From contig NZ_AQQR01000011.1 of NCBI RefSeq assembly GCF_002210095.1, forward strand, positions 1 through 64,000: a stretch of DNA of 64,000 nucleotides, read 5' to 3'. Both the position numbers and the translations under genes were made by a program. Below, one piece after another: positions 1-64,000 of this stretch (the stretch's first letter is position 1; every line of letters starts with the position of its first letter). Source of the DNA: Marinibacterium profundimaris (GTDB lineage: Bacteria; Pseudomonadota; Alphaproteobacteria; Rhodobacterales; Rhodobacteraceae). Under the pieces are notes generated by a model, which saw only the letters and a program-made list of their open reading frames with translations, was not told where the DNA came from and ran no database searches.

Positions 1-1
1 A

Positions 2-541
2 ATCATAGCTTATGTCAGTGTCCGAAATTTGGGGGGTAGCTCATACTATGGGACGCTTCAGCAATACAGGTTGAGATATGTTCTCGCGAAGCTGACACAG
101 TATGTCGAACTCGCGGCGTACGGAGAGACAGAAGGCACCCGTTGGCTGCAGTCCTACACCAGCGGTGGCTTCGAAATCGAGCACATCTTTCCCCAGAAAC
201 CTGATGCTAAGGCAGCGGAGGAGTTTGGTCCGATCGAGGACCCACTGGTCTCACAGCGTCTAGGGAACTTGGTGCTCGTCGAGAAATCGATCAACTCGTC
301 GCTTGGCAATCGCGCCTACAGCGAGAAGCGGCCGATCTATCTTCAGTCGAAGCTGCTCCTGACGCGCGCGCGCTCGGAGCGGCCGCAGGTCGGCGCAAAT
401 ACCCGCATTGACCGCGCCGTGGCATCAATTGAGTCCTTCCCGACTTGGACGGAGCGCGACGTCCTGCAGCGGCAGCGATGGCTGGCGGATCTGGCGCGCT
501 CGGTCTGGCGGATACCAGCGAGTTCGGCCGCACCCTCATGA
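2..541 (+). CDS. DUF262/DUF1524 (HNH) restriction-type protein, 3' end only
   Basis: The reading frame is open from the window edge, so the N-terminal part lies outside. The visible ~180 residues match the DUF1524 domain: 'FEIEHIFPQ' is the His-containing HNH core, followed by 'LGNLVLVEKSINSSLGNR', the usual Asn-rich second half. Families with DUF262 (ParB-like NTPase) plus DUF1524 include GmrSD-type modification-dependent restriction systems, so a defence role is likely. That role is inference, because the DUF262 part is not visible. The gene ends just before a ~840-bp gene-poor stretch holding one copy of a long repeat also found next to the island at 19.2 kb, so it probably belongs to accessory DNA. 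Confidence 0.75.
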   Translation: MIAYVSVRNLGGSSYYGTLQQYRLRYVLAKLTQYVELAAYGETEGTRWLQSYTSGGFEIEHIFPQKPDAKAAEEFGPIEDPLVSQRLGNLVLVEKSINSSLGNRAYSEKRPIYLQSKLLLTRARSERPQVGANTRIDRAVASIESFPTWTERDVLQRQRWLADLARSVWRIPASSAAPS

Positions 542-1384
542 AGCTGCTTTTCACCCGCAACGAAAGTCCGTTTCGTCCCACAACCCGGTCATTACGGCAG
601 GCAGCACCGAACGGCCGCAGTGGCGGACGTTCGATCTCTGTTCCATTTCGACAAGTACCACTGGCATCGAAGTGCTCAGGTTGCCTGCCCGAAAAACGTA
701 ATAATTTCCGAAGCCTACAAGCTATTCACCAAAACGGCGCAGTCATGAGGTCCGGAGAATATCGGCCCTGAGAGACCCCTCCCGGGCCTTTTGGCGGCTG
801 GCCCAGTGCTCAGCCCCTCCCGCATAACCCTCGAAAACAACGGAAAAATCCGACCGCGGCCAGATCGGAAGAACGCTTTCGCGAGGGCAAGTGGCGGAGG
901 GGATGGGCCTGGCGTCCAACCTTCTCTGCCTCCTAACCTGTTGATTTTATACACTCAGATGCGAGGCAAGCAGATTTCTGCCGGGGCAATACCCGCTCCG
1001 CATCGTGCGGCGCACATCACTATCGTGCACCGAGCCGATTTAGGAGAAGCCGCCGCCCGCCGCGATCACTGCGAAGGGCTTTCCCTCCTGCCCCGGGAAC
1101 GGCGCACGAACGCCGATGCGCAGGGGTCCGCGCAACGGATGGTTCACATCTCAAGGCCAACGACGAATGGGCAGCCGCACGGCAATACTTGCGCCTTGAA
1201 ACGCGCGCTTGGGCACCGACCATCCAACGATCAGGCTGCCCGCCGTGGCGTCCTGATCGACCACGACGGCTCCGAGCGGTAGGCGCTTCATGGGGACAGC
1301 ATTCCAAGAGGTCCTTTGGTCGTTACTTGATATGTTTTCCTCGTCAGCTAACATTTGGCTTCAAGAGCGCGACCGGGGATTCGT
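542..1384. other. Gene-poor accessory stretch
   Basis: I see no convincing gene here. The first part holds copy 1 of the 272-bp direct repeat (628-900). Between about 1,020 and 1,354 two short minus-strand frames have protein-like composition. One starts near 1,290 with 'MKRLPLGAVVVDQDATAG'; the other lies around 1,030-1,140 and ends in 'GKPFAVIAAGGGFS', which faintly recalls the end of PQQ-type dehydrogenases. They are not joined and may be decayed gene fragments. The segment next to 1,385 should hold the promoter of the AraC-type regulator, but I see no clear boxes. Confidence 0.4.
628..900 (+). repeat. Long direct repeat, copy 1 (partner 18,910-19,181)
   Basis: This 273-bp segment aligns end to end with 18,910-19,181 (272 bp). 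It begins with the shared 20-mer ACGTTCGATCTCTGTTCCAT, includes the shared block GAGAATATCGGCCCTGAGAG, and ends in CAAGTGGCGGAG. Copy 2 runs directly into the 14-bp tRNA-Ser attachment core at 19,175. Copy 1 keeps only the first 8 bases of that core (TGGCGGAG, 892-899) and then diverges. The copies differ by scattered substitutions and small indels, so the duplication is old. Confidence 0.85.
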
Positions 1385-2347
1385 ATGGGGCTGAGCGCAA
1401 GAGATCACTCCGGCAGGAGCCAGCGGATCGATTGGAGTCCGCCGAATATCTTCAGTTCGGTCGAACGGTTTGATTTCACGAACCGGATCGAGCATCTTGA
1501 GGTCTGCTCGGTTCCACCCGGACCGCGCGGCCTCGCCGTGTTCGAGTTTGTCTCGTCCGGTCACGTGTCGTTCACGACCGAGGAAAATCGAACGGCGCTA
1601 GTTCTGCCGACCTCCGGAAGGCTTGAGGTCGAGGTGGAGGGACAGCGGGAAACGACACTTTCCGGGGGATTGGCAGCCTTCGGTCCGATAAGGCGCAAAA
1701 CGACCACTGTCGCGCCAAGTCACGGCACTTTCTACCGGTCGCTGTCGATCGTTTCGCCGCGCAAGAATGACGCGAACACCAAAGGTGCGCAGACCCAGGT
1801 GCTTTCCCCAGGGATGTGCGTGCACTCGGAAGATGCAAGCGAATCCGGTTCACTTGTAGATTTCCTCGAGTACATCCTGTCCGACCTCAAGTCCCCGCGT
1901 CCCGTCTTGACCGCGCCGCCTGCATACGCAGCGGCCGAAGCGCTTCTTGCGGAGTATGTAGCGCGTGCATTAGCGACCGGAGCGCCGAGCGCGGAGCCAT
2001 TCACGCAGCACTCGAACAAGACCTTCAACCGCGCGCGCGAATACATGGCTGCGCACTACCAAGAGCCGATCACGGTTGTAGAGGTTGCGAGAGCCGCGGG
2101 CACAAGTGTCAGAGCACTTCAGTCGACTTTCAAGGCGCAGACCGGCAAATCTCCCCGGCAGATCCTGACCGAAATTCGACTCGACCATGCACGTGCCTTT
2201 CTGGAAAGCGGGTTGCCCGGAACAACAGTCACGCATGCGGCGCTCGAAGTCGGCTTTTGCCACCTTGGCCGCTTCTCGATCGCTTATCAGCATGCATTCG
2301 GCGAACTGCCGTCAACGACGCTCAAGCGCGCGCGGAAACTGCCGTGA
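1385..2347 (+). CDS. AraC-family transcriptional regulator
   Basis: This is a 320-residue AraC/XylS-type activator. The N-terminal ~170 residues look like the cupin-like ligand domain of the 'AraC-binding-like' type. The C-terminal ~100 residues, from 'FNRAREYMAAHYQEPITVVEVARAAG', carry the two helix-turn-helix motifs; the second is around 'TVTHAALEVGFCHLGRFSIAYQHAFG' and matches the family signature. I chose the ATG at 1,385; an in-frame TTG at 1,355 would add ten unconserved residues. No partner gene is adjacent, and 330 bp separate it from the next gene. The ligand and targets cannot be told from the sequence. Confidence 0.85.
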   Translation: MGLSARDHSGRSQRIDWSPPNIFSSVERFDFTNRIEHLEVCSVPPGPRGLAVFEFVSSGHVSFTTEENRTALVLPTSGRLEVEVEGQRETTLSGGLAAFGPIRRKTTTVAPSHGTFYRSLSIVSPRKNDANTKGAQTQVLSPGMCVHSEDASESGSLVDFLEYILSDLKSPRPVLTAPPAYAAAEALLAEYVARALATGAPSAEPFTQHSNKTFNRAREYMAAHYQEPITVVEVARAAGTSVRALQSTFKAQTGKSPRQILTEIRLDHARAFLESGLPGTTVTHAALEVGFCHLGRFSIAYQHAFGELPSTTLKRARKLP

Positions 2348-2679
2348 TCTGAATACTCGGACCGACGCGATCTGGCGCCGGGAAACGAGAGATTTCCTAA
2401 CAGTATAGGGCGAAGGCAATTCGGCAGGTTTCCGTGCCCTGGACTGTTGAGGGCAAAACAAGGGGCCAAAGCGGGAAGATTTAAAATTGCTCCCTTCTTC
2501 AATATTGCCGCTCATTCTTTCGCGATCGAAGTTGCATGCTCTTCTCGTGTTTGGCAGGTCTCTTGAAGTTCTGCGCAATTCGGACAAAAGCGCGCGCATA
2601 TCGGATAGCTGAGCGGAAACCCGGTCGGTAACCTGGACACGGGGCGCTTGGAGAACCATCGCTCAATCGTGAAATCCTC
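2348..2679. other. Intergenic, no gene seen
   Basis: About 330 bp with no reading frame of convincing composition on either strand. It probably holds the terminator of the AraC-type gene and the promoter of the SH3 protein at 2,680. I could not identify either with confidence. Confidence 0.4.
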
Positions 2680-3684
2680 GTGCCGATTGGGGGGGTAACG
2701 TCAATTACGTCTTTGATTCGTTTTCCGGTCCTGCAAGCGCTCCATCGACCTTTCATCTCGATCTCCGCGCTGTTCGCGACGCTCGCGTTGATCCTTTCGG
2801 CAGCTGAGACAGCGGCGCAGAACATCCGCACGGAACGCGTTTCCTTCGCATCGGGAACGTCCGGCGCTGTCATCCGCGGAGAAATCCTCGGCGACGAGAT
2901 CATCGACTATGTCGTGGGCGCGAGGGGCGGGCAGCGCATGATTGTCGATCTCGCGGTCGACAATCCCAGCGCCTATTTCAACGTGCTGCCCGCCGGCAAC
3001 CCGGCTGTCATCCATATCGGGAATGTTGCCGGCAACCACTTCGACGACATCCTGCCCTCGAGCGGAGACTGGGTGATCCGCGTCTACATGATGCGGTCTG
3101 CCGCACGGCGCGATGAGCGAAGCGACTTCTCGCTGTCAATACATATCAACGGTGCGGGCCAGTCGGTCCATTCGGCGGATTTCGCCGACGGGGATGCCGG
3201 CGGGCCGGATTTCTGGCAGGTCACCGGTGTCTCGGGTGGCGATCGTCTCAATGTCCGAAGCGGGCCTTCGGCACAGTATTCGATCATCGGACGCGTCGCG
3301 AATGGGCAGATCTTCCGGAACTTCGGCTGCCGCGGCAGGGGTAACGACCGCTGGTGCGAGGTCGAGCATGCCGCGGGTGGCATGCGCGGATGGGTCGCCG
3401 GTCGCTATCTGAGGGAATCGGGGGCGCCGGGTGCCTCGACCGCGCCGGCGCCGAACGGCAACGCATCGTCGGCGAGCGGAACGGATGTGGCTGCCGAAGC
3501 TTGTCGCCGCGCTCTTGCAGCGCAGGCAAACCGTCCGACGTCGGACATCGCGATCGCCGAAGTCCTCGAGGCGGAGGCTGGCATCGGCGTCACGATGACC
3601 ATGGCGGGCGCAGACCGGCCCTGGTCCTGCATGTCGGACGCAGCGGGCAATGTGCAGGGCCTGATGTACATGGGCGAAGGCTGA
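2680..3684 (+). CDS. Exported SH3b protein with PPC/PliG-like and ACR-PWSC domains
   Basis: A 334-residue protein with a long N-terminal signal region ending near 'AETAAQ' (residue 47). Three modules follow. Residues ~50-156 are a beta-rich domain ('DEIIDYVVGARGGQRM', 'SAYFNVLP', 'DWVIRVYMMRSAARR') recalling the PPC-like fold of g-type lysozyme inhibitors (PliG); that match is from memory. Residues ~179-245 are a bacterial SH3 domain ('LNVRSGPS', 'WCEVE', 'GWVAGRYL') expected to bind peptidoglycan or protein. Residues ~269-334 are a module ('EACRRALA', 'EAGIGV', 'AGADRPWSC') that recurs in the lipoprotein at 11,131-11,454. The start is a GTG; a TTG at 2,713 is an alternative. It is probably periplasmic and heads a cluster of envelope genes. 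Confidence 0.75.
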   Translation: MPIGGVTSITSLIRFPVLQALHRPFISISALFATLALILSAAETAAQNIRTERVSFASGTSGAVIRGEILGDEIIDYVVGARGGQRMIVDLAVDNPSAYFNVLPAGNPAVIHIGNVAGNHFDDILPSSGDWVIRVYMMRSAARRDERSDFSLSIHINGAGQSVHSADFADGDAGGPDFWQVTGVSGGDRLNVRSGPSAQYSIIGRVANGQIFRNFGCRGRGNDRWCEVEHAAGGMRGWVAGRYLRESGAPGASTAPAPNGNASSASGTDVAAEACRRALAAQANRPTSDIAIAEVLEAEAGIGVTMTMAGADRPWSCMSDAAGNVQGLMYMGEG

Positions 3685-3877
3685 CGGGACAGACGAGGTC
3701 GTATTTGCCCGCTGCGGCGAAATACGGTGCTGCCCGGTCCGGGGTGGAGTCGCATCGGGTCATGGAGCATCTGCCTCGGGAAGCAGATCGTCGCCTCCGA
3801 TATGCAACGGACGGGCGGCTTCATCGCCGGGTTCGTTGCGGGTGCGCCGAGAAACTTGAAATGGAGAACAACCAGAT

Positions 3878-4231
3878 ATGAAACACATAGTGGCCTTAGC
3901 TGCCATCGCGCTAACCTGCACCGCCTGTGTCGAAACCAACGGGACCAGCAGCCTGCAAACCGGTTCCGGCAATGACACCGCGGCGGGATCGGTTCGAGGA
4001 AGCGTGAGCGCGCGTTCGGGCGGTGGCTACACCTTTGTGCTGAATCGGGACAGGGCCGTCTGCACCGCCGTTTTCGAAGATGCCGCCGCCGCGGGAGCGA
4101 CCGAGCTCTCGGATCTGGATTGCAGCGGCGGAAACGAGGGCACGGCGACCATCGTCTACGGTTCCGATTCGAGACCCGACCGGGTTGTCTATGCTGTCAA
4201 CGGCCTCGGAGGCGGCACCATTGATTTGTAA
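3878..4231 (+). CDS. Small lipoprotein, unknown function (CVET type)
   Basis: 117 residues. A classic lipoprotein signal, 'MKHIVALAAIALTCTAC', puts the lipidated Cys at residue 17, followed by VET. The mature part is rich in Gly, Ser and Asp, has two further Cys residues and no recognisable domain. The same C-V-E start after the lipobox occurs in the lipoproteins at 7,689 and 11,131, suggesting paralogy of the signal region or a shared sorting signal. Asp is absent at +2, so by the enterobacterial rule it would go to the outer membrane. A weak GGAG lies ~12 nt before the ATG. Function unknown. Confidence 0.7.
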   Translation: MKHIVALAAIALTCTACVETNGTSSLQTGSGNDTAAGSVRGSVSARSGGGYTFVLNRDRAVCTAVFEDAAAAGATELSDLDCSGGNEGTATIVYGSDSRPDRVVYAVNGLGGGTIDL

Positions 4232-4288
4232 GGTCTGGTCTCGGAGCGGCGCCATTGCGCAGCCATTGAGTCCAAAAGGAGCGCCATC

Positions 4289-5572
4289 ATGAAGGGTCCT
4301 TTCGACCATAGATGCTGCGGGCTACACGCCGCAGCAATCGCCTGCCTGCTTGCTGCCACGCCGGCGGCGTCGCAAGAGCAGACCGAGGAGGACAAGCGGA
4401 AGCTTGAGGCATTTCTCGAGTTCCAGTCCAACCTGCCGAGTTTCCTGCCCACGGTGAACCTGATCGACGCCGAAGCGCTGCCGATCACCTTCCCGTTTCG
4501 TATGGTAGGAGAGCAGATCGTCGTCGATGTCGATTTCGGTGACGGCGTCGCGCGGCCCTTCATGCTGGATACCGGGGCACCGACCTTCGTGACGGAAGAG
4601 ATCGGCGATGCGCATGGCGGCGAGGTGGTCACCGAGATGGTGACGATTGCCGGGGGCGGTGTCATCGAATGGTCGCCCATGGTGAAGTTTCCTTCCGTCA
4701 CCATAGCTGGCGCACTCGAAATCACCGACGTCACGGGTGGGGTCAACTGGGCAACCGAGGGGCCGTTCTACTGCATCACGCGCAATGGACTTATCGGCTC
4801 GCAGGCCATGCGAAACGCAGTCTGGCAGATCCACTACGGAAACGACGAGATCACCGTGGCCGCGACCGTCGACCAGATCGACCACATCGCCGATGCCATC
4901 GCCCTTCCGTTCACCGTCAAGGAGGACGGGCTCTCGCCAACGCCATGGGTTGAATTGGGCCTGGGCGACGGCAAGCTTGTGTTCATCGTGGACACCGGCG
5001 GCGGCGTTCCCTTGACGATCAACACCGATGCCCTGGAAAAAGTCGGGCTCGAGTTGTCCGAGGATGCGCCTGTGGCCGCCGGCATCTCAAGCGGCGCGGG
5101 GGGCGATTTCGACACGGCGCTGGCCGGGCTCACGGTTCCGATGATGTTCGGCGACACCGAGCTTCTGACGACTGCTGTGGTGGGCGACGGCCTCGCGCCG
5201 ACCACCGATGGCAACATGGGCGCGTCGTTCCTGAAGAATTTTGTCGTGACGTTGGATTGGTCGACCCAGACGATGTATCTCGATCCGCTTTTCGAGGGCG
5301 ACCGCGTGCCGCTTCCGGGCGCGGCTTCGGTCGGGGTCGGGTTCCGTGGCGATGACCTCGCCGTGACGTCGATCGCGAAAGGCGGGCCGGCGGACGAGGC
5401 GGGCCTGACGTTGGGCGAGGTCGTGACCGCGATCGACGGAACCGACGTGACCGACATCTCTGCCGACGCGTTCTGCGAATTGAGGAAAGCGCCGTTTGAG
5501 ACGGTCACGACCGCGTCCGGCCAAAGCTACGATGCCGGCATGCTCGAAGGGTTCTTCGACAACCCGGAGTGA
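4289..5572 (+). CDS. Exported two-lobed retropepsin-like aspartic protease with C-terminal PDZ
   Basis: 427 residues with a signal peptide ending near 'AASQ' (~29). Two homologous lobes each carry an Asp-Thr-Gly active-site triplet: D94-T95-G96 ('MLDTGAPTF') and D235-T236-G237 ('FIVDTGGGV'). Each lobe ends in a matching segment ('GLIGSQAMRNAVWQI' and 'NMGASFLKNFVVTL'), the flap/psi-loop region. Bacterial proteins of the Asp_protease_2 type usually carry a single lobe and dimerise; here both are in one chain, like a pepsin. Residues ~345-410 form a PDZ domain ('SIAKGGPADEAGLTLGEVV') for peptide or substrate docking. A strong Shine-Dalgarno (AAAGGAG, 4,275-4,281) supports the start. Likely periplasmic; substrate unknown. 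Confidence 0.8.
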   Translation: MKGPFDHRCCGLHAAAIACLLAATPAASQEQTEEDKRKLEAFLEFQSNLPSFLPTVNLIDAEALPITFPFRMVGEQIVVDVDFGDGVARPFMLDTGAPTFVTEEIGDAHGGEVVTEMVTIAGGGVIEWSPMVKFPSVTIAGALEITDVTGGVNWATEGPFYCITRNGLIGSQAMRNAVWQIHYGNDEITVAATVDQIDHIADAIALPFTVKEDGLSPTPWVELGLGDGKLVFIVDTGGGVPLTINTDALEKVGLELSEDAPVAAGISSGAGGDFDTALAGLTVPMMFGDTELLTTAVVGDGLAPTTDGNMGASFLKNFVVTLDWSTQTMYLDPLFEGDRVPLPGAASVGVGFRGDDLAVTSIAKGGPADEAGLTLGEVVTAIDGTDVTDISADAFCELRKAPFETVTTASGQSYDAGMLEGFFDNPE

Positions 5573-5636
5573 ACGACACGCATGTCCGGGGCCTGCGTTC
5601 CGGACATCGCAACACTTGTCGCAAGGGACACGGACA

Positions 5637-7619
5637 ATGACGCCCGACCAGATCATCGCCGCGATCGGCCTCCTGATGGCCGAACCCGATCCTGCCTTCG
5701 ACACCTTGCGCGAGGGTGGCTTCGATCCGCGCTATCCGGTCACCGTCGAGGCCTGCCCCGAGACGACCTCGCCACTCGACATCGAGGGCCAGACGATCAT
5801 CTGCGGAACGGTCAGCGTGCCGGAGAATTACGACGAGCCCGACGGTCGGCGCATTCCGCTGGAGTTCGCGCTCGGGCGGGCGCATTCGACCAACCCCTTC
5901 AACGATGCCATCATCTATCTTCACGGGGGACCGGCCGGAGGTGCCTTGTCCGCGATCGGTGCCTCGACAGAAGTCACTCTCGGCGATCACCGTCCGCATC
6001 GCGACGTGGTGACCTTCGACCAGCGCGCCTCGATGCTCTCGTCGACCACGGTTCGCTGCAACGAGACGATGGCGGAGAACATCGCCGGCCTGGTCCGCAC
6101 CGTGAAGAATGCGCCGACGCCCGAAGGTGAGGAGCCGTTCGATATCGGTGCGCTCTTCAAGCCCTGCATCGACGAGCTCTATGCCAGTGGCGCCGACCTG
6201 CCCGCCTACAACACCGAAAACAACGCCCGCGACGTCCGCGCGCTGATGTCCGCGCTCGGTTATCCGGAATACAACATCTTTGGGATATCCTACGGCACCC
6301 GCCTCGCGCTGGAGGTGCTGCGCACTGCGCCCGAAGGCGTGCGCTCTGTCATCATAGACGGCGTCGCTCCACCGACCGTCCAACTCTACGACGATCTGTT
6401 CGGTCCACATGCCGATTCCATCGAGACTCTTTTCGATCAATGCGCCGCACAGCCGGCCTGTGCCGAGGCCTATCCCGATCTCCGCCAGAAGTTCATCGAT
6501 CTGGGCACGGTCCTGACCGAAACGCCGATCCCTGCGGCGCGCGGCATGCCGGCCATCGATGCCGATCTGTTCTACAACATCATCAATCTGCGCACCAAGC
6601 TCAGCGAGCACTGGGTCCGGGACCTGACCAGGTATCTGCCGCGTATCATCCATGAACTGGCCGCGGGCGACCCCACCACCTTCGACTGGTACATGTCGAC
6701 CTACGGTGGGAACGACGCCGCCGCGAATAGCGCCGCGGCGCTGCTTGGCCCGGCCGACGCCGGTCTCAGCGGGGACGAACGTGCGCTGGCCCTGTCGGTT
6801 CTCGAAGCCGCGCAGAGCATGTCGGACCAGGCCGAAGGCGTCGCGGCTGTGATGGCCCAGCTCAAGCACGATCTCGTCGCGGGGACGACGGCGGTTTCGG
6901 TGGCCGAAGCATTCGACCAGCGCGCGTCAGAGGCGCTGCGGGAGCTCTCCCACGACGAGATTGTTGCCGCCGTTCAGGACTATGCCCGAATGCAAGCGGG
7001 CGAACCGACCCGCGCCGCGATCGGCTATTGGGTTCTCGCGCATTTCCATGGACCGGACCAGACAGAGCTCATGAGCCTGATCAATGCGATGAGCGAGGGC
7101 GACATCGCACGGACCTTCGACATCGCGCGTGTGGAACTGGATCAGTACCAGGGTACCATCGAAAACGTGATCGGGCTTCGCATCTATGCATGCCAAGAGG
7201 ACTTCCCCTTCAATTCCCGAGAGAATGGAGCGAGGATTGCGTCGGAGTTTCCCTATGATGTGATCGTGGGAGAGGAGGGCCGGACGGCTCTGGAAGGCAT
7301 CTACACCATATGCGATCTCTTCGAGCAGGCCCCCCGGGACGGGTTCCAGACGCCAGTCGTCTCGGATGTCCCTGTTCTCGTCGCCGGCGGAACGAACGAC
7401 ACCCAGACCTCGTGGAAATGGTCCCATCTCGCTGCGGAAACGCTCAGCAACTCCCGGGTCGTGATCTATCCCAACTCGGGGCATGGCGCGTCGCTCTACT
7501 CGAAGTGCGGACGCGACATAAACGCAAAGTTCATTCTCGACCCGGGTACGGAGCTGGACCTTTCCTGTGTCGAACCCCTGACTCCGCAGTTCGTGCTGCC
7601 TGACGCAACACTTCCCTAG
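5637..7619 (+). CDS. Alpha/beta hydrolase, tripeptidyl-aminopeptidase (TAP) type
   Basis: A 660-residue hydrolase. The alpha/beta-hydrolase core starts with the oxyanion strand 'IIYLHGGPAGG'. The nucleophile elbow is 'GISYGT' (G-x-S-x-G), and the C-terminal TAP-like part ends with the catalytic His in 'NSGHGASLYSKC'; the acid is probably the Asp of 'GGTNDTQT'. TAP/SlpD-type proteins cleave short peptides or esters and are often exported, but I see no clear signal peptide from the ATG at 5,637. An upstream in-frame start at 5,496 would run back through the end of the protease gene and has no protein-like composition. It follows the aspartic protease by 64 bp, so the two are probably co-transcribed and may act in one proteolytic chain. 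Confidence 0.75.
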   Translation: MTPDQIIAAIGLLMAEPDPAFDTLREGGFDPRYPVTVEACPETTSPLDIEGQTIICGTVSVPENYDEPDGRRIPLEFALGRAHSTNPFNDAIIYLHGGPAGGALSAIGASTEVTLGDHRPHRDVVTFDQRASMLSSTTVRCNETMAENIAGLVRTVKNAPTPEGEEPFDIGALFKPCIDELYASGADLPAYNTENNARDVRALMSALGYPEYNIFGISYGTRLALEVLRTAPEGVRSVIIDGVAPPTVQLYDDLFGPHADSIETLFDQCAAQPACAEAYPDLRQKFIDLGTVLTETPIPAARGMPAIDADLFYNIINLRTKLSEHWVRDLTRYLPRIIHELAAGDPTTFDWYMSTYGGNDAAANSAAALLGPADAGLSGDERALALSVLEAAQSMSDQAEGVAAVMAQLKHDLVAGTTAVSVAEAFDQRASEALRELSHDEIVAAVQDYARMQAGEPTRAAIGYWVLAHFHGPDQTELMSLINAMSEGDIARTFDIARVELDQYQGTIENVIGLRIYACQEDFPFNSRENGARIASEFPYDVIVGEEGRTALEGIYTICDLFEQAPRDGFQTPVVSDVPVLVAGGTNDTQTSWKWSHLAAETLSNSRVVIYPNSGHGASLYSKCGRDINAKFILDPGTELDLSCVEPLTPQFVLPDATLP

Positions 7620-7688
7620 GCGCGGTGGTCGGAAGCAAGCGGTGCTCAATTACAAGTGTTCAAACCAAGAAACGGAGAAATGCGGAAC

Positions 7689-7997
7689 ATGAAAATCACC
7701 ATGAGAAGTTGCGCCGGCCTTGCCGGCATCGCTCTCCTTGCAGGATGTGTCGAAACCAGCGAGCCGGCACCTGCGCAAGTGCAGCCGGCGATTGGCAGTT
7801 CGTCGGACCTTTCGTCATTCCAGGGCGCACGTGCAGGACAAGCCGAGAATGGTCTTCAGAATTTGGGCTACCAGCTTGCTCGTACCGAAGGACTGACGGC
7901 GTATTGGTCCAATCGGGACACGGGCGCCTGCGCCCGCATCGTCACTGCCGACGGTCGCTACGAGTCCGTGACCATGGTCCCTTCGGGAAACTGCTGA
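7689..7997 (+). CDS. Small lipoprotein, unknown function (CVET type)
   Basis: 102 residues with lipobox 'LLAGC' followed by VET, as in the lipoprotein at 3,878. The mature part carries 'LGYQLARTEGLTAYWSNRDT' followed by 'GACARIVTADGRYESV' and ends in '...SGNC'. This compact module with two Cys residues resembles unnamed modules I have seen in other Rhodobacteraceae exported proteins. The ATG at 7,689 has a GGAG 11 nt upstream; ATG 7,680 is too close to it. It sits between the TAP-like hydrolase and the L,D-transpeptidase on the same strand. Function unknown; an envelope location is well supported. Confidence 0.7.
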   Translation: MKITMRSCAGLAGIALLAGCVETSEPAPAQVQPAIGSSSDLSSFQGARAGQAENGLQNLGYQLARTEGLTAYWSNRDTGACARIVTADGRYESVTMVPSGNC

Positions 7998-8106
7998 CAA
8001 TGGTGCGAGCGGGACGCCCTTCCAAAGCCGCATCGCTCGCAGTCGCGCCGGGTGTGAAACGGCTTGACGGCACTGATGTGCCGGTTGCGTCGCGTGGGTC
8101 GGGTGA

Positions 8107-9123
8107 ATGCTGACCCGCCGCCGCCTCCTCGCCGGCAGTGCCGCTACGCTCGCCGCAACCCGCCTCGGAACGGCGGAAGAAGCCCGGATCGACATTGCGA
8201 ACATGCTTCCGGGCGACTTCACTTGGCACCCGGAGCGATCGCCGCACGGGGCGGTAGCCGTGATCGCATCGATCCCGGAACAGCGGGTGCACGTCTATCG
8301 CAATGGTGTCCGGATCGCCGTATCGACCTGTTCGACTGGAAAGAGCGGGCACGAGACCCCAACCGGCGTCTTCACCATCCTGCAGAAGGATGCCGACCAT
8401 CGGTCCTCGACCTATGGCGGGGCGCCGATGCCCAACATGAACAGATTGACATGGGACGGTATCGCGCTCCATGCCGGAAACCTGCCGGGGTACCCTGCAT
8501 CGCATGGGTGCGTACGACTGCCGCTGGAATTCTCCCGGTTGCTCTTCACGGTCACGCATATCGGCTCGCCGGTGATCATTTCCGGCGCCAACAACGACCC
8601 GTGGGACCTCGTGCATCCCGGACTGGTTCTGCAGGCTTTCGCCGAACAGGAACTCGAGACGGCCGTTGAGAGCCTCGAGGCACGCTCCCATCCCTCGGAC
8701 TGGACCAATGAGCAGCCGTACCCGATCACCACTGTGCTGGCGACCGCAGCAGACCGGCGTCTGATCGTGATGGAGGACGGGCGCGAGGTCATGCAAGACG
8801 AGATCGAGATCCCCGATAGGCGCCCATTGGGTGAACATGTGCTAGTGTTAAAGGAACGGCGGGACGGCGGTTTGGGCTGGATGGGAGTCACGCATCATCC
8901 CGATCCTACGCACCCGCTTTGGCCTGAGGAGCAGGTTCTCGACCGGCTGCGTCTGTCTTCCCGGGCGAATGCCCATATTGCCGAACGCTTGCACCCAGGG
9001 ATGACTTTCTTTGTATCCGATCTCGCCGCGACACCGGACCGACGGTCCGGTGAAGATTTCGTGATCCTGACGGGCGAGCAACTCACCTCGCCCCGTCCAC
9101 CACGGCTTCCGGTACGTCCATGA
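8107..9123 (+). CDS. L,D-transpeptidase (YkuD family)
   Basis: 338 residues. The N-terminus 'MLTRRRLLAGSAATLAA' is a Tat-like or long Sec signal. Residues ~48-155 are a YkuD domain with the catalytic signature H122...S132-H133-G134-C135-V-R ('HAGNLPGYPASHGCVRL'). The enzyme should make or exchange 3-3 peptidoglycan cross-links, or anchor proteins to meso-DAP, in the periplasm. The ~170-residue tail has no motif I recognise and may be a regulatory or binding part. Its stop overlaps the ATG of the next SH3 protein by 4 bp (ATGA), so the two are translationally coupled. Confidence 0.88.
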   Translation: MLTRRRLLAGSAATLAATRLGTAEEARIDIANMLPGDFTWHPERSPHGAVAVIASIPEQRVHVYRNGVRIAVSTCSTGKSGHETPTGVFTILQKDADHRSSTYGGAPMPNMNRLTWDGIALHAGNLPGYPASHGCVRLPLEFSRLLFTVTHIGSPVIISGANNDPWDLVHPGLVLQAFAEQELETAVESLEARSHPSDWTNEQPYPITTVLATAADRRLIVMEDGREVMQDEIEIPDRRPLGEHVLVLKERRDGGLGWMGVTHHPDPTHPLWPEEQVLDRLRLSSRANAHIAERLHPGMTFFVSDLAATPDRRSGEDFVILTGEQLTSPRPPRLPVRP

Positions 9124-9758
9124 GACTGGTCGCGGCCCTTCTGTTCTCACTCGCCATGTCGGGTGCGGCCCTGGCACAGTCCGGCCGCCAGGATCCCGGT
9201 ACTCATCTCCCCGACACAGACTTCGTCGTCGTCAGGATCGACGGATCGGTGAACATGCGGGCGGGTCCAACCACGGAAGCGAACCGGTTGCAGCGTGTGC
9301 CAGACGGCACCTTGCTGCGCCGCGTGGCTTGCGAAGCCGGAACGGACGAAAGCTGGTGCGAGGTCGAACTGGCCGACGGCAGCCTGGCGGGCTGGGTTGC
9401 CGCGAGGTTCTTAATGCCATGGTATGGGGCCGATCCTTTCGCCCTCGAGAGTGCTGCAATTCCGTCCGACCGCCGTATCGAAGTTCGTGGCGAAGGAGCC
9501 TATTCGGGCACATTGGCCAAGGGCGAAATTCTGGACCTCATGCTGTCTCCTCCGGCCGACGCCGTGGTCGGGGTTACCCTCGAGGCTGCCGCTTCCATCG
9601 GCACGACGGCTTTTTCGCAGGATGCTGCGCCTCTCGCCTCCGGCCGCGGCACAAGCGAGCTGGCGGTGCTGCTGCCCGAAGGCGGAAAACTTCTGATCCG
9701 AATAGCCGACATGGTTGGCGATGGCGGCAACTGGAAGCTGGATGTCGCATACGATTGA
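9120..9758 (+). CDS. Exported SH3b-domain protein
   Basis: 212 residues. Signal peptide 'MRLVAALLFSLAMSGAALAQ' (cleavage after residue ~20), then a bacterial SH3 domain ('VNMRAGPTTEANRLQRV', 'SWCEVELADG', 'GWVAARFL'). The C-terminal ~90 residues ('RIEVRGEGAYSG', 'LLIRIADMV') are beta-rich and resemble a PPC-type jelly roll, the same pairing as in the protein at 2,680 but in reverse order. It is coupled to the L,D-transpeptidase by a 4-bp overlap, so it is a likely partner or targeting factor for that enzyme on peptidoglycan. That partnership is inference from context. Confidence 0.8.
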   Translation: MRLVAALLFSLAMSGAALAQSGRQDPGTHLPDTDFVVVRIDGSVNMRAGPTTEANRLQRVPDGTLLRRVACEAGTDESWCEVELADGSLAGWVAARFLMPWYGADPFALESAAIPSDRRIEVRGEGAYSGTLAKGEILDLMLSPPADAVVGVTLEAAASIGTTAFSQDAAPLASGRGTSELAVLLPEGGKLLIRIADMVGDGGNWKLDVAYD

Positions 9759-10509
9759 CACCGGCAACGACAGCCCGAGTGTGGCGGCGAGATCGACATA
9801 CCAGTCCAGGCTGCTTTGGCTGGATATAGCGCGTTCCGTGGCGTTGCTTGGGATGGTCGTCTTTCATTTCACGCGCGACCTCGAGATCTTCGGCCTCATC
9901 GCCTCCGGAACGACCCTGACAGGCGGTTGGGCGACCTTCGCGCGCTTGGTGGCGGGGAGCTTCTTGTTTCTCTCCGGCGTGAGCTTCGTTCTGGCACATC
10001 GGGGCGGTTTCAGGACAAGAGCCTGGGCGCGACGTTTCGTCATCATCTGCGGAGCCGCCGGTCTCGTGACGGTTGCCACGCTTGCAGTCTTTCCGACGCG
10101 CTTCATATACTTTGGCATATTGAACGCGATCGCAGCCGCCAGCCTGATCGGGCTGCTCTTTCTCCATGTCCCGGCCATGGCAGCGCTTTTCACCGGCCTT
10201 GCAATTCTTGCGATCGATCGATTTGTCGGACCCGGCATATTGGAAAGCCAGTGGCTCGTCTGGACCGGGTTGAGCGTGGCGGCGCGGCCCTCACTCGACT
10301 TCATTCCGCTCGTGCCTTGGCTTGCGCCGTTTCTGTTTGGCATGGCCCTGGCACGCTCGCTTCCCAGCGAAACTTCCCGGTCGAGTTGTTCGACGAAACC
10401 ATGGCTTCGCATGGCGACATGGCCCGGCCAACACAGCCTGCTGGTGTATCTGCTGCACCAGCCGCTTCTGCTCGGATTGGTCTGGGTCTCCGCGCAAATC
10501 TTGAGGTAG
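9742..10509 (+). CDS. HGSNAT-type (DUF1624) membrane acyltransferase
   Basis: 255 residues with about seven hydrophobic segments. The start of the catalytic domain, 'RLLWLDIARSVALLGMVVFHFTRDL', matches the heparan-alpha-glucosaminide N-acetyltransferase / DUF1624 family, including the conserved membrane His of the '(V)FH' motif. The end has 'LLVYLLHQPLLLG', also conserved. Such enzymes move acetyl groups across the inner membrane onto sugars or glycans. I chose ATG 9,742, which overlaps the SH3 gene by 17 bp; an ATG at 9,715 is possible. Being last of a coupled trio, it may acetylate an envelope glycan handled by the other two; that is inference. Confidence 0.8.
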   Translation: MSHTIDTGNDSPSVAARSTYQSRLLWLDIARSVALLGMVVFHFTRDLEIFGLIASGTTLTGGWATFARLVAGSFLFLSGVSFVLAHRGGFRTRAWARRFVIICGAAGLVTVATLAVFPTRFIYFGILNAIAAASLIGLLFLHVPAMAALFTGLAILAIDRFVGPGILESQWLVWTGLSVAARPSLDFIPLVPWLAPFLFGMALARSLPSETSRSSCSTKPWLRMATWPGQHSLLVYLLHQPLLLGLVWVSAQILR

Positions 10510-10653
10510 TGGCAAGGGAACTCCTCGGGGTTGCTTGGAAGCAACTCGAAACAGCCGGTATCCTGCGCATGCCGACGCGCCCACCTCTTGCGAGAGTAAT
10601 CCAGATCAGTCCCGGCTGGAGCCATACCCGAGCATTCCGTCATGTTCTGCGAC

Positions 10654-11016
10654 TCATCCGAAAACGGCGAAGCCTTCGGACAATCGCTGATAGATCGCCA
10701 TGAGGCTTGCTGCCGCGATCATCGCAGCCGCAAACGCCGCGACAAGGAGCCATCCGGTCAGCGTTCGTGTGCCCTGTCGTAGCCCGGCCGTGTCGATCTG
10801 CCCGCGCAAGATAGCCTCTTCAGCGGCGATCCTGCGACAGGCCCGGCCAAGTGCCAGAAGGACGATTGCCCCGGCGACATAAGCAAATCCGACCACGACA
10901 CTGACGACGACCGTCTGTGCGCTTCCGCGAGACAGCGCGCTTCCGATGATCAGCAGGGCATCTAGCAAACAGACGGCTGCTCCCAGTCTGCAGACTAGTG
11001 AGAGAGCGCTTGTCAT
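10654..11016 (-). CDS. Small three-TM membrane protein, unknown
   Basis: 120 residues with three predicted membrane helices (around residues 5-28, 35-58 and 87-110) and a short charged loop ('RRIAAEEAILRGQ') between the second and third. I recognise no family. It is convergent with the acyltransferase and lies downstream of, and on the same strand as, the lipoprotein at 11,131, 114 bp away. The composition is protein-like and the start ATG is clear. Confidence 0.5.
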   Translation of the reverse strand: MTSALSLVCRLGAAVCLLDALLIIGSALSRGSAQTVVVSVVVGFAYVAGAIVLLALGRACRRIAAEEAILRGQIDTAGLRQGTRTLTGWLLVAAFAAAMIAAASLMAIYQRLSEGFAVFG

Positions 11017-11130
11017 GGATGTTGAGGTGCTGGTTGGTGCGGCGCCTTCGTTATCATCAGTACCTGATCCCCGGCGTGCGCCGCCGCCGGCGAGTGGCGG
11101 CGCAGTACAACTGAACCCAACAGAACCTGT

Positions 11131-11454
11131 TCAGAGCGAGCCTTCGTTGCCGGTATACATGACCCCGGCCACTTGTCCCGATGGGCTCGATTCGCAGGAC
11201 CAAGGTGCGTCGGCGCCTGCGACGGTAGCCCGAACGCCGACACCGGCCTCTCCCTCGACGACGTCGAAAACTGCCACATCGGATACGGAAAGGCCGGTCT
11301 CCCGCGCGATGGCTGCACGACAGGCGTTGGCGGCGGTGGAGTTCAGATCTCCACCGGTGACAGCCGGCGTGACCGTGGAGCCTTCGTTTTCAACGCAGCC
11401 CGCGAGTACGGTAAGGCAGATCAGGCCGATCGGGGCACAAGTTCTGAAGATCAT
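11131..11454 (-). CDS. Small lipoprotein made of the ACR-PWSC module
   Basis: 107 residues. Lipobox 'TVLAGC' followed by VEN, matching the two other CVE lipoproteins of this cluster. The mature part is essentially one domain: 'ANACRAAIARETG', 'VVEGEAGVGVRATVAG', 'ADAPWSCES', 'GVMYTG'. It aligns with the C-terminal 65 residues of the SH3 protein at 2,680-3,684 at roughly half identity, with the two Cys residues and the PWSC tetrad conserved. The paired Cys suggests a disulfide in the periplasm. It faces the rest of the cluster. Function unknown; I know of no name for this module. Confidence 0.7.
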   Translation of the reverse strand: MIFRTCAPIGLICLTVLAGCVENEGSTVTPAVTGGDLNSTAANACRAAIARETGLSVSDVAVFDVVEGEAGVGVRATVAGADAPWSCESSPSGQVAGVMYTGNEGSL

Positions 11455-11601
11455 TGTTTCACTCTCTCTTGTTGGACTCGTGGCGTCATCTTCGCCGAGC
11501 GTTCAACTGAGAAAAAGGAAAAACCTCGCACGATGCTTTTTCGGGGCGCGCTGAAAAGACCGTGCCGCCGCCCGCAGCGCTGCAATTTTCGAGACCTCGC
11601 C

Positions 11602-11916
11602 TTAAACGTGTGCGCACGAAGGAAACCGTAAAGGGCTGATCAGCATCCATGTTTGAATGCCCCCTGCGATGCAACAGTTTCCTCGACGTTCTGAGCGTGT
11701 GATCGGGAACGGTGATGTTGCTGTTTCCAGCATCTGGCGTTGGACACCATTGGCCTTCTCCGTGGTTTCAAGGCGTTCGGCGAGGCGTCCTGATCGCTCG
11801 CCGGAGCGACGCAGGGCCAGCAGGAACAGAAGGATCGCGAGGGCGGTGACGCAGTAGCGAAGCGCCGCTTGCGCCCATGCCGATCCGGCGAACGTGGCGA
11901 CGAGGCTACCAATCAT
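11602..11916 (-). CDS. Phage spanin/lysis-type membrane protein, possibly frameshifted
   Basis: 104 residues as read. It starts 'MIGSLVATFAGSAWAQAALRY', with one membrane helix to about residue 38 and then a charged coiled coil ('RRSGERSGRLAERLETTEKANGVQRQMLE'). This is the usual small protein after the endolysin in Rhodobacterales prophages. After 'MLETA' the frame no longer looks like the family. A different minus frame continues 'HHRSRSHAQNVEETV' and ends at 11,640, as relatives do, so a frameshift near 11,708 is likely. Its start overlaps the endolysin stop by 4 bp. Confidence 0.55.
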   Translation of the reverse strand: MIGSLVATFAGSAWAQAALRYCVTALAILLFLLALRRSGERSGRLAERLETTEKANGVQRQMLETATSPFPITRSERRGNCCIAGGIQTWMLISPLRFPSCAHV

Positions 11917-12587
11917 CGCCGCCCCCGGCGCCAGTCGTCGAGGCGGGCGTAGATCGTGACCGCGATGCCACCGAGTGCCACGACGATGAACGCCCAGCGG
12001 AGCGTATCAAGATAAGGCACCAGCGGCAGGATGGCGGATTGGGTCTCGGCCAGGACGCTCTGCGCGACCTCGACACCGGCTGCGCCCAGCGTCGCCACGC
12101 CAGCCGCGCCACCGCCTTTCAATGTGCGGCTCTCCGTCAGCGCTTCGCGTGCGGGCGGCGTCTCGGCTGCAAATGCCGTTGCCCGGACCGGGAACCGCTC
12201 GCCCCACTGCCGTGCGGGGCCGAGGTCGACATGGATGAACCCCGAGCGCGGATAGAAGCCGAAGCCGAGGAACCCGACCTCCCGCGCCGCCGCTTCGAAG
12301 ACCACCGGGTCGTGGTTCGTCATGGCGATGTCGAAGGCGGCGCCGTCGAGGTGCTTCGAGCGGGTTGCGCCGCCCACGGCGCGGTTGTGCTCGGGGCTGC
12401 GATAGGCGGAGCGGACGATCAGCGGCTTGCCCAGCCGGTCGCGCAGCGCCTGCAGCTTGTCGAGGGCCGGTTCGTTGACCAGCAGCTTGCCGGTGCCGCG
12501 GCACGCGATCTCGGCCGGGCTGAAATTCGGCCAGCGCCATGCGCTCTCCGGAACGTCGCGCCAGTGGCGGTGGAAGGTCGTCGTCAT
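11913..12587 (-). CDS. Phage M15-family peptidase (endolysin) with C-terminal membrane helix
   Basis: 224 residues. The peptidase M15_3 domain covers ~10-135, with zinc ligands in 'SKHLDGAAFDI' (His and Asp) and 'GFIHVDLGPAR' (His). Such enzymes cut the D-Ala/DAP or L-Ala-D-Glu bonds of peptidoglycan during lysis. A Pro/Ala-rich linker follows, then a membrane helix near the C-terminus ('WAFIVVALGGIAVTIYA'), so it may be membrane-tethered like signal-arrest or SAR-type endolysins. It belongs to the lysis end of the remnant tail module, after the holin-like gene. Confidence 0.85.
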   Translation of the reverse strand: MTTTFHRHWRDVPESAWRWPNFSPAEIACRGTGKLLVNEPALDKLQALRDRLGKPLIVRSAYRSPEHNRAVGGATRSKHLDGAAFDIAMTNHDPVVFEAAAREVGFLGFGFYPRSGFIHVDLGPARQWGERFPVRATAFAAETPPAREALTESRTLKGGGAAGVATLGAAGVEVAQSVLAETQSAILPLVPYLDTLRWAFIVVALGGIAVTIYARLDDWRRGRR

Positions 12588-12661
12588 GGGGGTCCTCCGA
12601 GAACGAAAAACCCGCCTCGAGGGCGGGTCATTGCGGGCTGATGAATGGGGATGGGGTGCGA

Positions 12662-12949
12662 CTACGGGCTGCCGCCGAAGATCTTGAGCTTGATGGCGAT
12701 GCCCGCGAGCAGCGCCAGCATGACGCCGGTGGTGATCATGCGGACAGCGGTCTGCATCGCCGTGCGGCGCACCAGCCGGATGCAGTCGACCAGAGAGCGC
12801 AGGTCGCGGATATCCAGCGCCGCCTCGTCGCCGTCGAGGCCGACATCGACGAGCGCGCGCTTCGCGCCTTCCTCGGCCGCCCGGGTCAGGATCGCCTCGA
12901 ACTCGGCGTCGGGCATGCGCACGAAGCCCTCGGACCGGGGTGGGTTCAT
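12662..12949 (-). CDS. Holin-like phage protein (DUF6127 type)
   Basis: 95 residues from the ATG at 12,949, which is preceded by a near-perfect Shine-Dalgarno (GGAGG, 6 nt away on the minus strand); an earlier in-frame start at 12,976 lacks one. The N-terminal half is acidic and helical ('PDAEFEAILTRAAEEGAKRAL'). The C-terminus is one hydrophobic segment ('AVRMITTGVMLALLAGIAIKL'). This matches the small DUF6127 proteins found between tail fibre and endolysin in Rhodobacterales prophages. A holin role is inferred from position. Confidence 0.7.
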   Translation of the reverse strand: MNPPRSEGFVRMPDAEFEAILTRAAEEGAKRALVDVGLDGDEAALDIRDLRSLVDCIRLVRRTAMQTAVRMITTGVMLALLAGIAIKLKIFGGSP

Positions 12950-12968
12950 AGGTTCCTCCTTCCGCGGC

Positions 12969-14045
12969 TCAGCCAATCTTGCAGCCCCAGAAGGACGTGT
13001 GATCGGCGGCGAAGTAGCCGTCCGCGACCCGGAAATACCCCTGCAGCTCGACGGTATCGCCCGCGGTGAGCGGCACCATGGTCTGCAGCCAGATCGCGGT
13101 GGCGAGCGAGACGTGGGTGGCGGAGATCTCGCCGAGGGAGCCGCGGATTTCGGTCGTACCGTTCATGACGAGCCGCCCGCGCATCCTCGCCGTGGCGCTG
13201 GCGTTGATCTTGTAGAGCAGTGTCGCACCGAAGAGGTAAGTGCCGTCCACCGGCGCCACGAAGTGGTTGTTCGCGGCGTCGAAAGCCCCCTGGTCGTTGT
13301 GGTCGGTGTTGTTGAGGCCGATCTTCGTCCAGGTCCCGACGCCGACATAGTTGTCGTAGTTGGTGTACGCCTTGAAGCGGGGCAACCGGGGCTGATCGAC
13401 GATGCCGGTGGCGTTGTCGACGCTGAGCCCGTCGAAGAAGGTGCCGCCATCGGCCGAGACCGCGAGCCGGAAGCGGTCCGAGCCGAAGAGGCCCACCAGC
13501 GCCTTGGTCACGAAACCGGTCTGCAGCGTCAGCCCGAGGTCGTCGCCCGCCGACTCCTTGTTCATGGTGTAGAACAGATCGCCGGTGCCGCCCTCGGCCA
13601 CGGTCTTCGCCGTCCAGAGCGCCGCGTTCAGCTTGGCCGAGAACGGGTTCGACGCATCTGCCGTCGTCCCGAGCCCCAGCAGCGCAAGGTTCTGCAGCGC
13701 CGTAGGCGTGGTTCCGATCCAGCTCGAGCCGTCGTAGACCAGCAGCAAGACCTCGTCCTCGACCCACGCCCGCCAGCCGGGGCGCGGCGGCAGGCGCAGC
13801 CAGGCGCCATCGGTCCAGAGCGCGACGTTCAGGTCCCATCCCGCCCAGTCGCCCGTCGCGCCCGAGCCGACGATGTAACGGTTACCATCGGCAGGGCTGC
13901 CGGGCGGGGCCGTCAGGTCCCGGTCGAGCACCGAGAGCTGGACGAGCCCGTCGAGGATCCGCAGCGCCTCGTTGTGGGTGACGTGCTTCTGGGTCTGCGC
14001 CGCCAGGATGTAGGGAAGCAGGAGATGGGTCGTGGCATCGGACAT
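12969..14045 (-). CDS. Tail fibre protein: DUF2793 plus C1q-like head
   Basis: 358 residues. The N-terminal ~100 are DUF2793 ('LPYILAAQTQKHVTHNEALR', 'GNRYIVGSGATGDW', 'WRAWVEDE'), a fibre-base domain common in alphaproteobacterial prophages. The middle region contains 'TGDLFYTMNKESAGDDLGL', seen in host-receptor fibres. The last ~130 ('YDNYVGVGTWTKIGLN', 'AGDTVELQGYF') look like a C1q/TNF jelly-roll head, a trimeric binding fold. It should form the receptor-binding tip downstream of the megatron protein. The gene is intact, with ATG start and family-like length. Confidence 0.85.
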   Translation of the reverse strand: MSDATTHLLLPYILAAQTQKHVTHNEALRILDGLVQLSVLDRDLTAPPGSPADGNRYIVGSGATGDWAGWDLNVALWTDGAWLRLPPRPGWRAWVEDEVLLLVYDGSSWIGTTPTALQNLALLGLGTTADASNPFSAKLNAALWTAKTVAEGGTGDLFYTMNKESAGDDLGLTLQTGFVTKALVGLFGSDRFRLAVSADGGTFFDGLSVDNATGIVDQPRLPRFKAYTNYDNYVGVGTWTKIGLNNTDHNDQGAFDAANNHFVAPVDGTYLFGATLLYKINASATARMRGRLVMNGTTEIRGSLGEISATHVSLATAIWLQTMVPLTAGDTVELQGYFRVADGYFAADHTSFWGCKIG

Positions 14046-14055
14046 GGGTTGGCCT

Positions 14056-17000
14056 TCAGAGTGTCAGCGTGACGGTCTTGGGCGCGCCCCGCCCGACGAG
14101 GGCGGAGAGCTGGAAGATGCGGATGTCGAGCGTGTCGCCGGGGCCGAGCGGCGCGCCCCAATCGGCGCTCTGCTGGGCGGCGGTGTAGACCGCGCTGGTG
14201 GTGGCGGTGCTCAGCACCCGCTTCACCGTGGCGCCGTCGAGGATCTCGACCTCGTAGGCTTCGAGTTCTTCTCCGAGCGGCACCTCCAGCCCGCCCCAGC
14301 TGTCGGCCGCGAGCGCGCGGGACCGGCGCGTCCAGCGGATGGTCAGATCGCCGGGACCGCGTGGCGTGCGCCACGGCTGCTCGACATGGACGACGGAGAA
14401 CGGCCGCAGCCCCACGCCCACCGGCGTGAAGGCCTGCGCCACATAGGTCTCGTCGCTGACCGGGCGGCTCGCGGGGCCGATGCGCCAGTTCCACGGGATG
14501 CCGAGATCGGCCTCGGCGATCGGCAGTGACGCGAGCGAAGCGCCCAGCACGACGACCCGCGCGCCTGCAGGGGCCGGGTTGCCCATGGCGCCCTCGGTGC
14601 CGCGCTGGCCACGCAGGAGCCGGGTGAGCCGGTACCGGCCCGGCGCCAGAAGCCCCGCCGTGCCCGCCTGCACGATCTCCCAGACGCCGGGCGCACTCTC
14701 GATGGCCAGCGCGTTCGCCCCGCCGAACAGCGTCAGGTCGGTGACACTCTCCAGCGTGCCGGTCAGCAAGTCGACCACCAGCGCATTGCCGAGATCGAAG
14801 CGCGAGGTGGGGCCCGCATAGAGGTCCGAGACCAGCGCCCCGATCTGGGCGCGACTGCCGAAGGTGGTCAACAGTTCGAACCCGTCGGTCGAGGGGCTGC
14901 GGAACACCGCCATCTCGCCCGGCCAGGGAACGGCGTGCGCCGCGACAAACGGCCGATGCGCGGGCTGATCCTCGATCAGCTGCGGCAGGTCCATCAGCAC
15001 CGCATCCGGCGCGCCGAACACCACGGCGCGTGTCAGCGAGGCCGCGCGAGGATCGCCGGGCGGCAGGTCGTAGGTCGCGCGGTCTTGGCGCACCGCATCG
15101 ATCCCACGCGCCTCGGCGTCGGCGATGGAGACGAGCCGCAGATCAACCAGCCGCCCGTCATGCGGGAGCCGGATTGGGTCGGCTGGATCGAGCGCGAGAC
15201 GCGACGGCGGCAGACGGAATGCCGCCGTCTCGCGCCCCACCCACGCCTCCATCAATGCGCGGCGGCAGCGCCGTTCGGCCTCCTCGGGCGGCACAGCCAT
15301 CGGGAAGGACTCGGAAGCGATCCGCGTCGTGTCCACCGTGATGCGCCGCGCCTCGACGAGGGCCGCATCGTAATCCTCGTCGGCACGGGCGATCTGCCAT
15401 TTCAGGGCCTGTGGGAGTTCGGTCTCCTGGCCGCGCGTCAGTTCCAGCACGTCGCCCTCGCGAGGGGCCACAAGATCGTCGGGCGCAAGCGTGGCGACGG
15501 AGGCCTGCCCGCGCATCACGAAGCGGATCACACCCTCGGTCTCGACGGCGTCGAAGCCGAAGTGGCGCGACAGCGTGGTGATCGATGCGCGCGGGCTTTC
15601 GAGCGCCGTGATGGCGTAGCCTTCGACCGCGCCCCAGAGGCCGGAAACGTCGATCCGAGAATCGGACAGTCCGGCGCGCAGGCAGAGGTGCCGCACGAGC
15701 GCCGCGAGCGACACCGCGCCGAGCCGCCCGGTCAGCCAGTGGCCGAGCCGCCAGTTCGCGCCGTCCGTCCAGACATCGGTCAGCGCCGGAAAGAACGGAT
15801 AGGGCCGCGCGTCCCAGGTCCACGCGGCGCATTCGGGGACGTGCACCATCCGGCCGCCGTAGACCAACGAGATCGGGTTGTTCGCAGCCTCGCCCCACCA
15901 GAGATACGTCGCCTCGAGATAGGCCCGCTGGATGGCGTCGTCGCGCCAGCCCCGCGAGAAATGCGGCGTGAAGCTCTCCGAGGACTTGGGATCGAAGAAG
16001 ACGTTGGGCTGGTTCGTCCCCCGGTCGATGGCCGGACAGCCCAACTCGGTGAACCAGATCGGCTTCGACTGCGGTACCCATGCCGTCGGCGTGCCGCTCT
16101 CCGCCCCGCCCGGGCGGTCGTAATGCGCGTTCGACCACCAGGCGCGCAGATCCTTGTAGCGGAAGACCCACGGCTTGGCCGCCGCGCCGTCCGTGATCGG
16201 CGTGCGCACCTGCGCGGTGCGATCCGCCGCGCTGGCATAGAACCAGTCGAAGCCTTCGCCGCCCGCGATGTTCCCCTGCAGGTAGGCGCGGTCGTAGATC
16301 GCGGGCCAGCCCTCGGCTGCGTCGAGATGCTTGAAAACGTCGCGCCAGTCGGAGAGTGGCATGTAGTTGTCGATGCCGACGAAATCGATCTCGGGATCGG
16401 CCCAGAGCGGATCGAGGTGGAAGAACACGTCGCCCGAGCCGTCGCCCGGCTGGTGCCCGAAGTATTCCGACCAGTCGGCGGCATAGCCGATCTTCGTCCC
16501 CGACCCGAGGATCGAGCGGACATCCGCAAGCAGGTCACGATAGGCCTGCACCGCCGGATAGGTGGCCGCGCCCGAGCGGATGGTCGTCAGCCCCGGCATC
16601 TCGGTGCCGATCAGGAACGCGTCGACCCCGCCCGCCGCCGCGCAGAGATGGGCATAGTGCAGCACCATCCGCCGCAGACCCCAGTCGCCGGGCGTGCCGG
16701 TCCAGCTGACGCTCTCGCCCGAGACGCTGAAGCTCGCGGGCGTCGCCGCGCCGAACAGCGCCGCGACCTGGCTTGCGGCCGTGGCGGTCTTGTCCACGGT
16801 CCCGGCGAAACCGGCGGCCGGGGAACAGGTGATCCGCCCCCGCCAGGGGAAGGCGGGCTGGCCCGTCACGGCGGCGTTGTCGGAATACGGGTTTGGCAGC
16901 GTGTTGCCGGGCGGCACGTCCATCAGGATGAACGGGTAGAAAGTGACGCGCAGCCCGCGTGCCTTCATCTCCTGGATCGCCTGCACCACGGCGAAATCGG

Positions 17001-18021
17001 ACGGCGTGCCGCCATAGACCGGGCGGTCCTGATCGTCGCGGCTGACCAGAAAGGCATTGGCGCGGCTGACGCCATTCACCGACCAGCTTGCGGGCGTGGT
17101 GGACTTGGCTGACACCTCGACGCCAGGCCGCACCTTGCAGGAGCCTGCCCGCAGGTCGTCGCCGAACCACGCCACGACAAGGCTGACGCTCTCGACCGCC
17201 GGGGCCATCGCCTGCAGCCGGTCCAGCGCTTCGACCATGTCGGTGGCGTCGGCCAGAGCGTTCAGGTTCTCCGGCACCGTCGCGCCGCCATCGGTCTTGC
17301 GGATCGCCTGCGTTGCGTAGGTGAACTCGCCCGAGGCCGGGATCATGGTGACGGCGCGCGTCAGCCCCTCAGCAGTGTCGGGGTCGGCGAGCGGGCGGAA
17401 CACCTCGAAGGACAGCTGTGGCAGGCGGTTGCCGTAGGTCGAGAGCGCCAGCTCCTCGAACACCACATAGGCGGTGCCGCGGTAGGCGGGCGTGCTGGCC
17501 GCGCCCATCCTGGCCGCGATGAACGGATCGGCGGTCTGAGTCTCGTCGCCGGGATACCAGCGCCAGGTGACGCCGGAGAGGTCCATCGGCTTGCCGTCGG
17601 CCCAGATGCGCCCGATCCCGGTGATCGGTCCCTCGCACAAGGCGACGGCGAAGGAGGCGTAGTAGAGATACTCGGTGGTCTTGACCTTGCCGCCTCCGCC
17701 GCCCTTGCCGCCGCCCTGCGTGGTGGTCTTCGTCTCCTCGCGGAAATCCGTCGCCCAGATGATGTTGCCGCCCATCCGCATGCGCCCGTAGAGCCGCGGG
17801 ATGACCGCGCCCTCGGTGGCCGACGTGATGCGCAGCGTGTCGAGCCGCGCGCCCTCGATGCGCTGCGTCGGCGCCAGCGACGAGATGATCCAGCTGTCGA
17901 CGACCGAGCCGATGCTCGAGCCGATGAAGCCGCCGATGGTCGCGGCGCTGACGCCGAGGACCGCGCCGCCGATCGAACCACCAATGGCGGCGCCAGCGGC
18001 GCCGAGAACGAGGGTGGCCAT
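14056..18021 (-). CDS. Phage/GTA baseplate megatron protein with TIM-barrel domain (gp15-like)
   Basis: 1,321 residues, the usual size of gene transfer agent gp15 and its prophage homologues. The Gly/Ala-rich N-terminus ('VLGAAGAAIGGSIGGAVLG') is typical of these hub proteins. Residues ~430-740 are the GTA TIM-barrel-like domain ('DFVGIDNYMPLSDWRD', 'PIWFTELGCPAIDRG'), and the following ~160 ('CLRAGLSDSRIDVSGL') are the phage-tail_3 part. The C-terminus is beta-rich (fibronectin-like). The gene is complete, but the genes that should precede it (NlpC/P60 peptidase, DUF2163, DUF2460, tape measure) are missing upstream. The module therefore begins abruptly at 18,021. Confidence 0.9.
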   Translation of the reverse strand: MATLVLGAAGAAIGGSIGGAVLGVSAATIGGFIGSSIGSVVDSWIISSLAPTQRIEGARLDTLRITSATEGAVIPRLYGRMRMGGNIIWATDFREETKTTTQGGGKGGGGGKVKTTEYLYYASFAVALCEGPITGIGRIWADGKPMDLSGVTWRWYPGDETQTADPFIAARMGAASTPAYRGTAYVVFEELALSTYGNRLPQLSFEVFRPLADPDTAEGLTRAVTMIPASGEFTYATQAIRKTDGGATVPENLNALADATDMVEALDRLQAMAPAVESVSLVVAWFGDDLRAGSCKVRPGVEVSAKSTTPASWSVNGVSRANAFLVSRDDQDRPVYGGTPSDFAVVQAIQEMKARGLRVTFYPFILMDVPPGNTLPNPYSDNAAVTGQPAFPWRGRITCSPAAGFAGTVDKTATAASQVAALFGAATPASFSVSGESVSWTGTPGDWGLRRMVLHYAHLCAAAGGVDAFLIGTEMPGLTTIRSGAATYPAVQAYRDLLADVRSILGSGTKIGYAADWSEYFGHQPGDGSGDVFFHLDPLWADPEIDFVGIDNYMPLSDWRDVFKHLDAAEGWPAIYDRAYLQGNIAGGEGFDWFYASAADRTAQVRTPITDGAAAKPWVFRYKDLRAWWSNAHYDRPGGAESGTPTAWVPQSKPIWFTELGCPAIDRGTNQPNVFFDPKSSESFTPHFSRGWRDDAIQRAYLEATYLWWGEAANNPISLVYGGRMVHVPECAAWTWDARPYPFFPALTDVWTDGANWRLGHWLTGRLGAVSLAALVRHLCLRAGLSDSRIDVSGLWGAVEGYAITALESPRASITTLSRHFGFDAVETEGVIRFVMRGQASVATLAPDDLVAPREGDVLELTRGQETELPQALKWQIARADEDYDAALVEARRITVDTTRIASESFPMAVPPEEAERRCRRALMEAWVGRETAAFRLPPSRLALDPADPIRLPHDGRLVDLRLVSIADAEARGIDAVRQDRATYDLPPGDPRAASLTRAVVFGAPDAVLMDLPQLIEDQPAHRPFVAAHAVPWPGEMAVFRSPSTDGFELLTTFGSRAQIGALVSDLYAGPTSRFDLGNALVVDLLTGTLESVTDLTLFGGANALAIESAPGVWEIVQAGTAGLLAPGRYRLTRLLRGQRGTEGAMGNPAPAGARVVVLGASLASLPIAEADLGIPWNWRIGPASRPVSDETYVAQAFTPVGVGLRPFSVVHVEQPWRTPRGPGDLTIRWTRRSRALAADSWGGLEVPLGEELEAYEVEILDGATVKRVLSTATTSAVYTAAQQSADWGAPLGPGDTLDIRIFQLSALVGRGAPKTVTLTL

Positions 18022-18328
18022 CTTGATATCCTGTCAATGAAGAACGAAGTGGCTGCTCAAGGGCGTCTGAGTCAGGGCTCGACCGCACATGCTGCAGGGC
18101 CAAGAGGCGAACTGCCGACAGGAGGGTGGCCGGCAAGCTCAACGGTGTGACGCTCGGCTTCAGGCTCAGAGCACGGATCTGGCCGATGTGTCAGATACCG
18201 GGCCGCAGCTTCACCGGACCGGCCGTTCATGTACCGTGCAGCACTATCGAGAGGCGAAGGTCTGCAGTGCGGGACAAAGCTGACATTGCGAAGCTTCTAT
18301 TCTAACCTTTAGACACGGAGGGATAGCG
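18022..18328. other. Intergenic at the broken end of the tail module
   Basis: About 307 bp with no gene. One would expect the 3' end of an NlpC/P60 peptidase gene to overlap or abut the start of the megatron gene, but no such frame is visible. This is probably a deletion or recombination junction. Confidence 0.5.
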
Positions 18329-18721
18329 ATGGCACAGCGAATGACCGGTGGATGTAAATGTGGATTGGTTCGCTACCAAGGCATCCGTCTGGCCGTTCCC
18401 ATGTTTCGCTGCCACTGCCGTGATTGCCAGCAACTTACTGGCTCGGGGCATTCGGATATGGTCCCTCTTGCCATCGAAGGCTTTGTGATAAGCGACACCG
18501 TGAAAACATACGAGATGCCGGGCGGATCGGGCCAATCAACGTTCAGCGGTTTCTGTCCGAATTGCGGATCACAGCTTACGCGGAACAGTCAGCGGATGAG
18601 TGACCGAATATATGTGCATGCAGCATCACTCGACAATCCCAGCAGCTATCAACCAGAGAAATCAATTTATTCGGGTTCCGCACAGCCGTGGGATGAAGCC
18701 GCGATTATCAAAGAACAATAA
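18329..18721 (+). CDS. GFA-family (CENP-V-like) zinc protein
   Basis: 130 residues. It has the Cys pattern of glutathione-dependent formaldehyde-activating (GFA) domain proteins: C9-x-C11 ('GGCKCG'), then 'CHCRDCQ' and late 'CPNCG', which bind one or two zinc ions. Many members are of unknown activity, and only some act on S-hydroxymethyl-glutathione. The length is normal and the ATG is followed by a standard family N-terminus ('MTGGCKCGLVRYQ'). It stands alone between the tail remnant and repeat copy 2, with somewhat lower GC than the phage module. Confidence 0.85.
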   Translation: MAQRMTGGCKCGLVRYQGIRLAVPMFRCHCRDCQQLTGSGHSDMVPLAIEGFVISDTVKTYEMPGGSGQSTFSGFCPNCGSQLTRNSQRMSDRIYVHAASLDNPSSYQPEKSIYSGSAQPWDEAAIIKEQ

Positions 18722-18909
18722 GGGCTCAGAACCGACTGCCGCGGTGCGACATGAGAACGCAAGACTGCTGCGATTGAATGTCTGCTTCGCCAAAGGGCCC
18801 ATTCGGCACGCACTCGCGACGAATGGCTTTTCTCCGCCCTTCCTGCAGAATTTCGACATCTGCCGCGTTGCAGCATCGATCAAGGTGGGCGGGAGAGACG
18901 GGCAAGCGA

Positions 18910-19181
18910 ACGTTCGATCTCTGTTCCATCTCGCCGAGCGCCACCGGGATCGAAGTGTTCAGGTCGAAACAGAAGAAAGTCCCGTTTTTCCAGAAGTTTA
19001 TAAGCTCTGCACCAAATCGGCGCAGTCATCAGGTCCAGAGAATATCGGCCCTGAGAGACCGCTTCCGTGCCTCCTGGCGCCTGAGCCGGTGCTCAGCCTC
19101 TCCCGCCTAACCCTCGAAAACAACGAGAAAATCCGGCCGCGGCCGGATCGGGAGAACGCTTTCGCGGGGGCAAGTGGCGGA
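18910..19181 (+). repeat. Long direct repeat, copy 2 (partner 628-900)
   Basis: Copy 2 of the long repeat. Its right end runs into the duplicated tRNA-Ser core at 19,175. Before the island at 19,175-30,472 inserted, this sequence would therefore have lain directly downstream of the tRNA-Ser gene. Confidence 0.85.
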
Positions 19182-19188
19182 GACGAAG
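19175..19188 (+). other. attL: copy of tRNA-Ser 3' end
   Basis: TGGCGGAGACGAAG, identical to 30,459-30,472. On the minus strand it reads CTTCGTCTCCGCCA, the last 14 nt of tRNA-Ser including CCA. The match stops at both ends (flanking bases differ), so this is the full identity block. Confidence 0.85.
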
Positions 19189-19347
19189 CCCGCCAGAGTT
19201 AGGTTTCCATTCTTCGCAACCTGTCGCAAATCGCCCTTCAAAACCAATCCTCTACGCCAAAAACTTTCAGATCCGCACCCGCCATCCATTGCAATTCGTC
19301 GCATCAGAACGCATGCTTTTTAGGAGGGTAAGTAGGAAGCTGAAATC

Positions 19348-20640
19348 ATGCCTCGCGTTGCCAAAGAACTGTCGGCACTCGAAGTTAAGAGGTTGAGCCA
19401 TCCCGGCAGGGGGCGCAACGTGAACTTCGCCGTGGGCGGCGTATCTGGCCTCATGCTGCAGATAACTCCGAACGGAGGCCGGACATGGGTTCTGCGAGTG
19501 ACCATCGGCGGCAAACGTAGAGAAATCGGCTTGGGCGGCTTCCCCGATGTGACGCTTGCCCAGGCCCGTGAGCGGGCGCGGGATACCAAGGACCAGATAT
19601 GGCGCGGCATAGACCCGTTGGAGGAACGCAAAGCCGCTCAAGCGTCACTTATGGCCGCCCAGCGCAGGGGCCTTACCTTCGCGGATGCGACCGACAAATA
19701 CCTTGCCGCGAAACTTGACGCCTTCAAGAACGCCAAGCACCGCCAGCAATGGCAGAACACGTTGCAGACCTACGCTATGCCCGAGCTTGGCCAGTTGCTG
19801 GTGGACGACATCACCGTGCAGGACGTGCTGCGCGTGCTGGAACCGATCTGGCAGACCAAGACCGAAACCGCATCCCGGTTGCGCGGGCGCATAGAGGCCG
19901 TGCTGTCATGGGCAACGGTGGCCGGGCACCGCACAGGAGACAACCCGGCGCGCTGGGCGGGGAACCTGAAAGAGCTTTTGCCCGCCGCTACAAAGGTGGC
20001 GAAGCAGGACAATCAACCCGCCGTGCAGATTGATGAGGCCCCGCGCTGGTTCGCCGCTCTTCGCGAAAGAGGTGGCACGGGGTCCCGAGCCTTGGAGTTC
20101 GCGGCCCTGACCGCCACTCGCTCGAAAGAGGTTCGCGGCGCGCTGTGGGACGAGATCGACCTAGACGCGGGCCTGTGGGTCATCCCGGCCGCGCGCATGA
20201 AGATGGAGCGCGAGCACCGGGTTCCGTTGTCGCACGAGGCCGTGGCGCTCCTGAAAGCCCTGCCGCGCTTTGAGGGCAACCCGCTGGTGTTCCCTGCCCC
20301 GCGCGGCGGCGAAATGTCGGACATGACACTCAGCGCCGCCATGAAGCGCCTGCACGCTGCTGACCTTGGCGCGGGCGGGCCGGGTTTCGTGGACCGAGTG
20401 AGCAAGCGCCCAGCCGTTCCCCACGGCCTGCGCAGCACCTTCCGGGACTGGGTGGCCGAACGCACGCATTTCCCCGGCGACATGGCCGAGGTCGCACTGG
20501 CCCACAAGGTGGGCAATGCCGTGGAAGCGTCATACCGGCGCGGGGACATGGTGGAAAAGCGCCGCGCGATGATGGCGGCTTGGGCAGACTACCTGACCGG
20601 CAAGAGCCGGGCCGGGGCAAGTGTGGTGAGGTTTGGATGA
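19348..20640 (+). CDS. Tyrosine recombinase, P4-integrase type (DUF4102)
   Basis: 430 residues. The N-terminal ~85 are the DUF4102 arm-binding domain ('GLMLQITPNGGRTWVLR', 'GLGGFPDVTLAQARERA'). Catalytic residues of the C-terminal domain are visible: R258 ('TATRSKEVRG'), H359-x-x-R362 ('HGLRSTFRDW'), H386 and the nucleophile Y396 ('SYRRGDMV'). It should catalyse integration and excision of the island at tRNA-Ser. The start has AGGAAG upstream. Its stop overlaps the next gene's ATG by 4 bp. Confidence 0.93.
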   Translation: MPRVAKELSALEVKRLSHPGRGRNVNFAVGGVSGLMLQITPNGGRTWVLRVTIGGKRREIGLGGFPDVTLAQARERARDTKDQIWRGIDPLEERKAAQASLMAAQRRGLTFADATDKYLAAKLDAFKNAKHRQQWQNTLQTYAMPELGQLLVDDITVQDVLRVLEPIWQTKTETASRLRGRIEAVLSWATVAGHRTGDNPARWAGNLKELLPAATKVAKQDNQPAVQIDEAPRWFAALRERGGTGSRALEFAALTATRSKEVRGALWDEIDLDAGLWVIPAARMKMEREHRVPLSHEAVALLKALPRFEGNPLVFPAPRGGEMSDMTLSAAMKRLHAADLGAGGPGFVDRVSKRPAVPHGLRSTFRDWVAERTHFPGDMAEVALAHKVGNAVEASYRRGDMVEKRRAMMAAWADYLTGKSRAGASVVRFG

Positions 20641-21425
20641 GTGACAACTGCGAAACAAATGGATTCAAGGGGGAGAGGCCCATAGAAGATGACCCGCTAT
20701 TTTTCTGGCGTTTGAACGACGACTTCAAGCTGCCAGATGCAGCAATCCTTATAACTGGCAATGACCCATCCAAGACTGAAATTCAGTACAATGAGAACGA
20801 GGGGTACGCACACTACAACTCTGACGGTTCGTACATGCGCGCCCAGAAGCGAGACTATGAAGGCTTCGAAGCCGTCTTCGGGGCGCTCAAAAGCGCCATC
20901 AGAAGGGGCACACTACAAGCCAAATTGACATATCAAGGGGGCGTAGCCGCCCATGGCGCTACCCGTGGGAAAAACTTCCGGGTGGTTGCTGCGCACGACT
21001 TTTGGCACCTGATCAGAGAGACTTCCGACAACCCATTCGCCAAATTCGAAGACGTTGAGATAGAGGTGGATGTGGACTGGGACGAAACTACCGTGGATGC
21101 TGATGACCTGAAGCGCTGGTTGCGCTCAAAGGGCTTCACCGGAGGGTTCTTCTTCCCAAACCAAGAAACGTTTGGAGGTGATGATTTTCTTGATGCTGGT
21201 CACGAGCATTTTTCCTCTGAGCTTGCGCTAGCCGTCAACGCATGGCGCGCATTGCTTCCGGAAAGAAAATTCAGAGGCGGCGTGAGAGCTGCCATTGACG
21301 CGTGGATCGTGGCCAATCCTGACGTGTGGCAAGGCGATGAGCCGCTTTCAGGGTCCGCGAAAGAGCGGATTACAACACTCGTGAACTGGAACAAGAGCGG
21401 CGGAGCGCCGAAGTCAGGCGGCTAA
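20637..21425 (+). CDS. Island protein of unknown function
   Basis: 262 residues from the ATG that overlaps the integrase stop (ATGA). It is acidic, with no signal peptide or membrane segment. The C-terminal ~80 ('FSSELALAVNAWRALL', 'VRAAIDAWI', 'VNWNKSGGAPK') resemble a helical tail I have seen in many uncharacterised mobile-element proteins that ends in a 'N-W-x-x-G-G-A-P' motif. Base composition is lower in GC than its neighbours, especially 20,640-21,240, suggesting separate acquisition. The coupling to the integrase hints at a role in recombination control, but nothing proves it. Confidence 0.65.
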   Translation: MSDNCETNGFKGERPIEDDPLFFWRLNDDFKLPDAAILITGNDPSKTEIQYNENEGYAHYNSDGSYMRAQKRDYEGFEAVFGALKSAIRRGTLQAKLTYQGGVAAHGATRGKNFRVVAAHDFWHLIRETSDNPFAKFEDVEIEVDVDWDETTVDADDLKRWLRSKGFTGGFFFPNQETFGGDDFLDAGHEHFSSELALAVNAWRALLPERKFRGGVRAAIDAWIVANPDVWQGDEPLSGSAKERITTLVNWNKSGGAPKSGG

Positions 21426-21551
21426 CCTACCCATCCCCCCACAGAACCAACCCACCCACTTAAGCATCTGCTTCTATTGACTTTTGCGTCTATCGAAGCA
21501 GCCAAGCCCAGAAACTCGCAGCTTGGGGCACCAGCGCAGGGTGGGTAGGTT
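21424..21551. promoter_or_regulatory. Regulatory region before the AlpA-like gene
   Basis: A 10-bp inverted repeat, AACCTACCCA (21,424-21,433) and TGGGTAGGTT (21,542-21,551), brackets a region with a possible -35 box TTGACT near 21,477. This is the only sizeable gap in the left half of the island and must hold the promoter of the replication operon, or an operator of it. Low certainty. Confidence 0.35.
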
Positions 21552-21653
21552 CGCAGTTCCAGGATGCCGCGGTTTTCTGAACCGCCCCAACTATTCTACA
21601 CCATATCTAGCGCACCACACTGCACCCAATCGCAACCCATTGGAGTGCATCGC

Positions 21654-21842
21654 ATGGCCCACACTTACCTTTCTGACGCCCAAGTCGCAGCCCGTTACGG
21701 TGTCCACCGCTCGACGCCCTGGCGCTGGGCGAAGTCCGATCCGAGCTTCCCGGCCCCCGTCACCCTGACGCCGGGCTGCACCCGCTGGAAGCTGGCAGAC
21801 CTTGAGGCATGGGAAGCCTCCAAGAACAGCAACGCCGCATAA
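21654..21842 (+). CDS. AlpA-like excisionase/regulator (MerR-type HTH)
   Basis: 62 residues: 'YLSDAQVAARYGVHRSTPWRWAK', then 'FPAPVTLTPGCTRWKLADLEAWEA'. This is the compact winged-helix of the AlpA / HTH_17 family, including the typical late Trp. In satellites and P4-type islands AlpA activates the integrase or acts as a recombination directionality factor. The ATG at 21,654 gives the normal family length; an upstream frame opening has no protein-like composition. First gene of the replication cluster. Confidence 0.85.
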   Translation: MAHTYLSDAQVAARYGVHRSTPWRWAKSDPSFPAPVTLTPGCTRWKLADLEAWEASKNSNAA

Positions 21843-21952
21843 GCGAACCGCCACCCCGGGCATGGGGCGGCGGCGATATTCGTTTGCGGCATCAGGAATA
21901 GCCCAAGCATAACGCCCAGCGCCCCGGCTCGCAACAAGACGAGGCCGAGCAC

Positions 21953-22249
21953 ATGGCTCAATCCGACCGCTGGTTTTCCAGCCCCACCCAGATCTTCTGG
22001 ACCTGCAAGGCGCTCCTGGATGGGCGCACCCTGACCCACAAGACCGAAATCCGCGAAGTGAAAGGCTGGCGACTGGCTTCAATCTGTCACCGGCTCAAGT
22101 CCGAATTCGGCTGGCCGATCCTGGTCGAGTATCGCGGGCCGGAGAACGTGGCCCATTACCGCCTCGCTTCCGGCACCGACCTGTCGCAGCTCCGGTTCCC
22201 GCCCAGCGCCAAGTCCTTGGCCGATGACCTGACCGGGGGAGCGGCATGA
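21953..22249 (+). CDS. Small winged-helix-like island protein
   Basis: 98 residues. The text 'TQIFWTCKALLDGRTLTHKTEIREVKGWRLASICHRLKSEFGWPI' has the helix pattern of a winged HTH, followed by a wing ('LVEYRGPENVAHYRL'). This suggests a small DNA-binding protein, possibly controlling or initiating island replication. Its stop overlaps the start of a 33-residue micro-ORF by 4 bp. I know no named family for certain. Confidence 0.65.
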   Translation: MAQSDRWFSSPTQIFWTCKALLDGRTLTHKTEIREVKGWRLASICHRLKSEFGWPILVEYRGPENVAHYRLASGTDLSQLRFPPSAKSLADDLTGGAA

Positions 22250-22347
22250 CCCGGCTCCAAGTTCTGTACCTCCGCCGCCTTCACGGTCTGACCGAAGCAC
22301 AGGCCCAGGCTATCGCCACAATCATCTGGGGGTCCGCCAATGGCTGA
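22246..22347 (+). CDS. Micro-ORF of 33 residues, translationally coupled
   Basis: ATG at 22,246 overlaps the preceding stop (ATGA); its own stop at 22,345-22,347 lies 8 bp inside the next gene, which starts at 22,340. The peptide 'MTRLQVLYLRRLHGLTEAQA' and what follows is a plausible amphipathic helix. Overlap at both ends with a preserved frame is typical of compact phage-like operons. It could be a short functional peptide or only a coupling device for the TOPRIM gene downstream. Confidence 0.5.
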   Translation: MTRLQVLYLRRLHGLTEAQAQAIATIIWGSANG

Positions 22348-23239
22348 GAGACCGAAGCGCACACGGCCGCGCGGCTTCGCGCCATGGAGCCCCCGCCCGG
22401 AAACCCTGTCGCTGGTTCAAGACATCTGCGCGGTGCTGGACGACTACAGGGCTCACCTCCCCCTGACCAATCGACAGGTGTTCTACCGGCTGGTAGCAAC
22501 CCGGGGCTTCGCCAAGACCGAAGCCGCATATGCGCGCCTCTGCGAGACCTGCAACCGGGCCCGCCGGGCTGGACTTATCCCCTTCGCGTCCATCCGCGAT
22601 GATGGGGCCGCCCGCTATGAGGCGACGGCTTGGACGGACGCCCAGGCATTCATTCGGGACATGCGCCGCGAAGCCGAAGCCTTCCGGCTCGACCGGCAGG
22701 AAGGCCAGCCGGTGCGACTGTGGGTTCTGTGCGAGGCAGGCGGCATGGCTCCGATGCTGGCCCGGGTGGCGGCAAGCTACGGCGTGCCGGTGCTGACAAG
22801 CGGCGGCTTCGACAGCGTGACCGCGAAACACGACCTGGCCCGCGAAATCTCCGGGGCGCTGGGCGACGGCGAAGCGGCCGAGGTTCTTCACCTTGGCGAC
22901 CTGGACCCATCGGGCGAGCATCTTTTTACCTCCCTGGCCGAGGATGTGTCAGCCATGACCGATGCCCTTTGCGGGGCAGCGCCGGACTTCACTCGTCTTG
23001 CCGTGACACGGGAACAGGCGGAGCGGCTGGGGCTCCCGACTGCCCCGCCGAAGGCGACCGACCGGCGGCGTTTCACGGGCGAAACGGTGCAGGCCGAGGC
23101 AATCGACCCCGACACCCTGGCGGACATCCTGCGCGATGCCATCGAGTTCCGCCGGAATGCCGAGGTTGCGGGCGATCTGCTTGACCGCGAAGCGGACATC
23201 CGGGGCGCGTTGGTCGCGATGATGGAGGGCACGACATGA
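22340..23239 (+). CDS. TOPRIM protein resembling topoisomerase VI subunit A
   Basis: 299 residues. The N-terminal part 'LTNRQVFYRLVATRGFAKTEAAYARL' recalls the winged helix of Spo11/topo VI-A (R45, Y49). A TOPRIM-like core follows: E132 in 'VLCEAGGM', then D187-x-D189 in 'LHLGDLDPSG'. These are the acid residues that hold Mg in topoisomerases, primases and OLD nucleases. I recall similar proteins in other proteobacterial islands, without a defined role. The stop overlaps the primase start by 4 bp. DNA cleavage or replication initiation is a reasonable but unproved role. Confidence 0.65.
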   Translation: MAERPKRTRPRGFAPWSPRPETLSLVQDICAVLDDYRAHLPLTNRQVFYRLVATRGFAKTEAAYARLCETCNRARRAGLIPFASIRDDGAARYEATAWTDAQAFIRDMRREAEAFRLDRQEGQPVRLWVLCEAGGMAPMLARVAASYGVPVLTSGGFDSVTAKHDLAREISGALGDGEAAEVLHLGDLDPSGEHLFTSLAEDVSAMTDALCGAAPDFTRLAVTREQAERLGLPTAPPKATDRRRFTGETVQAEAIDPDTLADILRDAIEFRRNAEVAGDLLDREADIRGALVAMMEGTT

Positions 23240-24123
23240 CCGATGCCCGCGACCTGACACTGACGCTCGGAGGCAGGTGGTATCGCTCCTACGGTACGGC
23301 CCCGTGCCCGGTCTGCCAGCCCGAGGGGAAGAAGACCCAAACCGCCCTGACCCTGGCCGATGGAAATTCCGGCCTGCTGCTGAACTGCAAGCGGGCCGGT
23401 TGCGACTTTCGCGACATTCTGGCGGCGGCGGGCGTTTCGCCCGGCGACTACTCCCCGCCCGACCCGGCGACCTTGGCCCAGCGATGGGCGGAAGAACAGG
23501 TTGAGGCCGAGAAGAAAGAACGCAGGGCCTTGGCCCTCTGGAACGAAGCCCTGCCGATCGGTGGCACCTTGGCGGAAGTCTACCTGAGGCAGAGGCGGGG
23601 CATCACCTGCGCCCTGCCTGACACGCTGCGTTTTCATCCCGACTGCTGGCATCCAACCGCCAAGCGGTTCCCGGCGATGCTGGCCCAGGTGGACGGGGCC
23701 AAGCGGTTCGCCATGCATCGGACCTATCTGCGCCCAGACGGCAGCGGCAAGGCTGATGTGAAGCCCGACAAGGCCATGCTCGGGGCGACCGCAGGCGGCG
23801 CTGTGCGGCTCACTGAGGCGCAGGGGCAACTTGTGGTGGCCGAGGGCATCGAAACCGCGTTGTCGCTCGCCTGCGGCCTCCTGCGCGCCCCGGCGACCAT
23901 CTGGGCCGCGTTGTCCACCTCCGGCATTCGCGGCCTTCACCTTCCTGACCGCCCCGGCCGCCTGACCATCGCGACAGACAGCGACGATGAAGGGGCAGGC
24001 AAGGAAGCAGGGCACGCCCTGGCCGAAACCGCCCATGCGCTGGGCTGGCAGGTGTCCCTGCTGCCCGCGCCAGAGGGGCGAGACTGGAACGACATTCTGA
24101 CCATGGGGAATGAAAGCAAATGA
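23236..24123 (+). CDS. Zinc-finger/TOPRIM DNA primase
   Basis: 295 residues. A CHC2-like zinc ribbon has C24, C27 ('CPVC'), C51 and C56 ('CKRAGC'). The middle DUF7146-type segment ('AEVYLRQRRGI', 'LRFHPDCWHP') is usual in mobile-element primases. The TOPRIM motif is E203 ('VVAEGIETALS') and D248-x-D250 ('ATDSDDEG'). It should make RNA primers for island replication. It is coupled by 4-bp overlaps to the genes on both sides. The pairing with DUF3987 downstream is the standard primase-helicase module of integrative elements. Confidence 0.88.
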   Translation: MTDARDLTLTLGGRWYRSYGTAPCPVCQPEGKKTQTALTLADGNSGLLLNCKRAGCDFRDILAAAGVSPGDYSPPDPATLAQRWAEEQVEAEKKERRALALWNEALPIGGTLAEVYLRQRRGITCALPDTLRFHPDCWHPTAKRFPAMLAQVDGAKRFAMHRTYLRPDGSGKADVKPDKAMLGATAGGAVRLTEAQGQLVVAEGIETALSLACGLLRAPATIWAALSTSGIRGLHLPDRPGRLTIATDSDDEGAGKEAGHALAETAHALGWQVSLLPAPEGRDWNDILTMGNESK

Positions 24124-25637
24124 ACACATTTTACGCCGCTCAAGTGGACGGTCAGGCCATTCCCTTCAAGGCCGAGGGCCCGCAGCCGCTGCTGCGCGAA
24201 ATCCCCGAAGGCGAGCCCTATCCCGTGGAAGCGCTGGGGCCGCTCAGGGCGGCCGTGGAAGCGGTGCAGGGGCAGACCCTAGCCCCCATAGCAATCCCTG
24301 CCGCTTCAGCCCTGTCTGTGGCCTCTCTGGCCGTGCAGGGCTTCTGTGACGTGGAGACGCTGGGCGGCGCGCGGCCGCTGTCGCTCTACGCGCTGACCGT
24401 CGCCAGATCCGGGGAGCGGAAATCGTCCTGCGATGCCCCGCTGATGTCCGCCCTGCGCATCTTCGAAAAGGAGCAAGCCAAGGAACGGCGCGACGACGTG
24501 GCCGCATGGGAAAACGCCCATGCCCTCTGGAAAGGGGAACGCGACCGCATTCTGAGCGAGGCCCGGAAGGGCAAAGGCGAAAAGCGGACTGCGGCCGAGG
24601 CGGACCTGGAAGCGCTGGGCAGGGAGCCCAGCGCCCCGCCTTCGCCCGACCGCACGGTGACGGAACCGACTTACGAGGGGCTGACCCGGAAGTTTGCCGA
24701 GGGCATGCCAACCCTTGGTATCTTCTCGGATGAAGGCGGGCAGTTTCTGGGCGGCTTCGCGATGTCGTCGGACAACCGCCAGAAGACCCTGGCCGCGCTC
24801 AATGACCTCTGGCAGGGTAATCCGATCCGGCGCACCCGGGCCGGGGAAGGCTCCTACACACTCTACGGGCGGCGGCTGGCGGTGCATCTCATGGTACAGC
24901 CCAGCGTGGCCCGCGCCTTCATGTCCGACCCCATGGCGGCCGACACCGGGTTTCTGCCCCGGTTCCTGATGTGCGAGCCGCCCAGCGCCATTGGCACCCG
25001 CCTGCAAGCCCATGTCAGGAACGACGGCGTTGCCCTGGCCGCGTTCGCCCATCAGCTTTCCTGCATTCTGGAAACGCCGCTGCCGATGAACATGGAGAGC
25101 CGCGAACTGGAACCCCGTGTTTTGCCCCTGGCGCAGGATGCGCGCGAAATGCTGACCGCCTATTCGGACCATGTGGAAGCGCAACAGGCCCCCGGGGGCG
25201 ACCTCGCCAACGTCACGGGCTACGCCTCCAAGGCGGCAGAACAGGCCGCGCGGATTGCCGGGGTGCTGACCGCATGGGGCGACCTTGACGCCCCTGCCGT
25301 CAGCCTGGACGCCATGGAGGCCGGAATTGCACTAGCCGACTTCTATCTGTCGGAGGCCCGGCGGCTGGCCGATGCCGCGAACGTTTCAGAGGAGATCGAG
25401 CGGGCCGACACGCTGCGCAAGTGGCTACTGGAACGCTGGGAGCACCCCGAGGTGATGCCGAGTGAAGTGGTGCGGCACGCTCCCATTCGGGCCCTTCGCG
25501 AAAGCCCGGCGGCGAAGAAGGCCATTGGTATCCTGGAAAAGTACGGATGGCTGATGCGCCTGCCCGAAGGGGCAGAGGTGCGCGGTGCCGCCCGGAAAGA
25601 AGCCTTTCGCATCGTGGGGGAACGCCATGAAGTTTGA
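24120..25637 (+). CDS. DUF3987 protein (helicase-like replication partner)
   Basis: 505 residues. DUF3987 (YfjI-type) is recognised by 'ALTVARSGERKSSC' (a Walker-A-like loop, residues ~94-104), 'PTYEGLTRKFAEGMPTLGIF', 'SDNRQKTLAALNDLWQG' and 'FLPRFLMCEPPS'. These proteins are thought to be the replicative ATPase partner of the neighbouring primase. An acidic, Lys-rich insertion (residues ~115-180) looks like a coiled coil. The last ~90 residues form a winged-helix-like end. It overlaps the primase by 4 bp and the next gene by 11 bp. Confidence 0.85.
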   Translation: MNTFYAAQVDGQAIPFKAEGPQPLLREIPEGEPYPVEALGPLRAAVEAVQGQTLAPIAIPAASALSVASLAVQGFCDVETLGGARPLSLYALTVARSGERKSSCDAPLMSALRIFEKEQAKERRDDVAAWENAHALWKGERDRILSEARKGKGEKRTAAEADLEALGREPSAPPSPDRTVTEPTYEGLTRKFAEGMPTLGIFSDEGGQFLGGFAMSSDNRQKTLAALNDLWQGNPIRRTRAGEGSYTLYGRRLAVHLMVQPSVARAFMSDPMAADTGFLPRFLMCEPPSAIGTRLQAHVRNDGVALAAFAHQLSCILETPLPMNMESRELEPRVLPLAQDAREMLTAYSDHVEAQQAPGGDLANVTGYASKAAEQAARIAGVLTAWGDLDAPAVSLDAMEAGIALADFYLSEARRLADAANVSEEIERADTLRKWLLERWEHPEVMPSEVVRHAPIRALRESPAAKKAIGILEKYGWLMRLPEGAEVRGAARKEAFRIVGERHEV

Positions 25638-26139
25638 CCTCAAGGCGGCCCGCGCCCGTATCGAGGGGAAATCAGGTTCAGAGGGTCCGGGCGGTGCTAT
25701 TCATGCTATTTGTGCTATTCCAGCGCCCCCGAATAGCACGAATAGCACAAATAGCACGGCAGGGGCCGCCTGCGTCGAAATCGAACGGCCGCAGGGCGCG
25801 GCGGATGTGCCCAGCCCTGGGAACCTGACAAAACCTGACATCGCAACGGCCAAGCAACGGGCCCGGCAGCCCAGTGCAGAGGCTACGCCGCGATTACCAC
25901 GCGACACGCCCTCGAAACTGGAAAACGCGGCAACCCGGCCCCAGCCCTTGGAGCCTTCGCGGCAGGACGCAGAAACCTTCCCGCATGGCCTATCCGTAGG
26001 AGGCAGCCCGCTCACCTGGACGGGCCGGGTGGTCAGCCTGGACACATGGCGAAGGCTATCCGAATGGGAGCGCCACGGGCCGAACGGGAGGCTCTGGAAC
26101 GGCATCACTGGCCAGTGGGAAGACGGGGGCGGGGCATGA
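25627..26139 (+). CDS. Low-complexity island protein with NST repeats
   Basis: 170 residues. The start at 25,627 lies inside the DUF3987 gene (11-bp overlap). The first 20 residues are charged ('MKFDLKAARARIEGKSG'), followed by 'AIHAICAIPAPPNSTNSTNS', encoded by a large DNA hairpin. A long Pro/Ala/Thr-rich, probably disordered middle comes next, then an end 'LSEWERHGPNGRLWNG' that recurs in small proteins after DUF3987 in other elements. Function unknown. Confidence 0.6.
   Translation: MKFDLKAARARIEGKSGSEGPGGAIHAICAIPAPPNSTNSTNSTAGAACVEIERPQGAADVPSPGNLTKPDIATAKQRARQPSAEATPRLPRDTPSKLENAATRPQPLEPSRQDAETFPHGLSVGGSPLTWTGRVVSLDTWRRLSEWERHGPNGRLWNGITGQWEDGGGA
25694..25757. repeat. Hairpin of TGCTATT repeats inside a coding region
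   Basis: The left arm (25,694-25,720) has three TGCTATT units at 9-bp spacing. The right arm (25,731-25,757) has three AATAGCA units. The 27-bp arms pair at 24 of 27 positions around a 10-nt loop (CAGCGCCCCC). Within it, GCTATTTGTGCTATTC has a perfect 16-bp reverse complement. The 9-bp period equals three codons, giving the NST repeat. It may be an iteron/origin or a slippage-grown repeat. Confidence 0.85.
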
Positions 26140-26567
26140 GCATGAACCGCGCCCAGCGCAAGGCAATGCAACGCCGCACCGGGATCGGCCCGGCCAAGCT
26201 GGCCCGCCACTGCTACGACATTCGCGGCGATGCCCTGGTGCGGGTTTCGGACCCGGCTGCCGTGGCAGTGCTCACCCGGGCCTTCACGCTGCTGTTGTGC
26301 TCCGGTGGTCTTCCGGTTGCCATCGAAGTGACCCCCGACGAGGCTCGGGCTTTCCCGCGCTTCCGGGACAACCCTGCCGGGCTGGGCGTGACGTGGCTTG
26401 CCGTTGGTTTCGACAGTGAGGGCAGAGCGTCCTACGCCTTGCAGACCGCGAATTGCGAGGATGGCGCACTGGCCTCCGAGGCTGCCCGAGTGCTGGCCTG
26501 CGCCAAGCTGGCGGAGGTTTGCGCCACGCCGGGGTTTCCAATCTGCAAGACGAGGGGGCGCGCATGA
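26136..26567 (+). CDS. Island protein of unknown function
   Basis: 143 residues. The start at 26,136 overlaps the previous stop (ATGA) and the stop overlaps the next start, so the gene is certainly part of the replication operon. The N-terminus is basic ('MNRAQRKAMQRRTG'). The middle 'AVLTRAFTLLLCSGGLPVAIEV' looks like a buried helix-strand unit. I recognise no domain. Confidence 0.6.
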   Translation: MSMNRAQRKAMQRRTGIGPAKLARHCYDIRGDALVRVSDPAAVAVLTRAFTLLLCSGGLPVAIEVTPDEARAFPRFRDNPAGLGVTWLAVGFDSEGRASYALQTANCEDGALASEAARVLACAKLAEVCATPGFPICKTRGRA

Positions 26568-27052
26568 CCGGGGCTGAACTGGCGGCAATTCGCAAGGCGG
26601 CCGGGCTGTCGCAAACCGCCCTCGCCAAGCGCGTGGGCATCGGGCGGCATGCCGTCTCTTATTGGGAAACCAAGTCCGAGGTGGACCGGCGCGCCTGGGC
26701 GGTGGACCGTATGGCCGAAGTGCTGCCCCTGCCGGATATACCCCGCATCACACGCCCGCATGCGGGGTGGGCTGATAAGCTCGAAGCCGAGACCAAGACG
26801 CGGGAGGCGGCATTCAGGGCCCAGGTCTCGAAGTGGGAAAGACAGCAAGCCGAAGCGGCGGCAAAGCGGCGAGTTCGTTGCGGGGCCAAGACCCGGAAAG
26901 GTACGCCTTGCCGTGCGAAGTCCCTGCCGGGCAAGAGGCGTTGCAAGTTTCACGGGGGCATGTCCACCGGGGCACGGACGCCAGAGGGCATTGAACGTAT
27001 CCGTGAAGCGCAGCGGCGGCGCTGGGCGCGATGGAAGGCAGAGCGGGAATAG
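26564..27052 (+). CDS. XRE-type HTH fused to a HGG zinc-like domain
   Basis: 162 residues. Residues ~3-60 are a Cro/CI (XRE) helix-turn-helix ('IRKAAGLSQTALAKRVGIGR', 'VSYWE'). After a charged coiled coil comes 'CGAKTRKGTPCRAKSLPGKR', then 'RCKFHGGMSTG', a Cys/His mini-domain widespread in prophages and islands ('HGGxSxGxxTxEG'). It is probably a DNA-binding regulator of the operon it ends. It overlaps the upstream gene by 4 bp and is followed at once by a hairpin. Confidence 0.8.
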   Translation: MTGAELAAIRKAAGLSQTALAKRVGIGRHAVSYWETKSEVDRRAWAVDRMAEVLPLPDIPRITRPHAGWADKLEAETKTREAAFRAQVSKWERQQAEAAAKRRVRCGAKTRKGTPCRAKSLPGKRRCKFHGGMSTGARTPEGIERIREAQRRRWARWKAERE

Positions 27053-27069
27053 AGGGTTTTTGCCCTCTA
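27050..27069 (+). terminator. Hairpin at the end of the replication operon
   Basis: TAGAGGG-TTTTTG-CCCTCTA: a 7-bp perfect stem that includes the stop codon TAG of the XRE-HGG gene. No long T-run follows (TTAAAAGG), so it is a weak intrinsic terminator or an mRNA-end stabiliser. Confidence 0.5.
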
Positions 27070-27461
27070 TTAAAAGGGCTCCCGGGGCGTCGAACCACTG
27101 CCGCAAGCCGGTTGATAAAAGTTGTCATCCCGAGCCTGCCGCCCCGTAATGGGGTCTTACATTTCGGCACTTGATAAAAAATCAAAGAAATCAAGTTGGC
27201 GGTTGCCGGATTTCCGGACCAATGTGCGCGCGGGATGAGGTGTTGCGCGGGGCGCGGGCATATCACTGAAAGCAGAGATAGGGGCTGCCGGGTTTCGGCA
27301 CAGGTGCGCGCCTGGGATGAGGTGTTAGGCCATGCCTAAACCCTAAGATTACCCTAATGCGCTGGGCGCGCGGGCGGAGCCAATACCGGTCATGCACGAC
27401 AGGACCGCAACCCTAGATTCGGGTTCTTCTTTCTCTGTCACGGAAAAAATCTTTGGGGCGG
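27070..27461. other. Non-coding control region of the island
   Basis: About 390 bp without a gene, between two convergent blocks. It holds an imperfect 44-bp direct repeat (27,201-27,244 and 27,283-27,326; both end in GGGATGAGGTGTT) and a perfect palindrome TTAGGCCATGCCTAA (27,325-27,339). A replication origin or a packaging site would be plausible here. Confidence 0.5.
27201..27326. repeat. Two 44-bp direct repeats in a non-coding gap
   Basis: Copy 1 is 27,201-27,244 and copy 2 is 27,283-27,326. Both have the layout GG(T/C)TGCCGG...GTGCGCGC...GGGATGAGGTGTT. They are separated by 38 bp and lie outside genes. Confidence 0.6.
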
Positions 27462-27686
27462 TCACTTCCGCATGTCTTCGGGGCGCGGCTCCGCAATGTA
27501 TGCCTTACCATCCTTTTCGCTCTTCCATGGGTTCCCGAATGCCTTCGGGTGCTCCGGCTCTTGGCCTCCGGCAACATCCGCCTTCACGGCGCGCCGTTCC
27601 CGGCGATGCTCTGCGACCTTGAACGCTTTGTCACTGATGGCCGTCGTGATGCCCCCGGCGGGCGTTTTCTTACGTGACCGGCTCAC
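27462..27686 (-). CDS. Small basic island protein
   Basis: 74 residues from the GTG at 27,686, which overlaps the upstream stop (GTGA) and has GGAGGG 7 nt before it. It begins 'VSRSRKKTPAGGITTAISDK', followed by 'HRRERRAVKA'. This type of short basic protein is common in Rhodobacterales phages and islands. It may bind nucleic acid. Last gene of the minus-strand trio led by the XRE repressor. Confidence 0.6.
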   Translation of the reverse strand: MSRSRKKTPAGGITTAISDKAFKVAEHRRERRAVKADVAGGQEPEHPKAFGNPWKSEKDGKAYIAEPRPEDMRK

Positions 27687-27910
27687 TTCTCTACCCTCCA
27701 AATAGCTTGATACAGATCCGCCAGAGCGTCCCCGATACCTTCAGCCTTCGCCTTCAAGTCTTCGCGTTCTTGGATGAATGGGTGTTCCTGAACGAAATCC
27801 GCAAAGTGCTGGCCCACAACAAAGGCTCTGTCGCCCGCTTCATGCTGAAAGCCTGGGAACGCATCGCCGATTGTGCGGGGTCCTTCCATGTCGTCAATGT
27901 CGTCGGTCAT
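27683..27910 (-). CDS. Small acidic island protein
   Basis: 75 residues, acidic, mostly helical ('GQHFADFVQEHPFIQEREDLKAKAEGIGDALADLYQ'). The ATG at 27,910 overlaps the stop of the XRE gene (27,907-27,909), so it is coupled. No known family. The acidic protein followed by a basic one could form a complex, but that is a guess. Confidence 0.6.
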   Translation of the reverse strand: MTDDIDDMEGPRTIGDAFPGFQHEAGDRAFVVGQHFADFVQEHPFIQEREDLKAKAEGIGDALADLYQAIWRVEK

Positions 27911-28143
27911 TCCTTCACCTCCAATGCAACACCCGGACCCGTTGCGACTTGCCCCCCTTCGAGGAATTGGACGCCCTGGGCTTCGAGCGCGCGCCGAATG
28001 GCTTCAGCGCTGGATAGCTGCAAGCCGCTCTTGCCCGTCTCAAATCGGTTGATTGTCGTGAAGGATACGCCCGCCTGCGCCGCCAATTCCCGGACGCCGA
28101 GCCCAAGAGCCGCGCGCGCCATTCTTACCTGTTCCGGCTTCAT
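27907..28143 (-). CDS. XRE-family repressor
   Basis: 78 residues, almost all a Cro/CI-type HTH ('VRMARAALGLGVRELAAQAGVSFTTINRFETGK') with the short C-terminal strand 'LEAQGVQFLEGGQVATG' usual in such stand-alone regulators. It faces away from 28,250 across a region with four CGCTTAC sites, so it probably represses its own operon and the rightward genes, like a phage lysogeny switch. Confidence 0.85.
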   Translation of the reverse strand: MKPEQVRMARAALGLGVRELAAQAGVSFTTINRFETGKSGLQLSSAEAIRRALEAQGVQFLEGGQVATGPGVALEVKE

Positions 28144-28144
28144 T

Positions 28145-28224
28145 CGCTTACCTTGTTGCCAAATGCGCTTACAGGGTAGTTGACTTATCGCTTACCCTGT
28201 ACCATATCTATAACTCAGTAAGCG
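28145..28224. promoter_or_regulatory. Divergent control region with four CGCTTAC sites
   Basis: The heptamer CGCTTAC occurs at 28,145-28,151, 28,166-28,172 and 28,189-28,195, and its reverse complement GTAAGCG at 28,218-28,224. A rightward promoter TTGACT (28,180-28,185), 17 nt, CATATC (28,203-28,208) overlaps the third site, which lies between the two boxes. Binding of the adjacent XRE protein there would block transcription. Confidence 0.6.
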
Positions 28225-28249
28225 AAAACGCAAACAAGGTTATAGACCC

Positions 28250-28558
28250 ATGACCATAGACCGCGCCGAACTGTTCCGCCTTGCATGGGCCTGGGCAAAG
28301 CAAGACCTCTGGTCCCGCCGCCTGCCTGCCTCGCACCTTCGCGGCCTGTTCCGTGAAGCTCTGAAACGCGCATGGGCTGACCTGAAGCGCACCGCCGCGC
28401 GGCTGGCCGCCCAGCGCAAGACGACCGCCGCCACCCGCCCGGCCGCTCAAATCCAGACCGACATCCTTGTGCTCGAATGTAAGGACCGCCTGCACGGCTC
28501 CGACTGGCAGCGCCTCGACGCTCTCCGGGCGGAACTCATGGCGGCACACGCAGCCTGA
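28250..28558 (+). CDS. Island protein of unknown function
   Basis: 102 residues, helical and basic ('LFRLAWAWAKQDLWSRR', 'LKRAWADLKRTAARLAA', 'RLDALRAELMAAHAA'), with no signal peptide. First gene right of the operator region, so its expression should depend on the XRE repressor. This is the position of early genes such as Cro-like or anti-repressor proteins in phage switches, but no such motif is visible. Confidence 0.6.
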   Translation: MTIDRAELFRLAWAWAKQDLWSRRLPASHLRGLFREALKRAWADLKRTAARLAAQRKTTAATRPAAQIQTDILVLECKDRLHGSDWQRLDALRAELMAAHAA

Positions 28559-28591
28559 CCTTTTCCCGAACCAACAAGCGAGAGAACCACC

Positions 28592-28960
28592 ATGACCCAC
28601 AATCTGACCCGCCGCGCCTTGCTGGCTGCCGCTCCTGCCGGGGGTATTGCCATGATGGCAACGACAGGGGGCGGTACACAGTACCCGCCCCAAGCCGAGG
28701 ATGGACCATTCTTGGTGGACCTGACGAACCGGCCCGGGGATGTGGCATTGTGCTACCCGTGCGATGAAATCGTTCACGCGCTCGCGTATGTGACCGCCGA
28801 TGGGGCGCTTATCTACGGGGAAGGCAACCGGGCCAACCTTGGCGATGGCTGGCGCAGGCTTGACCCCGGAGAAATCGAAGTGATTGGGCGGGTGGCCTCG
28901 CTCCACTCGAAGGACCGGCGTGGTTGGTTCACTTACGGAAGCGGTGAGTTGGCAGGCTGA
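28592..28960 (+). CDS. Exported protein of unknown function, Tat-like signal
   Basis: 122 residues. The N-terminus 'LTRRALLAAAPAGGIAMMA' has a twin-Arg and hydrophobic stretch like a Tat signal. The mature part is 'DVALCYPCDEIVHALAYVTADGALIYGEGN' with a vicinal 'CYPC' pair. No family recognised. Follows the previous gene by 33 bp. Confidence 0.55.
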   Translation: MTHNLTRRALLAAAPAGGIAMMATTGGGTQYPPQAEDGPFLVDLTNRPGDVALCYPCDEIVHALAYVTADGALIYGEGNRANLGDGWRRLDPGEIEVIGRVASLHSKDRRGWFTYGSGELAG

Positions 28961-29230
28961 GGCCCCTACGGACGCAGACAACGCAAGACGGACAGGCCCT
29001 GCCCAGCGCGGGGCCTTTCGTTTTGGGCAGAGCTTCACCGGCGCCAACCGGTCAGGCTCGCGCGTCTCGTGGGATAGTTTTCAATGGCAACAGTGCGACC
29101 GCGTACTGCTTTCGGGCTTCGGTGTCGCAACACAATGCTACGGCATGTTTCGAATTGCATCGTTATAGACTTCATGCGCATTCATCTTCTACCGTACTGA
29201 ATCTAACGCAATTTGCATGGACCAATACCA

Positions 29231-30295
29231 ATGAGCGGATTCGAGAGCGCTATCGCGGCACTGGCAGAAAGAGTGAAAGAGCACTCGGAGACAATCCAAA
29301 CGGAGGAAGCGGTGAAGACCTCTGTCGTCCTCCCTTTCCTTCAGGCGTTGGGCTATGATGTTTTCAATCCCGCAGAGGTGGTGCCAGAGTTCACGGCAGA
29401 TACCATCGGCAAGAAGGGCGAGAAGGTTGACTACGCCATTAACAAAGCCGGTGAAGTTTCGATCCTGATTGAATGCAAGGGTTTGAGCACACAACTCAAC
29501 GAAAAGCACCTCGCCCAACTCTATCGCTACTTCACGGTGACCAACGCACGTTTTGCCATGCTGACCAACGGCCGAGAGTATCGTTTCTTCACAGACTTGG
29601 ACGAGAGCCACCGCTTGGACAAGCGCCCCTTCTTTGTCTTTGACCTGCTCGACTACAATCCGGGTTCCATCTCGGAACTGGCGAAATTCTCTAAGTCTTC
29701 CTTCGATGTAGACAACATTCTGCTTCAAGCGGAACGGCTCAAGTACGTTTCAGCCATCAAAAAGGTTCTCGAAGATTGGATCGATCAACCGTCTGATGGC
29801 CTAGTGAGACTGGTCGCAGCCGAGGTTCACGAAGGACGCTTGTCTCAGCCGGTCAAAGAAACAATCGGTACTGCCCTCAGCGCGGCATTCAAGGAAATCG
29901 TGAGAGACCGAGTAAGAGGCCGGTTGAATTCGGCTCTAGAAGACCCGGTTCCCGAACAAACGCCGCACAATGAGCCCGACCATGTGCAGCCTAGCGACAC
30001 TGGCGTTGTAACAACACAGGAAGAGATAGAAGGCTGGCTCACGATTAAGGCCATTCTCCGCGAAACGGTTGATACAGACAGGATTTTCATGCGGGACGCC
30101 AAGAGTTACTGCGCGGTGCTCCTGGACGACAACAACCGCAAACCCATCGCCAGGCTTCACTTCAATGGAGCAAAGAAGAAATACATCGGTCTGTTTGACG
30201 GCGAAGCCGAAGAACGTGTGGAAATGGAATCGATGAAGGACTTCTTTGCGCTGGCGGACCGTGTGAAGGCCGCTGTCGCGAAGTACGACGAGTAG
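29231..30295 (+). CDS. Solitary HSDR_N-type nuclease (type I restriction R N-terminal domain)
   Basis: 354 residues from ATG 29,231. The N-terminal ~150 form the PD-(D/E)xK nuclease of HsdR: D67 ('EKVDYAI'), E81-C-K83 ('ILIECKG'), then the Q/Y motif 'QLYRYF', preceded by the typical 'EEAVKTSVVLPFLQALGYDVFNPAEV'. There is no helicase part or hsdM/hsdS. The C-terminal ~100 ('GWLTIKAILRETVDTDR', 'IARLHFNGAKKKYIGLF') recur in stand-alone members. Lower GC than the neighbours and its place beside attR mark it as cargo. An anti-phage or regulatory DNA-cleaving role is likely. Confidence 0.8.
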   Translation: MSGFESAIAALAERVKEHSETIQTEEAVKTSVVLPFLQALGYDVFNPAEVVPEFTADTIGKKGEKVDYAINKAGEVSILIECKGLSTQLNEKHLAQLYRYFTVTNARFAMLTNGREYRFFTDLDESHRLDKRPFFVFDLLDYNPGSISELAKFSKSSFDVDNILLQAERLKYVSAIKKVLEDWIDQPSDGLVRLVAAEVHEGRLSQPVKETIGTALSAAFKEIVRDRVRGRLNSALEDPVPEQTPHNEPDHVQPSDTGVVTTQEEIEGWLTIKAILRETVDTDRIFMRDAKSYCAVLLDDNNRKPIARLHFNGAKKKYIGLFDGEAEERVEMESMKDFFALADRVKAAVAKYDE

Positions 30296-30458
30296 CGCCG
30301 ATTCTGTCGCTTACGCCAGTACCGCCACAGGAAAACCTCCAACCGAAGACGGCTTCTCTGTGTCGCACCACATTGCGTTCAAGCGCAAATGGCATGGCGG
30401 GTCGGTAGGTGGGTAAGGCAACCATTTCGCCATTTTTGTCAACAAAATCAAAGGCGGA

Positions 30459-30472
30459 TGGCGGAGACGAAG
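30459..30472 (+). other. attR: 3' end of tRNA-Ser
   Basis: TGGCGGAGACGAAG, the last 14 nt of tRNA-Ser on the opposite strand, matching 19,175-19,188. The element restores or keeps an intact tRNA at this end. Confidence 0.85.
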
Positions 30473-30548
30473 GGATTCGAACCCTCGAGACGGTTTCCCG
30501 CCTACTCCCTTAGCAGGGGAGCGCCTTCGACCACTCGGCCACGTCTCC
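30459..30548 (-). tRNA. tRNA-Ser (anticodon GCT)
   Basis: 90 nt on the minus strand. It begins GGAGACGTGGCCGAGTGGTC, with acceptor stem GGAGAC pairing with GTCTCC, and a D-loop. The anticodon loop CTGCTAA gives anticodon GCT. A long variable arm is typical of Ser tRNAs, and the T-arm is GAGGGTTCGAATCCC. The 3' CCA is encoded (30,459-30,461). It reads Ser AGC/AGU codons. Its 3' end is the attachment site of the island to the left. Confidence 0.96.
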
Positions 30549-30636
30549 GTCGGTCGGTCTAGTCGGTCGGACCATGGAGGACAAGCCCAAACGTCACCAA
30601 AATTTTGCATCCCCGCGCGGAATGCACCGACCGCGC

Positions 30637-31626
30637 TCAGTAGCTCCGAAGCATCCGCGTGATCTCCGCCGGATCGGAGCTCAGCGTCAGCGCGAAGCTC
30701 AGCAGGATCCGCGCCTTCTGCGGGGTCAGGTTGTCCGCCGGCAGGATCCCGGCCTTCTGCAGGCCGGTCAGATCCGCAACCCGCCCCGCGGCGCGCGAGG
30801 ATTGAAGCACCACGACCCCGCTGCCCACCGCCGCGGCCAGCGCCGCGTGTTCCGCCGGCGGCGTCAGACCGGGCGCGAACCCGGCCGAGACGATGCCCTT
30901 CGCCCCCGCCGCCACGAAGGCGCGCACCGCCGTGCCGTCGGCCCCCGCATGCGCGTAAGAGATATCGACACGCGGCAGGATCTCCATCGCGGCAAGGTCG
31001 AATTCGGTCGCCACGGTGTGGGCGCGCACCGGGCGGCGATAGATCTCCACCCCGTGGGCATCGGCATGACCCAGCACGCCGAAATCGGGCGTCCGGAAGG
31101 TCTGCAGACGCCAGACCGACGTCTTGGTGACCTCGCGCGCGGCCTGGATCTCTTCGTTCAGCACGAGCAACACGCCCAGCCCCCGCGCCTCGGGCGCCAG
31201 CACCGTGCGGATCGCGGCCATCATGTTGGCCTCCGCATCGCCGGAAATCGCCGAGGCCGGCCGCTGCGCCCCGGTCAGCGCCACCGGCAGGTCCACCGTC
31301 AGGCCCAGGTTCAGCGCATAGGCCGTCTCCTCCATCGAGGCGGTGCCATGCAGGATCACGACGCCGGCCATGTCGGGGTCTTCGGCCAGCCGCGAGATTT
31401 CCGCGGCCAGGCGCGTCCAGTGGGCAAAACCCATCTCGGTGCTCAGCACCGGCGGGAAGTCCACCGGCACCACATCGGCCAGCTCCGACAGGCGCGGAAA
31501 CCGCTCCAGCATGCCCGCCGAATCAAGGATCCGCCCGTGCCGGCCGTAATCCTGCACATCGAACCCGTCCGCCCCGAGCGAAGAGATCGTGCCCCCCGTC
31601 CCGATCAGAGCCACCTTCTTTGCCAT
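30637..31626 (-). CDS. Asparaginase-like protein with an altered catalytic motif
   Basis: 329 residues of the type I/II asparaginase fold: 'ALIGTGGTISS' (T10/T13), 'VVILHGTASMEETAYAL', 'VALTGAQRP', 'REVTKTSVW' (K168). In true asparaginases the second motif reads HGTDT, whose Asp forms the Thr-Lys-Asp triad. Here it is HGTAS (T95-A96), so the catalytic Asp appears to be replaced by Ala. Enzymatic activity may be lost or changed. It ends a three-gene set with a RibB-like protein (11 bp upstream) and a flavin reductase, near the RutA-type gene. Annotation as plain asparaginase would be unsafe. Confidence 0.8.
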   Translation of the reverse strand: MAKKVALIGTGGTISSLGADGFDVQDYGRHGRILDSAGMLERFPRLSELADVVPVDFPPVLSTEMGFAHWTRLAAEISRLAEDPDMAGVVILHGTASMEETAYALNLGLTVDLPVALTGAQRPASAISGDAEANMMAAIRTVLAPEARGLGVLLVLNEEIQAAREVTKTSVWRLQTFRTPDFGVLGHADAHGVEIYRRPVRAHTVATEFDLAAMEILPRVDISYAHAGADGTAVRAFVAAGAKGIVSAGFAPGLTPPAEHAALAAAVGSGVVVLQSSRAAGRVADLTGLQKAGILPADNLTPQKARILLSFALTLSSDPAEITRMLRSY

Positions 31627-31637
31627 GTCCTTGGTCC

Positions 31638-32231
31638 TCAGCCCGCCAGTTCCGTCGCGTCCAATACCGCGATCCCGTGGGCCGCGGCCAGATCCAGCGC
31701 GACCGACCGGTCGGCACTGTTGCCGTCCGCATCAAGGATCGTGCTCAGAACCGCCACGGCGCCGCCATCGGCCAGCCGCAGCAGGCGCAGCGCCATGGCG
31801 GCAAGATCCGCCTCGTCGGCAAGCTGCGGAAAGACATGGCCGGGCGTCACGATGTCATCTGCCGTCCCGCTCTCGGCGGCCAGGATCGTGCGGGCCCGGT
31901 CGGCGGCCGAGATCCCGGTCGAGATCCCCCGCCGCGCCTCGATCGACTGGGTGTAAAGCGGTGCGTCCGGCCGCCCCTTGCGCGGCTGCAGCGTCAGGCC
32001 CAGCTCGGCCGCCCGCCGCAGGCTCAGCGCCAGCCCAACCAGGCCGCGCGCCTCGGTCGCCATGAAATTCACCCAGGCCGGGGTGACGGCGCGGGCGGCC
32101 ATCGTCAGGACCGCGTCCCCCTCTTCCCCGAGCAACAGAACCGGCCGCCCCCCGGCCATGGCGGCCACGGCCTCCATCAGGGCGGGGCTGGTGGCGGCGG
32201 CATCACCGACGGCAGGGGCTGCATGCATCAT
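31638..32231 (-). CDS. RibB-like protein (DHBP synthase fold), probably not canonical
   Basis: 197 residues. Matches 3,4-dihydroxy-2-butanone-4-phosphate synthase in 'LLGEEGDAVLTMAARAVTP', 'VNFMATEARGLVGLAL', 'RRGISTGISAADRARTI' and 'TPGHVFPQ'. But the 'RxGHTEA' block is missing: the text goes from 'GHVFPQ' straight to 'LADEADLAAMALRLLRLADG'. The late 'C-E-L' is 'S-T-I'. Both changes remove metal/substrate ligands of RibB. So it may bind a sugar phosphate or flavin-related ligand without making DHBP. It lies 3 bp after the flavin reductase, so they are co-expressed. Confidence 0.7.
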   Translation of the reverse strand: MMHAAPAVGDAAATSPALMEAVAAMAGGRPVLLLGEEGDAVLTMAARAVTPAWVNFMATEARGLVGLALSLRRAAELGLTLQPRKGRPDAPLYTQSIEARRGISTGISAADRARTILAAESGTADDIVTPGHVFPQLADEADLAAMALRLLRLADGGAVAVLSTILDADGNSADRSVALDLAAAHGIAVLDATELAG

Positions 32232-32234
32232 CGA

Positions 32235-32753
32235 TCAGGTCTCCAGCTCGTGGAACTTGCGGGCGTAATAAGCCAGACCGGGTCCGTCCGGATCGCCGGC
32301 AATCCCGTGGATCTCGCAGAACAGCACGTCGTGGCTGCCCACGCTGGCGCGCTCGGTGATGGTGCAGTCGAAGGAAACGACGGCATCGGCCAGGATCGGC
32401 GCCCCGGTCTGGCCGGCGGTCCACTCGGCGGCGTCGAACCGCTCGTCCATCGGGGTCTTGCCGCCGAACAGCATGGCGACATCCTTGTGCTTCGGCCCCA
32501 CGGTGTTGACGCAGAGCGCGGTATTGCCCGCAAAGGCCGCCATGGCCGAGCTCGACCGGTTGATGCAGACCAGCAGGGTCGGCGGTTCGGCGGTGACCGA
32601 GCAGACCGCCGAGGCGGTAAAGCCCGACCGGCCGGCGGGCCCGTCGGTGGTCACGATGTTCACCGCACCGGCAAGCCGGGCCATTCCGGCCTTGAAATCC
32701 TCCTGGCTGACATGGGGCGGCATGGGGATCTCGGTCTTGAGGGTTTCGGCCAT
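32235..32753 (-). CDS. Flavin reductase (RutF/HpaC type)
   Basis: 172 residues. The flavin-reductase-like split-barrel pattern is clear: 'ARLAGAVNIVTTDGPAGRSGFTASAVCSVTAEPPTLLVCINRSS', 'FAGNTALCVNTV' and 'SHDVLFCEIHGI'. It should reduce FMN with NAD(P)H and supply it to a two-component monooxygenase, most likely the RutA-type enzyme at 33,646, which is encoded divergently. First gene of the operon with the RibB-like and asparaginase-like proteins. Confidence 0.88.
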   Translation of the reverse strand: MAETLKTEIPMPPHVSQEDFKAGMARLAGAVNIVTTDGPAGRSGFTASAVCSVTAEPPTLLVCINRSSSAMAAFAGNTALCVNTVGPKHKDVAMLFGGKTPMDERFDAAEWTAGQTGAPILADAVVSFDCTITERASVGSHDVLFCEIHGIAGDPDGPGLAYYARKFHELET

Positions 32754-33627
32754 GGGTTCAGTTCCAGTCTCCGGTAAGCTTTACCGGTTTCCTATGTCAT
32801 GCATGCGGTGGCCGTCCACAAAAGCTCCCATCGGGGACGCCCCCCTGCCCTGCTGCCGGTTCCGTCTGCCCGGGAAGGCGGCATCCGCATCGCCGGGCCC
32901 GCCTGCAGCTTCGGATATCGCAATTCCCGACGCCTTAAACCGCCCGAATCCAACGATATCGGCCCGATAGGCGCCGTGACGGCCCTTCCCGAGGAAGACA
33001 GGGTACCGCGTTTCTGACCCCGAAAGCCACGCCCGTCCACCCGTCGAAAGCCAACCCGACGACGCGCGGGCGTGAAATTATTTCACCTCTCCCGCCGCGA
33101 TTTTCAGCGACCCCGCCCCTCCACCGACGCGGCCTGACCCGCTGTCACGGCGCCTGGTCAGGCGGTGCCGGACCGAGCTCTCAACGTGGAGATGAAGACA
33201 GGACCGGCCCTCTCACGCGGGCGATGTCGCACGACAAGGCGTGGCCGCCCCCACGGCAGGCCCGCCCGCCCGGCAGATCCCGCCTCGCCACTCTCTGGTC
33301 TGGCGCTTCCGTGCCAGCCCCCCGCGTCCGTGCCCCGTCTGCAAGTCCCGGACCATGCCGCAACGTCCCCGCAACCACCTCCTGGCCCCAGTCGTTGCAT
33401 GCGTACCCACCGCTGCCCGCCCTCCGTTTGCCTCTTTGCAAAAGGACAGCCGACCGCGCCGTCCCCAGGACCGGCCGCCGGGTGGCCGCCGATCTTGTCT
33501 GGACGGCGAAAAATTGGGCCGGCCGCCAGACTCAGCGCAATCTGTGGGCATGCGCCGTTTTTCAGGGCGCCGCAGCAGCAATTTCCTTGGGCGCGGCGCG
33601 ACTACGTTGTCATGATGCGCGCGAACA
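32754..33627. other. Long divergent intergenic region
   Basis: About 870 bp between the flavin reductase operon and the RutA-type gene. Frames present are GC-rich antisense-type frames without protein-like composition. An 8-bp inverted repeat GCCTGACC (33,132-33,139) / GGTCAGGC (33,156-33,163) could be an operator. I looked for an FMN-type riboswitch and saw none. It must hold both promoters, and may hide a small RNA. Confidence 0.45.
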
Positions 33628-33645
33628 ATGACAGGAGACACACGC

Positions 33646-34728
33646 ATGGACATGGGCGTTTTCATTCCGATCGGGAACAACGGCTGGCTGATTTCCAAGA
33701 CCTCGCCGCAATACATGCCCAGCTTCGAGCTGAACAAGCAGGTCGTGCAGAAGGCCGAGAAATACGGGCTGGAATTCGCGCTTTCCATGGTCAAGCTGCG
33801 CGGCTTCGGCGGCGAGACGGAATTCTGGGACCACAACCTGGAAAGCTTCACCCTGATGTCGGCGCTGGCCGCCGTGACGTCGAAGATCAAGCTCTTCGCC
33901 TCCACCGCCATCCTGACCCTGCCGCCCGCGATCGTGGCGCGCATGGCCTCCACCATCTCGGACGTGGCGCCGGGCCGCTTCGGCGTGAACATCGTGACCG
34001 GATGGGCGCCCAACGAATACACCCAGATGGGCGTCTGGCCCGGTGACGAATACTTTGGCCACCGCTACGACTATGCCTCGGAATACGTCCAGGTGATGAA
34101 GGACCTCTGGGCGGATGGCAAATCGGACTTCAAGGGCAAGTTCTTCGAGATGGACGACTGCCGCCTCAGCCCGCTGCCCCAGGGCAATGTCGAGATCGTC
34201 GCCGCCGGCCAGTCGGAAAAGGGCATGGCCTTCTCGTCCAACTACGCCGATTATTCCTTCGTGCTGGGCACCGGCGTCAACAAGCCGACCGATTTCGCCC
34301 CCGTTGCCGCCAAGCTCGCCGATGCCGCCGCCGAAACCGGGCGCGACGTGGGCGCCTATGTGCTCTTCATGATCATCGCCGACGAGACCGACGAAGCCGC
34401 CCAGGCCAAGTGGCTCAGCTATCGCGAAGGCGCCGACATGGAGGCGCTGTCCTACATGGGCGTGCAGGGCGCCGCCGACACCACCGCCGAGGACGGCTCG
34501 ACCGCCAAGGCGATCAACCTCCCCGAGGGCGCGGTGAACTTCAACATGGGCACGCTCGTCGGCTCCTACGAAAGCGTGGCGAAGATGCTCGACGAGGCCT
34601 CCGCCGTCCCGGGCGTGAAGGGGATCATGATGACCTTCGACGATTTCCTCATCGGGATCGAGGATTTCGGAACCAAGATCCAGCCGCTCATGTCCTCGCG
34701 CGCCGACGTCCAGATCGCGGCGGAATAA
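33646..34728 (+). CDS. rutA: RutA-type flavin-dependent monooxygenase
   Basis: 360 residues. Strong family text: '[22 protein letters not shown]', '[21 protein letters not shown]', 'SGDDYF'-like '[21 protein letters not shown]', '[11 protein letters not shown]' and '[20 protein letters not shown]'. RutA opens the uracil ring using FMN(H2) and O2, in the bacterial-luciferase-like fold. The ATG at 33,646 has AGGAGA 7 nt upstream; an ATG at 33,628 lies before that site. None of rutB-E or rutG is adjacent. The real substrate may thus be another amide or ring compound. Two flavin reductases lie on either side. Confidence 0.8.
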
Positions 34729-34750
34729 CGCGCCCCACCCGCCACGGGCG

Positions 34751-34828
34751 CAAAATTTTTACCTGAAAAATTTTGGCCCCGGCCGCGTCATCGCGTGCCG
34801 GGGCCAATTTCATGCCCTGCATGAAATT
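34751..34828. terminator. Three stacked hairpins between convergent genes
   Basis: CAAAATTTTT-ACCTG-AAAAATTTTG (34,751-34,775), then a GC stem GGCCCCGGC...GCCGGGGCC (34,775-34,783 with 34,797-34,805) and AATTTCATG-CCCTG-CATGAAATT (34,806-34,828). Position between the ends of the RutA-type gene and a flavin reductase suggests bidirectional termination. The first and third belong to a palindrome family also found at 38.4, 46.9 and 49.4 kb. Confidence 0.7.
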
Positions 34829-34841
34829 TTGCCACAGCGGA

Positions 34842-35333
34842 TCATTCGCTCAGGAATTTCCCCCGGAAGAACACCAGCGGCTCGCCTTCGCCGGCAGCGC
34901 GCACGCCCGCCACGGTGCCGATGATGATCGAGGTGTTGCCGTGGTCGATCACCTTCTCCAGCTTGCAGTCGAAGACGCCCAGCGCCTCCTTCAGCACCGG
35001 CGCCCCGGTGGCCAGCGTCTCCCATTTGTCGGGGTCGAACACCTTCTCGCCCTTGCCGCCGAAGGCCCCGGCCAGCTCGGCATAGCCCTGCGGCAGGAAG
35101 TTCACCGCGAAATGCTCGTTCTCCAGCACGCCGGCCAGCGCCGAGGTCTTCTTGTCGATCGACACCAGCATCGTGGGCGGGTTCGCCGTCACATGCGCCG
35201 CCGACAGGCCCAGAAAGCCGTTCGGCCCCTCGGCGCTGTCGCAGGTCACCAGCGTCGCGCCAATGGGACGTTCGCCCAGGGTCCGCCAGAAGGCACCGAT
35301 ATCGACGGCCTCGCCGGTTGCTTCGAATGTCAT
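34842..35333 (-). CDS. Flavin reductase (second copy)
   Basis: 163 residues from the ATG at 35,333 (AAGGA upstream). Split-barrel flavin reductase: 'FWRTLGERPIGATLVTC', 'NGFLGLSAAHVTANPPTMLVSIDKKTS', 'FAVNFLPQGYAELAGAFGG' and 'NTSIIIGTVAGV'. It is convergent with the RutA-type gene and only distantly similar to the reductase at 32,235. Both could feed the same oxygenase, or one may serve another enzyme. Confidence 0.85.
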   Translation of the reverse strand: MTFEATGEAVDIGAFWRTLGERPIGATLVTCDSAEGPNGFLGLSAAHVTANPPTMLVSIDKKTSALAGVLENEHFAVNFLPQGYAELAGAFGGKGEKVFDPDKWETLATGAPVLKEALGVFDCKLEKVIDHGNTSIIIGTVAGVRAAGEGEPLVFFRGKFLSE

Positions 35334-35693
35334 GAGATATCCTTTCGTCTTCGCGTCGCGGTCCGGCCCTGCTTGCCGTCCCGCCGATCTGCGCGCAAGC
35401 TGCGCCAGCCGTGGGCCCAGCACAAGAGCCGGGCGCCGGATCGGCCGCCTCCGCCGCCCCCGATCCCGCGATCTGCCCAGCGCCGCGTCCCATCGGCGCC
35501 AAAACAGCCGGCACGCCTGCCGCCTGCGCCCATTACACGGGCAGGGACGCCCCCCCGACCGGCCCTTTGTGCCCGTGGGCTCAAAGCCAGGCCGCGCCCG
35601 TCCCAGGGCACTTGAACCGCGCGCAACCGACTGCCTAGTCATTGAAAGGGAAAGCCCGACCGTCCCACCCGAAGCCAAGACTGGACCTGATCC
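35334..35693. other. Divergent intergenic region, no gene seen
   Basis: About 360 bp between the second flavin reductase and the sulfatase, which point away from each other. It should carry both promoters; I see no gene and no clear boxes. Confidence 0.4.
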
Positions 35694-37028
35694 ATGCCCC
35701 AGGCGCCCGGAAAGAACGTCCTGCTGATCAGCCTCGATGACGCGGTCGCCTACTGGCATTACCGCACCGTCTTCGGACAAGAGATCCAGACCCCGAACCT
35801 GGACCGGATCTGCGCGCAATCTACCGCCTTCCAGTCGGCCTATTGCCAGGTGCCCGTCTGCAGCCCCTCGCGCGCCAGCTTCATGTCGGGCATCTCGCCG
35901 CATCATTCGGGCATCACCGGGCGGGACGCGCGTTACCTCGACCGCTTCGGGCCGGAAAACCTCTGGCCGCACCGGCTGAAATCCGGCGGGCTGTATTGCT
36001 CGACCGGGGGCAAGGTGGTCCTTGGCTACCGCGCCCTGCCCGAACGGATCCACAGGATCCTCTATTCCGACGCCCCCGAAACCTACGCGATCGCGCCGCG
36101 CCGCCGCAGGTTCAAGGACCGGATGCTGCCCGGCCACGTGGAATTCGGCGGCTTTCGCGGCGGGCTGGCCGCCGACACCGAGGCGGCCGAGCAGAAGCTC
36201 TATTGCAACACGGTCGCCGACCGCGCCATCGCCTTCCTCGACAACTACGACGGCGCGGCGCCTTTCTATCGCGGCGTCGGATTCCAAAGCCCGCATGGCC
36301 CCTGGACCACCCCCCGCCGGTTCAAGGAGATGTACGACCCGGGCGCCTTCCGCCAACCCGCGGCCTGGGCCGGCGGCTTCACCGAACCGGACGCGGCGGG
36401 CCGGATCAGCCCCGCCAATTTTCACAACTCCTCCCGATGGTTCTGGAAGCAAAGCCTGCGCAACTACATGTCATCGCTCAGCTATGCCGATGCCCAGATC
36501 GGCCGGGTCTGGGATGCGCTCAAGGCCTCGCGCTTTGCCGACAGCACGCTGGTGGTGATCGTGTCGGACCACGGGCTGCACCTGGGCGAACGCAACCGCT
36601 TTTCCAAGGGCGGGCTGTGGGAACAGGTGGCCAACGTGCCGCTCATCATCCACGATCCGGCAACGCCGGAGGCCCGCGTCGTGACCGACCCCGTGGGCCT
36701 GATCGACATCGGCAACACGGTGATGGATTACCTCGATCTGCCCGCCATCCCCGGCAGCCTGGGCCAGTCGCTGATGCCGCAGCTCTCCGGCACCCCCGCG
36801 CCCGATCGCGCGATCCCGACGGTCCATGGCGACAATGCCTCGATCCGCAAGGGACGCTATCGCTTCACGCGCTATGCCTGTGGCACGACCGAGATGTTCG
36901 ACCTGTCGACGGATTGGTGGCAGAAGACCGACCTCGGCCCCGGCCATGCCGCCTATGGCGACATGCAACAGGCCCATGCCGCCTGCTGCAGCGCCCATGG
37001 CCTTCCGCCCGCCGCCTCCGCCGCCTGA
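35694..37028 (+). CDS. Sulfatase (type I, formylglycine)
   Basis: 444 residues. The FGly signature C56-S-P-S-R60 is in 'VPVCSPSRASFMSG'. Metal-binding D15-D16 are in 'LLISLDDAV', and 'VVIVSDHGLHLGERNRFSKGG' is the second metal site. The Cys must be converted to formylglycine by a maturase encoded elsewhere. It has no signal peptide, so it is probably cytoplasmic, like choline- or iduronate-sulfatase relatives. It stands alone and ends before a palindromic repeat. Substrate unknown. Confidence 0.9.
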   Translation: MPQAPGKNVLLISLDDAVAYWHYRTVFGQEIQTPNLDRICAQSTAFQSAYCQVPVCSPSRASFMSGISPHHSGITGRDARYLDRFGPENLWPHRLKSGGLYCSTGGKVVLGYRALPERIHRILYSDAPETYAIAPRRRRFKDRMLPGHVEFGGFRGGLAADTEAAEQKLYCNTVADRAIAFLDNYDGAAPFYRGVGFQSPHGPWTTPRRFKEMYDPGAFRQPAAWAGGFTEPDAAGRISPANFHNSSRWFWKQSLRNYMSSLSYADAQIGRVWDALKASRFADSTLVVIVSDHGLHLGERNRFSKGGLWEQVANVPLIIHDPATPEARVVTDPVGLIDIGNTVMDYLDLPAIPGSLGQSLMPQLSGTPAPDRAIPTVHGDNASIRKGRYRFTRYACGTTEMFDLSTDWWQKTDLGPGHAAYGDMQQAHAACCSAHGLPPAASAA

Positions 37029-37100
37029 CCGGCCGCAGGGCGCGACCTTCCGGACCGGCCCAACAGGCCCACTGGCCCACAGGCGCAAAAGTTAAGGGGC

Positions 37101-37172
37101 GGTAAATCCGCCCCTGTAACCCATTGATATCATGTGGTGCGCCACGTGTCCCACGCGTGGGACACCCCGCGC
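37101..37172. repeat. Dispersed intergenic repeat with 20-bp palindrome, copy 1
   Basis: Contains CTGTAACCCATTG (37,114 on) and the perfect palindrome GTGTCCCACGCGTGGGACAC (37,146-37,165), ending 7 bp from the stop of ychF. The same elements in the same order occur at 53,538-53,606 after the aldo/keto reductase gene. Between two convergent genes (sulfatase, ychF). Confidence 0.8.
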
Positions 37173-38270
37173 TCAGGTATTGAACAGGAAGTGCAGGACG
37201 TCGCCGTCCTTGACCATGTAGCTCTTGCCCTCGGACCGCATCTTGCCGGCCTCCTTCGCGGGCTGCTCGCCGCCCAGCGTGACGAAATCGTCATAGGCGA
37301 TGGTCTCGGCCCGGATGAAGCCCTTCTCGAAATCGCCGTGGATCACGCCTGCCGCCTGCGGTGCCATGGTCCCCTGCGCGATCGTCCAGGCCCGCGCCTC
37401 CTTCGGCCCCACGGTAAAGTAGGTCTCCAGGTGCAGCAGCTCGTAGCCCGCCCGGATCAGGCGATCCAGCCCCGGCTCCTCCAGCCCCATCTCGCCCAGG
37501 AATTCCTCGGCCTCCTCGGGCTCCAGCTGGCTGATCTCTTCCTCGATCCGCGCCGAGATGATGACATGCGAATTGCCCTCCGCCGCCGCCATCTCCGCCA
37601 CTGCCGCCGAATGGGCGTTGCCCCCGGCCGCCTCTTCCTCGGAGACGTTGCAGACATAGAGCACCGGCTTGGTGGTCAGCAGCTGCAGCATGTTCCAGGC
37701 CTTGCGATCCTCGGCATCCACCTCGACCACGCGCGCGGGCCTGCCCTCTTCCAGCGCCGCCATCGCCGCCTTCATCAGGCGTTCCTGCTGGACAGCCTCC
37801 TTGTCGCCGCCCCGCACCTTGCGGACAATGCTCTGCATCCGCTTTTCCAGCGATTCCATGTCGGCGAGCATCAGCTCCATCTCGATGGTCTCGGCATCGG
37901 CCACCGGATCGACGCGACCTTCCACGTGGGTCACGTCGCCGTCTTCAAAGCACCGCAGGACGTGGGCGATCGCGTCCACCTCGCGGATGTTGGCCAGGAA
38001 CTGGTTGCCCAGCCCCTCGCCCTTCGACGCGCCCTTCACCAGGCCCGCGATATCCACGAAGGTCATCCGCGTGGGAATGATCTGCTTCGACTTGGCGATC
38101 TCGGCCAGCTTGTCCAGCCGCGAATCCGGCACCGCGACCTCGCCCACGTTGGGCTCGATCGTGCAGAAGGGGAAATTGGCCGCCTGCGCCGCCGCCGTCC
38201 GCGTCAGCGCGTTGAAAAGGGTGGACTTGCCCACATTCGGCAGTCCGACGATTCCCATCTTGAAGCCCAT
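37173..38270 (-). CDS. ychF: Ribosome-binding ATPase YchF (OLA1)
   Basis: 365 residues, the normal length. P-loop '[15 protein letters not shown]', switch region '[27 protein letters not shown]' and 'NVSEEEAAG' in place of the GTPase NKxD motif, which gives ATP preference. The C-terminal TGS domain ('[15 protein letters not shown]', '[17 protein letters not shown]') binds the ribosome. It acts in translation and stress responses in the cytoplasm. Classic partner of pth in many genomes; here pth lies 5 kb away. Confidence 0.97.
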
Positions 38271-38409
38271 GGCACCTGCTCCGTCCGTTTCGGGGCCTTC
38301 TAGGGCCTTGCCCCGCCCGCTGCAATGGCGGGGATGACCTTCGCCCCCGCGCGCCCCACTTCACTCCCCCTCGCGCCCCGCTCCATCGGCCTCTCCCCCG
38401 GCGCGCCCG

Positions 38410-38431
38410 ACAAAATTCGGACGAATTTTGT
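38410..38431. repeat. A/T-rich palindrome between divergent genes
   Basis: ACAAAATTCG-GA-CGAATTTTGT: 10-bp perfect arms with a 2-nt loop, in the region between ychF and trpA, which point away from each other. A simple terminator role is therefore unlikely. It belongs to the palindrome family at 34.8, 46.9 and 49.4 kb. Confidence 0.75.
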
Positions 38432-38552
38432 AGCCCCCCGTCCCGCGTTTCGCCCTAACCCGCCAATTTTCCGCCCCCCGCCCCTGCCCGGAGCGCTTGA
38501 TTTCCCCGCTCCCATTCGGCAGGACTGGCGGGCCTTTGGAGAGGGACCCGGA

Positions 38553-39344
38553 ATGACCCGCATCGACGCCAAGTTCGCCACGCTCAGGGAAAGCGGCAAG
38601 AAAGCCTTCGTGGCCTACGTGATGGCCGGCGACCCCGATTACGAGACCTCGCTCGAGATCGTCAAAGGCCTTCCCGGCGCCGGCGTCGACGTGATCGAGC
38701 TGGGTCTGCCCTTCACCGATCCCATGGCCGACGGCCCCACGATCCAGGCCGCCGGCCAGCGCGCGCTCGAATCCGGCATGACGCTGCAGAAGACGCTCGA
38801 CCTCGCCACCGCCTTCCGCGAGACCGACGACACGACGCCGATCGTCATGATGGGCTATTACAACCCGATCTATTCGCGCGGCGTGGACCGTTTCCTCGAG
38901 GATGCGAAGGCCGCCGGCATCGACGGGCTCATCGTCGTCGATCTTCCGCCCGAAGAGGATGACGAGCTTTGCATCCCCGCCCAGAAGGCCGGACTGAACT
39001 TCATCCGCCTCGCCACGCCGACCACGGATGACAAGCGCCTGCCCCGCGTGCTGCAGAACACGTCGGGCTTCGTTTACTACGTGTCCATTACCGGCATCAC
39101 CGGCGCCGCCGAGGCGCAGGCCGACGATGTCGCGCCCGATGTCGCCCGCATCAAGGGCTCGACCGACCTGCCGGTCATCGTGGGCTTCGGCATCAAGACC
39201 CCGGCCACCGCCGCCTCCATAGCCGGTATCGCGGATGGCGCCGTCGTTGGCTCGGCCATCGTCGGCAAGATCGGCGCGGGCGAGCCGGTGGCCGACGTGC
39301 TGGACTTTGTCCGCACCCTGGCCGAGGGCACCCATTCGGTCTGA
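38553..39344 (+). CDS. trpA: Tryptophan synthase alpha chain
   Basis: 263 residues. Catalytic E49 ('[18 protein letters not shown]') and D60 are in place. Typical blocks: '[16 protein letters not shown]', '[10 protein letters not shown]', '[14 protein letters not shown]', '[10 protein letters not shown]'. It cleaves indole-3-glycerol phosphate to indole for TrpB. ATG 38,553 gives the family start 'MTRIDAKF'. It is not next to trpB or trpF, which lie 9-11 kb downstream; such splitting is common in Alphaproteobacteria. No attenuator or leader peptide is seen upstream. Confidence 0.97.
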
Positions 39345-39463
39345 TACCGCAGACATCGTCACATCCGGGCCGGCCGCATCTGCGTGCCGGCTCTTTTGCA
39401 TTCACCCCTTCGCCTTCCCCCTTGCCCGCCCCGCTGGTCTGCGTTGCAAGCCCTTACAGGAAT

Positions 39464-39482
39464 TGGTAAGCAAATCTTACCA
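39464..39482. promoter_or_regulatory. Operator-like inverted repeat before lldD
   Basis: TGGTAAG-CAAAT-CTTACCA, perfect 7-bp arms, 18 bp before the ATG at 39,501. FadR/GntR-type regulators such as LldR bind sites of the form TGGT...ACCA. The site also overlaps the space expected for the -10 box or ribosome-binding site, which would suit repression. Confidence 0.6.
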
Positions 39483-39500
39483 CCTCCTGAGGATCCTTCC

Positions 39501-40667
39501 ATGCCCGTCATCACCAATATCGCCGACCTCAAGCGCCTTCATGAACGCCGCACCCCGCGCATGTTCTACGACTATTGTGAAAGCGGCTCCTGGACCGAGC
39601 AGACCTTCCGCGAGAACACCACCGATTTCGAGAAGATCCGCCTGCGCCAGAAGGTGGCCGTGGACATGACGGGCCGCACCACCGAAAGCACGATGATCGG
39701 CCAGCCGGTGACGATGCCCGTGGCGCTGGCGCCCGTGGGGCTGACCGGCATGCAATGCGCCGATGGCGAGATCAAGGCCGCCCGCGCGGCCGAGGCCTTC
39801 GGCGTGCCCTTCACCCTGTCCACGATGTCGATCAACTCGATCGAGGACGTGGCCGAAGCCACCAGCAAACCCTTCTGGTTCCAGCTTTACACGATGAAGG
39901 ACACCGATTTCACCTCGCGGCTGATCGAACGGGCGAAGGCGGCGAAATGTTCGGCCCTGGTGATCACGCTGGACCTGCAGATCCTCGGGCAGCGGCACAA
40001 GGATCTGAAGAACGGGCTCTCCGCCCCGCCGAAGATGACGCCGAAGACGCTGGCCAACCTCGCCACCAAGTGGCGCTGGGGCATCGAGATGCTGAGCGCG
40101 AAGCGCCGCCATTTCGGCAATATCGTGGGCCACGTGCAGGGCGTGTCCGACATGTCGCAACTGGGCGCCTGGACGGCGGAACAGTTCGATCCCCAGCTCG
40201 ACTGGGGCAAGATCGAAAAGCTGATGGAGCAATGGGGCGGCAAGGTCATCCTCAAGGGGATCCTCGATCCCGAAGACGCCAGGCTGGCGGCGAAGATGGG
40301 CGCCGATGCGATCACCGTGTCGAACCACGGCGGCCGGCAGCTTGACGGGGCGCTCAGCTCGATCCGTATGCTGCCTTCGATCCTCGATGCCGTGGGCAGC
40401 GACGTGGAAGTGCATCTCGACAGTGGCATCCGCTCGGGCCAGGACGTGCTGAAGGCGCTGGCCATGGGCGCGCACGGCACGATGATCGGCCGCGCCTTCG
40501 TCCACGGGCTGGGGGCCATGGGCCAGCAGGGCGTGGAAAGCGCGCTGCAGATCATCCAGAAAGAGCTCGACATCACCATGGCGCTTTGCGGCGAAACCGA
40601 CGTGAAGAAGCTCGGCCGGCACAACCTGCTGATCCCCGAGGATTTCGAAGGCCGTTGGCAAGCCTGA
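39501..40667 (+). CDS. lldD: FMN-dependent alpha-hydroxy-acid (L-lactate) dehydrogenase
   Basis: 388 residues of the FMN-dependent alpha-hydroxy-acid dehydrogenase family. 'FYDYCESGSWTEQTFRENTTDFEKI' opens it, 'PVALAPVGLTGM' binds FMN, and the active-site His/Arg are in 'VSNHGGRQLDGALSS', with 'HLDSGIRSGQDVLKALAMGA'. It should oxidise L-lactate to pyruvate and pass electrons to quinone at the inner membrane. Glycolate or mandelate as substrate cannot be excluded. It follows trpA by 156 bp but carries its own operator, so it is probably a separate unit. Confidence 0.88.
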   Translation: MPVITNIADLKRLHERRTPRMFYDYCESGSWTEQTFRENTTDFEKIRLRQKVAVDMTGRTTESTMIGQPVTMPVALAPVGLTGMQCADGEIKAARAAEAFGVPFTLSTMSINSIEDVAEATSKPFWFQLYTMKDTDFTSRLIERAKAAKCSALVITLDLQILGQRHKDLKNGLSAPPKMTPKTLANLATKWRWGIEMLSAKRRHFGNIVGHVQGVSDMSQLGAWTAEQFDPQLDWGKIEKLMEQWGGKVILKGILDPEDARLAAKMGADAITVSNHGGRQLDGALSSIRMLPSILDAVGSDVEVHLDSGIRSGQDVLKALAMGAHGTMIGRAFVHGLGAMGQQGVESALQIIQKELDITMALCGETDVKKLGRHNLLIPEDFEGRWQA

Positions 40668-40690
40668 CCGTCCCGCGCTAGACCGGGGCC

Positions 40691-41305
40691 ATGCTGGTCT
40701 TCTCCGCTCAGAACCTCGCCTTCATCGCCGTGCCCAAGACCGGGACCACGGCGGTGGAGATGGCGCTGCGGCCCCATGCCGACATCATCTTCACCAAGCA
40801 CCGCAAGCACATGACGGCGCAACGGTTCCACAACAAGGTGGCGCCGTTCCTTGACCGGACCTTCGGCCTGACGCCCGAGCGCATGGCCGTGATCCGCGAC
40901 CCCGAAGAGCAGATCCGCAGCTGGTATCGCTATCGCAGCGGCCAGCGGCAGAAAGGGTCCGACAAGAGCACCTTCGACATCAGCTTCGACGAATTCGTGC
41001 GCGACGTGATCTCGGACGACCCGCCGGTCCACGCGGGGATCGGCAGCCAGTGGAACATGGTGACGGGCAAGGGCGCGGTGATGGTGCATCACCTCTTCGC
41101 CTACGAGGACCAGCCCGTGTTCCGCGCCTTTCTCGACGACCGCTTCGGCGACCGCATCGTGGTGAAGGAAAAGAACGTCTCGCCCCCCGCCGACGCCCCG
41201 CTGGAGGACGCGACCCGCAAGGCGCTGCACCGCCGGCGGTCGAAGGAATTCGCGCTCTGGCAGCGCATCCGCGACGCGGGCGGCCACCTTGTGAGCGCGG
41301 TCTGA
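40691..41305 (+). CDS. Sulfotransferase-family protein
   Basis: 204 residues. Near the start, 'FIAVPKTGTTAVEMAL' is the 5'-phosphosulfate (PAPS) loop. 'AVIRDPEEQIRSWYRYRSGQR' is the 3'-phosphate motif. Short compared with most sulfotransferases, but the length is normal for many roseobacter members. The acceptor is unknown. It follows lldD by 23 bp, so the two may be co-transcribed, with no obvious functional link. Confidence 0.75.
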   Translation: MLVFSAQNLAFIAVPKTGTTAVEMALRPHADIIFTKHRKHMTAQRFHNKVAPFLDRTFGLTPERMAVIRDPEEQIRSWYRYRSGQRQKGSDKSTFDISFDEFVRDVISDDPPVHAGIGSQWNMVTGKGAVMVHHLFAYEDQPVFRAFLDDRFGDRIVVKEKNVSPPADAPLEDATRKALHRRRSKEFALWQRIRDAGGHLVSAV

Positions 41306-41647
41306 GGCCCCTGCCCACCCTTGCCCCTCAGGGGCCACACCCGGCACAGGCGGGGTGGGTGGGCGGGCGCCTGGGCCGGGTGTGGCCCGACGCGCCGCGG
41401 CAGTTCGGCGCTCAGGCTCTGCCGGCCAGGTCCGCAGCCGCGCCGCCAGAGCCTGCCCGACGCGCCGCCGATCCCCATGGCCGCCCCCGGAACCGCCGGC
41501 CGTGGCGCGGGCCTTGCAGTTGCGGCGTGAAGAGCACCCGGCCATCAGCCGAACCCTCTTTACAACAGCCCCCGTCTCGTCCATATGCGCGTCTTCACGC
41601 GGGCGCGACAGCCTTGGAGGCGCCCCGCTTATTCTGGAGAATACATC
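41306..41647. other. rplY upstream region with nested inverted repeats
   Basis: About 340 bp without a gene. Two inverted repeats: GGCCACACCCGGC (41,333-41,345) with GCCGGGTGTGGCC (41,375-41,387), perfect 13-bp arms; and CAGGCTCTG near 41,412 with CAGAGCCTG near 41,448. The first may terminate the sulfotransferase transcript; either may also fold in the rplY leader. Confidence 0.6.
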
Positions 41648-42292
41648 ATGGCTAATGAGATTCCTGATCTCGAAGCCCTGGAACGCACGGGGACAGGCAA
41701 GGGCGCCGCTCGTCAGGCCCGCCGCAGCGGGCTGGTTCCGGGGATTGTTTTCGGTGGCGACAAAGATCCGCTGCCGATCAACATCGAATTCAACGCGCTG
41801 CTCAAGCGCCTGCGCGACGGCCGCTTCAAGTCGACGCTGTTCAACATGAAGGTCGAAGGGCACGAAGACGTCCGCGTCATCTGCCGCGACGTTCAGCGTG
41901 ACGTGGTCAAGGACCTGCCGACCCATGTCGACTTCCTGCGCCTGCGCCGCACCACCAAGATCAACCTCTTCATCCCCGTCGAATTCATCGGCGAAGAGGA
42001 AGCGCCCGGCATCAAGCGCGGCGGCGTGCTGACCGTGGTCCGCCCCGAGGTCGAGCTGATCGTGACCGCCGGCGACATCCCGGAGAAGATCACCGTCGAT
42101 CTGACCGGCATGGCCATCGGCGACATCGTCCACATCTCGGACGTGACCCTGCCGGCCGGCGCCAAGCCGACCATCGACCGCGACTTCGTGATCGCCAACA
42201 TCTCGGCCCCGTCGGGCCTGGCGGCATCGGATGACGAGGACGAAGGTGAGGCGGAAACCGAAGTCGAAGCGGTGGAAACCACCGAAGAATGA
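41648..42292 (+). CDS. rplY: Ribosomal protein bL25 (CTC form)
   Basis: 214 residues: the N-terminal L25 domain ('[24 protein letters not shown]') and C-terminal TL5/CTC domain ('[29 protein letters not shown]', '[19 protein letters not shown]'), with an acidic tail rich in Glu. It binds 5S rRNA in the large subunit; the CTC form is also a stress protein. The ATG at 41,648 follows 'GGAGAATACATC'. A strong terminator sits 27 bp after the stop, and pth follows beyond a divergent gene, the usual neighbourhood. Confidence 0.96.
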
Positions 42293-42318
42293 TCACCGCC
42301 TGACCGGTGAATCGGAAC

Positions 42319-42342
42319 GGGGCCCTTCGGGGCCCCTTTTTT
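42319..42342 (+). terminator. Rho-independent terminator of rplY
   Basis: GGGGCCC-TTCG-GGGCCCC followed by six T. A tetraloop hairpin, 27 bp after the rplY stop. Confidence 0.9.
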
Positions 42343-42473
42343 GTTTTGGGTGCCAGGAAAGGCGCCACCGAGCGGGGCATCTCCATCCGAGGCCCTGCAC
42401 ACCAAGAGACAGCCAAAGCAAAGCCGGGGGCAGTCTCCCACCCCCGGCTCGACCTCACGGCATCACCAGTCGC

Positions 42474-42785
42474 TCAGACCAGCTCCTGCACGCTTTCAAA
42501 GATCTCCAGGCTCGGCGGCCCCAGGTACAGGTCCTTGTTCCCGCCGGCGCCCTTGTGCGCCTGCCGGAACGCCTCGGACTTCGTCCAGTCCTCGAAATGT
42601 TGCTGGCTCTCCCAGGTGGTATGGGAGGCATACAGCACGTGGTCTTCCGCCTCGGGGCCCTTCAGCAGATGAAAGGCCACGAATCCGGGCACCGTTTTCA
42701 GGTGGCTGTCGCGCGCCTTCCAGACGGCCTCGAACTCTTCGGCGGCGTCCTTGCGGACCTTGAAACGGTTCATCGTCAGATACAT
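42474..42785 (-). CDS. Antibiotic-biosynthesis-monooxygenase/HmoA-like protein
   Basis: 103 residues. 'MNRFKVRKDAAEEFEAVWKAR', 'VPGFVAFHLLKGPEAEDHVLY', 'HTTWESQQHFEDWTKSEAFRQAH' match the ABM fold of HmoA/IsdG-type heme-degrading monooxygenases. The His in 'SEAFRQAH' would be the heme ligand in HmoA. It is transcribed away from pth across 66 bp. A heme role is probable; other ABM activities are possible. ATG at 42,785. Confidence 0.85.
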   Translation of the reverse strand: MYLTMNRFKVRKDAAEEFEAVWKARDSHLKTVPGFVAFHLLKGPEAEDHVLYASHTTWESQQHFEDWTKSEAFRQAHKGAGGNKDLYLGPPSLEIFESVQELV

Positions 42786-42851
42786 CGCTACCTCTTTGAC
42801 GTAAGTGGGAGGTTCGGGGCATAAGGGCTGGGAACCAATCGGGACTGCACC

Positions 42852-43589
42852 ATGAAACTCTTTGTCGGCCTTGGCAATCCGGGCGCCGAATATGCGCGCA
42901 ATCGCCACAACATCGGCTTCATGGCCCTCGACCGTATCGCGGAGGAGCATGGCTTCTCCCCCTGGAAGTCCAAGTTCCAGGGCCGCATCGCCGAAGGCCG
43001 CCTGGGCCGCGAAAAGGTCCTGCTGCTGAAGCCAGAAACCTACATGAACCGCTCTGGCCAGTCCGTGGGCGAGGCGCTGCGCTTTTACAAGCTGGAGCCG
43101 GAGGATGTCACCGTCTTCCACGACGAGCTCGACCTTGCCCCCGGCAAGTGCCGCGCCAAGTCCGGCGGCGGGCATGCCGGCCACAACGGGCTGCGCTCGC
43201 TCCATGCGCATGTCGGCGACAGCTACCACCGGATCCGGCTGGGCATTGGCCACCCCGGCCGCAAGGAGCTGGTCGCAGGCTACGTGCTGCACGATTTCGC
43301 CAAGGCCGACGAGGACTGGCTCGACGATCTGCTGCGCGGCATCGCCGACGGCGCCCCGGCGCTGGCAGATGGCGATACGGCCAGGTTCATGAACGCCGTC
43401 TCCCTGCGCGTGGCCCCGCCCCGCTCGGGCGGCGGAGAGGCGAAGGGCGGCAAGCCGGGCCCAAAACCCGGGCCAAAATCCGGATCGTCCCCCCAGTCGT
43501 CCACCGCCAAGGCGCCCCCCGACACGCCGCCGTCCACGACCGACGACAGCCGCTCCGCGCTTCAGAAACTGGTCGACAAGTTCAAATGA
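42852..43589 (+). CDS. pth: Peptidyl-tRNA hydrolase
   Basis: 245 residues. N9 and catalytic H19 are in '[19 protein letters not shown]', N66 in '[10 protein letters not shown]', D91 in '[11 protein letters not shown]', and '[12 protein letters not shown]' is the tRNA-binding loop. It recycles peptidyl-tRNA released from stalled ribosomes. The last ~55 residues are a Pro/Ser/Gly-rich low-complexity tail after the catalytic core, as in several Rhodobacterales Pth proteins. The DUF2332 gene follows after 7 bp, likely co-transcribed. Confidence 0.97.
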
Positions 43590-43596
43590 GGCCCAC

Positions 43597-44622
43597 ATGA
43601 GGTTCCCCGACGCCCTGCGCGATCAGGCGCGGTCCTGCCGCGCGCTCGGGTCGCCCTTCATGGATCGCCTGCTGACCGGGCTGGCCGATCACATGCCGCC
43701 GGGCACGCCGCTGCGCGACCGGATCGAAGGCTGGCCCGCGCCGCTGGGGTCCTCGCATGCTTCCCTGCCGCTCCGGCTTGCCTCCGGCCTGCACCACCTG
43801 GTGCTGACCGGCAGCGACGGCGCGCTGGCCGACGTCTACCCGCCCAACGCGGTGGACGACGCGACCCTGATCCGCACCGTGCTGGACGCGCTCGACCGGC
43901 ACGAAAGCTTCCTGATGTCCTGGATCGACCGGCCGCCCCAGACCAACGAGGTGCGCCGCTCCACCGGGCTGATCCCGGCGGCCCATGTCCTCGCCGCGCG
44001 CTTCGGCCTGCCCTTCGTGCTGTCGGAACTTGGCGCCAGCGGCGGGCTCAACCTGATGTTCGACCGCTATGCCCTGCGCGCGGGGGGCATCCAGCTGGGC
44101 GCCGAGGACCCTGTGCTGACCCTGACACCCGACTGGACCGGCCCGGTGCCGGATCCGGTGGCCTTCCGCATCGCCGACCGCCGCGGGGTGGACCTGACGC
44201 CGCTGAACCTGCTCGACCCGGCCGAGGTCACGCGGCTGATGTCCTACCTCTGGCCCGATCAGGCGGAACGCCGCAGGCTCACCCTGCGCGCCATCGAAAC
44301 GATAGAGCTTTCCATCGAACGGGGCGACGCCATCGACTGGCTGCACACCCGCCTGTCGGCGCAGCGCAAGGGGCATGTCCACGTGATCTTCCACACCGTC
44401 GCCTGGCAGTACTTCCCGGCCGACCTCCAGGCCCGGGGCGAGGCCCTGATTGCCGAGGCCGGAGCACAGGCGACGGACGAGGCGCCGCTGGCCCGGATCG
44501 CGATGGAGGCCGACGACGCCGGCCGCGGCGCGGGCCTGACCCTGCAGTTCTGGCCCGGCGGACAAACCGAACAACTCGCCCGGATCGACTTCCACGGCCG
44601 CTGGATCGACTGGACAGGCTGA
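43597..44622 (+). CDS. DUF2332 family protein
   Basis: 341 residues, close to the family length. Conserved text: 'RDQARSCRALGSPFMDRLL', 'LRLASGLHHLVL', 'TNEVRRSTGLIPAAHVLAA', 'LSELGASGGLNLMFDRYAL', 'HVIFHTVAWQYFP'. The 'ELGASGGLNL' block resembles a nucleotide-binding glycine loop of a methyltransferase-like fold, but I know of no assigned function. It follows pth by 7 bp, so it is probably read on the same mRNA. Confidence 0.8.
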   Translation: MRFPDALRDQARSCRALGSPFMDRLLTGLADHMPPGTPLRDRIEGWPAPLGSSHASLPLRLASGLHHLVLTGSDGALADVYPPNAVDDATLIRTVLDALDRHESFLMSWIDRPPQTNEVRRSTGLIPAAHVLAARFGLPFVLSELGASGGLNLMFDRYALRAGGIQLGAEDPVLTLTPDWTGPVPDPVAFRIADRRGVDLTPLNLLDPAEVTRLMSYLWPDQAERRRLTLRAIETIELSIERGDAIDWLHTRLSAQRKGHVHVIFHTVAWQYFPADLQARGEALIAEAGAQATDEAPLARIAMEADDAGRGAGLTLQFWPGGQTEQLARIDFHGRWIDWTG

Positions 44623-44710
44623 ACCGGCCCCCTATGTCCCTGTGCTGATCGCAAGAATTGAACCATCGGCCGGCAACGTGGCAGGCTGGACCGGACAGCC
44701 AGGAGACCCA

Positions 44711-45088
44711 ATGGAACCCGAAGCCAGCATCAACGTCCTGGGCGGCCCCCTCGCCCCCTGCTCCCGCGACCCGCTCACCGGGTATTTCCGCGATGCCCAT
44801 TGCAACACCTGCACCGCCGACACCGGCAGCCACACGGTCTGCGCGGTGATGACCGACGAATTCCTCGCCTATTCGAAATACGTGGGCAACGACCTGTCGA
44901 CGCCCCGTCCGGTCTTCGGCTTTCCGGGGCTCAAGGCCGGGGACCAGTGGTGCCTGTGCGCCGCGCGCTTCCTGCAGGCCCATGACGAGGGCTGCGCGCC
45001 GAAGGTCTCGCTCCATGCCACCCATGAACGGGCGCTGGACATCGTGCCGCTCGACGTGCTCGAGCGATACGCCACCACCGATGAGTGA
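44711..45088 (+). CDS. DUF2237 family protein
   Basis: 125 residues. 'NVLGGPLAPCSRDPLTGYFRDAHCNT', 'GSHTVCAVMTDEFLAYSKYVGNDLSTPRP', 'GDQWCLCAARFLQAHDEGCAPKV' and 'HATHERALDIVPLDVLERYA' match DUF2237, a cytoplasmic family of unknown function with several conserved Cys. AGGAGA 6 nt before the ATG supports the start. Its stop overlaps the MscS start by 8 bp, so translation is coupled. Confidence 0.85.
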   Translation: MEPEASINVLGGPLAPCSRDPLTGYFRDAHCNTCTADTGSHTVCAVMTDEFLAYSKYVGNDLSTPRPVFGFPGLKAGDQWCLCAARFLQAHDEGCAPKVSLHATHERALDIVPLDVLERYATTDE

Positions 45089-46859
45089 CCGCAGGTCGCG
45101 GCCGCTGGAGGCCTTCACCGTCCCCGCGTTGATCAGCGGCTGGCCGGCGCGCGCGCCCTTTGACGCCAGTCCGCGCCGCACCTATGCCCCTGCCCGCGCG
45201 CGCGCGGCGCTCGTCGCACTCGCGGCCCTGACGCTTGCGCTGCTCTGCGCCGCCCTGCCGGTCACCGCGCAGGAGGACGGCACCTGGTTTGCCACCGACA
45301 CGCTCAACGGCGGGCTGGGCGAGGTTCCCGCCTGGCTCGACCGGTCAAGCCCGCAGGGCACGATCGAAAGCTTCCAGGCCGCGATCTTCAAGGGCGATTA
45401 CGACGCCGCCGCCCATTTGCTGGATCTCTCCGACGTGCCCGAGACGCAGCAGGCCGTCGCCGGGCCCGAGCTGGCCGGGATGCTCAACACCGTGCTGTCG
45501 CGCAAGGTCATCATCGACTGGAACGGCCTGTCGGACCGGCCCGACGGCGTGCCGGCCCATGCCGCCACCCCGGAAGACCGCAAGCCCAACCGCTCGGTCA
45601 TGCTCTGGACGATCGATCTGCCCGACCGGCCCGTCCCCATGCGGCTGAGCCGGGTGAAACCCGCCGATGGCGATCCGGTCTGGGTCTTCTCGCGCCAGAC
45701 CGTGCGCAACCTGCCCGCCATGGAAGAGATGCACGGCCCCAGCCAGCTAGAGCAGCACCTGCCCGATCCGCTGCGACAGCGCGCCATCTGGGGCCTCTTC
45801 TGGTGGGAGATCATGGCCCTGCCGATCGTCGTGATACTGGCCATCGCGATCGGCATGCTCGTGCACCGGATCCTCAGCCGCCTGGCCGGACGCGCCAGGG
45901 GCAGCCTGTCGACCGCGGTGATCCGCTCGGTCCGGGTGCCGGCGGTGCTGATCGCAGTCTCCGGCCTGGCCTGGGCCTGTTCCACCTGGCTTTTCGTCTT
46001 CTCCGGCCCGATCGACGTGGTGCTGTCTCCGCTGATCGCCACCGGCGTCGTCGCCGCCATCTTCATCCTGCTGATGAACACGGTGGACGAGATCCTCGAC
46101 CGGATCCTCAACTTCGACGATTTCGACCTGTCGGCCATCGGCCCCGAGCTGGAGGAGCGCCGGTCGCTGGCCACCAAGGTCGCCGCCGCGCGGCGCACGG
46201 CGCTGGTGATCGTCTTCCTGATCGGCACCGGCGTGGTGCTGTCCTCGGCCGGGCTTTTCCGGACCATCGGCGTCTCGATCCTCGCCTCCGCCGGGGTGCT
46301 GACGCTGATCCTCGGCTTCGCCGCACGCAACGTGCTGGCCAACATCATGTCGTCGCTGCAGATCTCGGTGAACCAGTCGGCGCGGATCGGCGACATGGTG
46401 ATGTTCCGCGACCGGCTCTGCACGGTGGAACGGGTGAACTTCACATATGTCCAGCTGCGCATCTGGACCGGCGAGCGGCTGGTCGTTCCGGTGACCACCT
46501 TCACCGACGAGGTGTTCGAGAACTGGATGATGGGCTCGCCCGAGGCGATCCGCACGATCGAGATGACCCTGACCCCCGAGGCCGATGTCTCGGCCCTGCG
46601 CGAGGCCTTCACGAAGATCCTCGACCGGGGACGTGAACAGGGATGGACCCTGGGCGAGCTGGATCAGGCCGGCGTGCAGGTGACGTCGGTGGATCTCTTC
46701 GGCAAGCACGTGATGTTCAAGGTGCCGACGACCGATCCGAACTCGGCCTGGGACATCGTCTGCAACGTGCGCGAGGACCTGATCGACGAGATCGTGCGCA
46801 TCCAGTCCCGCGACGGCATCCGCTTCTTTCCCGCCCCGCCTCCCGCAGAGGCGGGCTGA
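45081..46859 (+). CDS. MscS-type mechanosensitive channel with periplasmic N-terminal domain
   Basis: 592 residues. A hydrophobic signal/TM near residue 40-62 is followed by a ~170-residue periplasmic domain ('SPQGTIESFQAAIFKGDYDAAAHLLDL'). Then four or five membrane helices, and the MscS pore and vestibule: 'LILGFAARNVLANIMSSLQISVNQSARIGD'. That is the 'GFA...N' pore-lining pattern (Gly/Ala-rich TM3), followed by the beta domain 'VERVNFTYVQLRIWTGERLVVP'. It relieves osmotic pressure by opening under membrane tension. The large N-terminal part fits the MscS 'extended' subtypes. Confidence 0.9.
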   Translation: MSDRRSRPLEAFTVPALISGWPARAPFDASPRRTYAPARARAALVALAALTLALLCAALPVTAQEDGTWFATDTLNGGLGEVPAWLDRSSPQGTIESFQAAIFKGDYDAAAHLLDLSDVPETQQAVAGPELAGMLNTVLSRKVIIDWNGLSDRPDGVPAHAATPEDRKPNRSVMLWTIDLPDRPVPMRLSRVKPADGDPVWVFSRQTVRNLPAMEEMHGPSQLEQHLPDPLRQRAIWGLFWWEIMALPIVVILAIAIGMLVHRILSRLAGRARGSLSTAVIRSVRVPAVLIAVSGLAWACSTWLFVFSGPIDVVLSPLIATGVVAAIFILLMNTVDEILDRILNFDDFDLSAIGPELEERRSLATKVAAARRTALVIVFLIGTGVVLSSAGLFRTIGVSILASAGVLTLILGFAARNVLANIMSSLQISVNQSARIGDMVMFRDRLCTVERVNFTYVQLRIWTGERLVVPVTTFTDEVFENWMMGSPEAIRTIEMTLTPEADVSALREAFTKILDRGREQGWTLGELDQAGVQVTSVDLFGKHVMFKVPTTDPNSAWDIVCNVREDLIDEIVRIQSRDGIRFFPAPPPAEAG

Positions 46860-46870
46860 GACCCCGGCAC

Positions 46871-46916
46871 CAAGATTTTCCCGGAAAATCTTGCCAAATT
46901 TCTATGAAGAAATTTG
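46871..46916. repeat. Pair of A/T-rich palindromes after mscS
   Basis: CAAGATTTTC-CCG-GAAAATCTTG (46,871-46,893) and CAAATTTCT-ATGA-AGAAATTTG (46,895-46,916). Both perfect. They lie between convergent genes (MscS, CDF), so termination is possible, but the same pair type also lies between divergent genes at 49.35 kb. Confidence 0.8.
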
Positions 46917-46995
46917 TTCCCGACGCCGCGCCCCGGACCGACCCGAACCGCCCGTCCCGGACCGGGCCAATCGCCCCCCGGCGCCCCTCCGCCGC

Positions 46996-47886
46996 TCAGT
47001 CGACCACGACGATCCCGCTGTGTTTCGACTTGTGCTCCGGTTCCACGTGGATGGTGACCCGGCTGTCGGGAACCGCATCGTGGATCGCATGTTCCACGCG
47101 GTCACAGATCTCGTGCGCCGTGAACACGCTCATATCCCCCGGCACCACCAGGTGGAACTCGACGAAGGTCGCCTTGCCCGCCAGCCGCGTGCGCAGGTCA
47201 TGCGCCTCGACCGCGCCCTCGGCCTTGCAGGATATGATCTCTCGGATTTCTGTCAGCACGCGATCCGGCACCGCCTCGTCCATCAGCCCGCTGAGCGACT
47301 CCTTCACCACCTTCGATCCCGACCACAGGATGTTCAGCGCCACCAGCGCCGCCATCAGCGGATCCAGCATCCACCAGCCGCTGACCAGCGCCAGGACGAC
47401 GCCCACGGCCACCCCGGCCGAGGTCACCACGTCGGTCCACAGGTGCTTGCCATCCGCCTCCAGCGCCGGCGATCTCAGCCGCCGCCCCTGCCGCACCAGG
47501 ACAAAGGCCCAGACCGCGTTCAGCAGCGTCGCCAGACCGTTGACCGCCAGCCCCTCCACCGGGGCGGTGACAGGGTGCGGATCGAGAAAGCCGTGATACG
47601 CCTCCCGCGCGATGAAAAGCGCTGCGACGATGATCATCACGCCCTCCAGCACGGCACTGAAATACTCGGCCTTGTGATGCCCAAAGGGATGGTTCGAATC
47701 CGCCGGACGCGCCGCCACCTGGATCGCCACCAGCGCGGCCACCGCGGTGGCCAGGTTCACCGTGCTTTCCAGCGCGTCCGACAACAGCGCGACGGACCCG
47801 GTGATCCACCAGGCCAGGGCCTTCAGCCCCAGCACGAGGCAGCCGACCAGCAGGCTTCCCACCGCGAGTTTCAGAGTGGCAGACAA
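46996..47886 (-). CDS. Cation diffusion facilitator (CDF) transporter
   Basis: 296 residues, six membrane helices. Metal site A: 'ALLSDALESTVNLATA' (Asp) with 'HLWTDVVTSAGVAVG' (His, Asp); histidine-rich link 'NHPFGHHKAEYFSAV'. The C-terminal cytoplasmic domain ('HDLRTRLAGKATFVEFHLVVPGDMSV', 'RVTIHVEPE') senses metal. It should export Zn, Fe or Mn by proton antiport; the metal cannot be told from this. Convergent with mscS. Confidence 0.93.
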   Translation of the reverse strand: MSATLKLAVGSLLVGCLVLGLKALAWWITGSVALLSDALESTVNLATAVAALVAIQVAARPADSNHPFGHHKAEYFSAVLEGVMIIVAALFIAREAYHGFLDPHPVTAPVEGLAVNGLATLLNAVWAFVLVRQGRRLRSPALEADGKHLWTDVVTSAGVAVGVVLALVSGWWMLDPLMAALVALNILWSGSKVVKESLSGLMDEAVPDRVLTEIREIISCKAEGAVEAHDLRTRLAGKATFVEFHLVVPGDMSVFTAHEICDRVEHAIHDAVPDSRVTIHVEPEHKSKHSGIVVVD

Positions 47887-48017
47887 GAGGCGGTCTCCGG
47901 CAGCTCGGCGGGACAGGCGGCACCCGCGGGGGACGGCTTATCAGCTGCCCCCTTCAGGAAAGGTTACGGTCCTCGGGGCCGGCCCCGGCCAGCCCCCTCT
48001 TCAGGTTCAGACGGGCC

Positions 48018-49247
<1,230 letters not shown>

Positions 49248-49349
49248 CGGATCGACCTTCCTTTAGGTGACAGCACTGGCCGGTGATATGGGACAGCGCG
49301 CCACATTTCCAGCCGAAACTCCACCCCCGCGCCCTCAAAAACCCCGTCC

Positions 49350-49395
49350 GAAAACTTTCCCAGAAAGTTTTCCCAAAATTCTCGTGGAGAATTTT
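49350..49395. repeat. Pair of A/T-rich palindromes between trpB and the rhodanese gene
   Basis: GAAAACTTTC-CCA-GAAAGTTTTC (49,350-49,372) and AAAATTCTC-GTG-GAGAATTTT (49,375-49,395). Both perfect. The flanking genes are divergent, so these do not act as simple terminators of either gene. Confidence 0.8.
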
Positions 49396-49446
49396 CTCCC
49401 CGCCCGCAGCCGGCTATCATCGCCCACACAACAGGAAGGGGGCCCC

Positions 49447-49845
49447 ATGGACCTGAAACGCGGCTACAAGGATCTCATCGCAGAGGCCAATGCCCAGATC
49501 GAAACCGTTCCCCCGGCCGAGGCCATCGCCCGGCTAAAGGATGAGACCGTCGTGTTCGTCGACCTGCGCGACCGGCGCGAGCTGGAACGCGAGGGGCGCG
49601 TGCCCGGCGCCTTCAATTGCCCGCGCGGCATGCTGGAATTCTGGATCGACCCCGAGAGCCCCTATCACAAGCCCGTCTTCGCCGAACGGAAGACCTTCCT
49701 GTTCTACTGCGCCTCCGCATGGCGCTCGGCCCTGGCCACCAAGGCGGCGCAGGACATGGGGCTGACCCCGGTGGCCCATGTCGAGGGCGGCTTCAAGGCG
49801 TGGAAAGAGGCCGGCGGACCGGTGGAAGAGGTGGAGCGGCGCTAG
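49447..49845 (+). CDS. Rhodanese-like sulfurtransferase
   Basis: 132 residues, one rhodanese domain: 'VVFVDLRDRRELEREGRVPGAFNCPRGMLEFWIDPESPYH' and the active-site Cys in 'TFLFYCASAWRSALATKAAQDMG', then 'HVEGGFKAWKEAGGPVE'. It should move sulfane sulfur in the cytoplasm. Alone between trpB and trpF, pointing opposite to both. Confidence 0.9.
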   Translation: MDLKRGYKDLIAEANAQIETVPPAEAIARLKDETVVFVDLRDRRELEREGRVPGAFNCPRGMLEFWIDPESPYHKPVFAERKTFLFYCASAWRSALATKAAQDMGLTPVAHVEGGFKAWKEAGGPVEEVERR

Positions 49846-49890
49846 CACCGGCGCGACAGGCCGCGCAGCGGCCTGCCCTGGAAAAGACCC

Positions 49891-50559
49891 TCAGGCCGCG
49901 ACGGCGGCCTGCCCGAACCGCGCGATCAGCGCGGGGTCCTTCACGCCGCGCGTGCTTTCAATCCCGGTCGAGACATCGACCTGCTTCGCCCCGGTGCGCT
50001 TCAGCGCCTCGCCCAGGTTCTCGGGCGTGAGCCCCCCGGCCAGGATCCACGGCACCGGCCAGCGCCGCCCGGCCAGCAGGCGCCAGTCGAAGGCCAGACC
50101 GTTGCCCCCCGGCAGGTCGGCACCCTTCGGCGCCTTGGCATCTACCAGCAGCTGATCGGCCACCCGGCCATAGACATCCAGCGCCGCAAGGTCGTCCGGC
50201 CCCGATACGCCGACCGCCTTCATGACCGGCAGCCCGTGACGGGCCTTCAGCTCCAGCACCCGGTCCGGGCTCTCGTGGCCATGAAGCTGCAGCATGTCGA
50301 TCGGCACCGCCTTCAGCAGCGCGTCAAGCATGGCGTCATCGGCATCCACCGTCAGCGCCACCTTGCAGATCCCCTCGGGCACCCCGGCCGCCAGCGCGGC
50401 CGCGGTGTCGAAATCCACCGCCCGCGGCGATTTCGGGAAGAATACGAAACCGACATAGGCCGCCCCGGCAGCAGCCGCGGCGGCGATGTCTCCGGGCGTT
50501 TTCAGCCCGCAGAACTTGACCCGGATATCCGAAGATCCGGCCGGCAGGGACAGGTCCAT
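49891..50559 (-). CDS. trpF: Phosphoribosylanthranilate isomerase
   Basis: 222 residues, (beta/alpha)8 barrel: '[15 protein letters not shown]' (catalytic Cys), '[16 protein letters not shown]', '[13 protein letters not shown]', '[23 protein letters not shown]' (Asp), '[13 protein letters not shown]' and '[16 protein letters not shown]'. It isomerises PRA to CdRP in tryptophan synthesis. ATG 50,559 was chosen; a GTG at 50,571 overlapping the lapA stop (GTGA) is also possible and would couple the genes. Confidence 0.95.
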
Positions 50560-50567
50560 GTCCCCGC

Positions 50568-50915
50568 TCACGCGTCCTCGAGAATGGCGAGGACCTCGTC
50601 CTTGCCCTTGTTCTTCTCTTTCTTCAGACGCTTCACCTCGCGTTCCAGCTTGCGCGCCTCGCGCGAACTGGTCGCGGCCGCCTTGCGGTGGCGGTATTCG
50701 CGAATCCATTCCCAGATGAAGCCGACCAGCACGCCGACAGCCACGCTCGCCAGGATCACCGTGAACACCGGCAGGGTCACCACGATGTTCCACCCCATGA
50801 ACTCCGCCACCGGATCGGGGTACAACGCCAGCGTCAGCGGCTCCCGATTGGCCAGCGACATCGACACCAGGACGATGGCGATGAGTGCCAGTATGGCGTA
50901 GCGAACATAGCGCAT
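50568..50915 (-). CDS. LapA-domain (DUF1049) membrane protein
   Basis: 115 residues with two membrane helices (~5-23 and ~43-66), then a Lys/Glu-rich coiled coil ('[19 protein letters not shown]'). The order N-term helix, short loop with '[12 protein letters not shown]', second helix with 'GFIWEW' is that of LapA, which helps lipopolysaccharide assembly or outer-membrane homeostasis in E. coli. The standard gene order ihfB-lapA-trpF is kept here. Confidence 0.85.
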
Positions 50916-50917
50916 GT

Positions 50918-51205
50918 TTATTCGACCTTTCCGTTCAGCCTGTCCCGCAAGAGCTTGCCGGTCTTGAAGAACGGGACATGTTTTTCCTCAACATGAACCG
51001 TTTCGCCAGTGCGCGGGTTGCGGCCGATGCGCGCATCCCTCTTCTTGACCGAAAAGGCACCGAAGCCACGCAATTCGACCCGGTCACCGCGCGCCATGGC
51101 ACCGGTGACCTCTTCGAAGAACGTATTCACGATGCGCTCCACGTCCCGTTGATAGAGATGCGGGTTTTCTTCGGCGATCTTCTGTATCAGTTCTGATCTG
51201 ATCAT
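50918..51205 (-). CDS. ihfB: Integration host factor beta subunit
   Basis: 95 residues. '[50 protein letters not shown]' and the arm '[17 protein letters not shown]' whose Pro inserts into the DNA minor groove, then '[15 protein letters not shown]'. It bends DNA with IhfA in replication, recombination and transcription. 2 bp before lapA, so the two form one unit. Confidence 0.97.
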
Positions 51206-51513
51206 GACGTCCTACCCTCCCCGTGCGGCAAGGTTCGATCCGAGCCTATCCGGGAACTATAGGAACTAATGCGGCGCTCGCAAACGACAAGTTATTGTCT
51301 TGGCCCAGAAAATTGGCCTGCCAGCCCCCGATTCATGCCTTGACTCGTAGCCCCCGGCTCCAACCGCCCCGGTTGCGGTCCCGGGCCGACCAACCCAAGG
51401 GAGATCACCGAATCAAAAGAACATTGCGCTCGACGGACAAAAAAGGCCCCGCACCACCGGTGCGGGACCCCTTGATCTGCAGTCTGTACGACGCTCGCAG
51501 CGCGCCGGCAGGA
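51206..51513. other. Intergenic between ihfB and rpsA
   Basis: About 308 bp with no gene. It holds the rpsA terminator (51,439-51,469, minus strand) and, on the ihfB side, its promoter. A region of lower GC near 51,240-51,300 may contain the -10/-35 boxes of ihfB. Confidence 0.5.
51439..51469 (-). terminator. Rho-independent terminator of rpsA
   Basis: On the minus strand GGTCCCGCACC-GGT-GGTGCGGGGCC (one G-T pair) followed by six T. Stem of 11 bp, about 45 bp after the rpsA stop. Confidence 0.9.
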
Positions 51514-53196
51514 TTACTCGTCGTCGCCCTTGAGCGCGGCGCCCAGGATGTCGCCCAGCGACGCACCCGAGTCCGAGGACCCGTACTGCTGCACGGCTTC
51601 CTTCTCTTCGGCGATCTCGCGTGCCTTGATCGACAGGCCCAGACGGCGGGTCTTGTTGTCGATGTTGGTGACGCGCACGTCGATGTGGTCACCGACCGAG
51701 AACCGCTCGGGGCGCTGCTCGGAGCGATCACGCGACAGGTCGGAGCGACGGATGAAGGACTTCATGCCCTCGTAGGTCACTTCGATGCCGCCGTCCTCGA
51801 TGGCCGTCACTTCGACGGTCACGATCGAGCCACGCTTCACGGCGCCGGTCGCATCGGCGAACTTGTCGCCGCCCACGGCCTTGATCGACAGCGAAATCCG
51901 CTCTTTCTCCACGTCCACTTCGGAGACAACGGCCTTGACCACGTCGCCCTTGCGGTAGTTCTGGATCGCGTCTTCGCCACGCTCGTCCCACGACAGGTCC
52001 GAGAGGTGAACCATGCCGTCGATGTCGCCCGGCAGACCGACGAACAGACCGAATTCGGTGATGTTCTTGACCTCGCCCTCGACCTCGGTGCCCTCGGGAT
52101 GCGTCTCGGCAAAGACTTCCCACGGGTTGCGCATGGTCTGCTTCAGGCCCAGCGACACGCGGCGCTTGGCACCGTCGATTTCCAGGACCATGACGTCCAC
52201 CTCCTGCGAGGTCGACACGATCTTGCCCGGATGGACGTTCTTCTTCGTCCAGGACATCTCGGAGACGTGCACGAGGCCTTCGACACCCGGCTCCAGTTCC
52301 ACGAATGCACCGTAATCGGTGATGTTCGTGACACGGCCCTTGTGGACCGAGGCCAGCGGGTACTTGACCGCCACCAGATCCCACGGGTCTTCCTGCAGCT
52401 GCTTCATGCCCAGGGAGATACGGTGGGTTTCCTTGTTGATCTTGATGACCTGGACCTTGACGGTCTCGCCGATCGACAGGATCTCGGAGGGGTGGTTCAC
52501 ACGGCGCCATGCCATGTCGGTGACGTGCAGCAGGCCGTCCACACCGCCCAGGTCGACGAATGCGCCGTACTCGGTGATGTTCTTGACCACACCGTCAACG
52601 GTGTCACCCTCTTTCAGGCGGCCGATGACCTCGGCGCGCTGCTCGGCACGCGATTCTTCCAGGATGGCGCGGCGCGACACAACGATGTTGCCCCGGCGGC
52701 GGTCCATTTTCAGGATCTGGAACGGCTGCTTGAGGCCCATCAGCGGGCCGGCGTCGCGCACGGGCCGCACGTCAACCTGGGAGCCGGGCAGGAAGGCCAC
52801 GGCGCCGCCAAGATCGACGGTGAAGCCACCCTTGACGCGGTTGAAGATCGCACCTTCGACGCGCTGGTCGTCGGCATATGCTTTTTCGAGGCGGTCCCAG
52901 GCTTCCTCGCGGCGGGCCATCTCGCGCGAGATGACGGCTTCGCCACGGGCGTTCTCGGCGGCGCGAAGATAGACTTCGACCTCGTCGCCCACGCCGATAT
53001 CGGCGGATTCACCGGGGTTTGCGAATTCTTTCAGATCGACGCGGCCTTCCATCTTGTAGCCGACATCGATGATGGCCTGGCCTGCCTCGACGGCGATGAC
53101 CTTGCCCTTGACGACAGTGCCCTCATCGGGCGTGTCCATTTCGAAGCTTTCGTTAAGGAGGGCTTCGAATTCCTCCATGGATGCGCTTTGAGCCAT
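51514..53196 (-). CDS. rpsA: Ribosomal protein bS1
   Basis: 560 residues with six S1 (OB-fold) repeats, the normal layout. Repeat markers: 'VVKGKVIAVEAGQAIIDVGYKMEGRVDLKEF', 'VEGAIFNRVKGGFTVDLGGAVAFLPGSQVD', 'VDGVVKNITEYGAFVDLGGVDGLLHVTDM', 'HKGRVTNITDYGAFVELEPGVEGLVHVSEM', 'VEGEVKNITEFGLFVGLPGDIDGMVHLSDL', and a sixth. It binds mRNA on the small subunit. Acidic N-terminus and a start 'MAQSASMEEFE' are typical. A strong terminator follows. Confidence 0.98.
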   Translation of the reverse strand: MAQSASMEEFEALLNESFEMDTPDEGTVVKGKVIAVEAGQAIIDVGYKMEGRVDLKEFANPGESADIGVGDEVEVYLRAAENARGEAVISREMARREEAWDRLEKAYADDQRVEGAIFNRVKGGFTVDLGGAVAFLPGSQVDVRPVRDAGPLMGLKQPFQILKMDRRRGNIVVSRRAILEESRAEQRAEVIGRLKEGDTVDGVVKNITEYGAFVDLGGVDGLLHVTDMAWRRVNHPSEILSIGETVKVQVIKINKETHRISLGMKQLQEDPWDLVAVKYPLASVHKGRVTNITDYGAFVELEPGVEGLVHVSEMSWTKKNVHPGKIVSTSQEVDVMVLEIDGAKRRVSLGLKQTMRNPWEVFAETHPEGTEVEGEVKNITEFGLFVGLPGDIDGMVHLSDLSWDERGEDAIQNYRKGDVVKAVVSEVDVEKERISLSIKAVGGDKFADATGAVKRGSIVTVEVTAIEDGGIEVTYEGMKSFIRRSDLSRDRSEQRPERFSVGDHIDVRVTNIDNKTRRLGLSIKAREIAEEKEAVQQYGSSDSGASLGDILGAALKGDDE

Positions 53197-53606
53197 ACGG
53201 GTCTCGGTTTCCTTTTAAGCGTTATACTGGCCGCGCGGTTGTCTCCGCCGGTCTATGGATTGGGAGAAGATGCGCAAAACAAAGAGGGCCGGGAATGTCC
53301 GACCCTGCTCGCCTCTTGTCTTGCGGTGATTTCACCTTCTGGCCGCGCGTATTAGTGCGTTTGAGGCCGAAAGGCAAGGCAAAAGCCCCCGGGGCCGGCT
53401 CTGGCATCCACTCTCACCGGTCCGGCCCACAGCTGTCCCGGGCCGCCTCCGGACCGAACGGCGCCTCCGGCTTTCCTGAACCAAGCAGGCCCGGCTTTGC
53501 GGACCGGGCCTGCATCGGGGGCGTTTCTTGACAGATCGTTAATCCGCCGCTGTAACCCATTGGAATCCCTGGGGCGCCCAAGTGTCCCACGCGTGGGACA
53601 CCCGGC
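53197..53606. other. Upstream region of rpsA with a repeat
   Basis: About 410 bp, no gene. The part next to 53,196 must contain the rpsA promoter and leader. A perfect 10-bp stem GCAGGCCCGG/CCGGGCCTGC (53,485-53,494 with 53,504-53,513) lies in the middle. Copy 2 of the dispersed palindromic repeat (53,538-53,606) lies at the aldo/keto reductase end. Confidence 0.6.
53538..53606. repeat. Dispersed intergenic repeat with 20-bp palindrome, copy 2
   Basis: CTGTAACCCATTG (53,550 on) and GTGTCCCACGCGTGGGACAC (53,582-53,601), ending 5 bp from the stop of the aldo/keto reductase gene. Same order and spacing class as 37,101-37,172 next to the stop of ychF. Confidence 0.8.
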
Positions 53607-54605
53607 TCAGCAAAAGCGTTCCGGACCCACCCAGGCGGCCGCGTGATAGCGGTCGCCATGGGCCCAGCCCACCGGCAGGATCTGCTCGATCCGGGCCAGA
53701 TCGCTGTCCGACAGCGTCAGCTCCCCGCCCGAGACGCATTCCCTCAGGTGCTGAACCGACCGCGTGCCCGGGATCGGGATGACATGGTCGCCCCGGCTCA
53801 GCAGCCAGGCATTGGCCAGCGCCGCGGCACTTGTCCCCATCTCTGCGGCCAGCGCCCGGAAGGCATCGGTCAGGCGCAGGTTCTCGGCCAGGTTCGGATC
53901 GGTGAAGCGCGGGTTCGCGGCAAGGAACGGCAGGTCCCCGATCCGCTCGCGCGGGATCGGATTGTCCGTCAGAAGCGACCGCCCCACCGGCGAGAAGGCG
54001 ACGAAGGCCACGCCCAGCTCGGCGCAGGTCTGCACCAGCCCCAGTTCCGGCGCGCGGGTGGACAGCGAATATTCCGACTGCACCGCCGCCACCGGAAAGG
54101 CCGTCATCGCGCGGCGCAGGGTCGAGGGCGCGACCTCGGACAGACCGATGGCCTTCGCCTTGCCCTTCTCGACCATCTTGCCAAGGTTCGCCGCCGTCTC
54201 CTCGGGCGTGAACTTCGGATCGCGGCGGTGGGCGTAGAAGATGTCGACACAGTCGATCCCCATCCGCTCCAGCGACTTGTCCAGCTCGGCCTCGAGATGC
54301 TCGGCCGAATTGTCCAGGATCCGGTTGCCGTCGGCATCGGTGGTGAAGGTCGCCTTGGTCGCGATCACGAATTCGTCGCGCGCGCCAGGGTTGGCCTTCA
54401 GGTAGGAGCCGATCGCGCGTTCCGATTTGCCCATGCCATAGACATTGGCCGTGTCCAGATGCGTCACGCCCCAGTCTCGGCAGGCGTCCAGGATCGCGTG
54501 GCTCTCGGTTTCGTTGGTGGGGCCGTACATATCCGAAAACGACATCGCCCCGTATCCGATCGCCCCGACCTCCGGCCCGTTCGCCCCCAGTTTGCGCGTG
54601 TCCAT
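53607..54605 (-). CDS. Aldo/keto reductase
   Basis: 332 residues. Typical AKR13-like text: 'VGAIGYGAMSFSDMYGP', 'VTHLDTANVYGMGKSERAIGSYL', catalytic Asp-Tyr-Lys-His: D51/Y56 region, K in 'VIATKATF', His in 'FYAHRRDP'. NADPH site: 'PIPGTRSVQHLRECV'. It reduces an aldehyde or ketone with NADPH; the substrate is unknown. It lies 12 bp downstream of cmk, on the same strand, so it may be read through from there. Confidence 0.9.
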   Translation of the reverse strand: MDTRKLGANGPEVGAIGYGAMSFSDMYGPTNETESHAILDACRDWGVTHLDTANVYGMGKSERAIGSYLKANPGARDEFVIATKATFTTDADGNRILDNSAEHLEAELDKSLERMGIDCVDIFYAHRRDPKFTPEETAANLGKMVEKGKAKAIGLSEVAPSTLRRAMTAFPVAAVQSEYSLSTRAPELGLVQTCAELGVAFVAFSPVGRSLLTDNPIPRERIGDLPFLAANPRFTDPNLAENLRLTDAFRALAAEMGTSAAALANAWLLSRGDHVIPIPGTRSVQHLRECVSGGELTLSDSDLARIEQILPVGWAHGDRYHAAAWVGPERFC

Positions 54606-54617
54606 GCCCCGTCCTTC

Positions 54618-55253
54618 CTAAGTCTTCAGCCGCTCCGCCACCGCGCGGGTGGCCGCCGCGACCGCATCGTCGATGCTCATTTCCGTGGTATCGAGCCGCA
54701 GCGCCCCCTCGGCCTGGCGCAAGGGTGCATCCGACCGGTTCATGTCGCGCTCGTCCCGGGCCTCGATATCAGCCAACACGGTCTCGTACGAGATCTCGGG
54801 ATCCCTGGCGGCCAATTCCCTGTACCTTCGGGTGGCGCGTGCCTCGGCAGAGGCAGTCACGAAGATTTTCACCTCGGCCTGCGGGCAGATCACCGTGCCG
54901 ATGTCGCGCCCGTCCAGAACCGCGCCGCCCAGCCGGCGGGAAAAGGCGGTCTGGAAATCGCGCAACGCGTCGCGCACCGCCGGCAGCGCCGCCGCCTTCG
55001 AAGCCGCCTGCCCCGCCTCGGAGGTCCGCAGCGCCGGGTCGTCCAGAACCCCGGCCTCCAGCGTCTCGGCCGCCTCGACCGGGTCCATGCCCTCGTTCAT
55101 GCGCGCGCCGACCGCGCGGTAGAGCAGGCCGGTGTCGAGATATTCGAACCCGAATGTCGCCGCGAGCGCCCGGCCGATGGTGCCCTTGCCCGAGGCCGCC
55201 GGCCCGTCGAGCGCCACGGTAAACGGGCCGGTGAACGTGGTCTCGTCGCTCAC
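54618..55253 (-). CDS. cmk: Cytidylate kinase
   Basis: 211 residues. P-loop '[18 protein letters not shown]', '[11 protein letters not shown]', '[33 protein letters not shown]' and '[23 protein letters not shown]'. It phosphorylates CMP/dCMP. The start is a GTG at 55,253 overlapping the aroA stop by 4 bp (GTGA), so translation is coupled. Order aroA-cmk-rpsA is conserved in Alphaproteobacteria; here the AKR gene sits between cmk and rpsA. Confidence 0.97.
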
Positions 55254-56623
55254 GCCGCGACCTCTTCGGTCCGACGCAGATCGGCGCCAAGGCCGGACAT
55301 CAGCGGCTCGAAGATCGGGAAGGAGGTCGCAATGGGCCCGCCGTCATCGACCGACACGGGCTGGTCGGCGGCCATGCCGAGGATCAGGAAGGACATGGCG
55401 ATGCGGTGGTCCAGGTGGCTGGCGCAGGTCACGCCCCCCGTCACGCCGCCCTCATTGCCGCGTTTCGGAGAGCCGGTGACGGTCCACCAGTCCGGGCCGT
55501 CCTCGACCGTGACGCCGGCGGCACGGAGCCCGGTGGCCATGGCCTCGATCCGGTCGCTTTCCTTGACCCGCAGTTCCTTGACGCCCTTCATCACCGTCTG
55601 CCCTTCGGCGAAGGCGGCGACGACCGACAGGATCGGGTATTCGTCGATCATGCTCGCCGCGCGCTCCGGCGGCACGGCGATCCCCTTCATCTCGGGGGAA
55701 TATCTTGCGCGCAGGTCGGCGACGGGCTCGCCCCCTTCCTCGCGCATGTTCTCGAAGGTCAGGTCGGCACCCATCTCCTGCAGGGTATAGAACAGCCCCG
55801 CCCGCGTCGGGTTCAGCCCGATGCCCGGCACCAGCACGTCCGAGCCCGGCACGATCAGCGCGGCGCAGACCGGGAAGGCGGCGCTGGAGGGATCGCGCGG
55901 CACGGTAATGTCCTGCGGCTTCAGCTCGGGCTGGCCGGTCAGGGTGATGACGCGGCCTTCATCGGTCTCGTCGGTGGTGATCTCGGCGCCGAAGCCTTCC
56001 AGCATCCGCTCGGTATGGTCGCGGGTGGCCTCCTTCTCGATCACGACGGTCTGGCCGGGGGCGTTGAGCCCGGCCAGCAGCACGGCGGATTTCACCTGCG
56101 CCGAAGGCACCGGCGTGGTGTAGCGCACCGGCACCGGGTCGGCGGCACCGACAAGGGTCAGCGGCAGGCGCCCGCCGGAGCGGCCATGCGACGCGGCGCC
56201 GAACAGCGCCAGCGGATCGGTGATCCGCGCCATGGGCCGCTTGTTGAGCGAGGCATCGCCGGTGAAGGTCGCCGCGATCGGCGAGGTTGCCATGGCGCCC
56301 ATGATCAGCCGCACGCCGGTGCCGGAATTGCCGCAGTCGATCACCTGGTCGGGCTCGGCGAAACCGCCGACGCCCACGCCCTGCACCGTCCAGGCGCCGG
56401 GGCCGTCGTTGATGACCGTGGCCCCGAAGGCGCGCATCGCCTTGGCGGTGTCCAGCACGTCCTGCCCTTCGAGCAGGCCGGTGATGCGGGTTTCGCCCAC
56501 GCTGAGCGCGCCGAGGATCAGCGCACGGTGCGAGATCGACTTGTCGCCCGGCACCTCGGCCTCGCCTGTCAGCGCGCCGCAGGGATGCGAGGTCATCGGG
56601 ATCGTGGGGCCATGTGCGGACAT
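55250..56623 (-). CDS. aroA: EPSP synthase (3-phosphoshikimate 1-carboxyvinyltransferase)
   Basis: 457 residues. '[21 protein letters not shown]' (substrate Lys/Ser), '[16 protein letters not shown]', '[10 protein letters not shown]', '[19 protein letters not shown]', '[15 protein letters not shown]', '[12 protein letters not shown]', '[14 protein letters not shown]'. It makes EPSP in the shikimate pathway. The alanine in '[14 protein letters not shown]' fits the class II-like alphaproteobacterial enzymes. Of two in-frame ATGs, that at 56,623 has AGGAG at proper distance; the one at 56,629 overlaps it. Confidence 0.96.
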
Positions 56624-56727
56624 GCGCATCTCCTTGGACTTACGTGCGGTCCCGCGATTAACGCATCGGGGCCGTTAGCGTCCAGAGACAAAGGGCGCCG
56701 CACCGGATGGGCGGCGCCGGGCCGCGC

Positions 56728-57855
56728 TTAGCCGGGCCGGCCGGTCAGCCAACGCAGCGGGTTCGTCTCGGCGATCTGGCGAAAGATCTCCTCTCCCAGC
56801 TCGTTGCGCAGACGGAAGCAGACGGCGCGCTCCGACAGCACCTCCTGCCGCGTCATGTAGTAATCCGAGCCGAAAAGCACATGGGCGCGCAGCCGGTCGG
56901 CTCCCTCGCCTTCGGAGGTCAGGAAGTGCCTGAGGAAGGGAATGTTCTCTTCGAAATCGAAGAGCGTGTAGGAGATGTCGGTATAAAGGTTGGGGTAGTC
57001 GCCGCTTTCGATCATCCAGCGGATCTGGTTGAACCAGTTTCGGTCGCGCCGATGCTCGTCCGCCGGCGGCCTCGGGTTTTCCGGGTTCACATAGGCATGC
57101 CAATCGCGCGAGCCGCCGAAATGCGCGAGGCAGACCTTCAGATCGGGGAAGGCCTTCAGCACCGGATCGAACGCATGTGGTTCGGTATACCGGTCGGCCC
57201 AGAAGGCGTTCAGGGGCTTGGGCGTGCCGGGATCGGCCGGATCATAGCGCGTCCGGCCCTGCACGCCCCCGCGCGAGCAATGGGACATGATCGGCAGCCC
57301 CTCGGCCTCGGCCCTGGGATAGACATGCTCCATCAGCGCAGGATGGTCGGGCGGAAAGCCCAACCGGGGGTAGATCTTGATCCCCTTGAAATGCAGCTTG
57401 TTGAGCGCGCGCCAAAGCTCTTGTGCCTGCGGATCTGCCCGGGGATCAATCGTGGCGAAGGGGATGACCTTCCGGCCCAGCGTCTCGTCCGCGGCCAGGC
57501 GCGCGAGTTCGTCGTGCTGGTCCCTGAGGGGAACGGGCACCGCGCCATGGCCGATCTGGCTAAGATCCATCGGCAGGACGACAAAGCGCGTCCGGTCGGG
57601 GGAATGGCGACAGAGGTTTTCCAGGATGCTCTTCTGCGTGGGCATCTCGGTTTCCGCGTGGAACCGGCGCAGGCGAAGTATCTGCTCGGCGGCATCGGGA
57701 AAGCCCAGGACCCGCACCAGCCAGGCGATCGGGCCGGCCAGCCCGGGGAAGCGCTTGACCGGGGCGACGAGGCGGCTGGGATAATGTTGGGGCGTATGCG
57801 TCCTGTTGAACAGGTGCACATGGCAATTGACGATCTCGATCGGTTTCTCGGCCAT
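56728..57855 (-). CDS. Amidohydrolase-family protein (metal-dependent)
   Basis: 375 residues. N-terminal 'IVNCHVHLFNRTHTPQHYPSR' (HxH metal site), 'LHFKGIKIYPRLGFPPDHPAL', 'GLPIMSHCSRGG' (His), 'VCLAHFGGSRDWH' (His) and 'HVLFGSDYYMTRQE' (Asp). These are the ligands of Amidohydrolase_2 enzymes, which cleave or decarboxylate small acids. It is transcribed towards aroA from a promoter near 57,856. Substrate unknown. Confidence 0.85.
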   Translation of the reverse strand: MAEKPIEIVNCHVHLFNRTHTPQHYPSRLVAPVKRFPGLAGPIAWLVRVLGFPDAAEQILRLRRFHAETEMPTQKSILENLCRHSPDRTRFVVLPMDLSQIGHGAVPVPLRDQHDELARLAADETLGRKVIPFATIDPRADPQAQELWRALNKLHFKGIKIYPRLGFPPDHPALMEHVYPRAEAEGLPIMSHCSRGGVQGRTRYDPADPGTPKPLNAFWADRYTEPHAFDPVLKAFPDLKVCLAHFGGSRDWHAYVNPENPRPPADEHRRDRNWFNQIRWMIESGDYPNLYTDISYTLFDFEENIPFLRHFLTSEGEGADRLRAHVLFGSDYYMTRQEVLSERAVCFRLRNELGEEIFRQIAETNPLRWLTGRPG

Positions 57856-57896
57856 GACTGCCCCCCGTGAATCACTCCCGGGAGAGTATAGCAGCC

Positions 57897-58598
57897 TCAG
57901 CCGTCGCGAATGAACGTCAGGTAATGCGGCACGCGGCCCTCCCGCAGGGCCTTCTGTTCGTAGCGGGTCGAGATCCAGTCGTCCCAGGGGTCGCGCCAGT
58001 CGGCGGGGCGCTCGGCGGTCCAGGTAAAGCCGGCCTTCGGCACCTCCTCCAGCGTCTGGCGGACGTAGTCGGGGATGTCGGTCGCGACACGGAACACCGC
58101 GCCGGGTTTCATCACCCGGGCCAGCGGCTCCAGGTGTTCGGGCGTCACGAAACGGCGGCGGTGATGGCGTTTCTTGGGCCAGGGATCGGGATACAGCAGG
58201 AAGGCCCGCGAGATCGAGGCCGGGGCCAGCACGTCCATCAGGTCGCGCGCGTCGCCGGGATGCACGGCGAGGTTCTCGACGCCCGCCCGCCGGATCTTGC
58301 CCAGCAGCATGGCCACACCGTTGATGTAGGGCTCGGCCCCGATGATCCCGACATCCGGGTTCGAGGCCGCCTGGTGCACGAGATGCTCGCCCCCGCCAAA
58401 ACCGACCTCCAGCCACACCGGCTTGCCCCCGAAAAGCGTGTCGAGGTCGAGCGGCCTGCGCTCGGGGTTGTCGTCCCAGTCGACCGGGCCGGGCGACAGC
58501 TGGCCCAGATCCTCGTCGAGATAGGTCTTCTGGCTTTTCTTCAGGCTCTTGCCCTTGAGGCGGCCGTAGAAGTTGCGGTGGGGGCGTTCGGTGCTCAT
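57897..58598 (-). CDS. trmB: tRNA (guanine-N7)-methyltransferase
   Basis: 233 residues from ATG 58,598. The SAM-binding loop is 'VWLEVGFGGGEHLVHQAA', followed by 'IGAEPYINGVAMLLGKI' and the TrmB signature 'FLLYPDPWPKKRHHRRRFV'. End: 'WDDWISTRYEQKALREGRVPHYLTF'. It methylates G46 of tRNA. Classical neighbour of metK in Alphaproteobacteria, here separated by cls and the EEP gene. Confidence 0.97.
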   Translation of the reverse strand: MSTERPHRNFYGRLKGKSLKKSQKTYLDEDLGQLSPGPVDWDDNPERRPLDLDTLFGGKPVWLEVGFGGGEHLVHQAASNPDVGIIGAEPYINGVAMLLGKIRRAGVENLAVHPGDARDLMDVLAPASISRAFLLYPDPWPKKRHHRRRFVTPEHLEPLARVMKPGAVFRVATDIPDYVRQTLEEVPKAGFTWTAERPADWRDPWDDWISTRYEQKALREGRVPHYLTFIRDG

Positions 58599-58831
58599 GG
58601 GCTGGGCGTTTAGCGCGCGGCGCGGGGCGCGGCAACACTTCGGCGCGGGCGGGGCGGCGATTGCCGGGCGCGGTGCGGGCCGTCGGGGGCCGTCGGGGGC
58701 CGGGTTTTGCAGGGGCAATGCGGCACTGACGGGACACGGTCACCGAAAAGCCCCGCAATTGCCGCCTCCCGGGGCGGGACAAAGCGCGCGGGATGCGGTT
58801 TTATGGCGCCGCACCACCGGAGAGCCCCTAC

Positions 58832-60247
58832 ATGTTTCTAGCCATTTCCCTTCCGATCCTGACGCTGGCGGTGCTGGCGGCCTCGCTCTGGGCCTCCTGG
58901 CGGGCGATCCGCACCGCGCGGACGCCGCAGGGTGCGGTCGGCTGGGTCGTGTTCCTGCTTACGGCGCCCTATATCGCGCTGGTGCTTTACCTCTTCCTCG
59001 GACACCACCGCTATCGGCATTACCAGGTCTCGCGCCGGGAAAGCGGGCGCATCGTCGAGGCGGCGCGGGATTTCACCACGCGCTTTGCCCCGGGGCCGAC
59101 GCCGGACGGGCTGAACCCCGAACCCTTCGAGAAGCTCGCCGCCATGGGCGCCACCCGCGGCAACGACATGGAGCTGCTGGTCGACGGCAACGCCACCTTC
59201 GACGCGCTTTTTGCCGCGATCGACGGGGCCGAGCACTACATCCTGGCGCAGTTCTTCATCATCCACGACGACGAGATCGGGAAGGCCTTTGCCGACCGGC
59301 TGATCGATGCCGCCGACCGGGGCGTGAGTGTGCGGCTGATCTTCGACCCGATCGGCTGCCGGACCCTGCCCGATGCCTATCTGGACCGGCTGCGCGACGC
59401 CGGTGTGCATGTCCCGCGCAAGCAGAAGCTCGCGCGCCGGTCGGGGCGGTTGCAGATCAATTACCGCAACCACCGCAAGACGCTGATCGTCGACGGCCAC
59501 ATCGGCTTCACCGGCGGGTTGAACGTGGGTGACGAATACCTGGGCCGCAGCGAGCGCTTTGGCCATTGGCGCGACACCTTCATCCGGGTCACCGGCCCCA
59601 TGGTGGCCGAACTGCAGCTGGTCTTTGCCGAGGACTGGCACTGGGGCACGCGCGAGACGCTGGTCGCGCCGCTGCACTGGGAGCCGGCCGCGGCCGAGGC
59701 CGACATGACCGGGCTGGTCCTGCCCGCGGGCCCGGCGGACGAGGTCGAGACGGGGACGATGTTCTTCCTGTCGGCCATCGTCGCGGCGCAACACCGGCTG
59801 TGGATCGCCTCGCCCTATTTCGTGCCCGACACGGACGTTCTGAGCGCTCTGAAACAGGCCGCCATGCGCGGGGTGGACGTGCGGGTCATGGTCCCCGATG
59901 CGATCGACCACACTCTGCCCTGGCTTGCCGCCTTCGCGGCCTTCGACGAATGCCGTGCCGCCGGGGTCGAGATCTGGCGCTACAAGACGGGCTTCCTGCA
60001 CCAGAAGGTCGTGCTGGTCGATGACCGGATGGCGGCGGTGGGGTCGATGAACATGGACAACCGCTCGTTCCGGCTGAACTTCGAAACCATGGCGGTACTG
60101 TTCGACAAGCGCGCCGCCGCCGCCGTCGAAGAGATGCTGACCGAGGATTTCACAAAGGCCGAGAAGATGGAGAAGAGCCTGTCGCAACAACCCCTGAAGA
60201 TCCGTGTCGGCGCGCCGGTGGCGCGCCTGTTCGGACCGCTGCTATGA
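58832..60247 (+). CDS. cls: Cardiolipin synthase
   Basis: 471 residues. Two N-terminal membrane helices ('FLAISLPILTLAVLAASLW', 'VGWVVFLLTAPYIALVLYL'). Two phospholipase-D motifs: H-x-K-x4-D in 'NYRNHRKTLIVDGHIGFTGGLN' and 'FLHQKVVLVDDRMAAVGSMNMDNRS'. It condenses two phosphatidylglycerols to cardiolipin at the inner membrane. The start at 58,832 has GGAG 9 nt upstream; 58,793 is an alternative. The stop overlaps the EEP gene by 4 bp (ATGA). Confidence 0.93.
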   Translation: MFLAISLPILTLAVLAASLWASWRAIRTARTPQGAVGWVVFLLTAPYIALVLYLFLGHHRYRHYQVSRRESGRIVEAARDFTTRFAPGPTPDGLNPEPFEKLAAMGATRGNDMELLVDGNATFDALFAAIDGAEHYILAQFFIIHDDEIGKAFADRLIDAADRGVSVRLIFDPIGCRTLPDAYLDRLRDAGVHVPRKQKLARRSGRLQINYRNHRKTLIVDGHIGFTGGLNVGDEYLGRSERFGHWRDTFIRVTGPMVAELQLVFAEDWHWGTRETLVAPLHWEPAAAEADMTGLVLPAGPADEVETGTMFFLSAIVAAQHRLWIASPYFVPDTDVLSALKQAAMRGVDVRVMVPDAIDHTLPWLAAFAAFDECRAAGVEIWRYKTGFLHQKVVLVDDRMAAVGSMNMDNRSFRLNFETMAVLFDKRAAAAVEEMLTEDFTKAEKMEKSLSQQPLKIRVGAPVARLFGPLL

Positions 60248-60942
60248 TACGGGTCGCCAGCTACAACATCCGTAAGGCGCGCGGGATGGACCAGAAACGC
60301 GCGCCCGAACGGATCCTCGAGGTGATCTCTCGCCTGGGCGCCGACGCGGTGCTGCTGCAGGAGGCCGACCTGCGGCTGGGCTCCCGCCCCACCGCCCTGC
60401 CCCGCGAGATGATCGAGCGCGAGACGGATTTCCACGTGGCACCGCTGGCCGAGAACGACGTGAGCCTGGGCTGGCACGGCAACGCGCTTCTGGTGCGCAA
60501 GGGCTACGAGCTGGAGCAGGTCAACCGCTACAACCTGCCGGGCCTGGAACCGCGCGGCGCGGTCTCGGCCCTGCTGAGCGGCGGCGAGGAACAGGTGCGG
60601 CTGGTCGGCGTGCACCTGGGCCTGCTGCGCCCGTCACGGCGGCTGCAGCTTGAGATGATCCGCAACGTGCTGGACGACGACCACGTGCACCGCACGGTGA
60701 TCGGCGGGGATTTCAACGAATGGTCGGCGCGCCACGCCCATGGGCCGCTGGAGCCGGATTTTCACATGGTACCCGAGCAGCGCAGCTTTCCCGCGACCTA
60801 CCCGGTGGCGGCGCTGGACCGGATCGCGCACGGGCCCGGGCTGCTGCTGACGGCGTCCGGTGTCGAGGACGGGCCGGAAAGCCGGGCGGCCTCGGACCAC
60901 CTGCCGATCTGGGCGGATTTCGCGATCCGCTCGCCGGAGTAA
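60244..60942 (+). CDS. Endonuclease/exonuclease/phosphatase (EEP) family protein
   Basis: 232 residues. 'RVASYNIRKARGMD' (Asn), 'AVLLQEADLRLGSR' (Glu), 'TVIGGDFNEWSARH' (Asp/Asn), 'ALDRIAHG', and 'ASDHLPIWADF' (Asp-His) make a complete EEP active site. Coupled to cls by a 4-bp overlap, so a phospholipid-linked substrate is likely, as in the YbhP/YbhO pairs of other bacteria. DNA as substrate is less likely. Followed by a terminator shared with metK. Confidence 0.9.
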   Translation: MIRVASYNIRKARGMDQKRAPERILEVISRLGADAVLLQEADLRLGSRPTALPREMIERETDFHVAPLAENDVSLGWHGNALLVRKGYELEQVNRYNLPGLEPRGAVSALLSGGEEQVRLVGVHLGLLRPSRRLQLEMIRNVLDDDHVHRTVIGGDFNEWSARHAHGPLEPDFHMVPEQRSFPATYPVAALDRIAHGPGLLLTASGVEDGPESRAASDHLPIWADFAIRSPE

Positions 60943-60989
60943 CCGGCGCCGGGCGACAGCCGCGGGACCCGACCCCAAGATCAAACGCA

Positions 60990-61017
60990 AAAGGGCCGGC
61001 GCATTCGCCGGCCCTTT
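60990..61017. terminator. Bidirectional terminator between the EEP gene and metK
   Basis: AAAGGGCCGGCG-CATT-CGCCGGCCCTTT: 12-bp perfect stem. Between the convergent ends of the EEP gene and metK, where it can act on both. Confidence 0.9.
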
Positions 61018-61040
61018 CGTGCAGAGTACAGACGTCCGGC

Positions 61041-62207
61041 TCAGACGGCCTTCTTGAAGGCCTCGGCCAGGTCGGTCTTCTCCCAGGAGAAACCGCCGTC
61101 CGCTTCCGGCTCGCGGCCGAAGTGGCCATAGGCCGAGGTGCGGGCGTAGATCGGCTTGTTCAACTCCAGGTGGGTGCGGATGCCGCGCGGGGTGAGGTCC
61201 ATGACCTCGGCCGCGGCCTTTTCGATGACCTCGTCCGGGACCTGGCCGGTGCCGTAGGTGTCGACATAGACCGACAGCGGCTTGGCCACGCCGATGGCAT
61301 AGGACAGCTGCAGCGTCGCCTTGTCGGCAAGGCCGGCGGCCACGATGTTCTTCGCAAGGTAGCGCGCGGCATAAGCGGCCGAGCGGTCGACCTTGGTCGG
61401 ATCCTTGCCCGAGAAGGCACCGCCGCCATGGGGGGCCGCGCCGCCATAGGTGTCGACGATGATCTTGCGGCCCGTCAGGCCCGCGTCGCCGTCCGGCCCG
61501 CCGATCACGAAGGTGCCGGTCGGGTTGACCCACCATTCGGTGTCCTCGGTGATCCAGCCCTCGGGCAGCACTTCGCGGATATAGGGTTCCACGATGGCGC
61601 GGATGTCGTCGCTGGACTGGTCCTCGCTCTCGTGCTGGGTCGACAGCACGATCGAGGACACGCCCACCGGCTTGCCGCCTTCATAGACGACCGACAGCTG
61701 GCTTTTCGCATCGGGGCGCAGGCTCGGCTCGGCGCCGGACTTGCGGGCCTCGGCCAGGCGGCGGAGGATCTTGTGCGAATACTGGATCGGCGCCGGCATG
61801 AGTTCCGGCGTCTCGTTGGTGGCGAAGCCGAACATGATGCCCTGGTCACCGGCGCCGTCCTTGTCGACGCCCTGCGCGATATGCGCGGATTGCTCGTGCA
61901 GGAAGTTCAGCACGTGGCAGGTGTTCCAGTGGAAATGCTCCTGCTCGTAGCCGATGTCCTTGATGCAGTCGCGGGCGATCTGGGTGATGCGCCCCATGTA
62001 GTTCTTCAGCTTTTCCTGATCGGACAGGCCGACCTCACCGCCGATCACCACCATGCCCGACGTGGCAAAGGTTTCGCAGGCGACGCGGGCGTTTGCCTCC
62101 TCGGTGAGGAAGGCATCGAGGATGGCGTCGGAAATCCGGTCGCAAACCTTGTCCGGGTGACCCTCGGAAACGGATTCCGAGGTGAAGGTGTAGTTGTTAC
62201 GGGTCAT
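61041..62207 (-). CDS. metK: S-adenosylmethionine synthetase
   Basis: 388 residues. '[23 protein letters not shown]', '[19 protein letters not shown]', '[28 protein letters not shown]' and '[18 protein letters not shown]' are all conserved. It makes SAM from methionine and ATP. The ATG at 62,207 follows an SD (GGAG) that is part of the riboswitch core, so translation should fall when SAM or SAH is high. lnt lies upstream on the same strand. Confidence 0.98.
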
Positions 62208-62212
62208 GAAAG

Positions 62213-62260
62213 GTGCTCCATTGAGTGTCTGTCCGTCACGCCAGGAAGCCGTTGTGACGG
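62213..62260 (-). promoter_or_regulatory. SAM/SAH riboswitch
   Basis: On the minus strand: GTCACAACGGCTTCCTGGCG followed by TGAC (62,234-62,260 with its closing bases), then, after ~14 nt, TGGAGCA (62,213-62,219). I recognise this as the SAM/SAH class found before metK in Rhodobacterales. The GTCAC/GTGAC stem encloses a loop that pairs as a pseudoknot with the downstream GGAGC. This GGAG is the metK Shine-Dalgarno, so ligand binding should hide it. Confidence 0.92.
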
Positions 62261-62294
62261 TGCTCGATTGGCCTATGCCGCCCGGAGGGGCTGG

Positions 62295-63809
62295 TCAATC
62301 GGAAAGTGTCTCGATCTTTCGTGATCCCGGGGAAAGCGCCCATCCCAGCAGCAGAAGTGTCACGATCAGCCAGGGCAGATCGCCGCTGCGCGCATAGAGC
62401 GTGGGCGGCAGGGGCGCGGGAAGGGCCGCCTGGACATAGCCGGTCTTGCCCAGTCCGAGGCTGTCGAGGATGCGGCCGTCGGGGGCGATGATGGCCGAAA
62501 TGCCGGTATTGGCGGCACGCAGCATGGGCAGGCCCTGTTCGACCGCGCGCATCCGGGCCTGGGCCAGGTGCTGGTAGGGGCCGACGCGCTGGCCGAACCA
62601 GGCGTCGTTGGTGACCTGCAGTAGGAAGGCCGCCCGCCCCGGGGCACCGTTCACGTCCTGGGGAAACACCGCCTCGTAACAGATCAGCGGCAGCGCCCGG
62701 CCCAGCGGGCCGAAATCCATCAGCGCCGGTCCGGGGCCGGAGCTGTAGCCGTCGCCATCCTCGGCCGCGAGCCCCTGGATCCCGACCCGCTTGGCCAGGC
62801 CGCCCAGCGGGATGTACTCGCCGAAGGGCACCAGGTGATGCTTGTCGTAGACGCCCGTCGCAAGGCCGCCCCGGTCCAGCCGGACAAGCGCGTTGTAAAG
62901 CCGCCCATCCTCGTAGCGGCGGATGCCAAGCGCTACCTGCGCGTCGCCCGCGGCGGCGGATATGGCCTCGTACCAGGGGCCGGCCCGCTCGTGCACGGGG
63001 GCGATGGCGCTTTCCGGCCAGACGATCAGGTCGGGCCGCTCGCCCGCCGCGCTCAGCTCCAGCTGGCGCTGGAAGAAGACGGGGATGAACTCGGGATCCC
63101 ATTTCTGGTGCTGTGGCGCATTGGGCTGGATCACCCGGACCAGATGACCGGTCGACCCGATCCCGGGCCGTGAAAGCTGCGCCGCAACGGTCAGCCCCAG
63201 CAACAGCGCCAGCGGCACCAGCAGCGCGGGACGGTCACGGTGCAGGATCCACAGCCCCACCCCGAAGGACGCGGCCAGCGCCAGCAGGCCCAGCCCATGC
63301 GGCCCGATCCAGGCCAGCAGCGGCAACATCGGACTGTCGACCAGCGTCTGCGCGGGCGCCGCCCAGGGAAACCCCGTCATAAGGTAGGCCCGGCCGAATT
63401 CGGCCAGCCCCAGGCAAGGGACCAGCAGCAGGCCGCGCCGCAGCGCCGTCCCGGCCAGCCGGTGCGCGGCCCAGGCACCCGCCGCCCAGAACAGCGCCAG
63501 CCCGCCGGCCATGAAGATTAGCGCGAAGGGCGCCATCCAGCCATGGCGTTCGATATCCACCAGGAAGGGCTCGACGATCCACATCAGCCCGTGTGCCAGG
63601 AAGCCGGTCGCAAAGGCCCAGCCGATGCAGGCGGCGCGCCCGGCCGTGCCCGCCGCGGTCAGCAGCACCGGCAGCAATGCCCAGCCCGCCAGCGTCACGA
63701 TCCAGAGCCCGTAGGGCTCCAGCCCGAACCCCGACACGGCGCCAAGCCCGGCGGCAAGCAGCATCTGCGCCCAGGCCGGCCAGCGCGCCAGGAAAGCGGC
63801 GGGGTACAT
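62295..63809 (-). CDS. lnt: Apolipoprotein N-acyltransferase
   Basis: 504 residues. About six N-terminal membrane helices, then a nitrilase-like domain with Glu in 'LIVWPESAIAPVHE', Lys in 'YDKHHLVPFGEYIPLGGL' and nucleophile Cys in 'PLICYEAVFPQDVNG'. One more TM at the end ('WLIVTLLLLGWAL'). It adds the third acyl chain to lipoproteins, including the three small lipoproteins of this window. It follows the CorC/YbeX gene by 2 bp. Confidence 0.96.
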   Translation of the reverse strand: MYPAAFLARWPAWAQMLLAAGLGAVSGFGLEPYGLWIVTLAGWALLPVLLTAAGTAGRAACIGWAFATGFLAHGLMWIVEPFLVDIERHGWMAPFALIFMAGGLALFWAAGAWAAHRLAGTALRRGLLLVPCLGLAEFGRAYLMTGFPWAAPAQTLVDSPMLPLLAWIGPHGLGLLALAASFGVGLWILHRDRPALLVPLALLLGLTVAAQLSRPGIGSTGHLVRVIQPNAPQHQKWDPEFIPVFFQRQLELSAAGERPDLIVWPESAIAPVHERAGPWYEAISAAAGDAQVALGIRRYEDGRLYNALVRLDRGGLATGVYDKHHLVPFGEYIPLGGLAKRVGIQGLAAEDGDGYSSGPGPALMDFGPLGRALPLICYEAVFPQDVNGAPGRAAFLLQVTNDAWFGQRVGPYQHLAQARMRAVEQGLPMLRAANTGISAIIAPDGRILDSLGLGKTGYVQAALPAPLPPTLYARSGDLPWLIVTLLLLGWALSPGSRKIETLSD

Positions 63810-63811
63810 GT

Positions 63812-64000
63812 TCAGTGGCTGTCGTCCGGCAGGCGCACGCGCAGGCGCTTGATCCGGCGCGGGTCGGCATCGACCACCTCGAACTCGGCGCCGTCGGGAT
63901 GTTCCACCACCTCGCCGCGCGCCGGCACCCGGCCCGAAATCATGATGACCAGACCGCCAAGCGTGTCGATCTCTTCCTCGTCCACCTCTTCGCTGTCGGT
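63812..64000 (-). CDS. CorC/YbeX-type protein, C-terminal end only
   Basis: The last 62 residues are visible; the rest lies beyond the window. 'EEEIDTLGGLVIMISGRVPARGEV' and 'FEVVDADPRRIKRLRVRLP' match the CorC_HlyC (transporter-associated) domain that follows the CBS pair. The order ybeX-lnt is standard. YbeX is linked to ribosome metabolism and Mg/Co export. The stop (63,812-63,814) is 2 bp before the lnt start. Confidence 0.85.
   Translation of the reverse strand, partial: TDSEEVDEEEIDTLGGLVIMISGRVPARGEVVEHPDGAEFEVVDADPRRIKRLRVRLPDDSH

Follow-up and report, generated by a model that had tools for sequence, protein, structure and literature searches.

An apparently intact 11.3-kb island in tRNA-Ser(GCT) of Marinibacterium profundimaris, probably a minimal PICMI-like phage satellite

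What kind of mobile element occupies tRNA-Ser(GCT) in this Rhodobacteraceae host, and how might it travel between cells? The question is raised by an 11.3-kb island at positions 19175–30472 of the window, by which we mean the whole 64,000-nt stretch of Marinibacterium profundimaris DNA that was analysed. Among the titles listed in searches of one open-access library, none describes phage satellites in Rhodobacteraceae. Based on gene content and on comparison with relatives, we infer that the island is probably a minimal phage satellite, integrated and apparently intact, that depends on a helper. Features described below lie on the + strand unless marked (−).

The intact target gene, tRNA-Ser(GCT), was located at 30459–30548 (−) by ARAGORN and Rfam (RF00005) and was the sole match in an Rfam scan of window positions 1–33000. 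Its last 14 nt form the tRNA-side att core (30459–30472), and the same sequence, TGGCGGAGACGAAG, recurs as the distal core at 19175–19188. The repeat is perfect (14/14), with no other exact copy in the window; the 6.15-Mb genome holds one more, on another contig, with no tRNA within its surrounding 3 kb. To align empty sites, window positions 18906–19174 were fused to 30459–30700 and compared with eight loci. The fused flanks align across the junction in seven of them, the left flank being joined straight to the tRNA in these relatives without the island, and on the tRNA side only in the eighth, L047. Against G027/L055, the alignment is unbroken over 361 bp at 86.7% with 2 gap positions. These data uphold the boundaries and the att pair proposed in the first-pass annotation. 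Similarly, the integrase frame, noted there as starting about 160 bp inside the repeat, begins at 19348, 159 bp inside it. The integrase indeed lies at the end opposite the intact tRNA, a layout found in the window and in seven chosen relatives. The predicted junction of the excised circle is AAGGCGGA-TGGCGGAGACGAAG-CCCGCCAGAG.

The P4-type tyrosine integrase (19348–20640, 430 aa) matches Pfam Arm-DNA-bind_3, Phage_int_M and Phage_integrase, with E 1.5e-14 for PF00589. Its stop overlaps the following gene by four nucleotides (ATGA, 20637–20640). This integrase-overlapping, iolg-like gene (20637–21425) encodes a 262-aa protein that has no match in Pfam, PHROG or NCBIfam and a homologue in L230 (25%, E 1e-26); it is absent from the first-pass gene list. 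Downstream lies an AlpA-like HTH regulator (21636–21842, 68 aa), and homologues of it sit between the integrase and topoisomerase-like genes in relatives. Its matches to PF12728 (E 1.6e-4) and PF05930 (E 0.0038) are both weak and below the curated cut-offs. In a broader comparison of 25 rows (the window plus 24 of 29 loci with an integrase-profile hit), the integrase and the next gene overlap by 1 or 4 nt in nine, six of them by 4 nt. Locus L230 carries a similar integrase/iolg/AlpA module at tRNA-Ser(CGA), without a topoisomerase-like match and with a gene pair that reads as type III restriction-modification, so carrying the mobility module is not enough to make an element a satellite.

The replication region begins with a 299-aa TOPRIM protein resembling Topo VI-A/Spo11 (22340–23239), which matches phrog_6247 ('DNA topoisomerase') and a 1D3Y profile (E 1.9e-4). 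Glu and Asp-x-Asp residues of a TOPRIM domain and an active-site-like Tyr are present. Among 55 sequences, R45, Q46, Y49 and R50 are invariant and E132, D187 and D189 are conserved in at least 90%; Y49 is presumably the catalytic Tyr. A model built from the 55 sequences reached pLDDT 93. Foldseek returned nothing for it at E ≤ 0.001, and Topo VI-A ranked first structurally only in a second look with VIA-align (Z 12.2, rmsd 4.9, 146 aligned, over the TOPRIM half); an earlier model from five sequences (pLDDT 77) gave no useful fold match. No Topo VI B (ATPase) subunit was matched among 16 island proteins scanned with Pfam. Such Topo VI-A-like proteins of mobile elements are reportedly named 'mini-A' in one paper. 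Members of the family turn up in 63 of 50,697 phage records and in 52 of 72,556 plasmid records (43 of these Streptomyces), so their presence alone does not mark a satellite. Next come a primase-like protein with DUF7146 and Toprim_3 (23236–24123; Pfam, PHROG), a DUF3987 helicase/primase-like protein (24120–25637; PF13148, E 7.5e-93; phrog_2373) and an adjoining 169-aa ORF (25630–26139). This ORF keeps its place beside the replication genes in relatives, and a search of 131 loci found partial homologues of it in five.

The remainder of the island comprises a putative switch and further genes. A 146-aa ORF (26127–26567) without a Pfam, PHROG or NCBIfam match precedes a protein with an XRE HTH and HGGxSTG (26561–27052; PF13560, NF041373). 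An XRE repressor-like gene of 78 aa (27907–28143, −; PF13560, PF01381) stands in line with two small ORFs of 79 and 75 aa (27462–27910, −) that have no Pfam match. The stretch that separates the divergent genes (28143–28240) contains repeats, both direct and inverted, around CGCTTAC and is a candidate operator. A 102-aa ORF (28250–28558; homologue in L088, 34%) and a 122-aa ORF (28592–28960) with no Pfam match lead to a solitary HSDR_N-type nuclease (29234–30295; PF04313; phrog_4225 'endonuclease', E 5.8e-109), which is probably cargo. Two candidates were set aside: short repeats at 27194–27326 were too weak for a replication origin, and a 98-aa ORF (21953–22249; partial homologue in L093, 41% over 58 aa) had too few homologues to count as a conserved gene. 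In the gene content first listed, the integrase, topoisomerase, primase, DUF3987, XRE and nuclease families were all matched, while AlpA was matched only weakly. The reported lack of structural and conjugation genes also stood, as Pfam and PHROG scans of the island proteins matched no structural or transfer family.

The seven chosen relatives span 6.5–10.4 kb and have the integrase at the far end, and together with the window element all eight carry att repeats of 14–49 bp at the tRNA 3' end. In the broader comparison, a repeat lies at a far-end annotated tRNA in 9 of 25 rows. L084 and L095 both show the order integrase, AlpA-like, topoisomerase-like, primase, DUF3987, and in L095 these genes and the 169-aa ORF lie between att repeats. 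The block also lies between att repeats in L083 (same order, without a DUF3987 match) and L086 (changed order, without an AlpA match). Of the genes at 20.6–30.3 kb once proposed as a linked block, those at 21.6–26.1 kb are therefore found together in L095, L083 and L086; those at 26.1–30.3 kb were sought in loci fetched with the topoisomerase-like gene. Because no near-identical copy of the island was found, we do not call it recently transferred, and the 40 of 165 candidates scored in its own genome include no second DNA match. Against phages, the right-hand 6.4 kb (24100–30458) matched three records, all in the nuclease gene, and the left half was compared as the topoisomerase-like, primase and DUF3987 proteins; no packaging site common to the island and a phage or its own genome was found in these comparisons. 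Megablast against plasmids returned three records, of which the best aligns along the integrase and covers 11% of the query. Among 34 short contigs checked, direct terminal repeats are present in two: L196 (51 bp; 33% in the topoisomerase-like protein) and L159 (127 bp). L159 was set aside as an excised satellite since it has no integrase-profile hit and, on visual inspection, one of its ORFs resembles part of a terminase.

Just outside the distal core lies a dispersed 277-bp repeat, repeat X (18906–19182), so that what borders position 19175 on the left is this repeat's end rather than plain chromosome. Repeat X occurs in 75 of 198 genomes of the host family, often adjoins tRNA-Ser genes and directly borders the tRNA where relatives lack the island. 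On its far side, the longest frame matches a defence family at 13 of 29 copies, compared with none of 29 on the near side. Looking for repeat X at tRNA-Ser genes is a simple way to locate mobile defence islands in this family by sequence. The element might instead be a defence or cargo island that uses the integrase/iolg/AlpA module and is passively transduced, its replication genes serving it only after excision. The many tRNA-Ser sites with defence genes beyond repeat X, the pairing in L230 and the solitary nuclease all point in this direction. However, mobility and replication genes fill more than half of the island, the nuclease occurs in none of 131 related loci and has no PADLOC match, and PADLOC on 10 island proteins scored two HTH regulators alone, weakly. 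We consider this explanation unlikely.

Support for a satellite comes from relatives that carry head or packaging genes. Three of the seven chosen relatives, all distant and all with the layout of the window element, have such genes: L122 has a terminase, L126 a major head protein together with a protease, and L113 a head-protease fusion. Of 75 genome loci, 14 have, downstream of the topoisomerase-like gene, head or packaging genes detected by profiles for head, TerL and portal proteins built in this analysis; TerL-like genes are present in 11 of the 14 and portal-like ones in 8, and the same profiles matched nothing in the window. These loci are distant from the window element (44–54% in the topoisomerase-like protein), one other clade takes in 7 of the 12 placed in the tree, and the integrase profile hits only 5 of the 14. 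No head genes were seen in close relatives, several of whose contigs end early. An element that excises and replicates itself and is moved via an oriT by a conjugative element, rather than packaged by a phage, would agree with the lack of a packaging gene, the plasmid records of topoisomerase-like relatives and the resemblance of the DUF7146 primase to the C-terminal part of TraI (TIGR02760, E 4.6e-16, far below the model's cut-off). Yet Pfam detected no relaxase or coupling-protein family among 16 island proteins, and the terminase and head genes of the three same-layout kin also argue against this mobilisable element, which seems quite improbable. An immobile, degraded prophage or integrated plasmid, as the small size, the absence of any matched head or tail gene and a neighbouring GTA-like g15 suggestive of phage remnants might imply, is very improbable given the open core genes, the perfect att repeat and the same compact gene block kept in other genomes.

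Collectively, the phage-satellite reading suggested at first gains support from the terminase and head genes of its same-layout kin and from a gene set and integrase/iolg overlap that resemble PICMI. As such a satellite, the element would be kept silent by the XRE repressor. Upon phage infection or induction, the AlpA-like protein might turn on the integrase and its overlapping partner, and these two would cut the element out at the 14-bp core. Its replication, probably into concatemers, could then fall to the Topo VI-A-like protein, the primase and the DUF3987 protein, and the helper phage would package the product. In the next cell, the element would enter a tRNA-Ser 3' end and restore the tRNA, and the nuclease would probably act as cargo against competing phages. 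A bolder reading, less likely than not, is a Rhodobacteraceae satellite lineage built on a Topo VI-A/Spo11-like protein. One of its clades would mostly make its own heads (cf-PICI-like), and the island's close kin, without findable packaging genes, would rely wholly on helpers. This lineage would share tRNA-Ser docking sites and the mobility module with mobile defence islands marked by the conserved 277-bp sequence at their tRNA-side end, so that satellites and defence systems might compete for, or move through, one integration platform. If the island is a satellite, minimal capsid-free satellites would extend beyond Vibrionaceae to an abundant alphaproteobacterial family, one gene lineage would allow capsid-making and capsid-free elements to be compared, and satellite replication would become the role of a Topo VI-A-like protein, a kind usually associated with recombination or decatenation.

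Compared with known systems, the island shares with P4-like satellites a P4-type integrase, a candidate AlpA-like regulator and a primase; unlike them, it has no P4 capsid-sizing or Psu/delta family in Pfam and PHROG scans. cf-PICIs have their own capsid genes plus portal and terminase. Eight loci (L103, L104, L111, L114, L116, L118, L119 and L124) combine the topoisomerase-like gene with head-, portal- and TerL-like genes and so resemble cf-PICIs (PMC11389934), whereas the window element has no capsid, portal or terminase genes. The tmRNA-inserted islands I23, I44 and I55, one of them moved by a jumbo phage, likewise have a 14-bp direct repeat at an RNA gene, a tyrosine integrase, AlpA and no autonomous transfer genes, but as described in PMC12595487 they use another RNA gene, have another common gene set and carry defence systems. 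The closest likeness is to PICMI, experimentally shown satellites of Vibrionaceae that are induced by a virulent phage and packaged as a concatemer, according to PMC10803314. There, a gene overlaps the integrase in 21 of 35 subfamilies and is needed for excision of PICMI115, and outside Vibrio its authors report incomplete PICMI-like variants and no complete PICMI. Similar to PICMI as described there, the island has few genes, a flanking direct repeat, a tyrosine integrase, an ATGA-overlapping gene like the Vibrio 'iolg', a candidate AlpA-like regulator and, through its PF13148 match, a DUF3987/DUF5906-type primase; scans of its proteins found no capsid-remodelling or head gene. In contrast, it is larger (11.3 kb versus an average of 6.7 kb), resides in Rhodobacteraceae rather than Vibrionaceae, and adds a Topo VI-A-like protein, a separate DUF7146/Toprim primase and an XRE switch. 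It also lies in tRNA-Ser(GCT) rather than next to fis, the integration site that the authors of PMC10803314 call a PICMI hallmark. Because of this site, the island is not a PICMI, and its gene set is best read as PICMI-like.

ARAGORN places tRNA-Ser(GCT) at 30459-30548 on the minus strand, and positions 19175-19188 are an exact copy of its last 14 nt, as the first-pass annotation had claimed. At up to 2 mismatches, this 14-nt core has three matches in the window against 0.91 expected, and the exact ones are those at 19175 and 30459 only. One further exact copy exists in the whole genome, with no tRNA within 3 kb around it. For an empty-site test, we joined window 18906-19174 to 30459-30700 and compared the product with eight relatives. 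The joined flanks align unbroken through the junction in seven (L055, over 361 bp at 86.7%, and L062, L075, L078, L079, L072 and L045). The exception, L047, aligns on the tRNA side only, and what adjoins the tRNA there looks, by eye, like the end of a different integrase. The left flank is therefore fused to the tRNA in island-less relatives, as had been predicted, and the island with its empty site is delimited on both sides.

Inward from 19175, the first gene encodes a tyrosine integrase (19348-20640), followed by a 262-aa gene (start 20637) whose ATG overlaps the integrase stop by 4 bases. Next come an AlpA-like HTH protein (start 21636), a 98-aa ORF, a 299-aa Topo VI-A-like protein (topo; start 22340), a primase with DUF7146 and Toprim_3 (start 23236), a DUF3987 protein (start 24120), two small ORFs and an XRE + HGGxSTG protein (start 26561). 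A minus-strand XRE gene (27907-28143), with a repeat-rich spacer to the divergent gene, is followed by two small ORFs and an HSDR_N nuclease (29234-30295). The integrase, TOPRIM/Topo VI-A-like protein, primase, DUF3987, XRE and nuclease of the earlier gene list were all matched, while its AlpA assignment scored below the Pfam cut-offs. Scans of 16 island proteins with Pfam and of 10 with PHROGs gave no match to a structural, relaxase or coupling-protein family, in agreement with the claimed lack of structural and conjugation genes. In a PADLOC scan of 10 island proteins, two HTH regulators alone scored, weakly. In the mechanism that we propose, XRE would repress the island and the AlpA-like protein would drive its induction; the integrase and the overlapping gene would excise it, the topo, primase and DUF3987 proteins would replicate it, and a helper phage would package its DNA, with the HSDR_N nuclease as probable cargo.

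PHROGs labels the topo protein a DNA topoisomerase (E 4.7e-34), and when 55 relatives were combined into a profile, this hit 1D3Y, the A subunit of Topo VI (E 1.9e-4). No sequence in the 55-member alignment departs from R45, Q46, Y49 or R50, and conservation is at least 90% at each of E132, D187 and D189. The AlphaFold model (pLDDT 93) aligns best with Topo VI A (1d3y, Z 12.2, rmsd 4.9, 146 residues; 9o0g, Z 11.7). Next come a nuclease from C. glutamicum (8b7f, Z 11.4) and more chains of Topo VI A, and JetD (7til) scores Z 9.5; the structural alignment spans about residues 106-272 only. Foldseek with the same model returned nothing at E <= 0.001. The family occurs in 63 of 50,697 phage records and 52 of 72,556 plasmid records; therefore, the protein alone is no satellite marker.

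Several relatives share the layout of the island. The topo protein was found at E <= 1e-20 in 10 of 394 family genomes, the window's own included; two topo proteins besides the window's show 73% identity in these genomes, and identity to kin, the loci with a related topo gene, is at most 74%. A named-genome scan supplied 75 loci and a viral scan 56. Eight elements, window included, were picked for having an integrase and a tRNA, and each has a repeat of 14-49 bp where the tRNA gene ends 3' (tRNA-Ser GCT, GGA and CGA; tRNA-Ala; tRNA-Asn). All eight, 6.5-11.3 kb long, also have the integrase opposite the tRNA end, the arrangement already described for the window (integrase gene from 19348, tRNA at 30459-30548). 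A wider set of 25 rows comprised the window and 24 of the 29 loci that gave an integrase-profile hit. A repeat lies at the annotated far-end tRNA in nine rows; in L089 a 49-bp tRNA-like repeat is present but no tRNA is annotated, L094 has its repeat within tRNA-Val on the integrase side, and no att repeat was found in the remaining 14, several of them incomplete loci. The integrase overlaps the next gene by 4 nt in six rows and by 1 nt in three; in the other 16, that gene starts elsewhere or was not found. The order integrase, AlpA-like protein, topo, primase is kept in L083, L084 and L095. The DUF3987 query hits L084 and L095 as well; L083 gives no match to it at E 1e-4 and has a 571-aa ORF in that place. 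Among the loci compared, the sole detectable homologue of the 262-aa gene outside the window is in L230, an 8.8-kb island (3983-12830) in tRNA-Ser(CGA) of another genome. Its integrase, overlapping gene and AlpA-like module are akin to the window's; by eye, the replication genes are replaced by a type III RM pair and what looks like another tyrosine recombinase.

Head and packaging genes occur in several kin: a terminase large subunit in L122 (PHROG E 1.1e-22), a major head protein (E 6.9e-13), a head maturation protease (E 8.3e-32) and an HNH gene in L126, and a head-protease fusion in L113 (E 1.4e-133). L113 and L122 lie in tRNA-Ser(GCT), and L126 in tRNA-Asn. When iterated profile searches were seeded with the head and terminase genes of these three, 14 of the 75 genome loci proved to carry such genes on the downstream side of topo (L094, L100, L103, L104, L111, L113, L114, L116, L118, L119, L121, L122, L124 and L126), only five of which have an integrase-profile hit (L094, L113, L119, L122 and L126). 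TerL-like genes turned up in 11 of these 14 loci and, with seeds named by eye, portal-like genes in 8. Neither was seen in the window or in a further 14 loci included in the search, several of them truncated. Read by eye, L119 runs integrase, overlapping gene, topo, portal, protease/head, connectors, TerS, TerL, and no tail gene is in view in L111, L118 or L119. The Rhodobacterales loci L119, L111, L118, L104, L114, L116, L103 and L124, which combine topo with portal-like, protease/head and terminase-like genes, are candidate capsid-forming satellites. A tree of the topo proteins places the window in a group with L083, L084 and L095 (100/98). Seven of the twelve rows labelled 'head' fall in a clade of ten (L103, L111, L118, L119, L114, L126 and L122, beside the unlabelled L107, L108 and L125), and another four in the 24-row group holding the window. 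The label requires 8 changes against a shuffled mean of 11.0, with 4 of 500 shuffles as low; it is thus clustered, yet points to repeated gain or loss, or else to incomplete sampling.

Directly outside the distal core lies a non-coding, dispersed 277-bp repeat, repeat X (18906-19182), with further copies at 623-899 and at G000:C26:29726. A search of 198 family genomes at E <= 0.001 gave matches in 75, but a class-wide sample of 289 genomes yielded only three at E < 1e-10 apart from that of the window. Eighteen of 33 distinct copies lead directly into tRNA T-arm motif sequence, and the eight of these put through ARAGORN are all tRNA-Ser (GCT or GGA). We drew 29 copies from the best-scoring matches and scanned the longest open frame per side. 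On the far side, 13 of 29 frames match PADLOC at E <= 1e-10 (BrxL, DndC, type I and type II RM and others), against none of 29 on the tRNA side. With this asymmetry and the tRNA adjacency, repeat X appears to mark where mobile defence islands end on the tRNA side, and the satellite-like island looks inserted between such an end and the tRNA. Adjoining the copy at 623-899, window 2-538 has a PADLOC match at E 3.8e-22. By eye, 2-541, at the contig edge, was named a GmrSD/DUF1524-like C-terminal part. In the window itself, however, the 18 kb between the two copies contain no recognised defence system and give no integrase-profile hit; they hold a GTA-like tail gene and genes for AraC, SH3, PDZ, hydrolase and YkuD proteins. 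The tail gene, GTA g15-like (GTA_TIM; 14056-18021) and beside the island, shares 48% identity with another copy at G000:C1:452514-456389, and so may come from a GTA-like prophage remnant.

In copies of repeat X that lack an adjoining tRNA, the core often leads into a further conserved stretch, GGGATGGGCCTGGCGTCCAACCTTCTC..., with ordinary-looking genes beyond it. This arrangement is seen at 885-930 in the window and also in L061, L065, L068, L069, L080, L082 and L045; the stretch could represent the element's opposite end or a tRNA end that has degenerated. Among loci where a repeat copy leads into att-like sequence, L231 and L232 have integrases that look broken or precede unrelated genes, and L233 has no integrase in view.

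In the PICMI report (PMC10803314), PICMI115, one of these Vibrio phage satellites, carries int, an ATGA-overlapping gene required for excision, alpA and primase; it is without capsid genes and is packaged as a concatemer. The same report gives a search model built on DUF3987 and DUF5906, fis integration as the authors' hallmark, and no complete PICMI outside Vibrio. The window element is not a capsid-forming PICI (cf-PICI), because no head gene was found in it, and it falls outside PICMI because its site differs, tRNA-Ser(GCT) rather than fis. With an int, an ATGA-overlapping gene and DUF3987 in common with the PICMI so described, and an AlpA-like protein that scores below the Pfam cut-offs, the window element seems equipped to operate as a PICMI does.
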